Positions 1 through 64,000 of a stretch of 64,000 bases of DNA are shown here, piece after piece; positions within the stretch are counted from its first letter, which is position 1, and every line of letters starts with the position of its first letter. A program made the position numbers and the translations under genes. The notes below the pieces were generated by a model. The model did not search any database, was not told the origin of the DNA, and saw nothing but the letters and a program-made list of their open reading frames with translations. Origin of the DNA: Xestospongia bergquistia (Eukaryota; Porifera; Demospongiae; Haplosclerida; Petrosiidae); assembly GCA_963965975.1 (NCBI GenBank), contig OZ014414.1, forward strand, positions 8,613,230 through 8,677,229. Reading direction: 5' to 3'.

Positions 1-591
1 AGTCTTAATATAGAGAACACTTCATTGGACAGTAAGTGTGTATCGATATTATCAGAGATACTAAAAACTAATAAAACAATAAAGAGACTAGAGCTGGAGT
101 CCTCTTCACTTACTGGTGGTATCAAACAAGTCAGTGATAGTCTCTTTAATAATAAAACACTTGAACAGTTAGTGTTGTCTCATGTTACTGATATCACAGA
201 TGAAGATATAACTCACTTATCTACTATGTTATCAAGTAATACAACTTTAAAAGAACTAGAACTCTACAACTGTAACATCACTGATGATGGAGTCCGATAT
301 ATCTGTGAAGGACTTACTAAAAACCAAACATTGACTACGTTGGACATCGGACATAATCCTCAGATCACTTCAGTTAGTACCAGTACAATAGCAGATCTAA
401 TACAAACAACTACATCATTGACAACACTATATCTCTACGATACTTCACTGAACAATGATGATATCAAGACAATATGTACATCACTTAATAAAAATACTAC
501 AATAAGGAAACTATACTTATCAAGACAACATGAAGAGTATTGTAAGTTAGACAGTTATCAAGTTATTAAAGACAGGCTTGAGTTTTTGTAA
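1..591 (+). CDS. Receptor gene 1, terminal LRR exon (5' part outside window)
   Basis: Open from base 1 to a TAA at 589-591. It encodes about 196 residues of tandem LRRs of the ribonuclease-inhibitor type, with repeats of 25-29 residues in the pattern xxLxLxx...N/T.. followed by a helix. The window starts inside the first visible repeat (SLNIENTSLDSK), so the exon start and upstream domains are missing. The final residues KDRLEFL form a short capping strand. The exon matches the last exon of the other array members almost base for base, apart from beta-strand codons such as RLELESSSL and ELELYNCNI. A role as a ligand-recognition surface of a death-fold/LRR receptor is inferred from the complete paralogues downstream. 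Confidence 0.85.
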   Translation, partial: SLNIENTSLDSKCVSILSEILKTNKTIKRLELESSSLTGGIKQVSDSLFNNKTLEQLVLSHVTDITDEDITHLSTMLSSNTTLKELELYNCNITDDGVRYICEGLTKNQTLTTLDIGHNPQITSVSTSTIADLIQTTTSLTTLYLYDTSLNNDDIKTICTSLNKNTTIRKLYLSRQHEEYCKLDSYQVIKDRLEFL

Positions 592-978
592 TAGTAAGTA
601 GTTTGTTGTTTATTCTTAATCTGTATTCTCGCTCACTTTTATTTTCTCTTTAAATTTCTTTTAACTTTCTTTTCTTTAATAACAATTTCTTTCTCTAACA
701 AAAATTTTGTTAATTAGTAGACAAAAAAATAGAGCAGTTTTGCTTGACACTTACTTCTCTAACATCGCACATTTTTGTCTCTCTAACAAGTAACAGCTGG
801 TCAATTGGCGCCTATAAATTGCTGTAATTATTATTTGTGGGCGGAATATTATTTTTAACCCTTTGTGGCGAGAGAAGTCCTCAAGCAATGAGAAATGTAC
901 TTGCATTACATTTAGACCACCTAAAGAAGTCAACATGACCTGTCTTATATTCAGAGATGACAATATTCTAGTATCAAA
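592..978 (+). repeat. Conserved flank found after every LRR exon
   Basis: This non-coding stretch begins AGTAAGTAGTTTGTTG and runs through pyrimidine-rich DNA to a block containing GGCGCCTATAAATT and TTATTTGTGGGCGG. Recognisable copies follow the LRR exons ending at 8024, 18759, 25286, 33347 (interrupted by a Penelope-like insertion), 45296 and 56498. In the first four the flank leads into the 2A/PHD retrotransposon fragment. After 45296 and 56498 it continues into a diverged equivalent without the ORF. It probably holds the 3' UTR and polyadenylation region of the receptor gene (AATAAAAATAGAGC is present in most copies) and marks the duplicated unit. Confidence 0.7.
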
Positions 979-1600
979 ATGGCGCGCGGTCAGCTGTTTC
1001 TGATGTGCTTCTTTTTTCTGTCTTTCCACTCGTACACTGCCTTCTCTCAGAAACTGTCTCTCGAGGAAAGAAGTCTACACATCACCTGTTACATGTATGG
1101 TCTTGTTTTTGTACCAAATCGACCCAGACATCGTAGATATCTGACAAAGTCTTTTTCTCGCCTCCATCGTAGTAGTTCATCAACGTACCAAGCTATAGTT
1201 CTACTTCTTCTTCTACTCTCTGGCGACATTGAATTAAATCCAGGTCCTGGAGATGTTGTGAAGTGTGTTTGTTTGACCCAAGAAGACACTGGCTACATGA
1301 TAGAATGTGATTCTTGTTGGTCTCATAGTGAATGTGTTAACATCTCTCCCACTGTTGCTGCTAACTCTCCCTTCATTTGTCCTTACTGTGTGAAGTCTCT
1401 AGTCTCCTCAGTATCTGTCCTTACTGTGTGAAGTCTCTAGTCTCCTCAGTATCTGTCCTTACTGTGTGAAGTCTCTAGTCTCCTCAGTATCTGTCCTAAC
1501 AAATGATATTACTCAGCTAAAAGAGATAGGCTAGTAAAACTTGAAAATACCTGTAAACCAATGTCTACTATTATTACTGAAATAAAAGCTGTTCAATTAC
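979..1600 (+). mobile_element. Non-LTR retrotransposon 5' fragment (2A-like peptide + PHD finger), copy 1
   Basis: The ORF 979-1431 encodes 150 residues. In order they are: a hydrophobic start (MARGQLFLMCFFFLSFHSY) resembling a signal peptide; a basic stretch (RPRHRRY); a leucine run; the 2A-like motif SGDIELNPGPG at about residues 81-91; and a C4HC3 PHD finger (CVC, CDSC, HSEC, CPYC) at about 95-135. It stops at SVLTV because the 38-bp repeat shifts the frame. Remnants of the following coiled coil (ITQLKE, KLENTCKPMS) remain at about 1509-1565. 2A peptides N-terminal to PHD and endonuclease domains are known in CR1/L2-type LINEs. Endonuclease and reverse transcriptase are absent, so this is a dead fragment. 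It is the copy with the most intact N-terminal part. Confidence 0.8.
1381..1494 (+). repeat. 38-bp tandem repeat, 3 copies, inside the LINE ORF
   Basis: Three adjacent 38-bp copies start CCTTACTGTGTGAAGTCTCT, at 1381, 1419 and 1457. The unit encodes the end of the PHD finger (CPYCVKSLVSSVS). Because 38 is not a multiple of three, the second copy is read out of frame and gives an immediate TGA. Confidence 0.9.
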
Positions 1601-1760
1601 AATCAATGATAATTACTACACAAGTATCATTATCTTACTTCTCATTAAATATGTTCTCTGTTTACAATTCTCAGGACAACCAGTATTCTCTATGAAATAT
1701 GGGTGTGGTTTTAACGCTGTGTGTGCGTGTCAGCATACGAGGCTAACCGGATCGTTTTAC
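1595..1760 (+). promoter_or_regulatory. Orphan copy of a receptor-gene 5' flank
   Basis: The segment with ATGATAATTACTACACAAG, TTTACAATTCTCAGGACA, AATATGG and AACGCTG...GCGTGTCAGC matches, with gaps, the 230 bases directly upstream of gene 9 (63563-63790). No start codon or death-domain exon follows here, so it looks like a promoter whose gene was lost, joined to the end of the LINE fragment. The match is visible by eye; promoter activity is inferred. Confidence 0.5.
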
Positions 1761-1986
1761 CCCGGAAATACGTAATAAATGTATTGTTCCCTAAACATAG
1801 AATATGACGTAAGTGATCTCAAAGCATGAAACAATGTGGAAGAATTATGAACTTCACTGAATTATGATTTGTAAGTGTCTATAACTCTATATCTTATCTT
1901 AGTCAATATATCCAATTGTCTATTCCTTTGTGTGTGTTCTAGAACTTTCTCTATCTATGTATGTATATATATATATATATATATTT

Positions 1987-2177
1987 TAGTCCTTTCTAAG
2001 AGAGTCGGATTAAACTCTATTTATTATCAAGGATATGACATATACGTCTATGAATGTACACAGCAAAAAATTCTTGAAGGTGTTTTAGCATTGGACAAGT
2101 TTAAAATATCTAGATCAAGAAGTAGGAAAGTTGAAGAGAATGTGAAGACTTTACTGACAGCAATTATTATCAATTGA
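1987..2177 (+). CDS. Possible terminal exon of an unrecognised + strand gene
   Basis: After a (TA)n tract and a TTTTAG acceptor ending at 1986, one frame stays open for about 63 codons to a TGA at 2175-2177. Its product begins around LSKRVGLNSIYYQGYDIYV and contains a basic patch (KISRSRSRKVEENVK). The upstream part of the longer open frame (from 1875) is low-complexity intron-like sequence and is probably not coding. No family was recognised. The exon converges on the - strand gene at 2285. It could be a fragment left by a rearrangement like the other gene pieces here. Confidence 0.35.
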
Positions 2178-2284
2178 AACTGTGATTTCTGAAATGACTA
2201 AAGAAGTTACTACATGATAATTATTTCATTTATTTTATCACTTCATAGATTCGTGTACTGCTAAAATTTAAAAAGAACATTTAT

Positions 2285-3090
2285 TTATTTACAAGAGAGA
2301 CATTTACTTAATTCTAACGATCTTGTTATAACAAATGGCTCAATATCAGGGAAGGTATCTCTCTGTACTACTGTGAATAAAGATATATCTTCCTCATTCT
2401 GTAGCACTATCCACTCTTGAGAAAGTGATATTACTTCCTCTGCTATAGCTTGAAATGGTGCCTGAATTGAAACATGACAAAATTATCACAGCAAAACAAA
2501 CATGTGACAAGAGGATTGTGAGCCATTGATGTTGTGCACAACTGTCTTTTAAGAACATGTCCTATGTGCTTTTTTCTCCACAGTCTCTTAGGTTTCTAAA
2601 AAGTGAAAGTTATGTGATGTCACACTAGCTCCTTTATCTTCAATAAATGATGACATTTTGGGAATAAATTTCTTGCTTATTTGAAACACCTACAACCTAA
2701 TTTTTTTGTCTAATTAATGCACACTATTACACATTGGCAATACACTGCCAATCTTAAAACCAGTTTTATTAAATATCATATATCTCTGCTATACTTCCAT
2801 TTACGACAATAAAGCCAAAGCTAATACATGGAGGTGGTTGTGAACTTTCTCTCAATATAAGCTTTGCTATGATCTAACACACAGTGGTCGAGAAAAATTG
2901 GCCAGACCGTTATTTTTAACCAATATATATTTATATTAAAACATATCTGTGACAAAACTTAAGCTTAAAAAATATTTTTGAATATATTTTCTAAAACCTT
3001 AATCTATATGTCATATCGTAAATGACTACAAAGCTTCTACAATATACAAAAATTACTAAAATAAGACCGTTTACTTACCACACTCGCCAT
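2285..3090 (-). CDS. Unrecognised small two-exon gene, divergent from gene 2
   Basis: On the - strand ATGGCGAGTGTG (3090-3079) is followed by GTAAGT. A second exon opens after ATTCAG at 2461 and stays open to TAA at 2287-2285. The spliced product is 62 residues: MASV joined to APFQAIAEEVISLSQEW, an acidic hydrophobic middle (QNEEDISLFTVVQRDTFPD) and a short Cys-containing end. A GTAAAT inside the second exon could be a donor, so this may be only the start of a longer gene whose other exons are lost. Both exons recur, the second truncated, upstream of gene 6 (about 39030-39085 and 39757-39768). Only 117 bp separate its start from that of gene 2, which implies a shared bidirectional promoter. 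I recognise no family. Confidence 0.4.
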
Positions 3091-3207
3091 CTTTACCCGT
3101 AAAATTAAACGCATAGAGACAAACTGAAATAATATTTATACATGTACTTTATATTAGCATCCGGTCGAGTTTCACATCCATATCGTATAGTATCTAGCAA
3201 AGAAGCA

Positions 3208-6200
3208 ATGGCTACAGGAAACCTATCTTTTGAGGAGATTCTCGTAGAGAAACCAACACTTGATGAATTATGTGAACATATTCGTATTGGTAGTAAATGG
3301 TATCAGTTGGGAATTCAGTTGAAACTGAACGCTAAGAAGTTGGAAGATATTCACAAGCTACCAGATGACTCCATATACAAAACAACAAAAATGTTTGAGT
3401 TGTGGTTAGATACTAAACCTGATGCTACCAGAAGACAAGTGATAGATGCTTTGAGGAAGGAAGTTATTGAAGAAATCACTGTTGCTCATGAGTATGAGCA
3501 AATGTTGAGAAAATCCAGTAATCTTCCTACTAGTAAGTACAAGAACCTTTTACATGTATATCATGTTATAAATGTTATATTATTAGTTTATTTATGAATT
3601 GTGTACTGTTCTTATTATAGGAATGGACTCTCAGTCTTTAGCTAATGAAGCAACTGCTATTCTTCAGTGTCATAATGATACACTGTTACAGTGTCTGATT
3701 AATCCTGTAAAAGTATCCCAGCTCTTATTTAGTGAGAGATGCATCAGTGGAGAAACACTTGATAAGATGGAGTCATTACAAGGCTCTCCAGATGAGAAGA
3801 AGACAACTCTGTTATCTGCTATATATACAGCAATATCTTCAGATCATAAGAAGTTGAAAGTGTTAGTAACAGTACTGTCCAAGTTTGAAGAGACAAAAAT
3901 GCTATCTGAAAACATTATCAGTGAATATAGTGAGAGGTCAATTAAATAATTTATAATTAATACTTATTGTTAATAGGTCAAACATTTCCAGATGACCAGA
4001 CAACAGTAGCTAATGTTCAAGAGGTAGTAATGACAAGTTATAGTAGTCATGAAGATCATGCCAGTGATATTTTACGTTGTCATTATGGTACTCTCTCTCA
4101 GTCTCTCCGATTTCCTGTTAGAGTATCACACTATACCTCTATGGAGAGGGAGTTATTACTAAAACTAGACTAGCAATTATAAAATATACTGCCAAGTCTT
4201 TGTCAACAAATAAAGCATTATTGATGTTGTTAGGAGCTGTACGTCATGCTGTACATACCAACTATCATCATCTGACGATCTTTGCTAGTGTATCGTTAAA
4301 ATTTACTAGCACTGTACCATGTGCTAATGCTATCTTAAAGGATTGTAGTAAATACATTATTATGTACTCATTATATTAAATGATATTTTATTATTAATTT
4401 TTAATAGAGAAAGTTTTTCCTGATGTCATCATTCCTGAAGTACAGACCAGAGTTAAACACCCATTGACCACTAAATCAGTAGATAGCACTAAAGCTTCAA
4501 GACAAGGTTAGTATATACTGTGTGTGATATATTGAAGGATTATTTCTTGATCTTATTGTAGATGATGTAGTAAAGGAAATTATACTTCCTCAAAGTTTGA
4601 GTCCTATTTTTGGATCAATTAAAAGTGAATTTGCAATAGCCTTTAGTAATATCCGAGAAGCTATCAATACCACACCTCCACCTCTGGATAAGCTGAAACA
4701 ATTTCTTCAAGATGGTTACTCTCACTTCAAATCTCGAATAGCTCATTCTGCCTCCATTGATGATGTCCTAGATGTTGTAAATGATCACTGTACAGTTATC
4801 AACATCAGTTGTCTGGAGGGTATTGTGAAGCGCTTCAAAATCAAGGAAGCTGAGACACATATACAAACATACATACAAAGATATTGTTCAGTCATTTTGT
4901 GAAAAAACAAAAGCTTCTCTCTGTTTAGATGAAAGTTTTAAAATAACAAATACTCCTTCTCTTCTTAAATGTGAGACAGTTGTCTTTGTGTTAAACTGGG
5001 ATCCTAAAGATTGTACTTTGAAAGATATCGAGGACATTCTTTCCATATCACTTGACATAAATGTGGAGATTCGTTACATACAAAGAGGCAACTCCATCAT
5101 TGTCACCTGTTTTTTTCCACTGAATCTAACAACTCTACTTATTGCCAGAGCTCAGGAAACTCTTGAAATAATGAAAGAAAAAGGATTACTTCAACTTACA
5201 GTTGGTCACTGTACCATTTATGATCATAGAAGAGACAAGGTAAGAGATGAATAGTATTAGACAACAGTTACTACATGTGTTGTTTATTGATATATAGGAG
5301 GTTAGAACTATTGTAGAAGAGAACACAAAGGAGTTGAGAAGTCATCTGGAACTAGAACAAACCATCCGGAAAAAGATGACTATACAAATGTCATCTATTA
5401 TCAGACAAAATGAAGGTATATTGTGTACAACTATTGTTTTATTTAATAACTGTCTATTATATGATATATCTGATTAATAACTTAATGTTCCTTTATATAG
5501 AAACAAGAGAAATGAAAGAAAAGACAATTGAAGATTTAAGATCACTTGTGAAAACAAAGGAAGGTAAATTAATACAACATCAATCACAAGTCTAATGTTG
5601 TCAGTATTTTACATAATATATTAGTGATCAATTTTCTTCTCATTTTATATAAAGCTATTGAGAAGAATATACTGTCAGTGTCTACTGAGAGACAGAAAGA
5701 GCTAGAGACACTACAAGAAATAATAACGTCATTGACTTTACAAGTAAGAGAGAGAGACCAACAGATTGAGGAGTTAAAACAGAGCTTGAAAGGTAACTGA
5801 TATTAGTGACTTCTCAATATATGATATTGTCACTAGATCTAGCATTTATACCAAAGGTTCGTAAACCAGTAACTGATCAAGGACTTGAGGAAACACAAAC
5901 AAAATCCAGCCAAGAAGAGTCCACATATGAAACTACAGGTAATAATATACTAATATATATGTCTTAATTGTGACTACTAGAGTCTCCACTAATATTAGAG
6001 TTGAAAGATCAGTTAAAAGGTTCAGCTGATAATAAAGACGAAACCACTCCTCCAAGTAAGTTTATATGATAATATTCTATCTCTTACAATTAATAATGTT
6101 AATAATTATTAAATTTATAAACCACAAATTCTTAAAAGTGTAAATTATATTCATAATTCTCAAACCACAATAATTTAAATTAATAACATATAAAAATGAA

Positions 6201-8024
6201 TTTCCATATTTACTATACACTCCCTTAGTGTCAGTATAATATGATAGAGTTATGATTATGATAAGATCTATAAAATGTTTATATTAAGTGTTATCATATT
6301 AAACTATATACATGTACATGTTTAATATAAGTATCTTATATAGAGTCTCCAGTATTACATGATATATTAAAGGACTATGATGATAAAAAGACAAAGGATG
6401 AAGAGTCAGACAAAAGAGGTAAGACTTAGAGAATGTTATATTAGTTTATTAAAATTATAATATAATAAAATACACATACACTACAAGTATTGTTATTAAC
6501 CTTGCTGTACGTGGGCGCACTATAGTGGACAGTAGCAAAACTTGTGTACTTTTTAAGAATACTGCCAAAAGGAGCGTCAAACGAACAAAAAATTTTAAAA
6601 TCTGAAAAACATTTGAAAAAAGCACAGCTTTCAGCAAAGACTCGAGAATTCAATAAAAACCTTCTGCATACAGCTTATGACATTTTCCAACTTTTTTAAG
6701 TGAGAATTTTTGCCAAAATACTTCTTTGGAAAGTTATGACAGTTTTACTAACTTTTGGCAGTTATCTTTATCAATACATTGAGTGTGAACTAAAAATACA
6801 ACTATTATCAAATGAACTTTACACATTTCACTTACTATTAACAATAAAAGTATAGATGTTAAGAAACAATAAACAGGACATATCATATTCAAACAGGAAA
6901 TGTCTAAAGAATAATTCATTTCAGATTTTGTATTAGATCAATTGTCACATTAAAGCTACCAGACAATTCCCCTCAAAGCAAAGGGGTTGATCTCATCAGT
7001 TGATATATGAATACCAGAAATCTATTATATAGTAGTGTTCTGTTAGTATGATAGGATTGTTCCTAACAGTAAACCACGCCTCTTGCAATTCGTTGCCATA
7101 GTAACCGTAGTCAGTAAACAGTAATGGCTTCCTTTCTTTTTCAGTGTATTGTCTGTGTATTGTAGTGTGTTATAGTATATATTACTATGTGTGTACTATA
7201 CTATATACTAACTCTGTTTTATAACAGGAGATACTGGAAGTGTTCAGTGGAATGATGTTAACAATAATGTTATACTCACTAGTCCAAGTGTATTAGAAAG
7301 TGAAGATGTTATAAGTAAATTAATAAAAGAACAACAAACAGGAAAAGAATGGAGTATTCATCTCTACTCATCATCTCCTGAAAGTACTGCAGTTATTATA
7401 AACAATCTTAATAAGTGTACAGTGAGGAATCTTGATATACGGCGCACTTCATTGGACAGTAAGTGTGTATCGATATTATCAGAGATACTAAAAACTAATA
7501 AAACAATAAAGAGACTACAGCTGTTGTCCTCTTCACTTACTGGTGGTATCAAACAAGTCGGTGATAGTCTCTTTAATAATAAAACACTTGAACAGTTAGT
7601 GTTGTTTGATGTTACTGGTATCACAGATGAAGATATAACTCACTTATCTACTATGTTATCAAGTAATACAACTTTAAAAGAACTAAAATTCCTCTACTGT
7701 AACATCACTGATAATGGAGTCCGATATATCTGTGAAGGACTTACTAAAAACCAAACATTGACTTCGTTGAACATCGGAGGTAATCATCAGATCACTTCAG
7801 TTAGTACCAGTACAATAGCAGATCTAATACAAACAACTACATCATTGAAAGAACTACGTCTCTACAATACTTCACTGAACAATGATGATATCAAGACAAT
7901 ATGTACATCACTTAATAAAAATACTACAATAAGGAAACTATACTTATCACCACAACATGAAGAGTATTGTATGAAGTTAGACAGTTATCAAGTTATTAAA
8001 GATAGACTTCAGTATTGGATATAG
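3208..8024 (+). pseudogene. Receptor gene 2: DD / CARD-like / 220-aa module / coiled coil / LRR, with two frameshifts
   Basis: Exons, from splice signals and paralogues: 3208-3532 (death domain, KWYQLGIQLKL and MFELWLDTKPDATRR), 3621-3929 (CARD-like 1), 3977-4347 (linker and CARD-like 2), 4408-4506, 4562-5239 (220-residue module), 5298-5415, 5501-5563, 5655-5792, 5837-5938, 5981-6055, 6344-6418 (coiled coil and acidic linkers), 7228-8024 (LRRs). Two lesions break the frame. One base is missing near 4131 in CARD-like 2, after VRVS, and later codons (TNKALLMLLGAVRHAV) are read in another frame. A 4-bp tandem duplication (ACAT/ATAC) near 4868-4875 interrupts the module at ETHIQTY. Splice sites and the LRR exon remain intact, so the decay is recent or the LRR exon is kept uniform by gene conversion. 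The longer open frame from 3142 adds a non-conserved start; ATG 3208 is preferred because AAAGAAGCAATGGCTRCA recurs in genes 2, 6 and 9. Confidence 0.8.
6496..7100. other. Gene 2 intron with non-paralogous insertion, no gene seen
   Basis: Up to 6495 the intron matches genes 3 and 6 (TACACATACACTACAAGTATTG), then becomes unrelated, with GGGCGCACTATAGTGGACAG and purine-rich stretches that encode nothing recognisable. From about 6955 it returns to a degraded arm of the intronic MITE family (CCCCTCAAAGCAAAGGGGTTG). Confidence 0.5.
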
Positions 8025-8419
8025 TAAGTAGTTTGTTGTTTATTCTTAATCTGTTAATTTGTTAATTCATAATTTATTCTATTCTTTCTCTTTAAATTAT
8101 CTGTCACTTTATTTTCACTTCTTTTATTAACAATTTATTTCTCCAACAAAACTAGTAGACAATAAAAATAGAGCAGTTTTGCTTGACACTTACTTCTCTA
8201 GCGTCGCACTTTTTGTCTCTCTACCAGCTGGTCAATTGGCGCCTGTAATTATTATTTGTGGACGGAGTATTATTTTTAACTCCTTTATGAAAGTATCTAT
8301 GTTCCAGTTTCTCGAGAGAAGACCTCAAGCAATGAGAAATATACTTGCATTACATTTTAGACCACCTAAAGAAGTCAACATGACCTGTCTTATATTCAGA
8401 GATGAAAATATTCTAGTAT

Positions 8420-9440
8420 CAAATGGCGCGTGGTCAGCTGTTTCTGATGTGCTTCTTTTTTCTGTCTTTCCACTCGTACGCTGCCTTCTCTCAGAAACTG
8501 TCTCTCGAGGAAAGAAGTCTACACATCACCTGTTACATGTATAGTCTTGTTTTTGTACCAAATCGACCCAGACATCGTAGATATCTAACAAAGTCTTTTT
8601 CTCACCTCCATCGTAGTATAGTTCATCAACGTAACAAGCTATAGTTCTACTTCTTTTCCTTCTACTCTCTGGCAACATTGAATTAAATCTAGGTCCTGGA
8701 AATGATAAAGATGTTGTGAAGTGTGTTTGTTTGACCCAAGAAGACACTGGCCACATGATAGAATGTGAGTCTTGTTGGTCTCATAGTGAATGTGTTAACA
8801 TCTCTCCCACTGTTGCTGCTAACTATCCCTTCATTTGTCCTTACTGTGTGAAGTCTCTAGTCTCCTCAGTATCTGTCCTTACTGTGTGAAGTCTCTATTC
8901 TCCTCAGTATCTGTTCTTACTGTGTGAAGTCTCTAGTCTCCTCAGTATCTGTCCTAACAAGTGATATTACTCAGCTAAAAGATAGGCTAGTAAAACTTGA
9001 AAATACCTGTAAACCAATGTATACTATTATTACTGAAATAAAAGCTGTTCAATTGACTCTATCTCTCACAAAGTACAAAATGTTATCCTGCTCTGCTGCC
9101 AGTTCTATTTCCATTCCTACATCTAATCATTCTTCTGAGCCCATGCAGCTATTCTTCAACTTCCTCTATCATTATATTATCATTACCTCCAATTCTTCAC
9201 TCTTTCTCTACCACTCCTTCTCCAAAATTCCACCCTCCTTACAGTACTCCTTCTCAAACTCTCAACCCTCCCTCTATAGCTCCTCCTCCAATTCTCAACC
9301 ATCCATCAATAGCTCCTCCTCCTCTCTCAGTAAGTTTATTCTAATTTTTATGTGTGATTTCATTATCTTACACAGATAATTGATCAGAGACTCTTCATGT
9401 AAATTTAACTCTTCAGCTCTTTATAGATATCCCTACACTG
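8420..9440 (+). mobile_element. Non-LTR retrotransposon 5' fragment, copy 2 (2A motif mutated)
   Basis: This has the same layout as copy 1. The start MARGQLFLMCFFFLSFHSY (8423) is intact, but the frame is lost at about 8617 and the 2A-like site is changed to GNIELNLGPG, replacing the Asp and the first Pro of the motif, so it should not work. The PHD finger frame follows (about 8716-8840), then three 38-bp repeats (8839-8952). A coiled coil (ITQLKDRLVKLEN) and a Ser/Pro-rich tract (9070-9330) end at a GTAAGT. The flanking DNA 9331-9470 is shared with copy 3, showing both derive from one duplicated insertion rather than separate retrotranspositions. Confidence 0.75.
8839..8952 (+). repeat. 38-bp tandem repeat, 3 copies, in LINE copy 2
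   Basis: Three copies at 8839, 8877 and 8915 with two or three substitutions. The repeat has the same position and sequence as in copies 1, 3 and 4. Confidence 0.85.
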
Positions 9441-9481
9441 TTTTTCCCCATTCAGTCATAACATAAAATAGTTGTAGCATC

Positions 9482-9975
9482 CAGACATGGGGCAAGCATT
9501 TAATGAAGTGCTTGAAGCACAAGTACAAGCATTTATGCTTCCAAAAAATAAATGCTTGAAAGCACAAATTCAAGCACTTAAAAATGCTTGAAGTACAAGC
9601 ACAAGCACTTTTGACCAAAAATTTCCTTTAAATAAACAATTTTATCTAAGTCATTTTTTAAAATTCTTATTGTTAGATCTTATAAACATTAGTTTATAGA
9701 ACATAGCATCTGTCAATCGGCATCTCTCTGGCCTAAACACAAGATCATAGCAGAAGATTATTAATGGATGTGCTAAGTGCACAAAGTACTTGCAGCATTT
9801 GTGCTTAAAAGTGCTTATAAAGTGCTTTAAAGCGCTAATACTATAAAGTGCTTAAGCACAAGCACAAGCATAAATGCTTACACATAATAAATGCTTGAAA
9901 GCACCTCCAAGCACTCCAAAAAATGTACTTAAAGTGCTTTCAAGCACAAGCACTCAAGTGCTTGCCCCATGTCTG
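9482..9975. mobile_element. hAT-type MITE with exact 8-bp target duplication
   Basis: This 494-bp element starts CAGACATGGGGCAAGCA and ends with the perfect inverse TGCTTGCCCCATGTCTG. The 8-bp direct repeat GTAGCATC flanks it at 9474-9481 and 9976-9983. A TIR beginning CAG with an 8-bp duplication is the hallmark of hAT transposons. The interior is built from many copies, in both directions, of the word CAAGCACTT/AAGTGCTT, so it can fold extensively and encodes nothing. The related flank at 20200 (LINE copy 3) lacks the insertion. Confidence 0.92.
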
Positions 9976-10239
9976 GTAGCATCAGTAACTTTGTCTTCTA
10001 TTTCATCATATTCATATGAACTCTTTGCCTATAATGTAAAAAGAGGATGACCCTTTTAATTACAACAATAATTTGGACGTAATAAGTTGTAGTCAGACAA
10101 CAGTAGACTCTGAATACCATCTATTTATAGAGTGATATCTACAATATTGTAGTTAATATAGAACTAGTTAGTGGGTGTGTACTAAATAACAATATAATAA
10201 TATTCATGACCTAATTACTTATCACTCACAGATTACCTT

Positions 10240-11050
10240 AACAAAACTGTCTAGTCTAACAAAATAGGTGACCTCAGTATTAGGAGGGACACCTTTCTCT
10301 GTATCTCCAGTAGCACCAAATGCATAACCAGGTTGTATTGTTAATATGACCTCTTCTTTCTCCTTCATATTCTCCACTCCTTTCTTACCTCCTCAATTAC
10401 ATTGACCTCTGAACCTATAGGAGAGGTGTTACCACATCGTATTAGTGGTGACTCACCTTCTCCTACAACAAACTCCACTTCTCTATCCTCAATGACATAG
10501 TCACCAATAGTACCCTTAATATATACTGATAATGAAATAAAATTAGATTATATTAGAATATTATACTAAATTTAAAAGAGAGCCACACCTATACTAATTA
10601 CTCACTAGTACAGCAGATATACATCAATTACTATTACTGTTGTAGTTGCTATAGTAACTTGAGTTGCTATAGTAACTATATACTATTAATAGTAGTCTTA
10701 ATATAATACATTAACAATACAAGCTATTTCTATCACTTCAGTCAGTATATACATATAATATTATATATGTAGATTATAATGTATTATGTTAGTTAGTATT
10801 AAATATACTATTTACTGTTGATCCCTCTGTGGGTTTCTTGTATCCTGTTCCCTTGGTAACCACACTCATTAGAACACCTCCATCTTTTGTAATGTCCTTT
10901 CCAGCCCAATGAAAGAGTTCAACCTCAAATTGAAGTGTAGAATTAGGAGGAATCTTCTCACCAGAACCACTTTCTCCATAAGCAAATTCTAGTGAGTAAT
11001 TAATGAACATTTCTCTCCTTTCTTCATTGTGGCCACCCCCACATCCCATC
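10240..11050 (-). pseudogene. FKBP4/5-like immunophilin fragment
   Basis: Read on the - strand, about 11000-10800 encodes the end of a first FKBP domain and the linker: YGESGSGEKIPPNSTLQFEV, ELFHWAGKDITKDGG, then TKGTGYKKPTEGSTV. This is the order seen in FKBP4/FKBP5 co-chaperones. After an intron-like gap, about 10528-10250 encodes a second FKBP domain (GDYVIEDREVEFVVGEGE, then ENMKEKEEVILTIQPGYAFG and GVPPNTEVTYFVRLDSF). A +1 frame change near 10390 separates these two halves. No TPR domain or upstream half is visible, and the 5' side runs into a MULE-type insertion. These enzymes are peptidyl-prolyl isomerases acting with Hsp90. This copy looks like a dead fragment. Confidence 0.7.
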
Positions 11051-11068
11051 CTTTTATGAATTGGTACC

Positions 11069-11722
11069 ATTTTGCCTACTCCCATTTCGCCTACTCCTGT
11101 TTCACCTACTAATTGACGACCAGTGCCATTTCGCCTACTCCTGCAAAACGTGATGAAAATGATAGAAGTAAGTTTGTAAGAAAATAAAAAAGGTTAAAAA
11201 TCATCTAATAATATTAAGTTCCAACAAAACTATGCATACACATATAGTTCAAATGGCAGTCTTCCTAACAAATTTGCTCACATCAGGATTTTGTCTGTAA
11301 GCGCATTGCAGACAAAGGGTGGCTTGTGCAAAATGAAAAAAGCACCCTTTAACCTCTGTAGTTGGAAATGTCAACTCTACTGCTTGAATTATAGCTAGTT
11401 CAAAGTCAGTGAGGCAAGTGTGTAGCCTAGGTCTTCTGATTTCTGCTTGATAATCTCAAGGGTTCTCAGATAAACCGCACAAGATTTTCCTGGTAGCAAA
11501 CAATAAACACATCAAAACTTGTCGTGCAACCCTTGTTTTTAGCAATTAAAATCAAAGACTGGCTTAGGTAATATATATGTGAAACTCACATCAAAACCAT
11601 CATGTATTTATGGTATTCCATGAATTGTATAGCATTTTGCATGAGTAGGCAAAATGGCACTGGTTGTCAATTAGTAGGCGAAATGGGAGTAGGCAAAATA
11701 GGAGTAGGCGAAATGGGACTAA
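11069..11722. mobile_element. Short MULE derivative with long sub-repeated inverted repeats
   Basis: About 80 bp at 11069-11146 reappears inverted at 11640-11722. Each arm carries several copies of the 14-mer GGAGTAGGCGAAAT or its reverse. Between the arms the - strand encodes pieces of a MULE transposase in two frames: LLPGKSCAVYLRTLEIIKQK (about 11458-11399), then TDFELAIIQAVELTFP and VKGCFFHFAQATL (about 11405-11300), with internal stops. The LLPGKS, DFE and C.FHF.Q landmarks are shared with the intact MULE at 34233-35627. It is therefore a decayed deletion derivative of a Mutator-like element, inserted in or beside the FKBP fragment. Confidence 0.8.
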
Positions 11723-11914
11723 CCCCCTTTTATAACCTATGATGTCATAATGATGTAATTTATTAAACAGCTATTCAACTTACCTGTCCTTAATCAAGTT
11801 TAAATTAAAGAGTTCATTTCTCTTAATACTATAGTCAATATTGTTCCATCCAATAGTCTTCTAAGACACTACAAATGTACAATGATATTTCACTGTGAAT
11901 TTAATATATACCAT

Positions 11915-12190
11915 TTGTCTAGTGATAAAAGATGCCACGCCCCTTTTCATGTGACACAGTCCCTCCCATATCCCATAATTCTACAAAGAAACTCGTTGGA
12001 GTTGATGATAAAGATCTCGTATACTCATGTAACTAAAACAATAGAATAATGTGGGTGTGGTCAATAATGAATGAATGTGGTACCTTGACTTCTACTGAAC
12101 ATCCTACAGTTGACGTGGGATTAGTGAGGACTTCCCCTTCAGATATTAGACTCACTAAAGAACTCTTACTTACTCCTAATGGCGGCAATA
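11915..12190 (-). pseudogene. RABL3-like small GTPase fragment
   Basis: Exon 1 remnant on the - strand (about 12185-12085): LGVSKSSLVSLISEGEV then LTNPTSTVGCSVEVK followed by a GTACCA donor. After a short intron, exon 2 (about 12033-11920): HEYTRSLSSTPTSFFVELWD then MGGTVSHEKGRGIFYH. The order P-loop, TVGCSV, ELWD.GG matches Rab-like protein 3. The P-loop is damaged (GVGKSS would be expected, GVSKSS is seen), and a TAG replaces the residue after FYH, just before TNG. No proper start precedes it. It is divergent to receptor gene 3, whose ATG lies about 145 bp away. Confidence 0.7.
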
Positions 12191-12333
12191 TATAATATCA
12201 ACGTGTATTGTATAATACCTGTTGTCTGAACAGATTGACATAAAGGGTTAAAAACACTAGAAGGTGTGGTACTAGGCTAGGTGAGCCCCACCCAAAGGTC
12301 ACTAGTGGGTGTATTGTCTCCGACAAAGAAGCA

Positions 12334-15300
12334 ATGGCTGCAATAAATCTTTCTTTTGAGAAATTATTAGAAGAGAAACCAGCTCTTGATGAATTATGTG
12401 AACACATTCGTATTGGTAGTAAATGGTATCAGTTAGGAATCCTGTTAAAACTGGATCCTAAGAAGTTACGAGATGATATTCAAAAGTTACCAGAAGATTC
12501 TATTTACAAAACATCAAGAATGTTTGAGTTGTGGTTAGATACCAACCCTAATGCTACTAGAAGACAAGTGATAGATGCTTTGAATAAGGAAATCATCAAA
12601 GAAATCACTATTGCTCATGAGTATGAGCTGGTCCTATTAAAAAAATGTTGTATCTCTACTGGTGAGCGAATCTGGTTGATAAGATAGTATGTGTCATTAT
12701 TTTTATTACAGGAATGGACTCCTTATCTACTGAAGCCATTATTATTCTTCGGCATCATAATGATACATTATCACAGTCTATGATCAATCCTGTAAAAGTG
12801 TCTCAGCTCTTATTTAGTGAGAGATGTATCAATGAAGATACACTTGATAAGATGGAGACAATGGAGGGTATTCTAGATGAGAAGAAGACAACTCTGTTAT
12901 CTGCTATACATATAGCAATATCTTCAGATCACAAGAATTTGAAAGTGTTAGCAACAGTACTGTCCAAGTTTGAGGAGACAAAAATTCTATCTGAGAAAAT
13001 TATCAGTGAATATAGTGAGAAAACATTTTCATATTATCTGGATTAATAGTGGTATTTTCTCTTGAATATCTACAGCTCAGATATATGACCAAATGAAGAC
13101 TGATATTGCTCAAGAGGTAGGAACAGCAAGTCATAATGATGCAATGGAGGTTACAGAATCTGAAAATCATATTACATCAGAGGGCACTATTTATAAGGTT
13201 ATTATTATACTATGGAGTTCTACTAAATGTTACTATGATTTCATAGGAATCTAATGTGATGACAAAATGGGATATGTCAAATCCAAGTAGAAAGCGACCA
13301 CTAGAAGATAAAGAGATATCAGATGATGACTTAAAAAGGAAGAAGAAGAGACATGATTTAGAACTAACATCTGATTATAATGGTACATATACTGTTGACT
13401 AACTGAAAATGTATTTATAAATATTATTTATTTTATTACAGTCTGTGCCAGTGACATTTTACGTTGTCATTATGGTACTCTCTCTCAATCTCTTCAAAAT
13501 CCAGTTCAAGTAGCAGAACTACTTCATGGAGAAGGAGTCATTTCAGATGATACACTAACTCTATCTACTCAGCCATTAATGTCACTATTAAAAGCTGTAC
13601 GTGGTGCTGTCCATAGCAACTATCGTAACCTAAAAGTGTTTGCCAGTGTACTTCAAAGATTAACTGATAATATTAAATTAGGTGATGTCATAATGACTGA
13701 CTATAGTAAGTTATTAAGTTTATTACATATTGTAATTTTAAAATATTATTAAAATTATAGAGCAATCATTTGAAGATAGAACAACACACACTCAACCACT
13801 ACTACACAGTGAAGGTATATTGTGTTAATATTAATATTATTATCATATCATATCTCTTATTGTAGGATCTACTCATAGTCTATCTCATATAAACAATGAG
13901 TCTGTTCAAGGTAATATCCTTTATATTCATCTAATAATATTTACTATATCATAGATGGGATTTTTGTTCCACGAAGTATGAGTCCCAAATTTAATTCAAT
14001 GAGAGTAAAATTTGGAACAACTTTCAACAAAATTCGAAATGTTATTAAAGAGACATCTATAACTTCTGAAAAGTTGAAAACATTTCTCCAAGATTGTTAT
14101 CCTGACCTCACTCCTCAGTTAGCTCATCCCAGCATTAATACACTTGATGATGTACTAGAAATTGTCAAAGTTAAGTGCACATTGATTGACATTGAGATTT
14201 TAAAAGCCATTGCTGACGAAATTAATGTTGAAAAAGTTTATGTTCACATTAAAGCTTATGAAGATGCTATTGAGGAGTTTTGTCACACAGTAACAACACG
14301 TCTAAGTCTCCAGGAATCTCTTGTGGTGTCAACCAGTTCTCCTCTCAAATGTGAGACTGCTAAATTTGTTCTTGAATGGGATCCTGACAAGACTTCATTG
14401 ACTGACATTAAAAACCTTTTGTCAGTTGCCTTTGAAAAATTAAATAAAAGAGTTAAAGTAATTATTGTGACAGAGGGTAACTCCATCATTGTGACCTGTA
14501 CCTTTCCACTCAGTATGACAACTCTACTTATTACCAAAACTCAGGAAACTCTTGAATCAGTGAAGAGGAGAGGATTACTTCAACTTACAATTGGTCATTG
14601 TACCATTTATGACAAACGTCAAAGAGACAAGGTAAGAGATGAGTAGTATTAGACAACAGTTACTACATGTGTTGTTTATTGATATATAGGAGGTTAGACC
14701 TATTGTAGAAGAGAACACAAAGGAGTTGAGAAGTCATGTAGAACTAGAACAAACCATCAGTAAAAAGAAGACTATGGAATTGTCATCTGTTAAAAAACAA
14801 AGTGAAGGTATTTGTCCATATAGTCAATAACCATTACTAAACTGTCTATTATCCTATTGTGTGTGTGTGGGTGTACATACTTAAAATTACTTCTTAACTA
14901 TATTCATGAAATTATGAATTTAATTAGTAGTTTTAATTTACTAAATATAGTACAACTGTTTTACAACTCAATATTATTACATAGAAATGAGACAAATGAA
15001 AGAAAAGGATATTGAAGATTTAACATCACAACTAAGAGATAGAGACAAACAAATTGAGACATTAAAACAGAACTTGAAAGGTAATTGATATTAATAAAAT
15101 AAATTAATAATTAAGTGGAAGATTAAAGGAAACACTAAAAAGAAAGAGACTAAATCTATTAGAGTAATTGGAGCTAACATTATGTTACTTATTAATTACA
15201 CAATAGTATGAAAGACTAGTGGGACAGTATTAGACTATATACTTTAACACTTAATGTTTTGGGTTTATGAGGTAGAGATCATTATAAATATCTTAATATA

Positions 15301-18300
15301 GGACTGTCTCACTAGGTATTGCTTTCATACAATAGATATTAGTCTGATGTAGTCTGTGAATAGAAAGGATCTATATTTTATAACTTGTATCTGACATCCA
15401 AACAGTTTAAAATCATTTTAAATCAAGGAAGATTTAATTAATACATGTAACATTGACATACTCTGTATTATTTATTTGTTAGTATATTTTGTGAATTCAT
15501 TTTTAGTTATTGAGAAAGAGTCTATTGAAAAACAAAGAAAAATAGAGAAACAGCAAGAGATAACGACATCATTGACATTACAACTACGAGAGAGAGATGA
15601 ACAGATTGAGGAATTAAAACAGAGTTTAAAAGGTAACTATTATAATATGTACATGTAGATATTATAATATTGAGTGAGTGAATCTAAACAAGTGAGAATG
15701 TGGTCAATTTATATAACCTTAGTACTGTGGGTTTAGCTATAATTGTAGTAATGAGATTCATAGCTGACTGTATTGGATTAGTGATTGGTATATCAGGTCA
15801 TGATAAAACTCACATTCCCACACTTTGTAAGCTTGTCTTCTGATAAACCTTCCATACAGTGGGATACAAGTCTGTCTGTAATTAATTAATATTAATGTTA
15901 AATTAATTAAGTGCAATTATATAATATTAACACATCATGTGTCACTTGTCAATACTTGGACATTATTTGTGAATTTTTCATTTTTAGCTACTGAGGAAGA
16001 ATTGTTTTCAGTTGAAAAACAGAGAGAAATAGAAGAACAACAGAAGATAACATTGACATTACAACTAAGAGATAAAGACAAAGAAAATGAGACATTAAAA
16101 CAAAGTTTACAAGGTAATTAATATTAATATAACAAATAATATTTTAATGAGAAAAGATTATAAAAATGAAGTCAATAAATAAAGATAGTAATATTTGTTA
16201 ATAGTTGTCTAGTATACTAAATTTGTACATGTATATTTAAATTTTGTTTCTACTATTTGAGATCATGAATATAATTTATCATACTGAGTACATGTATAAT
16301 ATAATATATTGTAAATATTGTTATATATAGAAATGAAAGAAAAACAGTTTGAAGATTTGACATCACTTCCAGAAAGGAAAGAAGGTATTATTAATACAAT
16401 AGCTATCATTAACACTGTGACAGTAATGTTAAATTAATTAATATACAATTATATGAACAAACTGGAAAAAGATGACTATACAAATGTCATCTATTGTCAG
16501 ACAAAATGAAGGTATATTGTGTACAACTATTGTTTTATTTAATAACTATCTATTATATGATATATCTGATTAATAACTTAATGTTCCTTTATATAGAAAC
16601 AAGAGAAATGAAAGAAAAGACAATTGAAGATTTAACATCACTTGTGAAAACAAAGGAAGGTAAATTAATACAACATCAATCACAAGTCCAATGTTTTCAA
16701 TATTTTACATAATCAGGGTTAATATATAAAAATGAATTTCCATATTTACTATACACTCCCTTAGTGTCAGTATAATATGATAGAGTTATGATTATGATAA
16801 GATCTATAAAATGTTTATATTAAGTGTTACACTATATACATGTACATGTTTAATATAAGTATCTTATATAGAGTCTCCAGTATTACATGATATATTAAAG
16901 GACTATGATGATAATAAAGAGACAAAGGATGAAGAGTCAGACAAAAGAGGTAAGACTTAGAGAATGTTATATTAATTTATTATAATTATAATATAATAAA
17001 ATACACATACACTACAAGTATTGTTATTTATAATGTAACTTTATTGACATGAATAGCAACTAAAATGGACTAACTACTACATATATTGTTACTGACAAAT
17101 AATACACTTGACTGTGTCTTAGTTGACTCCACCTATAATGGACATAAGTACTAATAATGATGTCATTATAACTAATCTTGTTATGATAGAACCACATTGT
17201 ATACTATAATACCATATATAGTCTGATGAGGTCAGCCCCTTCGCTTAAAGAGGAAGGATCTGGTAGCATATTACAGTTAATGAAAAAGAATTTAATTTTA
17301 TGTAAACCTTATTATATGTTAATATTAAAGGAACATAATTAACTCAGCCCCTTTCTCTTAAGTTGGTTTGTGAGACTACAATGAATATTTTTACAGAGTT
17401 AAATCAACATGACTAAATGAAAGATATTGTAATACAATAAAACAAGAAAGGACAAAGAAGTCAATATTTCAGAATGAAACATCTAATGATGTTTGTTTGT
17501 AGATCCTGCACTTTTAGATCAAAGAAATTTCCACCCACACCCACTGTAAAAACAATGTGGTTTGTCTGATACAAGTTCAATAGTTGTATCAGGAATGTTA
17601 GTGAAAGAGACAACTGTACTATAGTATGGACTACCAAACCCTTCCTCTCTAAGCAAAGGGGCTGGTCATACCAGACTATCTGTTACTATAACTACAATAA
17701 ATTCATAAATTAAAATGATGTAATATATCAACATGACTTACTGTAGCTAGACCAACTAAAAGTAAATCAGTAATTTAAAAGGAACATCTCAGTAAATTCA
17801 GGATAATAAACATCGCCATCTATTTGCTCATTGCCATAGTAACCGTAGTCAGTAAACAGTAATGGCTTCCTTTCTTCTTCAGTGTATTGTCTGTGTATTG
17901 TAGTGTATTATAGTATATATTACTATGTGTGTACTATACTATATACTAACTCTGTTTTATAACAGGAGACACTGGAAGTGTTCAGTGGAGAGATGATAAC
18001 AATTATGTTAGTCTCACTAGTCCAAGTATATTACAAAGTGAAGATGTTATAAGTAAATTAATAAAAGAACAACAAACAAGAAAAGAATGGAGTATTCATC
18101 TCATCTCATCATCTCCTGAAAGTACTGCAGTTATTATAAACAATCTTAATAAGTGTACAGTGAGGAGTCTTAATATATACAACACTTCATTGGACAGTAA
18201 GTGTGTATCGATATTATCAGAGATACTAAAAACTAATAAAACAATAAAGACACTAGTGCTGTACTCCTCTTCACTTACCGGTGGTATCAAACAAGTCAGT

Positions 18301-18759
18301 GATAGTCTCTTTAATAATAAAACACTTGAACAGTTATGGTTGTTAGATGTTACTGATATCACAGATGAAGATATAACTCACTTATCTACTATGTTATTAA
18401 GTAATACAACTTTAAAAGAACTACGTCTCATCAACTGTAACATCACTGATAATGGAGTCCAATATATCTGTGAAGGACTTACTAAAAACCAAACATTGAC
18501 TAAGTTGAACATCGGACGTAATCATCAGATCACTTCAGTTAGTACCAGTACAATAGCAGATCTAATACAAACAACTACTTCACTAACAACACTATATCTC
18601 GACAATACTTCATTGAACAATGATGATATCAAGACAATATGTAAATCACTTAATAAAAATACTACAATAAGGAAACTACACTTATCAAGACAACATGAAG
18701 AGTATTGTATGACGTTAGACAGTTATCAACTTATTAAAGACAGACTTGTGTTTTGGTAA
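12334..18759 (+). CDS. Receptor gene 3: DD / CARD-like x2 / NLS / 220-aa module / long coiled coil / LRR (1127 aa)
   Basis: Sixteen exons join without a stop: 12334-12661 (death domain), 12712-13014 (CARD-like 1), 13076-13197, 13247-13382, 13442-13705 (CARD-like 2), 13761-13814, 13866-13910, 13955-14631 (220-residue module), 14690-14807, 14985-15080, 15507-15632, 15988-16113, 16331-16384, 16597-16659, 16872-16949, 17966-18759 (LRRs). The linker exon 13247-13382 carries RKRPLEDKEISDDDLKRKKK, a classical bipartite nuclear signal. The coiled coil is longer than in genes 5 and 6 (LTSQLRDRDKQIETLKQNLK-like heptads). Nearly every intron is phase 1. The architecture suggests a cytoplasmic or nuclear innate sensor that signals by death-fold assembly, but it lacks an NTPase. 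Family and domain order are read from sequence; function is inferred. Skipping of 16597-16659 would also keep the frame. Confidence 0.82.
16441..16720 (+). repeat. Duplicated exon fragment from the gene 2/5/6 lineage
   Basis: Bases 16455-16710 match gene 6 at about 42426-42675: the 3' part of a coiled-coil exon without its acceptor, then the complete next exon. This lies in the intron of a gene whose other coiled-coil exons belong to a different type. It ends CATAATCAGGGTT, where sequence jumps to a point 0.6 kb further along the paralogues. It is a recombination scar. Confidence 0.7.
17221..17676. mobile_element. Intronic MITE (GTCTGAT...AGCCCCTT family), gene 3 copy
   Basis: The element begins GTCTGATGAGGTCAGCCCC and ends GGGGCTGGTCATACCAGAC, arms of roughly 40 bp that are imperfect inverted repeats around AGCCCCTTTGCTTAGAGAGG. 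The interior repeats the motif AGCCCCTTTCTCTTAAG once more and encodes nothing. The same element sits in the same intron of genes 6 and 7, so it predates their duplication. Confidence 0.7.
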
Positions 18760-19123
18760 TAGTAAGTAGTTTGTTGTTTATTCTTAATTTGTCTTCTCAC
18801 TCACTTTTATTTTCTCTTTAAATTTCTTTTAACTTTCTTTTCTCTTCTTTTATAACAATTTATTTCTCTAACAAAAGTAATAGACAATAAAAATAGAGCA
18901 GTTTTGCTTGACACTTCTCTAACGTCGCACTTTTTTGTCTCTCTAACAGCTGGTTACTTGGCGCCTGTAATTATTATTTGTGGGCGGAGTATTATTTTTA
19001 ACCATTTGTGGCGAGAGAAGACCTCAAGCAATGAGAAATGTACTTGCATTACATTTTAGACCACCTAAAGAAGTCAACATGACCTGTCTTATATTCAGAG
19101 ATGAAAATATTCTAGTATCAAAA

Positions 19124-20200
19124 TGGCGCGCGGTCAGCTGTTTCTGATATGCTTCTTTTTTCTGTCTGTCCACTCGTAGGCTGCCTTCTCTCAGAAACTG
19201 TCTCTCGAGGAAAGAAGTCTACACATCACCTGTTACATGTATGGTCTTGTTTTTGTACCAAATCGACCCAGACATCGTAGATATCTGACAAAGTCTTTTT
19301 CTCACCTCCATCATAGTAGTTCATCAACGTACCAAGCTATAGTTCTACTTCTTCTCCTTCTTCTACTCTCTGGTGACATTGAATTAAATCCAGGTCCTGG
19401 AAATGATAAAGATGTTGTGAAGTGTGTTTGTTTGACCCAAGAAGACACTGGCCACATGATAGAATGTGAGTCTTGTTGGTCTCATAGTGAATGTGTTAAC
19501 ATCTCTCCCACTGTTGCTGCTAACTATCCCTTCATTTGTCCTTACTGTGTGAAGTCTCTAGTCTCCTCAGTATCTGTCCTTACTGTGTGAAGTCTCTAGT
19601 CTCCTCAGTATCTGTCCTTACTGTGTGAAGTCTCTAGTCTCCTCAGTATCTGTCCTTACTGTGTGAAGTCTCTAGTCTCCTCAGTATCTGTCCTAACAAG
19701 TGATATTACTCAGCTAAAAGATAGGCTAGTAAAACTTGAAAATACCTGTAAACCAATGTCTACTATTATTACTGAAATAAAAGCTGTTCAATTGACTCTA
19801 TCTCTCACAAAGTACAAATGTTATCCTACTCTGCTGTCAGTTCTATTTCCATTCTTACATCTAATTGTTCTTCTGAGTCCAGCTATTCTTCAACTTCCTC
19901 TATCATTACATTACTATTACCTCCAATTCTTCACTCTTTCTCTACCACTCCTTCTCCAAAATTCCACCATCCTTACAGTACTCCTTCTCAAACTCTCAAC
20001 CCTCCCTCTATAGCTCCTCCTCCAATTCTCAACCATCCATCAATAGCTCCTCCTCCTCTCTCAATAAGTTTATTCTAATTTTTATGTGTGATTTCATTAT
20101 CTTACACAGATAATTGATCAGAGACTCTTCATGTAAATTTAACTCTTCAGCTCTTTATAGATATCCCTACACTGTTTTTCCCCATTCAGTCATAACATAA
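19124..20200 (+). mobile_element. Non-LTR retrotransposon 5' fragment, copy 3 (intact 2A motif)
   Basis: The start codon (19124) opens MARGQLFLI but a TAG appears after the hydrophobic segment (CACTCGTAG, 19177). The downstream frame 19237-19590 keeps the basic stretch, SGDIELNPGPGND and a full PHD finger (CVC, CESC, HSEC, CPYC), then ends in the 38-bp repeats. After them come the coiled coil (19690-19800) and a Ser/Pro-rich tract containing NPPSIAPPPILNHPSIAPPP, ending near 20078. 20085-20200 is shared with copy 2. Confidence 0.78.
19540..19691 (+). repeat. 38-bp tandem repeat, 4 copies, in LINE copy 3
   Basis: Four near-identical copies start at 19540, 19578, 19616 and 19654, one more than in copies 1 and 2. 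Confidence 0.9.
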
Positions 20201-21067
20201 TGTAGTAGGTCTATTACTACATTATCAAACTGAACCTATACAATGTATATACTCTCAATATATAGGTAGACAATCATCATTCTACAAAGCAAACTGTACC
20301 TCTTTGTCATTATCAAAAAGTCCTTCATTAGAATTAACTTTGTTCAATTTCTCTAGCAATTTATAGACTTGTCCAAATCAACTCTTGGATGAAACAAAAC
20401 TCCAGGTATCATAAAATTGGACTGTACCAATTTAGGAGCTAAGTAAGACTTATAACATAATAAGTGGGGTCACCTCTTCTCTACACATATACATTATAGA
20501 CTTGTCCAAACTTGTCATGTCCTTCTTTTTTTCTTCCTCCATTGTTTTGTAATTTGTTATTGTTTATTGTCCCTTTAAGACAACATTACATACCATCCTC
20601 TACAAAATAAAATGTTTATGTAATCAATAACATAAGTTATAATGTATCCAATTTGATCACTTCCACTTCCGGAATATTGATTGTCCATTGACAGAATGTT
20701 AGTAACCACTTTAAGACCTTAAGGCTTTAAGACTTTAAGACTTTAAGGATTATACAGATGATATGTCATTGCACTTTATATTAGGAAAAGATTGACTTCT
20801 TGTTTAAATCTAATATAAGTTAGTATAAATTTATATGTGTATATCGACTTTGCAATACTTTAAAATAAATTATAAATTGTTTTTTCAAGGCCTTTACGTC
20901 ACAAATTTGATGTATTGGTCCTGGTCATTTAAATTTGATAATCACTTTCATATGATCTTGTAGTAAAGTTAGTAAACTTCAGGTAGAGAACTATAACCTA
21001 TTAATAACACCTAAAGGACTTTTACATATAAAATGGTATGTTACATTATACATTATACATTACATAC
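20201..21067. other. LINE-related and unassigned sequence without a gene
   Basis: Most of this stretch shows no gene. 20512-20600 (CTTGTCATGTCCTTC, GTCCCTTTAAGACAACATTA) matches 26583-26672 in LINE copy 4, so it is internal LINE sequence. 20705-20752 is a short run of ACTTTAAGAC-like words. On the - strand 20440-20290 has brief open pieces (PGVLFHPRVDL, KLLEKLNKVNSNEGLFDND) in two frames that may be an old exon I cannot identify. Confidence 0.5.
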
Positions 21068-21552
21068 TTTAAAACAGCTAATGTAATCCTCTCTTCTCTC
21101 CACTGAGACTCTCTCTTATCCTCCATTGATGTCAATTACTCTTGGTCCATGTTTAAAGAAGTCTTTATTGAAGTAATGAATCGGACCATCCCATCTAAAT
21201 TAGTGTCTATTAAAAATTCACCACCCTGGGCCAACAACCACCTCCTTTCTTGTATTCCCAAACATAATGCTCTATTTACTAAAACCAAAAGAGCTAAATC
21301 ATCATCTCTGATGTCTCAATATCACATTTGTAGAAACAAAACATTCTCCTACCAACATCATTTGAAATCTACCTTCTTCCCCAAGCTATCCTCTTCTTCA
21401 ACTTCCAAGGACTTCTGGTCTCTATTTAAAAAAATGAACAAGAAGTCTTCCACTGTTTGGGATCCATATTCCATTTCTAATTCCCTTCCCTCATCATTCA
21501 AAGATCTCAACTCTGTAAGTCAATTAAAGCAAAATATTTCTTATCTATTTTA
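21068..21552 (+). mobile_element. LINE fragment between endonuclease and reverse transcriptase
   Basis: The + strand encodes, with one stop near 21100 (CCACTGAGAC), FKTANVILSSL and SWSMFKEVFIEVMNRTIPSK, then NSPPWANNHLLSCIPKHNAL, KDFWSLFKKMNKK and a stop at 21551. This spacer lies between the APE endonuclease and reverse transcriptase of CR1/L2-like LINEs (the HKRNLLFKK..K and DFWKLFK-type landmarks). The overlap with 26707-26780 in copy 4 shows both belong to the same LINE. No reverse transcriptase follows. Confidence 0.75.
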
Positions 21553-21756
21553 GAATTATCAGGAATATAGCACACACATATTGTTCATATTTATTAATTA
21601 ATTGTTAATAATTAATAATAATTAATCTTTTTACTTCTTATTTAATTTTATTATCATTACAAATCTAGTATTGTTATTGATGTTCTTTATATTAGCTTTG
21701 TTATTGAGTGTCTTTTGTGTTTTAATAAAAAACTCTATTAATTCAATTAATCATTA

Positions 21757-21960
21757 AGAGATTGAAGACTACAATTTAACTATAATAATGACATCAGTTC
21801 AGTTGAATAATGAAAATTGTCAACTGTTCAAGTAATCAACTGTTCAAGTCCAACAATACATATTTCTGAAGTAGAGACGTTTACTCACTTACATAATAAA
21901 TGGTGAGATGATATTAATAGACAACTCTATTATTTCTAATAATAATATGATCTAATCTAG
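21757..21960. repeat. Shared intergenic block (ATTGAAGACTACAATTTAAC)
   Basis: This block recurs at 45704 and 56866, in all three cases upstream (on the + strand) of a receptor tyrosine kinase fragment. It marks the common boundary between the receptor 3' flank and the kinase-derived DNA. Confidence 0.65.
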
Positions 21961-22000
21961 ATTTACAATACCAACAAAATGGATGAATAAATAAAAAATG

Positions 22001-24180
22001 GACAAATGAAAGGACTAAATGGAAGGAAAATGGATGAATGGAGAGTACATGGATTTATGGACAAATGGATGAGGGGAATGGACAGATAGAGTTGTAAATG
22101 GACAGATACTTGAGTTGATAGATGAATAAATGGTCTTACCTGATCGTACAGATGATGTTCTTGAAGGTCTAGAGTTTCTTCGTTGTAGGACCTCTTCTAA
22201 ATCTTCATCATCATCATCAGAATAATAACTATCTCTTTTATTAAAGTGAGGTTGCTCACTGGCATACCTCTTCCAACACATCAACATTAGTTTATATCTA
22301 CAAATAATAGAATTAACAATTATAATATTAGAACTAAGTCAGTCAGACTATCAATATATACACTTTACTATTCATTAATTTAATATATAGTCATAAATAT
22401 ACTGATATCATCTAATGATTAATACATTTATTAATATATATTCATTAATTTTATTGATCCATTCATTTGTCCATTGATCCTTTGAATTATTTAACTGTCC
22501 ATTCATTTGTCTCATATCTAAACATTCATCCATTAGTTTATTGATCCATCCATACATCCATTTGTCCATCCATTCAACATACAATCTTCCTGGACAGTTC
22601 TCTGGTTTATCTAATCTTCCTCCTCCTGTTACAAACTGGAGAACCTCTTGGTTTATTCTACCAGGATATGGTTGATTACCAAATGTCATAATCTCCCACA
22701 GAAGTACTCCATAAGACCTTTACAATAATGATATCTTTATAATAACTACTTCAACTTTCACTTACCAAATATCAGACTCAATTGTAAACTTCCCTTGAAG
22801 GAGTTATAAATACAGTCTCTCTCTCTCTCTCTCTCTCTCTAACTTGGTAGTAGTCTTGGCTATACAGATCTTTAGCAAGACCAAAGTCACCAATCTTTAC
22901 AACACGATCTGCTCCTTTACTTGACACAAGATAATTGCGTGCAGCAAGATCTCTGTGAATAAAATCAGTTTGCTCCTAGTATCGACAACCTTGAGCAACA
23001 TCTAATGCTATCTGAACAAGTTCTGCTAAAGTCAATAATGCAGGACCCTATAAAAGGAATGAATGGATGGATATATGGATGAATGGTATGTGTATGGATG
23101 AATGGATAGACAGTGAAATGGACATTAGGAAAAATAAATGGACAGATAGACTAGTAGATTGAAGAATAAATTGATAGATAGATAGTTTTAATAGAGTGTA
23201 TAATTAGATCAAGTGATTTTATTTATCATGTGACACTCACATGTTCTCGTTTAGCTTCTCTTAGGAATTTCAATAAGTCACCCCCTGGCATTAATTCCAT
23301 AATGATATAAATAGGATCATTATCAAGACACACCCCTAACACCTTAACAATGTTTTGATGATTGAAGTTACTGTAATTGAAAGAAATGAACTGAGAGAAC
23401 ATAAACAAAATATAATTACCTCATTAGAGCTCCTTCAGACAGGAACTTCCTGTTCCTCAGCTGTACTGCCTTTCCTCAGTGTCTTAACAGCCACAGGAGT
23501 GGGGCCTGTACCTTGACCTAGGATATCTACAGCTGTACATTGGTATACTTCACCAAATTCACCTCGATCAATAAACCTGAATGGGAGGAGAGAGAGAGAA
23601 AGATACAATTATAATATAATGAAATAAGACAGAACCTTGTTACCATATTAGGACATATTTTAATATGATAAAGTATTTATAAATGTTTATCTAAAATACA
23701 TGTATACATGTACTAAATGTATAGTATATTAAATAATTGTGAGTAAATATTACGTCTTTTGTTAATTCAGTGATACTTAAACTCCCAAAGACTCCAGCTG
23801 TATATTCTGTTCCATTGTACTCTATAGACTTGTAGGTCCATCGAATGTACAAGCTATAATTAGTGTAGGCGGAGAGATTAGTGAATAAGTTGAAGAGGAT
23901 AGCCAGATACTGAGGATGAGTTTTCACTACGTTGGTTGGTTGGGCTATAAATAGAATATAACAATAGATAGATGAAAAATAGATTAACATTATGTATATT
24001 GTCAGAGACATAATGTGCTTACATGTAAACCACACCCACATACCTGACCTTCCATAATGTATGCCTCAATCGTCTGCAAGACTCTATGATGTTCCTCTAG
24101 AGTTATCCCAATAAAGAAAAATGTTATCAGGTCCATAGAGAAGAGATTTGAGTCCAGTTACTAGATCAGGTACTACAGAT
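22001..24180 (-). pseudogene. ROS1/sevenless-like receptor tyrosine kinase, copy C (kinase and FN3 part)
   Basis: Exons read right to left on the - strand. About 24180-24050: fibronectin-III-like piece (PDLVTGLKSLLYGPDNIFLY) with a 1-bp frame break. 23950-23750: FN3-like exon. 23574-23420: kinase N-lobe, RGEFGEVYQC and TPVAVKTLRKG. 23370-23240: [32 protein letters not shown]. 22962-22845: [13 protein letters not shown] and [18 protein letters not shown]. 22795-22765 and 22715-22560: [24 protein letters not shown]. 22290-22139: end of the C-lobe and an acidic tail (YYSDDDDEDLEE). Two lesions show it is dead: two bases are lost after AEEQ in the N-lobe, and the WMAPEAL part of the activation segment is replaced by a (CT)n tract at 22805-22838. 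Catalytic HRD and DFG are intact. Confidence 0.8.
22815..22841 (+). repeat. (CT)n microsatellite replacing part of a kinase exon
   Basis: A pure TC run of about 24 bases lies where the paralogue at 48480-48533 encodes the WMAPEALLQ segment. Confidence 0.85.
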
Positions 24181-24492
24181 AAAGAACAGACATGTTTTAT
24201 AACTTGATATGATCACAATTTATAAATTTAATACATTAATTTTAAATGATCTTATAACTATTATTAACGTAACATTATAATAGTAGTAATATTACTTCAC
24301 CTCATCACATGTTAGCTCATTATTAGTATGTGGATGACTTTGAGGTCTACTATAATTTATTGTTTTAAAAGAATATTAGATTATTGATATTTTCTACATT
24401 GTACACCTGTTATAATGTTGTGTATTGTATTGTGTTATAGTATATATTACTATGTGTGTACTATATTATATACTAACTCTGTTTTATAACAG

Positions 24493-25286
24493 GACACACT
24501 GGAAGTGTTCAGTGGTATGATGATTACAATATTGTTGAACTAACTAGTCCAAGTGTATTACAAAGTGAAGATTTTATAAGTAAATTAATAAAAGAACAAC
24601 AAACAGGAAAAGAATGGAATATTAGTCTCTTCTCATCATCTCCTGAAAGTACTGCAGTTATTATAAACAATCTTAATAAGTGTACAGTGTGGAGGCTTTA
24701 TATAGTGGACACTTCATTGGACAGTAAGTGTGTATCGATATTATCAGAGATACTAAAAACTAATAAAACAATAAAGACACTACAGCTGGACTCCTCTTCA
24801 CTTACTAGTGGTATCAAACAAGTCAGTGATAGTCTCTTTAATAATAAAACACTTGAACAGTTATGGTTGTCTAATGTTACTGATATCACAGATGAAGATA
24901 TAACTTACTTATCTACTATGTTATCAAGTAATACAACTTTAAAAGAACTATGTCTCTACAACTGTAACATTACTGATAATGGAGTCCGATATATCTGTGA
25001 AGGACTTACTAAAAACCAAACATTGACTACATTGAACATCGGAGGTAATCATCAGATCACTTCAGTTAGTACCAGTACAATAGCAGATCTAATACAAACA
25101 ACTATATCATTGACAAGACTAGATCTCGACAATACTTCACTAAACAATGATGATATCAAGACAATATGTACATCACTTAATAAAAATACTACAATAAGGA
25201 AACTATACTTATCACCACAACATGAAGAGTATTGTATGAAGTTAGACAGTTATCAAGTTATTAAAGACAGACTTTTGTTCATGTAA
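24493..25286 (+). CDS. Unit 4: orphan LRR exon
   Basis: This complete LRR exon follows a normal acceptor (TTTTATAACAG) and about 70 bp of the conserved preceding intron. It encodes HTGSVQWYDDYNIVELTSP through six to seven LRRs to LLFM and a TAA. No upstream receptor exon exists; the DNA to the left is tyrosine kinase sequence. The frame is fully open and its beta-strand codons are a unique set (TLQLDSSSL, QLWLSNVTDI, ELCLYNCNI, RLDLDNTSL). Either it is a relic of a lost gene or it is a silent cassette that can donate sequence to other members. Expression would need a new upstream exon; alternatively gene 3 could splice to it as a second 3' exon, since the phase fits. Confidence 0.75.
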
Positions 25287-25654
25287 TAGTAAGTAGTTTG
25301 TTGTTTATTCTTAATTTGTCTTCTCGCTCACTTTTATTTTCTCTTTAAATTTCTTTTAACTTCATTTCCTCTTCTTATATTAACAATTTCTTTCTCTAAC
25401 AAAACTAGCAGACAATAAAAATAGAGCAGTTTTGCTTGACACTTACTTCTCTAACGTCGCACTTTTTTGTCTCTCTAACAGCTAGTCACTTGGCGCCTGT
25501 AATTATTATTTGTGGGCGGAGCACTATTTTTAACCCTTTGTGGCGAGAGAAGACCTCAAGCAATGAGAAATGTACTTGCATTATATTTTAGACCACCTAA
25601 AGAAGTCAACATGACCTGTCTTATATTCAGAGATGAAAATATTCTAGTATCAAA

Positions 25655-26785
25655 ATGGCGCGCGGTCAGCTTTTTCTGATGTGCTTCTTTTTTCTGTCTT
25701 TCCACTCGTACGCTGCCTTCTCTCAGAAACTGTCTCTCGAGGAAAGAAGTCTACACATCACCTGTTACATGTATGGTCTTGTTTTTGTACCAAATCGACC
25801 CAGACATCGTAGATATCTGACAAAGTCTTTTTCTCACCTCCATCATAGTAGTTCATCAACGTACCAAGCTATAGTTCTACTTCTCCTTCTACTCTCTGGT
25901 TACATTGAATTAAATCCAGGTCCTGGAAATGATAAAGATTTTGTGAAGTGTGTTTGTTTGACCCAAGAAGACACTGGCCACATGATAGAATGTGAGTCTT
26001 GTTGGTCTCATAGTTAATGTGTTAACATCTCTTCCACTGTTACTGCTAACTATCCCTTCATTTGTCCTTACTGTGTGGAGTCTATAGTCTCCTCAGTATC
26101 TGTCCTTACTGTGTGAAGTCTCTAGTCTCCTCAGTATCAGACATTTCTGACAAAGAGATCTCTATACCTAATTATCACTGTGTTCGTAAAGATTGTTCCC
26201 ACCATGGTGGTGGAATAGTTGTTTATATTAAATCTTCACTTTCATTCAAAGTAATCCCATCCTCCTTGAATCTTGAACTCATCCTTCTCTCTGTCACTAT
26301 TTCTAATTATTCATTCACACTTGGCTCTTTCTATCAGCCTCCAAGTAATAATGGAGCCCTAGACATCTTAATAGATTTCTTAACCTCTCTAAACCATGAT
26401 CATATGGAAGTTTTTTTTCTTACTGGTGATTTTAACATAAATTTTATGAGCCCTTCTCCCCTTCTCACTAAACTCCTTGACTTTATCAATTCCATTGATC
26501 TTTCTCAAATTATCAAAGAACCTACTCATTATTCTTAATGAAGTACATCATCAACTATTGATCTTATCTTTGTTCCTTCAAACTTGTCATGTCCTTCTTT
26601 TTTCTTTCTCCATTTTGTCTTGTAATTTGTTATTGTTGATTGTCCCTTTAAGACAACATTACATATCATCCTCTAAGAACCTTCTTAATATTTGGCTTTA
26701 TAGTAAAGGTGACTTTAAAACAGCTAATGTAATCCTCTCTTCTCTCCCTTGGGACTCTCTCTTATCCTCCACTGATGTCAATATG
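25655..26785 (+). mobile_element. Non-LTR retrotransposon, copy 4 (2A/PHD fused to endonuclease by deletion)
   Basis: The ORF 25655-26017 runs from MARGQLFLMCFFFLSFHSY through a 2A-like motif with Asp replaced by Tyr (SGYIELNPGPGND) into the PHD finger, then a TAG after WSHS. After two 38-bp repeats (26066-26135) an internal deletion joins SSVSD directly to an APE-type endonuclease: SIPNYHCVRKDCSHHGGGIV, SFYQPPSNNGALDILIDFL, FFLTGDFNINFMSP, ending near THYS (26536). It then continues with STIDLIFVPSN and DFKTANVILSSLPWDSL. The right edge (26786) abuts duplicated kinase DNA. Confidence 0.8.
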
Positions 26786-27424
26786 GGCCTGTACCTTGAC
26801 CTAGGATATCTACAGCTGTACCTTGGTATACTTCACCAAATTCACCTCGATCAATAACCTGAATGGGAGGAGAGAGAGAGAAAGATACAATTATAATATA
26901 ATTAAATAAGACAGAACATTGTTACCATATTAGGACATATTTTAATATGATAAAGTATTAACAATAGATAGATGAAAAATAGATTAACATTATGTATATT
27001 GTCAGAGACATAATGTGCTTACATGTAAACCACACCCACATACCTGATCTTCCATAATGTATGCCTCAATCATCTGCAAGACTCTATGATGTTCCTCTAA
27101 AGTTATTTCAATAAAAGAAAATGTTATCAGGTCCATAGATAAGAGATTTGAGTCCAGTTACTGGATCAGGTACTACAGATAAAGAACAGACATGTTTTAT
27201 AACTTGATATAATCACCATTTATAAATTTAATACATTAATTTTAATAAGATCCTATAACTATTATTAACATAACATTATAATAGTAGTAACATTATTTCA
27301 CTTCATCACATGTTAGCTCATTATTAGTATGTGGATGACTTTGAGGTCTGCTATTTGTTGTTTTAAAAGAATATTAGATTATTGATCTTTTCTACATTGT
27401 ACACCTGTTATAATGTTGTGTTAT
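26786..27424. repeat. Direct repeat of kinase-gene DNA flanking unit 4
   Basis: 26786-26960 matches 23502-23680, and 26961-27424 matches about 23955-24423; the FN3 exon between them is missing from this copy. With 23502-24423 on the left it brackets the orphan LRR exon and LINE copy 4 (24424-26785). Confidence 0.85.
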
Positions 27425-27593
27425 TGATAGGTAGTGTTTGTATTGTTTGTTGCTCATGTCCAATGAAGTAGTCTGTAAGAACAAATAAATGTATTAACAT
27501 GTTATTGTCCAATAATTTGTTTTATTGTTCTATTTAACTGTACATTAACATGTTCCTATATTGATAATGTATACTTTGATCTGTACATTATCT

Positions 27594-28020
27594 TACCTAT
27601 TAAATGGATTAATGATGACAGACATTTGAACATCAAAAGGAACATCATTACTACTAACTATTCTTGTAATACCATCATGATATAATATGAATACTCTCAA
27701 TATGTTAGTTTTCCCTTGAATAGTTCGACCAACAATGTATAATGTCTGTGTAATCCAATCATATCCAAATCCAAGTGGATTAAAATTAGACTCCAGTTTA
27801 ACAAACAACTACAAAATAAATTGAATAGACAAAGAGAAGGATAGTTCTACTAACCTCATCTTGACTATTAATATCTAATGTTCTCTTATATACAATATGT
27901 TCTAATGAGTTATAATAGTAGACAGTCCTATACAATGTGTCCAATGTAATAGGGGGAGTGACATGAGAGAATGTGACATTCCCATGTTCACCTTCAATTG
28001 ATCCACCATTAGTATTTCAA
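27594..28020 (-). pseudogene. ROS1-like receptor, extracellular beta-propeller exons
   Basis: Two - strand exons are visible. 28020-27856: NTNGGSIEGEHGNVTFSHVT then YRTVYYYNSLEHIVYKRTLD, ending at a GTTAGT donor. 27810-27598: LESNFNPLGFGYDWITQTLY then GRTIQGKTNILRVFILYHDG and VSSNDVPFDVQMSVIINPFN. The G.(D)WI...LY pattern is that of YWTD/LDL-receptor-type propellers, which sit N-terminal to FN3 repeats and the kinase in ROS1/sevenless. These exons are upstream of the kinase part on the same strand but are cut off from it by the 3-kb block containing unit 4. Confidence 0.6.
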
Positions 28021-28434
28021 GAAGGGGTGTGGTCACTACGGATTAAAAACAGATGTATTATTGTCATAAATATACTAGTCCTGGGTCAATTACAATTGTA
28101 ATGAATTCATTATGTCCAAATATAACAACATATCATTAATATAGGAGGATGAAGTCCTTGAATATAAATTAATACAGCCAGTACTGAACAATAGAACATT
28201 ATAATATTGTAATATAATATAGTTACATGTTAAAATACTAGATACATAATATTGGAGGATAGATCAGATAACAATAGATGAATACAATACTAACTTGTAA
28301 TACTTAACAGTTCAAATTTAACTGCCATTCATGTTATGATTATTATTAAGATGGGTGTGGTCATTATATCTTATGTGATGAGCCCCACCCAAAAGGTCAC
28401 CAAATTCACTGGGCGTGTCACCTTACAAAGAGCA
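28021..28434. promoter_or_regulatory. 5' flank of receptor gene 5
   Basis: There is no gene here. The proximal part contains GGGTGTGGTC and TGAGCCCCACCCAAAAGGTC at about 28351-28400, a motif also found upstream of gene 3 (12281-12301). The two genes otherwise differ upstream. Confidence 0.45.
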
Positions 28435-31400
28435 ATGGCTACAAGAAACCTATCTTTTGAGGAGATTCTCGTAGAGAAACCTACTCTTGATGAATTATGT
28501 GAACATATTCGTATTGGTAGTAAATGGTATCAGTTGGGAATTCAGTTGAAACTGAACGTTAAGAAGTTAGAAGATATTCACAAGCTACCAGATGACTCCG
28601 CATACAAAACAACAAAAATGTTTGAGTTGTGGTTAGATACTAAACCTGATGCTACCAGAAGACAAGTAATAGATGCTTTGAGGAAGGAAGAAATCACCAT
28701 TGCCCTTGAGTATGAGCAAATATTGAGAAAATCCTGCAGTCTCCCTACTAGTAAGTACAAGAACCTTTTACATGTACATCTAGTTATAAATATTATATTA
28801 TTAGTTTATTAATAGTTATGTGTCATTTTTATTATAGGAATGGATATCCCAGGTACTGAACCAAGTGCTATTCTTCAATCCCATACACACATATTGCCTC
28901 AAACTCAAGAACCAGGTAACATACAAGACTTGATATAACATTCACTAACAGTTGTTTTAATGTATTACTTCATTTTAGATATTTCATATATTTTGAAAAA
29001 GAATCCCACTGAACATGAACTACTCAATCTATTAGCTGATATTAGAAACTTTTGGTATGAGATTGGGTTAAGTGTCAAAGTTCCTCACAGTATTTTGGAT
29101 GGTTTAAAACGTGGCCCAGAGAGCAATGCTGTCAAACTCTCTGAAGTCATTCATAGCTGGCTAACCACTACTGAGTCTACCTGGGAAACAGCAATTGATG
29201 CCATCAAGGGTCCTATTGTTAATAATATCAAGAAAGCTACTGAAATACAACAATATTTAACTAAAGGTAAGTTGATATAACATTTATTGATGCAGTCAGT
29301 GAATATTTATTTGTTCCTTAGTGATGGATGGTACTCTACAAAGTTTTATTGAAGAGATGTCTCAGTCTCTGATCAATCCTGTAAAAGTGTCCCAGCTCTT
29401 ATTTAGTGAAAGATGTATTAATGAAGAAGCGCTTGATAAAATGGAGACATTGAAAGGCTCTCCAGATGGGAAGAAGACAACTCTGTTATCTGCTATACAT
29501 ACAGCAATATCTTTGGATCATAAGAAGTTGAAAGTGTTAGCAACAGTACTGTCCAAGTTTGAAGAGACAAAAATGCTCTCCAAGAGAATTATCAGTGAAT
29601 ATGGTAAGAGGTCAATTAAATAATTTATAATTAATACATATTGTTAATAGGTCAAACATTTCCAGATGACCAGACAACAGTAGCTAATGTTCAAGAGGTA
29701 GTAATGACAAGTTATAGTAGTCATGAAGATCATGCCAGTGACATTTTATGTTGTCATTATGGCACTCTCTCTCAGTCTCTTCATTATCCTATTAGAGTAG
29801 CTCAATTACTCTGTGAAGAGAGAGTTATTTCACAGACAACTTTGTTTAATGTGAAAACTACTGCACAATCTCATTCAGAGAAAGAAGCAATTTTTCTTCT
29901 GCTAAAAGCTGTACGTCATGCTGTACATACCAACTACCATCACCTGGAGATGTTTGCTAGTGTATTGTTAAAATTTACTAGCACTGTACCATGTGCTAAT
30001 GCTATCTTAAAGGATTATGGTAAGTATAAAATGCTAGTTATAAATACAATTCTTAAATAAATATTCTTTGTAGAGAAAGTATTATCAGAAGATAATACCG
30101 TCGAAGTACAACATAGTGTTACTGCAGTTAGTAAAGGTAGTCATTATGTAATTTAGAATGTATTTCATTATATCAAACATTAGCTAACAAATAAATTAAA
30201 TTAATTAATTTAGATAAATATTAGATAATCCATCTTTGCTTGAGAACCAGTTAACATTAGGTCAAGGTTAATTGTGACATTTAACAGTTTCATTTTTAAT
30301 ATCTGTAGATGAAGCTTCATTGACAAGAAGTATTAAAATACCTCGCAAGTTAGACTCTATATTTGGGTCTATTAGAAGAAAGTTTGCAGTAGCCTTCAGT
30401 AAAATTCGAAAAGCTATTAAAGCAAGCCCTCCACCTCTAGAGGAACTGAAACTATTTCTTGAAGATGGTTATTCTCACCTTCAATCTGAAATAGATAACA
30501 CTAAATGTATTGATGAAGTCCTAACAGTTGTGAGAAATCATTGTACACTGATTAATATCAATTGTCTTGAGGGTATTGTGGAGCGTTTTGATGTTAAAGA
30601 AGCAGAGACGCATATACAAACATACAAAGATGATGTTCAAACATTTTGCAAGGAAACGAAAGCTTCTCTTTGTCTGGATGAAAATTTCAAAGTAACAAGA
30701 ACTCCTTCTCTTCTCCGATGTGAGACAGCCATCTTTGTCTTAGACTGGGATCCTACTGGCTACACATTACAAGATATACGAGATATTATTGCTGAATCAG
30801 TTGATGGAAATGTGGAGATTCGTGATTTAAGAGAGGGCAGGTCTATCATTGTCACTTGTTTTTTTCCACTCAGTCTAACCTCATCAATTATTGCCAGAGT
30901 TCAGGAGACACTCGAAGAAGTCAAGAAAAAAGGATTAATTCAACTTACAGTTGGATATTGTACCATTTATGATAAACATCAAAGAGACAAGGTAAGAGAT
31001 GAGTAGTATTAGACAACAGTTACTACATGTGTTGTTTATTGATATATAGGAGGTTAGAACTATTGTAGAAGAGAATACAAAGTTGAGAAGTCATTTGGAA
31101 CTAGAACAAACTATCCGGAAAAAGATGACTATACAAATGTCATCTATTGTCAGACAAAATGAAGGTATATTGTGTACAACTATTGTTTTATTTAATAACT
31201 ATCTATTATATGATATATCTGATTAATAACTTAATGTTCCTTTATATAGAAACAAGAGAAATGAAAGAAAAAACAATTGAAGATTTAACATCACTTGTGA
31301 AAACAAAGGAAGGTAAATTAATACAACATCAATGACAAGTCCAATGTTGTCAGTATTTTACATAATCAGGGTTTCATTTAGCTTAGGGGGGGGGGCATTT

Positions 31401-33347
31401 GCCTCCCCCCCCTTGGAAATTAGGTTAGCCATTTTTTCAAGGGGTAATTGGATGTAATGAATACAGGACTGAAACTCAACACAAGTAATATACAATATTA
31501 TATAATCTTAGGCTAAACACAAGGAGAATATACAGTTTTTAACCTAAACAGCTATTCTTCTACTCTTTCTGTTCATGTCATTTGAAAACCACAAATGGTA
31601 TGAAAATGTGCCAGAAGCAATCTCAGAGGGTCTAAAATTCAAACATTTTTTGGGGGCATGCCTCCAGACTCCCCTAGAGGGCACGCTGTTGCGCGCAGTC
31701 CTTTAGACCCCTAAATTTTCTCTAAGTATTATTTTGACCCCCCCTGGTCCATTTTTCTAAATGAAACCCTGAATGCAATCTATGTGTCCAATGTTGTCAA
31801 TATTTTACATAATATGTTAGTGATCAATTTTTTTCTCATTTTATATAAAGCTATTGAGAAGAATATACTGTCAGTGTCTACTGAGAGACAGAAAGAACTA
31901 GAGACACTACAAGAAATAATAACGTCATTGACTTTACAAGTAAGAGAGAGAGACCAACAGATTGAGGAGTTAAAACAGAGCTTGAAAGGTAACTGATATT
32001 AGTGACTTCTCATTATATGACATTGTTACTAGATCTAGCATTCATACCAAAGGTTCGTAAACCAGTAACTGATCAAGGACTTGAGGAAACACAAACAAAA
32101 TCCATCCAAGAAGAGTCCACACATGAAACTACAGGTAATAATATAATATTGTTAATATTATATATGTCTTAATTGTGACTACTAGAGTCTTCACTAATAT
32201 TAGAGTTAAAAGATCAGTTAAAAGGTTCAGCTGATAATAAAGACGAAACCACTCCTCCAAGTAAGTTTATATGATAATATTCTATCTCTTACAATCAATA
32301 ATATTAATAATTATTTAATAAGAGTAAAGGTAACAATTTAAAAAGCATCTCATTAAATTCCACTGACGAGATTATAGAGACACTAACGAGATTATAAGCC
32401 CCTCCTCCTATTAGCTCGTTGCCATAGTAACCATTATCAGTAAACAGTAATGGCTTCCTTTCTTCTTCAGTTTGTTGTCTGTATATTGTAGTGTGTTATA
32501 GTATATATTACTATGTGTGTACTATATTATATACTAACTCTGTTTTATAACAGGAGACACTGGAAGTGTTCAGTGGTATGATGATAACAATATTGTTATA
32601 CTCACTAGTCCAAGTGTATTACAAAGTGAAGATGTTATAAGTAAATTAATAAAAGAACAACAAACAGGAAAAGAATGGAATATTACTCTCTACTCATCAT
32701 CTCCTGAAAGTACTGCAGTTATTATAAACAATCTTAATAAGTGTACAGTGAGGTGTCTTAATATATACAACACTTCATTGGACAGTAAGTGTGTATCGAT
32801 ATTATCAGAGATACTAAAAACTAATAAAACAATAAAGAGACTAGAGCTGTTCTCCTCTTCACTTACTGGTGGTATCAAACAAGTCAGTGATAGTCTCTTT
32901 AATAATAAAACACTTGAACAGTTAGAGTTGTTTAATGTTACTGATATCACAGATGAAGATATAACTCACTTATCTACTATGTTATCAAGTAATACAACTT
33001 TAAAAGAACTATATCTCTCCAACTGTAACATCACTGATAATGGAGTACGATATATCTGTGAAGGACTTACTAAAAACCGAACATTGACTATGTTGAACAT
33101 CGGACATAATCACCAGATCACTTCAGTTAGTACCAGTACAATAGCAGATCTAATACAAACAACTAGATCATTGACAAGACTATATCTCTACAAGACTTCA
33201 CTAAACAATGATGATATCAAGACAATATGTACATCACTTAATAAAAATACTACAATAAGGAAACTACGCTTATCAAGACAACATGAAGAGTATTGTATGA
33301 AGTTAGACAGTTATCAAGTTATTAAAGACAGACTTTTATTCGTGTAA
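28435..33347 (+). CDS. Receptor gene 5: DD / DD / CARD-like x2 / 220-aa module / coiled coil / LRR (1121 aa)
   Basis: Exons 28435-28750 (death domain 1), 28838-28915, 28979-29266 (death domain 2: NFWYEIGLSVKVPHSILDGL, TWETAIDAIKGP), 29322-29603 (CARD-like 1: SLINPVKVSQLLFSERCINE), 29651-30019 (linker and CARD-like 2), 30074-30136, 30309-30991 (220-residue module), 31050-31164, 31250-31312, 31851-31988, 32033-32134, 32186-32260 (coiled coil, linkers), 32554-33347 (LRRs) sum to 3366 bases with no internal stop. This member alone has both death-domain types in tandem. The short NLS-like exon of genes 3 and 7 is absent. A MITE (31367-31773) lies in a coiled-coil intron. Death-fold domains at the N-terminus with LRRs at the C-terminus is the layout of NLR-type sensors, but no P-loop NTPase is present. 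Confidence 0.85.
31367..31773. mobile_element. MITE with CAGGGTTTCATTTAG ends
   Basis: The left end CAGGGTTTCATTTAGC and right end CTAAATGAAACCCTG are inverted repeats. Next to them lie G- and C-runs (GGGGGGGGGGCATTTGCCTC), typical of one group of hAT-related MITEs. A 27-bp direct repeat (CCAATGTTGTCA-TATTTTACATAAT) lies on both sides (about 31340-31366 and 31785-31811), longer than a normal target duplication. The empty site is seen in gene 6 at 42653-42680. Confidence 0.75.
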
Positions 33348-33364
33348 TAGTAAGTAGTTTGTTG

Positions 33365-34055
33365 AGAAAAAGACCTGGGTGTTTGGGTAGATTAGTGTTT
33401 TCAATATTCATTTTATTTCACCAAACAAAAATAATATATTAACGCCAAACGTTTCAATAGTCAGAGCGACTATCTTCGTCAGTGGCTTAAATAATAAAAA
33501 AGTAAAAGTAGAAAAGCTATTTATACTACACGCTAAGGTACAAAGTTCAACAATACAATAAACAATCTTCATTCCTGCACGCGTTGCGTGGGCGGGCTGC
33601 TACGTATGCAGTACTTTGATGTTAGATTTCTGCCAGTTTGTCCAATGTAACTTGCCTTACAGTCTTGGATCCTGGCAGAAAGATATTTGAAGCCTGCACT
33701 ACGAGCAATTTTGTATCCATCAGCGGAGGGAACCAGAGGCTTCTGATGTAGATATCGTGGAAGGATATGGTAGCGCTGGCACCTCTGGTTGAAGGCTAAG
33801 TGTTGGCAGAGACAAGCGATCTTTTTTGCTGTCTTGATGTATCGCCGAGATGCTTTCAATGCTTCTACTCCATATAGTTTGTTTATAATGAAACTATATG
33901 GACAACTTTGTACCTTAGCGTGTAGTATAAATAGAAGCTTTTTTACTTTTACTTTTATTATTTAAGCCACTGACGAAGATAGTCGCTCTGACTATTGAAA
34001 CGTTTGGCGTTAATATATTATTTTTGTTTGGTGAAATAAAATGAATATTGAAAAC
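33365..34055. mobile_element. Penelope-like retroelement relic with inverted terminal repeats
   Basis: About 160 bp at 33398-33559 is repeated inverted at 33893-34055. The 13-bp direct repeat AAGTAGTTTGTTG flanks the element (33352-33364 and 34056-34068). It splits the post-LRR flank of gene 5, which continues unbroken on the other side. Between the arms, - strand 33859-33569 encodes HLAFNQRCQRYHILPRYLHQ and SAGFKYLSARI, a stretch resembling the region before the Penelope reverse transcriptase, fused to CKASYIGQTGRNLTSK, the start of a GIY-YIG endonuclease. The reverse transcriptase is deleted. Each arm carries a hammerhead-like motif. GIY-YIG domains, inverted long repeats and hammerhead motifs are known together in Penelope-like elements. 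Confidence 0.8.
33970..34010 (+). ncRNA. Hammerhead-ribozyme-like motif (right arm)
   Basis: CTGACGA (33970-33976) fits the conserved CUGANGA box. It is followed by a hairpin (ATAGTC, loop GCTCT, GACTAT), then GAAA (33997-34000), ACG-TTTGG-CGT as a possible helix III, and T at the cleavage position. Helix I is weak, so activity is doubtful. The same motif is on the - strand in the left arm (about 33446-33487). Hammerhead motifs of this minimal kind are documented in Penelope-like elements. Confidence 0.5.
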
Positions 34056-34232
34056 AAGTAGTTTGTTGTTTATTCTTAATTTGTCTTCTCGCTCACTTTT
34101 ATTTTCTCTTTAAATTTCTTTTCATGTTATTTCCTCTTCTTTTATTAACAATTTATTTCTCTAACAAAACTAGTAGACAATAAAAATAGAGCAGTTTTGA
34201 TTGACACTTACTTCTCTAACGTCGTCTCTCTA

Positions 34233-35627
34233 TCACTTGGCGCCTGTAATTATTATTTGTGGGCGGAGTATCATTTTTAACTCCTTTGTGAAAGTATCTA
34301 TGCTTCTATTCCCATTAGTAAGTTCATCTTTCAGCAATTTTATCTTCTCTTCTCTTTGAATTACCTTTCGTCTTTTAGCTTTGTGCAATCCTCCCGCTTG
34401 TAGCTGTAAAATAGTGACTTCAGTAGCTGCTTGTTCTTTTTGAAAGAGCTCAAGCACTTCATAAAAGTTAGGGTGTGCCTTTCTCGCTATTCTTTTTAAC
34501 CTATTGTGCCATCCTTCTAAATGATTATTGGTTCTTGGGCCACTGTGAGCAAAGTAGTTCCACATACGTGGTTTAAACTGACCATTCATCCAGTTTTGGT
34601 CAAAATAATCTGAGTAGTTCATCTTTTCATCATCTGGTATTTCAGTTTTTAATCCATCCCAAGCAACTCGAACAAAATTGGATGGCACAAGAGCAATGGC
34701 TGCACTCTTTTGTATAAATTGCCTAATACAGCCATCTTCTTTGTACTCTTCCACTAGACCAAGACTCTGTACTTTTCTCCACAGACACTGCGTAAAATGA
34801 AAGTAGCAGTCATGAATACAAGCACTGGGAAATTGAAGTTCAAGTGATTGCACTAAAGGAAGCTCAAAATCAGACATGATCTCAGCTGGAGAGATGCGAA
34901 GATCACATTTCAAAGCTTCTTCTTTTATACACATAAAAAATCGATTATATACGTCTCTTGACTTCCCAGGTAGTAAACCATACACAAGAGGAAACTGTTG
35001 GCCTTGAATAAAAGCATTAATTGTGAATACTTGGAAGAAAAGCCTTGGACAAATCTCAAAAGTACCATCCACATAAATAGATTTTGCTTCTGCTAAGAGA
35101 TGAAGGTTCTTATTTGTCGCAAAAATAAGGATCTTGTCAGCATCACCTTCTTGTTGCAAAAAGAACTGTTCTCCTGACAATGATTTCTGCCATCTGCCTT
35201 CAATGACAATGTCTTCTCGTTGCTGTGGGAGAGGTGGTAGCCGGCTTTGTCGAGCTCGATACAAGGAAGACTTAAGGCTTGGAAATGTTGGAAGCTTTGA
35301 AGCGACATCCTCATCTTCTACCAAATTGGTAGCTAAGTCTACTAATACATCGTTGTAGATGCTAGGAATTGGTGTGATCTCCTCTTGGGCTCGTTTACGT
35401 AGTGCATGCTTAACTCTTTCCACTTTAGCTTGCACACCATCTTCAGGATGATTATGACCATTTGTTTCTTGCAAGATTTCATCTCCCTCTGTTGTAATTC
35501 TAGCTGGGCAGCTCCTCTTTCCACATCTCCAATATCTCTTACCATTAGCCATCTTGCGATTGAGAGTAAATTTACATCCCTGCCAGATAAGGGCTTCTCC
35601 ACCTTTTTGTGTAGTAATGAACTCCAT
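34233..35627 (-). CDS. FLYWCH zinc finger + MULE transposase
   Basis: One open frame of 464 codons. Residues about 1-62 form a FLYWCH-type zinc finger (GKRYWRCGKRSCPARITTEG, then HNH). A linker with a basic patch follows, then the MULE transposase core at about 165-300: YVDGTFEICPRLFFQVF (first Asp), YGLLPGKSRDVYNRFF, SDFELPLVQSLELQFP (second Asp, DFE) and CYFHFTQCLWRKV. The later HLEGWHNRLKR segment is also typical. The last 23 codons (from about DTFTKELK to the stop at 34233) lie in the conserved post-LRR flank, so the native C-terminus is lost or the element inserted there. The full-length open frame suggests recent activity. No clear inverted repeats were identified; 35777-35820 has three repeats of TGGGATTAGACATT-like words. 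Confidence 0.85.
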   Translation of the reverse strand: MEFITTQKGGEALIWQGCKFTLNRKMANGKRYWRCGKRSCPARITTEGDEILQETNGHNHPEDGVQAKVERVKHALRKRAQEEITPIPSIYNDVLVDLATNLVEDEDVASKLPTFPSLKSSLYRARQSRLPPLPQQREDIVIEGRWQKSLSGEQFFLQQEGDADKILIFATNKNLHLLAEAKSIYVDGTFEICPRLFFQVFTINAFIQGQQFPLVYGLLPGKSRDVYNRFFMCIKEEALKCDLRISPAEIMSDFELPLVQSLELQFPSACIHDCYFHFTQCLWRKVQSLGLVEEYKEDGCIRQFIQKSAAIALVPSNFVRVAWDGLKTEIPDDEKMNYSDYFDQNWMNGQFKPRMWNYFAHSGPRTNNHLEGWHNRLKRIARKAHPNFYEVLELFQKEQAATEVTILQLQAGGLHKAKRRKVIQREEKIKLLKDELTNGNRSIDTFTKELKMILRPQIIITGAK

Positions 35628-35858
35628 AACTGCATTTAGTGATTAACTTGGCATGCTGCATTTATATATGCAATAACTGATGTAACACTTTCTAGCTATC
35701 TAAACTATTATAGTACAAAAGTCTATTGCTCTTGAAATACTCTGTTATATTAACACCTCAGTTATCACCTTTAGACATTATGGGATTAGACATTTTGGGA
35801 TTAGACATTCTGGGAATGACTCGCACAAATATTGATAAGATTTTCAAGTAGAGAGGGG

Positions 35859-36111
35859 TGTGGTTGTTATCCCTAAGAGTGTAACTCCTAAACGTATTAA
35901 AGCAAATTATGATGTAAGTATTACATCATAGTATATTATTTATAATATATTATGTTAGGTATTTGATTTTAAACTAACATCAGAAGATATGTCTGTTCTT
36001 AGAAGTTTGGAATGAAACTGGAGATCATGTCTTCCTAAAATTGAAGTTAACGGAGAACTGGTTCCACAAGATGCTGCACATCCTTAGTATCCCTTTAATA
36101 TTGAGTATTAA
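35859..36111 (+). pseudogene. Aldo-keto reductase 3' end
   Basis: The + strand encodes VVVIPKSVTPKRIKANYD, a phase-0 intron 35917-35958 (GTAAGT...TTAG), then VFDFKLTSEDMSVLRSLE, stop, NWRSCLPKIEVNGELVPQDA, AHP, stop, YPFNIEY and TAA. IPKSV and the C-terminal NWR...HPYYPF pattern are diagnostic for AKR family members. Two in-frame stops, TGA at 36013-36015 (Trp expected) and TAG at 36085-36087 (Tyr expected), and the missing barrel mark it as a pseudogene. It converges on the HGD gene. Confidence 0.8.
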
Positions 36112-36235
36112 TGAACTCATTTGCTAATGATTAGGTATTAGGTTTATAGTTTTATATTCTAATTATTGGACATTATAGAAAATATTATAACTCAGCAATT
36201 CAATTTATAACAGCTAGTATCATAGCTGTATAGTT

Positions 36236-38489
36236 TTAAACTACTGGTGATGTAGGAGAGCTACTGTCATCACTGGGGGGTTTCCAGTTAGGATCAAATT
36301 TCCTTTTCAAATCTTGCCAGCACTTGTAGTAATCTTGTGATAATGTGCCACACTCCTTTTCACCCCATTCTGTGACAGCCATACTTAATGATGACTCAAA
36401 CATGAAAGCCTGGAATTATGAACGTTGAGATGACAATTCATTGATCCATTCATTAATCCACCATCCATCCATTTATTACCATAGTAGAAGTCATTTTCAC
36501 TGGTTTTAAGTCTTCTTGACTTGTCTTTTCAAAAGTGGCTGCGTCAGGACCATGTGGAGTCATCATACTATGAAGGGTTGCTCCCCCGGGTAAATTGTCC
36601 TTCTTAGCATCATAAACTCCACAGATTAATCCCATAAACTCACTCATGCAATTACCTAATGGGTGTGGTCAGTGGGTATGACCAATATGTTGTAACTTAC
36701 GGTGATAGTATGGAGGACGGAAGGTATGTTCTTGTACCATCCAACGTGGAGGGAAAATAACAAAGTCAGCAATGGCTACTCCTGGCTTAGTTGATGGACA
36801 TGTCAGGACCGTGAAAATTGATGGATCCTAACAGACAAAGATTCATACTACCAAAAAACACAGGTTCTCACTCACAGCGTGATCAAACAAGACAGCATTT
36901 ATTACCATAAATGTACGGAGGTCATATTTATATGGATAATAATTGCCATGCCAAGCTACAACATCAAATGGAGAATGATCCTATCACAATATGACATGAC
37001 ATCAAAATGACATCATTATAATATACCTGAGTAGCCATAAACAGTGCTCCTTGAAATTTGCTAACAACTTCATAATTAGTCACATCTCTGTCTTCATACC
37101 AAGCCACTAGACAGAGAAAATCACGAGGATTTGCCAAGCCGTTTGCACCTAACAAAGTTAAATTAATGAGACTAGTGGTATCTAAATTATCCAATTAGTG
37201 GTAAGTGTGGTGAGTTGATTATATGTAATTAATGGGGGTGTGGCTAGTTATTATGTTATAGTGAAGAAAACAAGACACAAGCTCAAGTGTCCAGTACAGA
37301 TAACACTATTAGTAATAATACAGGTCCATTAAAAATAACCACACCCTTTTCTAATGGGTGTGGCGACAATACAGACCAAACTTAATGTTAAAGCCTTACC
37401 AATGGGTCCTAAATTTGGTAGCTGAAAATGAGTATTAAATACCTCAAGGATGTACCCACGGCTTGGACCAGTGACATTGACAGAGAACCTCATTCCTTGC
37501 TAGAGTAAAGAAGAGATGAGGGAGAGATGTGGGAGAGACAAGGGAGAAATATGGGAGATAAGTGGTTTACATGAGCATACTTGAATGACGACAATTTCAT
37601 TAGGTTCTACATAAAGTTGACCAAATTCTGTTAAAATATGAAGTGGTCCTTGCTGTGGTACTGTATAGATAAAACAATGGATGCATACATGTGATTAATG
37701 GATAGATACACAATGTCAATGGATCAATAAATCAGAAAATGGATACATATAACATACCTATTAAAAAGTCTCCATCAGAATTATAAAGACATTTATTAGT
37801 CATTGACTTATTACAGAGATATATATGAACAGCAACCCCATCACGCGTTTTAGGGTCCCCAGCACCACAGATAGTGTTCAGACCCTACAACCTAATACTA
37901 CCAGAACCTTATAACATTGTACTTTACTTCAACAAAATCTGTTTCTTTGGACGGAATATCAAAAGGACTCCATCTAAACTAAAATTAATTTATTTAATTA
38001 CTAGGGATGTCCTTATTTCTAAAATACCTGATTTGGATTGGGCGGCCATTTTGAAAAATCATTTGTCAAATTATCCTGTGATACAGGTTTAAATGGCAAA
38101 TGATTAACTGAAGGACGAATACGATAGAGTCAACTAATAAAAATATATATAATTAATTAATAATATACGTAATTAATTATTATTCATAGTCTACCTTCTT
38201 TTATTAGTCTCACGTGGACATGTAAAGGCACTTCCTTGTAACTGCTCAGCATACAGACCATATGGACAGACTTGAGGACTATTCTATAACAATAATATTC
38301 AGTATTATCACTATAGAAATCCTAATAGTAAAATAGAACTAACTTGTCCTTTGGGTAGAGAATGGGGTAATGCTTCTGAAGATACCTCGCTACCAAATCC
38401 AGGATGATACTGTAAAATATAATATGTAGCTCTTGTCTCGTTTGGCTAGTTGCAGAAGTTACCTTAAGGCTCTTCTTGTCTGCAGACAT
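36236..38489 (-). CDS. HGD: Homogentisate 1,2-dioxygenase, one premature stop
   Basis: The enzyme opens the aromatic ring of homogentisate in tyrosine breakdown, using Fe(II). At least twelve exons run right to left: 38489-38463 MSADKKSLK; about 38403-38343 [20 protein letters not shown]; 38286-38189 [20 protein letters not shown]; 38137-38030 [15 protein letters not shown]; about 37990-37940 [14 protein letters not shown]; 37872-37758 [20 protein letters not shown]; 37660-37582; 37494-37397; 37147-37027 [12 protein letters not shown]; about 36978-36876 [19 protein letters not shown]; 36823-36702 [10 protein letters not shown] and PPYYH; 36656-36481 [10 protein letters not shown] and MTPHGPDA; 36412-36236 to TAA. 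Iron-site segments (the PPYYHRN...SEFMG and MTPHGPD region) are present and all joins keep frame. The exception is TGA at 38132-38130, where the conserved Trp of NKRSWLYRI is expected. It is otherwise complete. Confidence 0.85.
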
Positions 38490-38649
38490 CTTGGCCACAA
38501 AACAATATACCGAGTTAATTATTTTCTCCGTTTGCATTTACGTAGAATGTCTCCGGACACGTCCGTTTATTTATAATTATTAATATTCATAAGTAATTCT
38601 AACTTTAACCCACACTCCCACAGGTAGGTACAATACAATTAAAAGTATT

Positions 38650-38960
38650 TAAATAATATATTTTACTAGACATACGTATACGCAGTGTAGAGCCTCGCGC
38701 AGTGAATTGCATACATTTTTGTATGCAGATATTATTTTTATCTTTCTGTTAAAATAGCTGGGCCAGGGAAGATAGCACACATGATTCCATGCACAGCTGG
38801 AGAATAATAACAACAGTGCTATTTCAGGAGCACGTGAGCATACGTTTGCGGGTTTGGCTGAAATAATTGCATTCTCAAGCGTGACACATACATACAAACT
38901 ATCTGCGAGATTCGACGCACGATTATTTGCCTCGCGCTAAGGCGCTCGGCAATAATGTCA
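38650..38960. other. G+C-richer inserted block of unknown nature
   Basis: CpG-rich words (CCTCGCGC at both ends, GCGCTCGGC, ACGTTTGCGG) set this block off from its A+T-rich surroundings. It encodes no convincing protein. It lies between the HGD start and the duplicated promoter of gene 6, and no match exists elsewhere in the window. It could be a SINE-like or other short repeat. Confidence 0.4.
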
Positions 38961-39029
38961 TCAACATAGTGATATTCTACTTACTAACTAAATTTTGCAA
39001 AAATTACTAATAAAAAATTGAGTGTGATC

Positions 39030-39882
39030 ACATGACTGAGAAAGTGATATTACTTCCTCTGCTATAGCTTGAAATGGTGCCTGAATTGAAACATGATCAT
39101 GACAAAATTATCACAGCAACACAAACATGTGACAAGAGGATTGTGAGCCATTGATGTTGTGCACAACTGTCCTTTAGGAACACGTCCTATGTGCTTTTTT
39201 CTCCGCAGTCTCTTAGGTTTCTAAAAAGTGAAAGTTATGTAATATCACACTAGCTCCTTTATCTTCAATAAATGATGACATTTTGGGAATAGATTTATTG
39301 CTTATTTGAAACACCTACAACCTAATTTTTTTGTCTAATTAATGCACACTATTACACATTGGCAATACACTGCCAATCTTAAAACGTTCAAGGAAAGTAT
39401 ACTTCTGGCAATAAATTGGCCATAAAATTGGCACTCAAGTTTTATTAAATATCATATATCTCTGATATACTTCCATTTACGACAATAAAGCCAAAACTAA
39501 TGCATGGAGGTGGTTGTGAACTTTCTCTCAATATAAGCTTTGCTATGATCTAACACACAGTGGTCGAGAAAAATTGGCCAAACCGTTATTTTTAACCAAT
39601 ATATATTTATATTAAAACATATCTGTGACAAAACTTAAGCTTAAAAATATTTTTGAATATATTTTCTAAAACCTTAATCTATATGTCATATCGTAAATGA
39701 CTACAAAGCTTCTACAATATCCAATAATTACTAAAATAAGACCATTTACTTACCACACTCGCCATCTTTACCCGTAATTATAAACGCATAGAGACAAACG
39801 GAAATAATATTTATACATGTACTTTATATTAGCATCCGGTCGAGTTTCACATCCATATCGTATAGTATCTAGCAAAGAAGCA
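39030..39882. promoter_or_regulatory. Duplicated bidirectional 5' flank of gene 6
   Basis: This matches 2420-3207 upstream of gene 2 almost throughout, including the CACACTCGCCAT that is the reverse complement of the small divergent gene's start (39757-39768). The second exon of that divergent gene is cut off at about 39040. An extra 50 bp (39386-39436, GTTCAAGGAAAGTATAC region) is present only here. Confidence 0.65.
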
Positions 39883-42800
39883 ATGGCTACAGGAAACCTA
39901 TCTTTTGAGGAGATTTTCGTAGAGAAACCTACTCTTGATGAATTATGTGAACATATTCGTATTGGTAGTAAATGGTATCAGTTGGGAATTCAGTTGAAAC
40001 TGAACGTTAAGAAGTTAGAAGATATTCACAAGCTACCAGATGACTCCATATACAAAACAACAAAAATGTTTGAGTTGTGGTTAGATACCAAACCTGATGC
40101 TACTAGAAGACAAATGATAGATGCTTTGAGGAAGGAAGTCATTGAAGAAATCACTGTTGCCAATGAGTATGAGCAAATGTTGAGAAAATCCAGTAGTCTT
40201 CCTACTAGTAAGTACAAGAACCTTTTACATATACATCATGTTATAAATGTTATATTATTAGTTTGTTTATGAATTGTGTACTGTTCTTATTATAGGAATG
40301 GACTCTCAGTCTCTAGCTAATGAAGCAACTTGTATTCTTCAGTGTCATAATGATACACTGTCACAGTGTCTGATTAATCCTGTAAAAGTGTCTCAGCTCT
40401 TATTTAGTGAGAGATGCATTAGTGAAGAAACACTTGATAAGATGGAGACATTAGAAGGCAGTTTAGATGAAAAGAAGAGAACTCTGTTATCTGCTATACA
40501 TATAACAATATCTTCAGATCACAAGAAGTTGAAAGTGTTAGCAACAGTACTGTCCAAGTTTGAAGAGACAAAAATGCTATCTGAAAACATTATCAGTGAA
40601 TATGGTAAGAATTTCATTCACTATTAACTTAATGTATAATTGCTTATTTGCTTAGTTCAAAAGTATCCAGATGATGAGATGACAGTAATACAAGAGACAG
40701 CACTGACAGGTCATACTGGTCATCAATATCAAGCTACTAGTGACTCAATGGAGAGTATATATCATCATACAATGGAGGAATTAGAATATCAGGTTGATAG
40801 TAATAATGTTGTTCATTAAATCAATGTATATGTTGTTGCTTAGCAATCTCATGAAATGACAGAGTTAAGTATGTCAAATATAAGAAGCAACTACAAAAAG
40901 ACAGAGATACCTGATGATCATGAGGACTTAATACCAAAAAAGGAAAAGCTTGATTTGGAAGCACCATCTGATTCTAATGGTATATATATAATAGTTAATA
41001 TATACTTAGTAAATTCTATTTCATAGAGCAAACTTCTCTGGCCAGTGACATTTTACGTTGTCATTATGGCACTCTCTCTCAGTCTCTTCAATATCCTATT
41101 AGAGTAGCTCAATTACTCTGTGAAGAGAGAGTTATTTCACAGACAACTTTGTTTAATGTGAAAACTACTGCACAATCTCATTCAGAGAAAGAAGCAATTT
41201 TTCTTCTGCTAAAAGCTGTACGTCATGCTGTTCATACCAACTACCATCACCTGGAGGTCTTTGCTAGTGTATTGTTAAAATTTACTAGCACTGTACCATG
41301 TGCTAATGCTATCTTAAAAGATTATGGTAAGTATAAAATGCTAGTTATAAATACAATTCTTAAATAAATATTCTTTGTAGAGAAAGTATTATCGGAAGAT
41401 AATACTGTCGAAGTACAACCTAGTGTTACTGCAGTTAGTAAAGGTAGTCATTATGTAATTTAGAATGTATTTTCATTATATCAAACATTAGATAATAAAT
41501 AAATTAAATTAATTAATTTAGATAAATATTAGATAATCCATCTTTGCTTGAAAACCAGTTAACATTAGGTCAAGGTTAATTGTGAGTGACATTTAACAGT
41601 TTCATTTTTAATATCTGTAGATGAAGCTTCATTGACAAGAAGTATTAAAATACCTATCAAGTTAGACTCTATATTTGGGTCTATCAGAAGAAAGTTTGCA
41701 GTAGCCTTTAGTAAAATTCGAAAAGCTATTAAAGCAAGCCCTCCACCTCTGGAGGAACTGAAACTATTTCTTGAAGATGGTTACTCTCACCTTCAATCTG
41801 AAATAGATAACACTAAATGTATTGATGAAATCCTAACAGTTGTGAGAAATCATTGTACACTGATTAATATCAATTGTCTTGAGAGTATTGTGGAGCGTTT
41901 TGATGTTAAAGAAGCAGAGACGCACATACAAACATACAAAGATGATGTTCAGTCATTTTGTGAAAAAACAAAAGCTTCTCTTTGTCTGGATGAAAATTTC
42001 AAAGAAACAAGAACTCCTTCTCTTCTCCGATGTGAGACAGCCATCTTTGTCTTAGACTGGGATCCTACTGGCTACACATTACAAGATATACGAGATATTA
42101 TTGCTGAATCAGTTGGAGGAAATGTGGAGATTCGTTATTTGAGAGAGGGCAGGTCTATCATTATCACCTGTTTTTTTCCACTCAGTCTAACCACCTCAAT
42201 TATTGCCAGAGCTCAGGAGACACTTGAAGAAATGAAGAAAAAAGGATTAATTCAACTTACAGTTGGATATTGTACCATTTATGATCATAGAAGAGACAAG
42301 GTAAGAGATGAGTAGTATTAGACAACAGTTACTACATGTGTTGTTTATTGATATATAGGAGGTTAGAACTATTGTAGAAGAGAATACAAAGGAGTTGAGA
42401 AGTCATCTGGAACTAGAACAAACCATCCGGAAAAAGATGACTATACAAATGTCATCTATTATCAGACAAAATGAAGGTATATTGTGTACAACTATTGTTT
42501 TATTTAATAACTATCTATTATATGATATATCTGATTAATAACTTAATGTTCCTTTATATAGAAACAAGAGAAATGAAAGAAAAGACAATTGAAGATTTAA
42601 CGTCACTTGTGAAAACAAAGGAAGGTAAATTAATACAACATCAATCACAAGTCCAATGTTGTCAGTATTTTACATAATATATTAGTGATCAATTTTCTTC
42701 TCATTTTATATAAAGCTTTTGAGAAGAATATACTGTCAGTGTCTGCTGAGAGACAGAAAGAGCTAGAGACACTACAAGAAATCATAACGTCATTGACTTT

Positions 42801-45296
42801 ACAAGTAAGAGAGAGAGACCAACAGATTGAGGAGTTAAAACAGAGCTTGAAAGGTAACTGGTATTTGTGACTTCTCATTATATGATATTGTTACTAGATC
42901 TAGCATTTATACCAAAGGTTCGTAAACCAGTAACTGATCAAGGACTTGAGGAAACACATACAAAATCCATCCAAGAAGAGTCCACACATGAAACTACAGG
43001 TAATAATATAATATTGTTAATAATATATATGTCTTAATTGTGACTACTAGAGTCTCCACTAATATTAGAGTTAAAAGATCAGTTAAAAGGTTCAGCTGAT
43101 AATAAAGATGAAACTACTCCTCCAAGTAAGTTTATATGATAATATTCTATCTCTTACAATCAATAATGTTAATAATTATTAAATTTATAAACCACAAATT
43201 ATTATAGTGTAAATTATATTCATAATTCTCAAACCACAATAATTAAATTCATAATATATAAAAAATGAATTTCCATATTTACTATACACTCCCTTAGTGT
43301 CAGTATAATATGATAGAGTTATGATTATGATAAGATCTATAAAATGTTTATATTAAGTGTTATCATATTACACTATATACATGTACATGTTTAATATAAG
43401 TATCTTATATAGAGTCTCCAGTATTACATGATATATTAAAGGACTATGATGATAATAAAGAGACAAAGGATGAAGAGTCAGACAAAAGAGGTAAGACTTA
43501 GAGAATGTTATATTAGTTTATTAAAATTATAATATAATAAAATACACATACACTACAAGTATTGTTATTTATAATGTAACTTTATTGACATGAATAACAA
43601 CTAAATGGACTAACTACTACATATATTGTTACTGACAAATATTAATACACTTGACTGTGTCTTAGTTGACTCCACCTATAATGGACATAAGTAATAATGA
43701 TGTCATTATAACTAATCTTGTTATGATAGAACCACATTGTATATTATAATACCATATATAGTCTGATGAGGTCAGCCCCTTCGCTTATAGAGGAAGGATC
43801 TGGTAGCATATTACAGTTGATGAAAAAGAATTTAATTTTATGTAAACCTTATTATATGTTAATATAAAAGGAACATAATTAACTCAGCCCCTTTCTCTTA
43901 AGTTGGTTTGTGAGACTACAATGAATATTTTTACAGAGTTAAATCAACATGACTAAATGAGAGATATTGTAATACAATAAAACAAGAAAGGACAAAGAAG
44001 TCAATATTTCATAATGAAACATCTAATGATGTTTGTTTGTAGATCCTGCACTTTTAGATCAAAGAAATTTCCACCCACACCCACTGTAAAAACAATGTGG
44101 TTTGTCTGATAAAAGTTCAATAGTTATATCAGGAATGTTAGTGAAAGAGACAACTGTACTATATAGTATGGACTATCAAACCCTTCCTCTCTAAGCAAAG
44201 GGGCTGGCCATACCAGACTATCTGTTACTATAACTGCAATAAATTCACAAATTAAAATGATGTAATATATCAACATGACTTACTGTAGCTAGACCAACTA
44301 GTAATTTAAAAGGAACAGCTCAGTAAATTCAGGATAATAAGCCACGCCTCCTATTTGCTCGTTGTCATAGTAACCGTAGTCAGTAAACAGTAATGGCTTC
44401 CTTTTTTCTTCAGTGTATTGTCTGTGTATTGTAGTGTGTTATAGTATATATTACTATGTGTGTACTATACTATATACTAACTCTGTTTTATAACAGGAGA
44501 CGCTGGAAGTGTTCAGTGGTATGATGATGACAATAGTGTTATACTCACTAGTCCAAGTGTATTAGAAAGTGAAGACGTTATAAGTAAATTAATAAAAGAA
44601 CAACAAACAGGAAAAGAATGGAGTATTGATCTCTTCTCATCATCTCCTGAAAGTACTGCAGTTATTATAAACAATCTTAATAAGTGTACAGTGAGGAGTC
44701 TTGAGATATATAACACTTCATTGGACAGTAAGTGTGTATCGATATTATCAGAGATACTAAAAACTAATAAAACAATAAAGAGACTACGGCTGTCATCCTC
44801 TTCACTTACTGGTGGTATCAAACAAGTCAGTGATAGTCTCTTTAATAATAAAACACTTGAACAGTTAGTGTTGTCTAATGTTACTGATATCACAGATGAA
44901 GATATAACTCACTTATCTACTATGTTATCAAGTAATACAACTTTAAAAGAACTATATCTCTACAACTGTAACATCACTGATAATGGAGTCCGATATATCT
45001 GTGAAGGACTTACTAAAAACCAAACATTGACTACGTTGGACATCAGAGGTAATCATAAGATCACTTCAGTTAGTACCAGTACAATAGTAGATCTAATACG
45101 AACAACTACATCATTGACAAGACTATATCTCTACAATACTTCATTGAACAATGATGATATCAAGACAATATGTACATCACTTAATAAAAATACTACAATA
45201 AGGAAACTACACTTATCAAGACAACATGAAGAGTATTGTAAGAAGTTAAACAGTTATCAAGTTATTAAAGACAGACTTAAATTCTCCATATTCTAA
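39883..45296 (+). CDS. Receptor gene 6: DD / CARD-like x2 / 220-aa module / coiled coil / LRR (1107 aa)
   Basis: Exons 39883-40207 (death domain), 40296-40604 (CARD-like 1), 40656-40792, 40844-40979 (charged linker with PKKEKL), 41027-41326 (CARD-like 2: RVAQLLCEERVISQTTLFNV, LLKAVRHAV), 41381-41443, 41621-42300 (module), 42359-42476, 42562-42624, 42716-42853, 42898-42999, 43051-43125, 43413-43490 (coiled coil and acidic linkers), 44497-45296 (LRRs). The total is 3324 bases, open throughout. The module (41621-42300) has an N-terminal helical half (FGSIRRKFAVAFSKIRKAI) and a C-terminal half with LDWDPTGYTLQDI and SIIITCFFPLSL. The LRR exon ends LKFSIF, a capping strand unlike any other copy. 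The long intron 43491-44496 holds a MITE. Of all members this is the cleanest gene model. Confidence 0.88.
43761..44218. mobile_element. Intronic MITE (AGCCCCTT family), gene 6 copy
   Basis: It has the same ends as the gene 3 copy (GTCTGATGAGG... and ...CATACCAGAC) and occupies the same position in the intron before the LRR exon. The two copies are close to identical. Confidence 0.7.
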
Positions 45297-47104
45297 GTAG
45301 TTTGTTGTTTATTCTTAATTTGTCTTCTCGCTCACTTTTATTTTCTCTTTAAATTTCTTTTCACATTATTTCCTATTCTTTTATTAACAATTTATTTCTC
45401 TAACAAAACTAGTAGACAATTAAAATAGAGCAGTTTTGCTTGACACTTACTCTCTAACGTCGCACTTTTTTGTCTCTCTAACCATAGATAGTAGAGTATC
45501 TATGCTATACTATCTATGCTCTAACACCCCCCTGTAATTATTATTTGTGGGTGGAGTATTATTTTTAACTCCTTTGTACTTGTATATATGCTCCTAGTTC
45601 CTGAACAAAATATATGAAGACGTCATGCAGTAAGGAACGTACTTGTATCCCATTTTCTGACAAACTAAAGAAGTCATCATGGTCTATCTTATATTCAAAA
45701 GAGATTGAAGACTACAATTTAACTATAATAATGACATCAGTTCAGTTTGAATAATGAAAATTGTCAACTGTTCAAGTCCAACAACACATATTTCCGAAGT
45801 AGAGACGTTTTCTCTTTCATGTAGTAACTGTAATATACTTAAGATGATATTAATAGACAACTCTATTAGTCCTATACTCTACATTGATATATTAATAATG
45901 TAGTTATCTCTATAGAAAGGATTGGATACTTTATTGATAATAAGAGAGGAACTAAACCTTTATACAGTATAATGGACATGAGATCACTGGATGTAGAGGT
46001 GAAATATTATGAGATGTAAGTTGAAGACAATAATTATCACCTCTCCTCTCTCTTATTAACTAGACTAGGTACAAAGGTCACCAGTTATACTAGATGTTAT
46101 ACAATCACACACATCAACTGATCCTAATAATTATATTAAATATTATTATTTTAAAACTGTAGGTTTATATTAGTAGACAACAGTAATAAATCATTATAAT
46201 AGTAAGTTCTCATATTATAATTCTCTATATTATGTTATTCAATAAGATAGATCTAATGAATATTGAGATAATGTTAAAGGACAAACTCAACATTCTATGA
46301 ACAATATTGATATCTCTAATATAAAGGAGTCTCTACTAAAGACAAGAGAGAGAGAATTAGTAAACTGAATACAATATAGTATGTGGAAATTGAATACTGT
46401 GTAAAGTAAAATGAAATATTGAAGACAATTACCACCTCTCTTGTCTCCTCCTCCCCACATAGCCATTAACTAGACTAGGTATAGAGATCTCTAGTATTGA
46501 TCTTATATCAGCTTGTAATAGATACTGAACAATCACATTAATAGACTGATCCTAATATAAGTTAACTTTAATGTACAAAGTTTATAGTTGCTCTCATTAT
46601 AATGTTCTCATAACACAAACAATACAACAATAACAATAATTATTATAATGTTGACTTTCTATGAGTTAATTTATTGAACTTGAAATATTTGTGAAGTTAT
46701 AAAAAGAAATTATTTCAAACAGTTATACTGATAATTAGAATAAAACAACAAATTACATGTACATTAATAAAAGAAAAAAACATTAAATAATACTTACATG
46801 TATTTTTAACAAATCAATTAAATCAAGAAATAGTAAAATTAAAATATTAGTATTCAAAAAATTAACAAAGAGAGAAATAAATTATAATCATAAACAATGA
46901 GACTAGTCCTAACAAACACTATATCTACATTATAATATTATTAATATTACATAATGTAATATAATGAAGGATATTGGATACAATAATAATAAGTATTGGG
47001 CTAAAAGATACATACAAAATTAAAGGAGAGAGACAAAAAATTAACAAACATACATGTACATGTAGACAGTTATATGTATCAAGTATTATAGATATTGAAT
47101 ACAT
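45297..47104. other. Intergenic part of segmental copy A, no gene seen
   Basis: The post-LRR flank runs to about 45700, here with CTATGCTATACTATCTATGC and no 2A/PHD frame. The rest is A+T-rich DNA without usable open frames. The same sequence lies at 56499-58347 apart from small indels and one 120-bp insertion. Confidence 0.6.
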
Positions 47105-48640
<1,536 letters not shown>

Positions 48641-48704
48641 TAGACAACAACAACAACCTAGAGAGAGAGAGAGTTGTAAATAATGTTGTCATTATTTACA
48701 ACTC

Positions 48705-48960
48705 ATTGAATTATAATAATGAAAATTAAGAGGATATGATCAGTATTATCACATTGTAATGGTGTCTCATCAAATCCAGCATACATGACTGGGTTTTGTA
48801 GAATCCCACGTGCAGCCATAACCCCATCTACACCAGTATAAGTTACTGTTCTATTTATATCAGCCTCAGTTTTAATATCACCATTAGCTAGCACTGGTAT
48901 ACATATATTTTCTTTTACAAGTTTAATGGCCTCTAAACTAAAGCCAAACCGATAGTTTGT
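48705..48960 (-). pseudogene. DUS4-like tRNA-dihydrouridine synthase exon
   Basis: The - strand encodes FGFSLEAIKLVKENICIPVL, ANGDIKTEADI and TGVDGVMAARGILQNPVMYA, then FDETPLQC. The ANGDI and GVDGVM.ARG...NP landmarks are those of the flavin-binding barrel of dihydrouridine synthases, with the GxDETP ending seen in the DUS4 group. Only this exon is present. In copy B most of it is deleted at about 59446. Confidence 0.75.
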
Positions 48961-49194
48961 TGTGGTTTAGTTTAATTAACTACATTGATGAATTAAAGGA
49001 TAGAAGTTTAATATTTAGTTCATTATCTTGTGTTGTGATAGAAAACTCAGTGTGTGTCACAAATCTTTAACAACAACTAGAGTACTAAGTCACCATATTA
49101 GATCAGAAATACTTGATGACTGTCTTTATTCATTAAGTGTGACCATAGATAATAGAGTAATAGATTTGTAAATATAATGTCACATTTTACACTT

Positions 49195-49310
49195 CATTCA
49201 TCCTGATGTGGACTCATTCTCTGATGCTCCTGTGTCCCAGGTCAACCATCATCTACAAGAACCGTACCATCATACATAGATTATATTCCTAGAATCAATG
49301 ATCGAATACA
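49195..49310 (+). pseudogene. Orphan exon with tyrosine motif, copy A
   Basis: After a TTCCAG/TCCCAG-type acceptor (49240) the frame QPSSTRTVPSYIDYIPRIND is open. In copy A it runs on into hAT sequence because the middle of the exon is missing compared with 59795-59937. The YIDYIP repeat resembles a receptor tail, but I cannot name the gene. Confidence 0.4.
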
Positions 49311-50165
49311 AGGATTAAATGAACGAATGAATGGATGAATGATTGGATAGATGGAGCAGTCCCAGAGTTGGTTGGACACCTCTCTCTATATATATAGAGA
49401 AGTGCCAAGTTGGAGAGACGGTCTTGAGTCATTGTTGACCTGAGATACGTCTTCACGTAATGAAGAAAAGGACCGTTCAGTTGTAGCACTAGTTACACCA
49501 ATGGTCATAGAAATCTGGACACACTTTATTAATGTCGGAAAGCACTCTTTAGCTGTCATAAGTTCGGAGTAGATATCGTGTTGTAGAAAGGATTTGGCTG
49601 TCAAGGCTTCTACTCTGATTTCATTTTCAGGTATATCGTAATGTTTTAAGAAGGACAGAAATGTATCCACATCAAAAAACTTTTCAGAATCAGGCTGCAG
49701 TCCCTCCATTGCAGTCATTAATAAACTTCTATAAACCTCCAATTCAGTTCCTCTAATACTATATCTAGAGTACTGTAGTAGATGTGGATACGATACTCGT
49801 CTATAATCTGTATGATGTTTTCTCTACCCGTTGTTTCATGTACTATGCTATCATCATACCTCTGTGGTAATTTCTGCTGTCTTCTTGGTCTACTGTGATG
49901 TGAAGCATAAGAAATGTCATGTTTCTCAGCCATTGAAACAGCTTCTTCCTATATTTTACCCCATTCTGTTTCAGATCTTATATCACAGATTGTTTGTTTT
50001 GGTTTGTACAAGACAACAAGGTCAGCTGTCTTTTGGCCATTTGTAATATTTATAGGACAATTAATTAACACACCCATTTCAATTAAACAAATATTAACAC
50101 ACCCATAATAAATATTAATTAGCTGAAAATCTACCCGGGCTGGCCCGGGCCTTCAGCCGCCTATG
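49300..50165 (-). mobile_element. Truncated hAT transposase, copy A
   Basis: The - strand carries MAEKHDISYASHHSRPRRQQ, then a region resembling the middle of hAT transposases, EVYRSLLMTAMEGLQPDSEK, and the C-terminal dimerisation motif GVTSATTERSFSSLR. Frame breaks occur near 49745 and 49455 (four bases missing relative to copy B). The GC-rich end at 50135-50160 (CCGGGCTGGCCCGGGCCTTC, AGCCGCCTATG) is probably the element's 5' terminus. The N-terminal two thirds, including the DDE residues, are missing. It separates two exons of the orphan + strand gene. Confidence 0.75.
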
Positions 50166-50231
50166 CTCCCCATCCCATTAATATAACACAGTATACATCA
50201 TTATATTAACCACATTATTATACATTACCAG

Positions 50232-50401
50232 GTCCTTCAATTTATAATAGTACAAATACATCAACTTATCTCTCACCTGCTACTTCCCTTCATTATGATG
50301 ATATTAATGGTTATTTAGTTCAATCTACTCAGTCATTATCATTAACAACATCATCCTTTGAAGTAACAAATCAAGATTTACATCATATATTGAGACTTTA
50401 G
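50232..50401 (+). pseudogene. Terminal exon of an unrecognised + strand gene, copy A
   Basis: After TACATTACCAG the frame GPSIYNSTNTSTYLSP, ATSLHYDDINGYLVQSTQ, SSFEVTNQDLHHILRL runs to TAG at 50399-50401. It is Ser/Thr-rich with Tyr motifs and could follow the exon at 49241. In copy B an ATAT insertion breaks it. Confidence 0.45.
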
Positions 50402-50589
50402 TGCTATTATGTACTATAACTATAGTGCGTGTCACCATTCAATTTGGAATTCATAACTTGTGAATATTCATAAGGTGCTAAACAGCCACACCCTAAATAT
50501 GAGGGAGACACTTCCTCTTCGCTGATGCACAGCAAATAATAGATTCTAGTTCATTAGACTATATCTTATTTGCTCTCATAATACTAACT
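50402..50589 (+). promoter_or_regulatory. 5' flank of gene 7 (duplicated before gene 8)
   Basis: About 190 bp nearly identical to 61027-61215. It contains AACAGCCACACCC and CACTTCCTCTTCGCTGATGC. It differs completely from the flanks of genes 2/6 and 3/5, matching the different first exon of these two genes. Confidence 0.5.
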
Positions 50590-53500
50590 ATGGCTGCAAA
50601 GGAACTACCTCAAACTCAACATCTAGGTAACATACAAGACCTGATATAACTGTTAGTTATTTTAATATCTTACTTCTCTTCATTTAGATATTTCAGATCT
50701 TTTGAAGAAGACTCCCACTAAACATGAACTGCTCAATCTATTAGCTGATATTAGTCACTTGTGGCCTGAGATTGGCTTTTCACTCAATGTTTCTGACAAT
50801 GTTTTAGATGGTTTAAAATCCAGCCAAGACAGGGACACTGTCAAACTCGCTAAAATAATTGATACCTGGCTAATCACTAATACTTCTCAACCACATTTCA
50901 TTACCTGGGAAACATTGATTGATGCCATCAATGGTCCTATTGTTAAACATATTGAGAAGGCCAATGAAATACATCAATACTTAACTAAAGGTAAGTTGAT
51001 ATAACATTTATTGACGTAGTCAGGGAATATATGTTTGTTCCTTAGTGAAAAAAGACGCTCTCCAAAGTTTTATTGGAGAAATGTCACAGTGTCTGATCAA
51101 TCCTGTAAAAGTGTCCCAGCTGTTATTTAGTGAAAGATGTATCTGTGAAGAAACACTTGATGAGATGGAGTCATTACAAAGCTCCCCAGATGAGAAGAAG
51201 ACAACTATATTATCTGCTATACATACAACAATATCTTCGGACTGCAAGAAGTTGAAAGTGTTAGCAACAGTACTCTCCAAGTTTGAGGAAACAAGACTTT
51301 TATCTGAAAAATTTATCAGTGAATATAGTAAGAATTTTACTCACTGTTAACTTAATGTACAATTGCTTATTTTTTCTTAGTTCAAAAGTATCCAGATAAT
51401 CAGATGACAGTAGTTCAGGAGATAGCAATGACAGGTCATAGTGGTCATCAATATCAAGGTACTAGTGACTCAATGGAGGGTATAGAATATCATCATACAA
51501 TGAAGTACTTGGAATATCAGGTTAATACCAATATTGTTCATTAAATCAATGTACATGTTGTTGCTAGCAATCTCATGAGATGACAGAATTAAGTATGTCA
51601 AGTACAAGAAAGCAACTACGAAAAGACAAAGAGATATCTGATGATAACTTAATACCAAAAACGAAGAAGCTTTATTTAGAAGCACCATCTGATTCTAATG
51701 GTATATATATAATAGTTGATATAATTTAGTAAATTCTATTTCATAGAGCAAGCTTCTATGGCCAGTGATATTTTACGTTGTCATTATGGCACTCTCTCTC
51801 AATGTCTTAAATATCCTGTTAGTGTAGCACAGTTACTACATGATGAAGGTGTTATTTCTAATGAAGTATTAGCAAGTATACGAGATGAGGCACGTTCTCA
51901 ATCTGAAGATAATGCACTATTTGTCCTATTACAAGCTGTACGTCATGCTGTTCATACCAACTATCATAATCTGGAGGTCTTTGCTAGTGTACTCTTAAAA
52001 CAAACTATCAATGTACCATGTGCTAATGCTATCATACAGGATTGTTGTGAGTACTGACATAGACTTTACTGTTGTTATAAGTCTATTTTAATAGGTAAAG
52101 CATTTCCTGATTATGACATACAAGTAACATATACTGGAAGTAGTAAAGAGAGTCAAACATTAGCTAACACTTTGACCACTTCAAGGCAAGGTAAGTACTA
52201 GAAGAGAATTATCTATCATTTAAATTCTTTTTAATGTATAGATGAAGTTTTAAAACCTATTCCAATTCCTCGAAAGTTAGAGTCCACATTTGGGTCAATC
52301 CGAAAAGCATTTGGAATAGCCTTTAACAAAATCCGAGAAGCAATTAACAAAAGTCCTCCATCTCTAGATGCACTGAAATGCTTTTTTGCTGATAGTTATC
52401 CTCACCTTGAAACTGAAACAACTCATTCAAAGTCCATTGATGATGTTTTAAATGTTGTACGTAGTCATTGTACATTGATCAATATCAGTTGTCTGGAAGG
52501 TATTGTGGAGAGATTTGATATCACAGAAGCTGAGGCACATATACAAACATACAAAGATGTTGTTCAATCATTTTGTGAAAAAACGAAAGCTTCTCTTTGT
52601 CTAGAAGAAACCTTCAAAGAAAGTAAAAGTCGTTCTCTTCTCAAATGTGAGACAGTTGTCTTTGTCTTAAACTGGGATCCTAAAGGTTGTACATTAGAAG
52701 ATATTAATGTTCTTCTTGCTGAATTAGTTGAGGAAAATGTACAAATTCGTGTTATAAGAGAGAACCAGTCTATCAGTGTTACTTGTTTTTTTCCACTCAG
52801 TCTAACAACAACACTTATTACCAGAGCTCAGGAGACTCTTGAATCACTGAAGATGAGAGGATTACTTCAACTTACAGTTGGACACTGTGTCATTTATGAT
52901 CATAGAAGAGATAAAGTAAGAGATGAGTAGTATTAGACAACAGTTACTACATATGTTGTTTATTGATATATAGGAGGTTGTAGAAGAGAGTACAAGGGAG
53001 TTAAGAAGTCGTCTGGAACTAGAACAAACCATCCGGAAAAAGATGACTATACAAATGTCATCTATTGTCAGACAAAGTGAAGGTATTTGTCCATATAGTC
53101 AATAATCATTATTAAACTGTCTATTATCCTATTGTGTGAGTGTGGGTGTACATGCTTAAAATTACTTCTTAACTATATTCATGAAATTATGAATTTAATT
53201 TGTAGTTTTAATTTACTAAATATAGTATAACTGTTTTACAACTCAATATTATTACATAGAAATGAGACAAATGAAAGAAAAGGATATTGAAGATTTAACA
53301 TCACAACTAAGAGATAGAGACAAAGAAATTGAGACATTACAACAGAACTTGAAAGGTAATTCACTGTAAAAAATGATTGGTTGATTTAACCATTATTTGG
53401 TTATACAGGTTGTAATTACAAACTTATTTTTGCTAGAAAAGTAAGCATAATACTGTTTTCATTACTAATGTCCTACTGTTTATGTAGCTACATAACCAAT

Positions 53501-56498
53501 AATTTCATAACACATTAGTAATCAAAGTAGTATTAAGGTTACTTTTTACACATGCAACCCACATAACCATGTATTGGTTAAATTAACTAATCAATTTTTA
53601 CAGTGTTGATATTAATAAAATAAATTAATAATTAAGTGGGAGATTAAAGGAAACACTAGAAATAAAGAGACTAAATCTATTAGAGTAATTAGAGCTAACA
53701 TTATGTTACTCATTAATTACACAATAATATGAAAGACTAGTAGGACAGTATCAGACTATATACTTTAACACTTAATATTTGGGGTTTATGAGGTAAAGAT
53801 CATTATAAATATCTTAATATAGGACTGTCTCACTAAGTACTGCTTTCATACAATAGACATTAGTCTGATATAGTCTGTAAGTAGAAAGGGTCTATATTTT
53901 ATAACTTGTTTCTGACATCCAAACAGTTTAAAATCATTTTAAATCAAGGAAGATTTAATTAATAAATGTAACATTAACATACTCTGTATTATTTATTTGT
54001 TAGTATATTTTGTGAATTCATTTTTAGTTACTGAGAAAGAGAAACAAAGAGAAAGTAAGAAATTACAAGACATAACCACATCATTGACATTACAACTACG
54101 AGAGAGAGATGAACAGATTGAGGAATTAAAACAGAGTTTAAAAGGTAACTATTATAATATGTACATGTAGATATTATAATATTGAGTGAGTGAATCTAAA
54201 CAAGTGAGAATACGGTCAGTTTATATACTTGTGGGTTTAATAATTGTAGTAATGAGATTCATAGCTGACTGTATTGGATTCAGGCATATCAGTGGAGCTG
54301 ATTAAAAGAACATATTAACTGATATGAAGTGATGTGGTTTACTTTATAAGGATGTATTGTATAGAATTGTCAACTAGACCTCTAACTGTAAAAACAGCAG
54401 ATTTAAATTCTAATGACTGATGCAATGGTTTATTACCTTAAATTGAGCAATAAACTTATTCTAAATCTAGTAGAGCTGTATCTGGAATGTCAAAGCAGTG
54501 ATGGTCCTCCAAATACATTGTCACTATTGTTTATCACTTGTCATTGTATATTACTTGATGTAGCGTTAATCTCAAAGACTCATAAACCACTAACTGATCA
54601 AGGACTTGAAGAGACCCAAACAAAGTTTATTCAAGAAGATAAGTCCACACCATCTATCATTGAAACTACAGGTAATAATGTAAATTATATTTTATAATTA
54701 TTTAATATAGTCTCCACTATCAGAGTTAAAAGATAAGAGTTCAGCTTATGATATCAAAGAGTCAGATGATAAACAGCCAGATATAAAAGGTATATCATAT
54801 TATAAACATATAATTCTCAGTATCTATAATAACAAGACTACATGTGACATTATTGGTAAAGCTCCTTGTATTATCAATATCATGACTATTGTCTTGTGAC
54901 ATACTTTGTACGGTTGTCTTGGTGATAGTTATAGATTGTCATATATAGTATGGTGAGGTTAGCCCCTTTGCTTAGAGAGAAAGGATCTGGTAGTTGTTAT
55001 GGTTGATGAAAACTAATTTAATTTTATGGTTAATTTTATTATGTGTTAATATCATAAAAGCAACACAGCCCCTTTCTCTTGAGTTGGTTTGTGAGACTAC
55101 AACATAATGTTTTTATTGAGTTAAATCAACATGACTAAATGAAAGATATTGTAACACAATAGAACAAGAAAGGACAAAGAAGTCAATATCTCATAATGAA
55201 ACATCTAATGATGCTTGTTTGTAGATCCTGCACTTTATTAGATCAAAGCAGTTTTCAGCCACACCCACTATTAAAACAATGGGGTTTTCAGGCACAAGTT
55301 CAATAGACTGTGGTTGTACTAGGAATGTTAGTGAAAGAGACAATTGTACTATAGAATGGACTACCAAACCCTTCCTCTCTAAGCAAAGGGGCTGGCCATA
55401 CCAGACTATCTATTGCTATAACTGCAATAAATTCACAAATTAAATGATTTATTATATCAACATGACTTACTGTAGCTAGATCTTAAAACCAACTAAGAGT
55501 AAAGGTAACAATTTAAAAAGCATCTCAGTAAATTCCACTGACCAGATAAGCCCCGCCTCTATTAGCTCGTTGCCATAGTAACCATATTCAGTAAACAGTA
55601 ATGGCTTCCTTTCTTCTTCAGTTTGTTGTCTGTGTATTGTAGTGTGTTATAGTATATATTACTATGTGTGTACTATACTATATACTAACTCTGTTTTATA
55701 ACAGGAGACACTGGAAGTGTTCAGTGGAGAGATGTTATCAATAGTGTTGACCTCATTAGTCCAAGTGTATTAGAAAGTGAAGATGTTATAAGTAAATTAA
55801 TAAAAGAACAACAAACAGGAAAAGAATGGTGGATTAGTCTCAGGTCATCATCTCCTAAAAGTACTGCAGTTATTATAAACAATCTTAATAAGTGTACAGT
55901 GAGGAGTCTTGATATATACAACACTTCATTGGACAGTAAGTGTGTATCGATATTATCAGAGATACTAAAAACTAATAAAACAATAAAGAGACTAGTGCTG
56001 TACTCCTCTTCACTTACTGGTGGTATCAAACAAGTCAGTGATAGTCTCTTTAATAATAAAACACTTGAAGAGTTAGTGCTGTCTAGTGTTTCTGGTATCA
56101 CAGATGAAGATATAACTCACTTATCTACTATGTTATCAAGTAATACAACTTTAAAAGAACTATATCTCTACAACTGTAACATCACTGATAATGGAGTCCG
56201 ATATATCTGTGAAGGACTTACTAAAAACCAAATATTGACTAAGTTGGACATCGGAGATAATCGTCAGATCACTTCAGTTAGTACCAGTACAATAGCAGAT
56301 CTAATACAAACAACTACATCATTGACAACACTAGATCTCAACAATACTTCACTAAACAATGATGATATCAAGACAATATGTACATCACTTAATAAAAATA
56401 CTACAATAAGGAAACTATGGTTATCAAGACAACATGAAAAGTATTGTATGAAGTTAGACAGTTATCGAGTTATTAAAGACAGACTTAAGTTTTGGTAA
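50590..56498 (+). CDS. Receptor gene 7: DD2 / CARD-like x2 / 220-aa module / long coiled coil / LRR (about 1062 aa)
   Basis: Exons 50590-50626 (MAAKELPQTQHL), 50688-50990 (second-type death domain: HLWPEIGFSLNVSDNVLDGL), 51046-51327 (CARD-like 1), 51381-51520, 51568-51700 (basic RKQLRKDKEISDDN, NLS-like), 51747-52046 (CARD-like 2: HDEGVISNEVLASI), 52095-52190, 52242-52915 (module), 52974-53082, 53260-53355, 54028-54144, 54564-54671 (coiled coil, linkers), 55705-56498 (LRRs). The expected exon at 54711-54790 has lost two bases at its acceptor and would give VSTIRVKR and a stop. Because its neighbours are phase 1, skipping it restores an open frame of 3189 bases. The start exon replaces the usual death domain 1. 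The coiled-coil introns match gene 3, not genes 5 and 6. Confidence 0.78.
53362..53605. mobile_element. CACTGTAAAAA MITE, precise insertion in gene 7 intron
   Basis: This 244-bp element has about 40-bp inverted ends: CACTGTAAAAAATGATTGG... and ...CTAATCAATTTTTACAGTG. The paralogous intron of gene 3 at 15081-15087 reads GGTAATTGATATT; here GGTAATT precedes and TTGATATT follows the element. The insertion is therefore exact and duplicated TT. No coding capacity. Confidence 0.88.
54948..55406. mobile_element. Intronic MITE (AGCCCCTT family), gene 7 copy
   Basis: The more diverged member of the family (left end GTATGGTGAGGTTAGCCCC, right end CATACCAGAC), at the same intron position as in genes 3 and 6. 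Confidence 0.65.
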
Positions 56499-58347
56499 TA
56501 GTAAGTAGTTTGTTGTTTATTTTTAATTTGTCTTCTTGCTCACTTTTATTCTTTCTTTAAATTTCTTTTGACTTTCTTTTCTTTTCTTTCCTTTTATTAA
56601 CAATTTCTTTCTCTAACAAAACTAGTAGACAATAAAAATAGAGCAGTTTTGCTTGACACTTACTTTCTCTAACGTCGCACTTTTTTGCTCTCTGACAGCT
56701 GCTAATTTGCCGCCTGTAATTATTTTTTGTGGGTGGGGCATTAATTTTAACTCCTTTGTACTTGTATATATGTTCTGAAGACGTCATGCAGATAGGAACG
56801 TACTAACTTGTATCCCATTTTTGACAGACTAAAGAAGTCATCATGGTCTATCTTATATTCAGAAGAAATTGAAGACTACAATTTAACTATAATAATGAGA
56901 TAGTTCAGTTGAATAATGTAAAGTCCAACAATACATATTTCTGAAATAGAGACGTTTATAATAAATGGTGAGATGATATTAATAGACAACTCTATTAGTC
57001 CTATACTCTACGTTGATATATAAATAGCGTGACTTTTTTGCCTAGTTTCATACAGCTGATGAAGGCCTTTGGCTGAAACATTCTGTACTTTTTTCAGAAT
57101 ATATTTTATCACATTCATAAAGCTCAAATAATCTTTTCTTAAAGATAATAATGTAACTATCTCTATAGAAAGGATTGGATACTCTATTGATAATAAGAGA
57201 TGAACTAAACCTTTATACAGTATAATGGACATGAGATAACTAGATGTAGAGGTGAAATATTATGAGATGTAAGTTGAAGACAATAATTATTACCTCTCCT
57301 CTCTCTTATTAACTAGACTAGGTACAAAGGTCACCAGTTATACTAGATGTTATACGATCACACACATCAACTGATCCTAATAATTATATTAAATATTATT
57401 GTTTTAAAATTGTAGGTTTATATTAGTAGACAACAGTAATAAATCATTATAATAGTAAGTTCTTATATTATAATTCTCTACATTATGTTATTCAATAAGG
57501 TAGATCTAATGAATATTGAGATGATGTTAAAGGACAAACTCAACATTCTATATGAACAATATTGATATCCCTAATATAAAGGAGTCTCTACTAAAGACAA
57601 GAGAGAGAGAATTAGTAAACTGAATACAATATAGTATGTGGAGATTGAATACTGTGTAAAGTAAAATGAAATATTGAAGACAATTATCACCTCTCCTGTC
57701 TCCTCCCCATATAACCATTAACTAGACTAGGTATAGAGATTACTAGTATTAATCTTATATCAGCTGTAATATATACTGAACAAACACATTAATAGACTGA
57801 TCCTAATATAAGTTAACTTTAATGAACAATATTTATAGTTGCTCTCATTATATTGTTCTCATAACACAAACAATACAACTATAACAATATTATAATGTTG
57901 ACTTTTTATGAGTTAATTTATTGAACTTGAAATATTTGTGAAGTTATAAAAAGAAATTATTTCACACAGTTATACTGATAATTAGAATAAAACAACAAAT
58001 TACATGTACATTAATAAAAGAAAAAAACATTAAATAATACTTACATGTATTTTAACAAATCAATTAAATCAAGAAATAGTAAAATTAAAATATTAGTATT
58101 CAAAAAATTAACAAAGAGAGAAATAAATTATAATCATAAACAATGAGACTAGTCCTAACAAACACTATATCTACATTATAATATTATTAATATTACATAA
58201 TGTAATATAATGAAGGATATTGGATACAATAATAATAAGTATTGGGCTAAAAGATACATACAAAATTAAAGGAGAGAGACAAAAGATCAACAAACATACA
58301 TGTACATGTAGACAGTTATATGTATCAAGTATTATAGATATTGAATA
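56499..58347. other. Intergenic part of segmental copy B, no gene seen
   Basis: Counterpart of 45297-47104 with the post-LRR flank first. The only clear difference besides small indels is the Penelope-type insertion at about 57024-57146. Confidence 0.6.
57024..57146 (+). mobile_element. Short Penelope-like terminal fragment with hammerhead-like motif
   Basis: About 120 bp here are absent from copy A (45890-45903). They contain CAG then CTGATGA (57056-57062), a GGCC-TTT-GGCT hairpin, GAAAC (57075-57079) and ACATTCTGTA as a possible short helix III with an A at the cleavage site. This is the order of a minimal hammerhead. The rest, up to CTTTTCTTAAAG, has no coding potential of note. Assignment to Penelope-like elements rests on the motif and its likeness to 33970-34010. 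Confidence 0.5.
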
Positions 58348-59330
<983 letters not shown>

Positions 59331-59794
59331 ACTTGTAGTTAGACAACAACAACAAACTAGAGAGAGAGAGAGTTGTAAATAATGCTGTCATTATTTACAA
59401 CTCATTGAATAATAATAATGAAAATTAATAGGATATGATCCCTCTACAGGATTAGTCAAACCTGGTAAAACTAGTTTGTTGTGGTTTAGTTTAATTGACT
59501 ACATTGATGAATTAAAGGATAGAAGTTTAATATTTAGTTCATTATCTTGTGTTGTGATAGAAAACTCAGTAAACTCAGTATGTGTCACAAATCTTTAACA
59601 ACAACTAGAGTACTAAGTCGCCATATAATATGGTGACTTAGTACTCTAGTTGTAGATCAGAAATACTTGATGACTGTCTTTATTCATTAGGTGTGACCAT
59701 AGATAATAGAGTAATTGATTTGTAAATAAATGTCACATTTTACACTTCATTCATCCTGATATAGACTCATTCTCTGATGCTCCTTGTGTTCCAG

Positions 59795-59937
59795 GTCAAC
59801 CATCATCTACAAGAACCATACCATCATACATAGATTATATTCCTAGTATATCCTTTACATATCAAACTACATCATTACCTCAATATACTCAATTAATAAA
59901 TCAATATATAGATTATATTCCTAGAATCAATGATTGA
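59795..59937 (+). pseudogene. Orphan exon with repeated YIDYIP motif, copy B
   Basis: After GTTCCAG the frame reads QPSSTRTIPSYIDYIPSISF, TYQTTSLPQYTQLINQ, YIDYIPRIND and TGA at 59935-59937. The repeat of YIDYIP looks like an internal duplication of a phosphotyrosine-type motif. The family is unrecognised; possibly the cytoplasmic tail of a receptor. The following exon (60853-61027) has a 4-bp ATAT insertion that breaks its frame. Confidence 0.4.
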
Positions 59938-59939
59938 AT

Positions 59940-60790
59940 ACAAGGATTAAATGGATGAATGATTGGATAGATGGAGCAGTCCCAGAGTTGGTTGGACACC
60001 TCTCTCTCTATATAGAGAAGTGCCAAGTTGGAGAGACGGCCTTGAGTCATTGTTGACCTAAGATACGTCTTCACCCTACGTAATGAAGAAAAGGACCACT
60101 CAGCTGTAGCACTAGTTACACCAATGGTCATAGAAATCTGGACACACTTTATTAATGTCAGAAAGCACTCTTTAGCTGTCATAAGTTCGGAGTAGATATC
60201 GTGTTGTAGAAAGGATTTGGCTGTCAAGGCTTCTACTCTGATTTCATTTTCAGGTATATCGTAATGTTTTAAGAAGGACAGCAATGTATCAACATCCAAA
60301 AACTTTTCAGAATCAGGCTGCAGTGCCTCCATTGCAGTTATTAATAAACTTCTATAAACCTCCAATTCAGTTCCTCTAATACTATATCTAGAGTACTGTA
60401 GTAGATGTGGATACAATACTCGTCTATAATCTGTATGATGTTTTCTCTACCCGTTGTTTCATGTACTATGCTATCATCATACCTCTGTGGTAATTTCTGC
60501 TGTCTTCTTGGTCTACTGTGATGTGAAGCATAAGAAATGTCATGTTTCTCAGCCATTGAAACAGCTTCTTCCTATATTTTACCCCATTCTGTTTCAGATC
60601 TTATATCACAGATTGTTTGTTTTGGTTTGTACAAGACAACAAGGTCAGCTGTCTTTTGGCCATTTGTAATATTTATAGACAATTAATTAACACACCCATT
60701 TCAATTAAACAAATATTAACACACCCATAATAAATATTAATTAGCTGAAAATCTACTCGGGCTGGCCCGGGCCTTCAGCCGCCTATGCTC
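59940..60790 (-). mobile_element. Truncated hAT transposase, copy B
   Basis: Same fragment as copy A but with the C-terminal frame 60416-59913 open: EVYRSLLITAMEALQPDSEK, GVTSATAEWSFSSLRRVKTY, LRSTMTQGRLSNLALLYIE. The conserved ERSFS is changed to EWSFS. The N-terminal piece (60556-60341, MAEKHDISYASHHSRPRRQQ) is in another frame. Confidence 0.75.
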
Positions 60791-61215
60791 CTCGTCCCAT
60801 TAATATAACACAGTATACATCATTATATCAACCACATTGTTATACATTACCAGGTCCTTCAATTTATAATAGTACAAATACATCAACTTATTTCTCACCT
60901 GCTACTTCCCTTCATTATATATGATGATATTAATGGTCATTTAGTTCAATCTACTCAGTCATTATCATTAACAACATCATCCTTTGAAGTAACAAATCAA
61001 GATTTACATCATATATTGAGACTTTAGTGCTATTATGTACTATAACTATAGTGCGTGTCACCATTCAATTTGGAATTCATAACTTGTGAATATTCATAAG
61101 GTGCTAAACAGCCACACCCTAAATATGAGGGAGACACTTCCTCTTCGCTGATGCACAGCAAATAATAGATTCTAGTTCATTAGACTATATCTTATTTGCT
61201 CTCATAATACTAACT

Positions 61216-62212
61216 ATGGCTGCAAAGGAACTACCTCAAACTCAACATCTAGGTAACATACAAGACCTGATATAACTGTTAGTTATTTTAATATCTTACT
61301 TCTCTTCATTTAGATATTTCAGATCTTTTGAAGAAGACTCCCACTAAACATGAACTGCTCAATCTATTAGCTGATATTAGTCACTTGTGGCCTGAGATTG
61401 GCTTTTCACTCAATGTTTCTGACAATGTTTTAGATGGTTTAAAATCCAGCCAAGACAGGGACACTGTCAAACTCGCTAAAATAATTGATACCTGGCTAAT
61501 CACTAATACTTCTCAACCGCATTTCATTACCTGGGAAACAGTGATTGAAGCCATCAAGGGTCCTATTGTTAAACATATTGAGAAGGCCAATGCAATACAT
61601 CAATACTTAACTAAAGGTAAGTTGATATAACATTTATTGACGTAGTCAGGGAATATATGTTTGTTCCTTAGTGAAAAAAGACGCTCTCCAAAGTTTTATT
61701 GGAGAAATGTCACAGTGTCTGATCAATCCTGTAAAAGTGTCCCAGCTGTTATTTAGTGAAAGATGTATCTGTGAAGAAACACTTGATGAGATGGAGTCAT
61801 TACAAAGCTCCCCAGATGAGAAGAAGACAACTATATTATCTGCTATAAATACAACAATATCTTTGGACTGCAAGAAGTTGAAAGTGTTAGCTACAGTGCT
61901 CTCCAAGTTTGAGGAAACAAGACTTTTATCTGAAAAAATTATCAGTGAATATAGTAAGAATTTTACTCACTATTAACTTACTGTATAATTGCTTATTTTC
62001 TTAGCTCAAAAGTATCCAGATGATCAGATGACAGTAGTTCAAGAGATACCAACGACAGGTCATAGTGGTCATCAATATCAAGGTACTAGTGACTCAATGG
62101 AGGGTATAGGATATGATCATACAATGAAGTACTTGGAATATCAGGTTGATACCAACATTATTCATAAATCAATGTACATCTTGTTGCTTAGCAATCTCAT
62201 GAGATGACATAG
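61216..62212 (+). CDS. Receptor gene 8: truncated DD2 / CARD-like protein (260 aa)
   Basis: Exons 61216-61252 (MAAKELPQTQHL), 61314-61616 (death domain), 61672-61953 (CARD-like 1), 62005-62144 (linker) and 62192-62212. They match gene 7 with few substitutions until TAG at 62210-62212, where gene 7 has GAA (QSHEMTE). Downstream, the NLS-like stretch (RKRLRKDKEISDEDE, about 62230-62275) is followed by another stop, and no CARD-like 2, module, coiled coil or LRR exons exist before gene 9. It is either a pseudogene or a short adaptor with two death-fold domains that could bind longer paralogues through like-like contacts. Confidence 0.7.
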
Positions 62213-62289
62213 TTAAGTATGTCAAGTACAAGAAAGCGACTACGAAAAGACAAAGAGATATCAGATGAGGATGAAATGGATCAATAGTA

Positions 62290-63560
62290 GATGGAGTGTG
62301 ATTAATTCATACAATAGATATTACATTTAAATGTAATATTGGTATCATCTGTCCATTAGTTGACTATCTATCCATTCATTACAGACTATTGTATGATAAC
62401 TAATGAACAGATGAATGTATGGATGACTTAATATGACCATTTAAAATGGATGTCTTCTTGATAAAGTCGTGATAAAGATTGGTTTGATCTAAGTCAGCAT
62501 TAGATATACTACGTGGTAAGGAGACATGAACCATTGTCCAATGAAGTAATAATTATAAAGTAACTGTAAAAGAATTAATAATGAAAATTATATTATGTTA
62601 TTAAAACAATGTATTAATGAAGTACATGTTTTAATTATTACATATACATGTAATTAGATGTACTATTGTGGTACGTCTAGTTATTAATAATTATTACATA
62701 AGAATATACTTAACTCTTTTGTTCTCTTAATATACAAATTTATATAAATTATTATGACATTATTTCATATAATAATAATATAGGGTGAGTTTATTGCAGC
62801 TGTGACAAATTTATTTGATCATGTGATGAGCTGTTTATCACATGACAACTGACATCAATATTAGGGAAATATATACATGTACATGTAAATATACATGTAC
62901 ATGTACATGTGGTAAAGGTTCTAAAGTTTTGTTGAGTAGGTCCCAAAATTTCTAAATGATTTGGGAATTAATTGATATTGAAAAAGATACAAATTCAGTA
63001 AAACAATGTACATAAAGTCATATAGTCCATTTTAATATCTCTAATAATGTAACTACATGTTATATATATAGTCAATTACTATATATATTACCAACCAGTG
63101 TTAAGTTGATAAGGAGAGACCATACAAGACCACTCCCCTTAGTTAAACACAAGTATTGTGTAGTTAGTATGGGAGAACATACTACATATTAACTCTTAAA
63201 TCATTATATAGTTTGAAAGTATTAAACTGGTTACATTACTATAAGAATATATACAACAAATATTCTATTATCTAGTGATAGAGGAATTAAGTTCAATAAA
63301 TGTATTATTTAATATAAACTTAATATATTTTTAAGTCCAAGGTTCAAAGGATTTAGTCACTTATAATATCTTAGTATTAATATCACATGACATTGAAATA
63401 AATAATTTTAGCAAATTAATAATAAATGTACATATTGTAATATTATACATGTATATGTATTGTCATGGATACAGCTGTATGTTACATATAATATTTACAT
63501 AATAGCTCTAAATAAGAGTACAATAAAACTTGATATAAGTAATTTTAAAAACGCAATCAG
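62290..63560. other. A+T-rich intergenic stretch, no gene seen
   Basis: It contains ATGTACATG palindromic runs at about 62875-62910 and (TA)n near 63061-63090. No open frame or recognisable element. Confidence 0.6.
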
Positions 63561-63795
63561 TTAATGATAATTACTACACAAGCACAGTATCTTACCTCTT
63601 GTTAAAGATGATCTCTATTTACAATTCTCAGGACAGTCAGTATTGTCTCTGAAGTCTATAAAATATGGCGCAATAACAAATTGTTGATACTGCAAGTGAA
63701 GGGGAAGATTTTCCAGGTCATACCACGCCCATCAATTAATATTTTGGGTGTGGCCTTATTTATTAACGCTGCGTAGGCGTGTCAGCAAAGAAGCA

Positions 63796-64000
63796 ATGGC
63801 TGCAGGAAACCTATCTTTTGAGGAGATTCTCGTAGAGAAACCAACACTTGATGAATTATGTGAACATATTTGTATTGGTAGTAAATGGTATCAGTTGGGA
63901 ATTCAGTTGAAACTGAACATTAAGAAGTTAGAAGATATTCACAAACTACCAGATGACTCCACATACAAAACAACAAAAATGTTTGAGTTGTGGTTAGATA
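63796..64000 (+). CDS. Receptor gene 9, first exon (death domain, partial)
   Basis: ATG 63796 opens MAAGNLSFEEILVEKPTLDE, then IGSKWYQLGIQLKLNIKKLE and TTKMFELWLD up to the window end, the same death domain as in genes 2, 5 and 6. The start is fixed by the common AAGAAGCAATGGCTGCA context. The upstream 230 bp match the orphan flank at 1595-1760. Confidence 0.85.
   Translation, partial: MAAGNLSFEEILVEKPTLDELCEHICIGSKWYQLGIQLKLNIKKLEDIHKLPDDSTYKTTKMFELWLD

Follow-up and report, generated by a model that had tools for sequence, protein, structure and literature searches.

A terminal leucine-rich-repeat exon family with hypervariable strand codons on a near-uniform scaffold

The leucine-rich-repeat (LRR) exon at 24,493–25,286 belongs to a large family of terminal exons in which amino-acid differences pile up at 41 codons, mostly in or beside predicted beta-strands, while silent sites in those same codons hardly differ. 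We consider it probable that this pattern reflects exon-limited gene conversion together with strong diversifying selection on the concave binding face of the encoded domain, in Death-domain genes without a detected NACHT domain. If so, scaffold and specificity of a receptor repertoire evolve under separate rules inside one exon, and the animal that offers this clean natural example is probably not a bilaterian.

The exon family and its variable codons

The stretch of DNA analysed (64,000 nucleotides, C4:8,613,230-8,677,229; hereafter the window) is part of a genome of 146 Mb in 21 contigs and holds seven LRR terminal exons, the first of which is cut by the window edge (Table 1). Six of them were compared and share 92–95% nucleotide identity. 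An acceptor (...TTTTATAACAG) directly precedes the exon start at 24,493, the stop codon ends at 25,286, and an AATAAA-type signal lies 128 bases past the stop. Genome-wide there are at least 145 LRR exon matches (143 of 462 first-look candidates scored), a few of which are two pieces of one exon, and most of the closest matches listed are situated at 8.43–9.63 Mb on C4.

The exon set comprised 73 of the 145 listed matches, i.e., all those with at least 79% identity to the query used, bar nine (among them two partial exons and one probable duplicate). Complete exons stand in the genome, and 71 of the 73 are open, without internal stop. Exon counts were based on 70 distinct copies, after removal of L024 and L031, which have an internal stop, and of L034, whose sequence equals that of L035. 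The diversity profile and flank-correlation tests used all 33 copies with flanks, these three included; the flank/exon linkage test left out L034, and the heterozygosity test left out all three. Five more stretches with flanks were added later, and the flank of L076 was taken from L008. L024 and L031 are situated ca. 11 kb apart, carry one internal TGA each and differ by 5 nucleotides, and are perhaps a duplicated pseudogene. L034 equals L035 with flanks included, and C4:8777135-8789374 and 8851124-8863363 repeat two LRR exons at the same spacing and with identical search scores, at an offset of 73,989; this repeat reflects either a segmental duplication of very recent date or a duplication in the assembly.

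Table 1. Positions of the features in the window (codon numbers refer to the 269-codon alignment).
Feature	Position	Strand	Remark
LRR exon, cut by window start	1..591	+	Whole in locus L038
LRR exon	7228..8024	+	
LRR exon	17966..18759	+	
LRR exon under study	24493..25286	+	Split codon (2 bases), 263 codons, stop codon
LRR exon	32554..33347	+	
LRR exon	44497..45296	+	
LRR exon	55705..56498	+	
Homogenised cassette (approximate)	24377..25476	+	Ca. 100 bp of intronic sequence with branch-point-like TACTAAC and acceptor, exon, ca. 190 bp of 3′ sequence
TACTAACTCTGTTTTATAACAG	24471..24492	+	Branch-point-like (TACTAAC) and acceptor; identical at the six LRR exons starting inside the window
AATAAAAATAGAGCAG	25414..25429	+	Polyadenylation-signal-like (AATAAA-type), 3′ part of cassette; 6 window copies, one mismatched
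Variable codons 12, 14, 16, 17, 19, 21, 23, 24	24510..24548	+	N-terminal strands
Variable strand codons 50, 52	24624..24632	+	2.8 and 2.7 bits
Variable strand codons 72, 73, 75, 77, 78	24690..24710	+	
Variable strand codons 101, 103, 105	24777..24791	+	Repeat 2 of the earlier note
Variable codons 130, 132, 133, 136	24864..24884	+	
Variable strand codons 157, 159, 161	24945..24959	+	Repeat 4 of the earlier note
Variable codons 185, 187, 190, 192	25029..25052	+	
Variable codons 214, 216, 218, 219	25116..25133	+	
Variable codons 242, 244, 247, 250, 254, 255	25200..25241	+	244: repeat 7 of the earlier note
Variable cap codons 267, 269	25275..25283	+	
Death domain ORF	28294..28809	+	PF00531, E 1.5e-7; upstream of the LRR exon at 32554
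Three ORFs	28939..30057	+	One 29% identical to the Death domain ORF, two mutually related (36% identity)
Large N-terminal exon	30278..31003	+	No assigned domain; relatives at 13915, 41590 and 52235
ORF preceding LRR exon	31715..31993	+	Weak, below-cut-off matches to coiled-coil-type families

Across the 70 copies, 41 of 269 codons have an entropy above 1.0 bit, and 30 exceed 1.5 bits. The structure predicted for the LRR domain (pLDDT 94.6, pTM 0.91) best matched a ribonuclease inhibitor (4peq, TM 0.80) in a fold search that also returned NLRP3 and NOD2, so that the domain as modelled is of the ribonuclease-inhibitor type. Along a strand, variable and invariant residues alternate (W47 0.0, N48 0.8, I49 0.0, S50 2.8, L51 0.0 and F52 2.7 bits). 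Grouped by DSSP class of the model, the 51 strand residues have an average entropy of 1.19 bits, the 99 loop residues 0.41 and the 113 helix residues 0.22, and 36 of the 41 variable codons are in a strand or at most one residue before or three residues after it, a zone covering 93 of 263 positions overall (hypergeometric P 5e-14). While the 41-codon set was defined on the same data, the DSSP-class comparison escapes that circularity, as does the comparison of the window with the rest of the family: codons with four to six residues among the seven window exons have a mean entropy of 2.3 to 3.4 bits in the other 63 copies, and codons invariant in the window 0.20. Within strands, residue combinations are somewhat fewer than after shuffling (59 vs. 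66.7 in a five-codon strand; elsewhere 52 vs. 59.6), and the independence of variable codons within strands is therefore incomplete.

An earlier note, made from the seven window exons, had placed the changes at the x positions of each strand, with a spread of variability over the helices as the result that would speak against it; the entropies above bear out the first and run counter to the second. Its residue series for repeats 2, 4 and 7 and for the cap, with the codons quoted, were reproduced, and the helix stretch it gave as identical, DSKCVSILSEILKTNKTIK, recurs in all seven window exons and in 54 of the 70 family copies. The backbone it called frozen is so in a relative sense, since copies with flanks differ by 2.5% of nucleotides outside the 41 codons, and since only 36 of the 69 codons that vary in protein among the window exons belong to the 41-codon set, the other 33 being outside it. 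Ten further codons show silent change only.

Amino-acid change, silent change and the uniform cassette

The first two positions of the 41 codons have a heterozygosity of 0.405, about ten times the 0.042 of the intron in the cassette. At C/T third bases it is 0.032 in the same 41 codons vs. 0.028 elsewhere in the exon, and the claim that neighbouring silent sites barely move thus holds. Where two copies share both the residue and the first two bases, third bases differ in 5.0% of cases in variable codons vs. 3.2% elsewhere; this count, like the flank-correlation test below, used the 30 codons above 1.5 bits. Values of pN/pS are 2.06 for strand codons, 0.83 for helices and 0.92 for loops, and the heterozygosity figures are preferred because path averaging inflates pS in codons with multiple hits. 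At codons 50, 101 and 216, five to ten residues alternate over a third base that is invariant or almost so.

All four bases occur at positions 1 and 2 of variable codons, and the third base changes mainly with the residue. Transitions make up 39% of pairwise differences at these two positions vs. 57–64% at the other site classes, a low share that is expected if radical changes are retained. The site pattern thereby points to selection on residues, and not to a local mutation hot spot. With silent change at 0.03 vs. replacement change at 0.40 in the same codons, the separation is sharp enough for conversion and selection to be measured separately.

The uniformity extends somewhat beyond the exon and then ends. 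Pairwise diversity per 100 bp amounts to 0.04–0.12 inside a cassette running from ca. –100 to ca. +190, and to 0.22–0.53 outside (33 aligned copies), with mean flank divergences of 0.37 and 0.45. Upstream and downstream flank divergences correlate with each other (Spearman rho 0.51, 482 pairs) and not with that of the exon lying between them (rho 0.02). Linkage behaves likewise, r2 being about 0.10 from flank to flank across the exon, 0.16–0.26 within a flank and 0.04–0.06 from flank to exon, where 1/(n-1) is 0.032. The exon thus evolves decoupled from both its flanks.

Inside the exon, r2 is 0.016–0.021 beyond 10 bp, for silent sites (20 sites) as well, with 1/(n-1) at 0.014. Because exon sites are this close to linkage equilibrium, a single tree is invalid, and tree-free comparisons were used throughout. 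In simulations with conversion only (one run each), r2 was 0.054 with 200-bp tracts, 0.027 with 60-bp tracts and 0.018 with 20-bp tracts, and the 0.016 observed within 10–30 bp is below the value for 200-bp tracts, which weighs against conversion as the only source of exchange. Since the simulation needs tracts of ca. 20–60 bp, shorter than a stretch of ca. 104 bp described below, some of the lack of linkage may stem from ordinary allelic recombination within a large population. Repeat-to-repeat exchange within the exon was rejected, as every LRR site retains its own third base, and exchange therefore runs in register between copies rather than between repeats.

Several other elements were observed among the LRR genes. 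At 33348-34178 of the window, the conserved 3′ signal of the cassette is found 832 bases past the stop vs. 122–137 elsewhere, and ca. 700 bases seem to have been inserted there. Shortly after the fifth LRR exon, a 469-codon open frame on the minus strand (34233-35642) matches FLYWCH and MULE transposase families. Similar ORFs are present at 19180-19590 and 25637-26017, each a few hundred bases behind an LRR exon and with what we take to be a PHD-like cysteine pattern; these are perhaps retroelement remnants. The minus strand also carries fragments that are, judging by motif, presumably kinase-like, at 22579-22719, 48267-48407 and 58966-59106, the latter two being 96–98% identical to the first.

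Exchange between copies and competing explanations

In the reading that we favor, the LRR exon would encode the part that contacts ligand in a large family of germline receptors, whose genes have a Death domain and no detected NACHT. Ectopic gene conversion confined to the ca. 1.1 kb cassette (acceptor, exon and 3′ end) would copy it between genes, at least along C4, erasing neutral divergence in the scaffold and reshuffling strand codons. Diversifying selection on the residues facing out of the beta-sheet, which would point to the ligand, would then retain several residues at each of ca. 40 codons, so that nearly every gene would present a different concave face on the same scaffold. Such selection would presumably serve recognition (of microbes or non-self), in genes that would be expressed and spliced as drawn here. 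The earlier note had likewise paired diversifying selection with a backbone kept uniform by gene conversion, and this proposal gains from the tenfold excess over the intron, from the decoupling of exon and flanks, and from replacements that are tract-like and shared between copies.

As to the latter, among 64 copies, from which six duplicate partners had been removed, 78 of 448 105-nt windows have a neighbour that differs by no more than 1 nt, compared with a mean of 39.3 and a maximum of 51 in 60 shuffles. Moreover, L058 and L059 differ by 4.4% in the upstream flank, 0.5% in the exon and 0.75% downstream, and L072 and L076 by 3.3%, 0.6% and 2.5%, respectively, which fits exon copying between genes. 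In a further case, L062 (C4:8794956-8795759) and L030 (C4:8872336-8873139) agree at all 2248 aligned flank bases and throughout the remaining exon, and have 17 nucleotide differences within codons 72–106 (ca. 104 bp), where 10 codons are changed, none of them silently. Over codons 56–125, L030 equals L055 except for four codons, two of which are silent. Against the favored reading, a genome search in which 40 of 140 candidates were scored gave no complete donor for the L062 tract, the best other match having 93% identity over 120 bp, nor was a full donor found for that of L030 (best 95%; 40 of 144 candidates scored).

This stretch leaves an outside chance that strand codons are renewed in events, i.e., that rewriting of a short patch exchanges most of its strand codons together, the variants being drawn from a pool that lies mostly outside the genome copy concerned. 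Such a pool might be supplied by the other haplotype, by the population or by a templated process. If this were true, L062/L030 would be one rewriting event caught inside a duplication identical elsewhere where examined, and the germline of an invertebrate would contain a set of binding faces that is actively dealt anew.

Recent duplicates bear on the competing readings. Set-wide, divergence is 0.298 in variable codons vs. 0.025 in the others, an excess of about 12-fold that would predict ca. 34 variable-codon changes in the three duplicate pairs W17950/L029, L058/L059 and L072/L076. Only 2 were seen in 369 variable-codon nucleotides (0, 1 and 1) vs. 16 in 2052 others (9, 3 and 4), and W17950/L029 combines a flank divergence of ca. 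1% with zero variable-codon change. Adding the stop-bearing L024/L031, with 2 of its 5 changes in variable codons, gives 4 in 492 vs. 19 in 2736.

These counts weigh against a recent burst in which one LRR exon was amplified and its copies then changed in place through positively selected point mutations, with little conversion, since in-place change predicts a large excess in recent duplicates. A burst would account for the star-like spectrum of silent variable sites (23 of 32 are singletons, Tajima's D –2.2). Tajima's D is also negative in the cassette intron (–1.9) and in the backbone (–2.4) and positive in variable codons (+3.1) and the upstream flank (+1.2), a set of values that counts in favor of conversion with diversifying selection as well. 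A burst would also suit the pairwise differences at the 41 codons, which cluster tightly around a median of 0.66. Nevertheless, biased repair, purifying selection or expansion, rather than simple conversion, may each underlie the negative values; the flanks of the same genes, and their large N-terminal exons with 45–94% amino-acid identity in the four pairs compared, are far more diverged than the exon; and at variable codons the majority of pairs are near-identical or else as different as random ones, intermediates such as L062/L030 (0.17) and L054/L036 (0.27) being few. A burst is hence very unlikely as the main cause.

Slightly less likely still is a mutagenic process (DGR-like, deaminase or templated patch repair) that rewrites strand codons in place with selection secondary, a possibility that the earlier note had raised as a mechanism directing change to these codons. 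The absence of a variable-codon excess in recent duplicates disfavors it, and so do the silent third bases, which hardly rise above background in the very codons that would be targeted. Such a process could explain why variable codons are nearly independent of each other, why exon divergence is independent of the flanks, and why the one L062/L030 stretch has ten replaced codons, no silent one and, among the candidates scored, no complete donor. It could likewise explain the eight pairs with close flanks on both sides (sharing members and thus not independent; L034/L035 and the stop-bearing L024/L031 left out), of which one is identical at variable codons, the difference in the other seven being comparable to that of random pairs. 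However, the use of all four bases, with a third base that follows the residue, is unlike adenine-specific mutagenesis, and the base pattern, with no adenine rule and with replacement changes at position 3, sets the exons apart from targets of diversity-generating retroelements. Residue sets are furthermore specific to each site and common to proteins taken to be of another genome (see below).

Just as improbable is a scaffold DNA frozen by purifying selection (on the protein plus codon or RNA constraint), with variable codons that are merely unconstrained surface. The x positions of LRR strands are exposed, so tolerance of change there is plausible, and the negative Tajima's D of the backbone agrees with constraint. 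Yet unconstrained codons should vary equally at silent and replacement sites, and they do not; helix residues, many of which are on the outer domain surface of LRRs, hardly vary; the ca. 100 bp of intronic sequence and the 3′ flank are close to the exon background in their uniformity; and the choice of residues is strongly site-specific. Finally, old balanced alleles were rejected as the sole cause, silent third bases in variable codons being hardly raised, but they could contribute with a signal hidden by very high recombination.

Gene context, related proteins and known systems

Relatives of the Death domain ORF (3145-3591, 12286-12666, 39865-40263 and 63775-63999) are located upstream of other LRR exons, so that these genes would carry a Death domain upstream as in Death-fold receptors, joined to the LRR exon by predicted splicing. 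The ORFs in 28939..30057 gave no Pfam match above the cut-off, and the ORF at 31715..31993 is possibly a coiled-coil, going by its weak matches. For the large N-terminal exon, the predicted structure is of low confidence (pLDDT 63) and a fold search gave no usable match; a protein-database search with it returned 184 relatives. Because no family N-terminal exon was found between the exon at 24493..25286 and the previous LRR exon (window 18760-24470; tblastn, seven N-terminal queries), the former may be an orphan exon.

No NACHT match lies within the C4 array at 8.43–9.63 Mb among the 95 listed genome-wide (103 of 156 candidates scored), the nearest listed being at C4:8,331,556. A NACHT domain near the window genes was accordingly dropped as a candidate, and the union of NACHT and LRR in one gene that marks a bona fide NLR did not occur among the listed NACHT matches. 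On contigs C2, C10 and C11, NACHT matches form clusters separate from the LRR array, and many of them lie in open reading frames 800–1100 residues long. Homologues of the LRR exon protein are listed with Pfam families PF27087 and PF27089.

For comparison, 171 database proteins were fetched (the best 120 of 553 plus the best 120 of 529 matches). At the variable codons, 37 of these match host exons, and 73 are of other origin with backbone residues of their own; these 73 are taken as coming from at least one other genome, to judge by their sequences. They were chosen by 142M, 151T and a backbone distance below 0.12. Residues unused in that choice also set them apart, i.e., 150A (in 70), 124E (59), 248E (55), 235T (54) and 121C (52), and one such protein searched against the host genome reached 85% identity at best. 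Nevertheless, 35 of the 41 variable sites exceed 1.0 bit in this set as well, site entropies correlate with those of the host exons at 0.90, and residue frequencies of host and other set have a cosine of 0.87 at the same site vs. 0.21 at different sites. Backbones would thus be specific to their source and binding-site alphabets shared. Over residues 73–269, the backbone difference is 0.045 within the main host cluster, 0.061 within the other set and 0.085 between them, so that, assuming the other set to be one genome, likeness within a genome exceeds that between genomes, as in a concerted multigene family. On two contigs, 25 of 35 listed proteins match host exons at the variable codons, 1 nearly does and 9 do not; the proteins of these contigs may be alternate-haplotype copies.

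The pattern of variable codons directly predicts binding residues, and the way in which animals without adaptive immunity keep many specificities becomes a testable question. Lamprey variable lymphocyte receptors are LRR receptors in which most variable residues are located on the concave beta-sheet, and their genes are completed somatically through a process resembling gene conversion; in the present family, in contrast, complete exons stand in the genome. Sponge NLR repertoires were reportedly described by Yuen et al. in 2014. According to a further study, these repertoires include expanded Death, CARD, NACHT and LRR gene sets (PMC12909245), and the host genome, with at least 95 NACHT matches, resembles them, but none of the listed matches is near the window genes. 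In a term search of that study, the words "selection" and "conversion" did not occur.

In plant hvNLRs, entropy peaks in the LRRs, in RPP8 at strand x positions, and exchange between RPP8 paralogues enlarges and reshuffles the variant pool (PMC8226289, PMC6771003, as far as excerpted). The LRR entropy peaks described here are alike, and 30 positions surpass the hvNLR rule of at least ten above 1.5 bits, albeit among paralogues of one genome, the plant definition referring to alleles. Unlike in the plant genes, homogenisation is limited to one terminal exon cassette, and no NACHT was found near the array among the listed matches. In excerpts on Podospora anserina, the NWD/HET genes have recognition repeats that evolve in concert across genes, and diversifying selection acts on four interaction-surface residues in each repeat (PMC1805685). 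The sponge exons share this conjunction, but the fungal WD repeats are exchanged within and between genes, and exchange here is in register between copies. The zebrafish NLR-B30.2 genes, as excerpted, form a large family mostly on one chromosome arm, with gene conversion that differs by exon and positive selection in hypervariable parts of the recognition exon (PMC4852459). A large clustered family, exon-specific conversion and a selected recognition exon are likenesses, although the zebrafish genes have a NACHT domain and show the signal in B30.2 instead of the LRRs.

Among the titles and abstract openings of the open-access papers listed by the searches, no description of such a pattern for sponge LRR genes was found. 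Plant NLRs, fungal NWD genes and zebrafish NLR-B30.2 genes offer precedents for each of three elements, namely hypervariable strand residues, concerted evolution and diversifying selection. What is new is their occurrence in a combination of a Death domain, no NACHT found, a one-exon cassette with measurable boundaries, and near linkage equilibrium.
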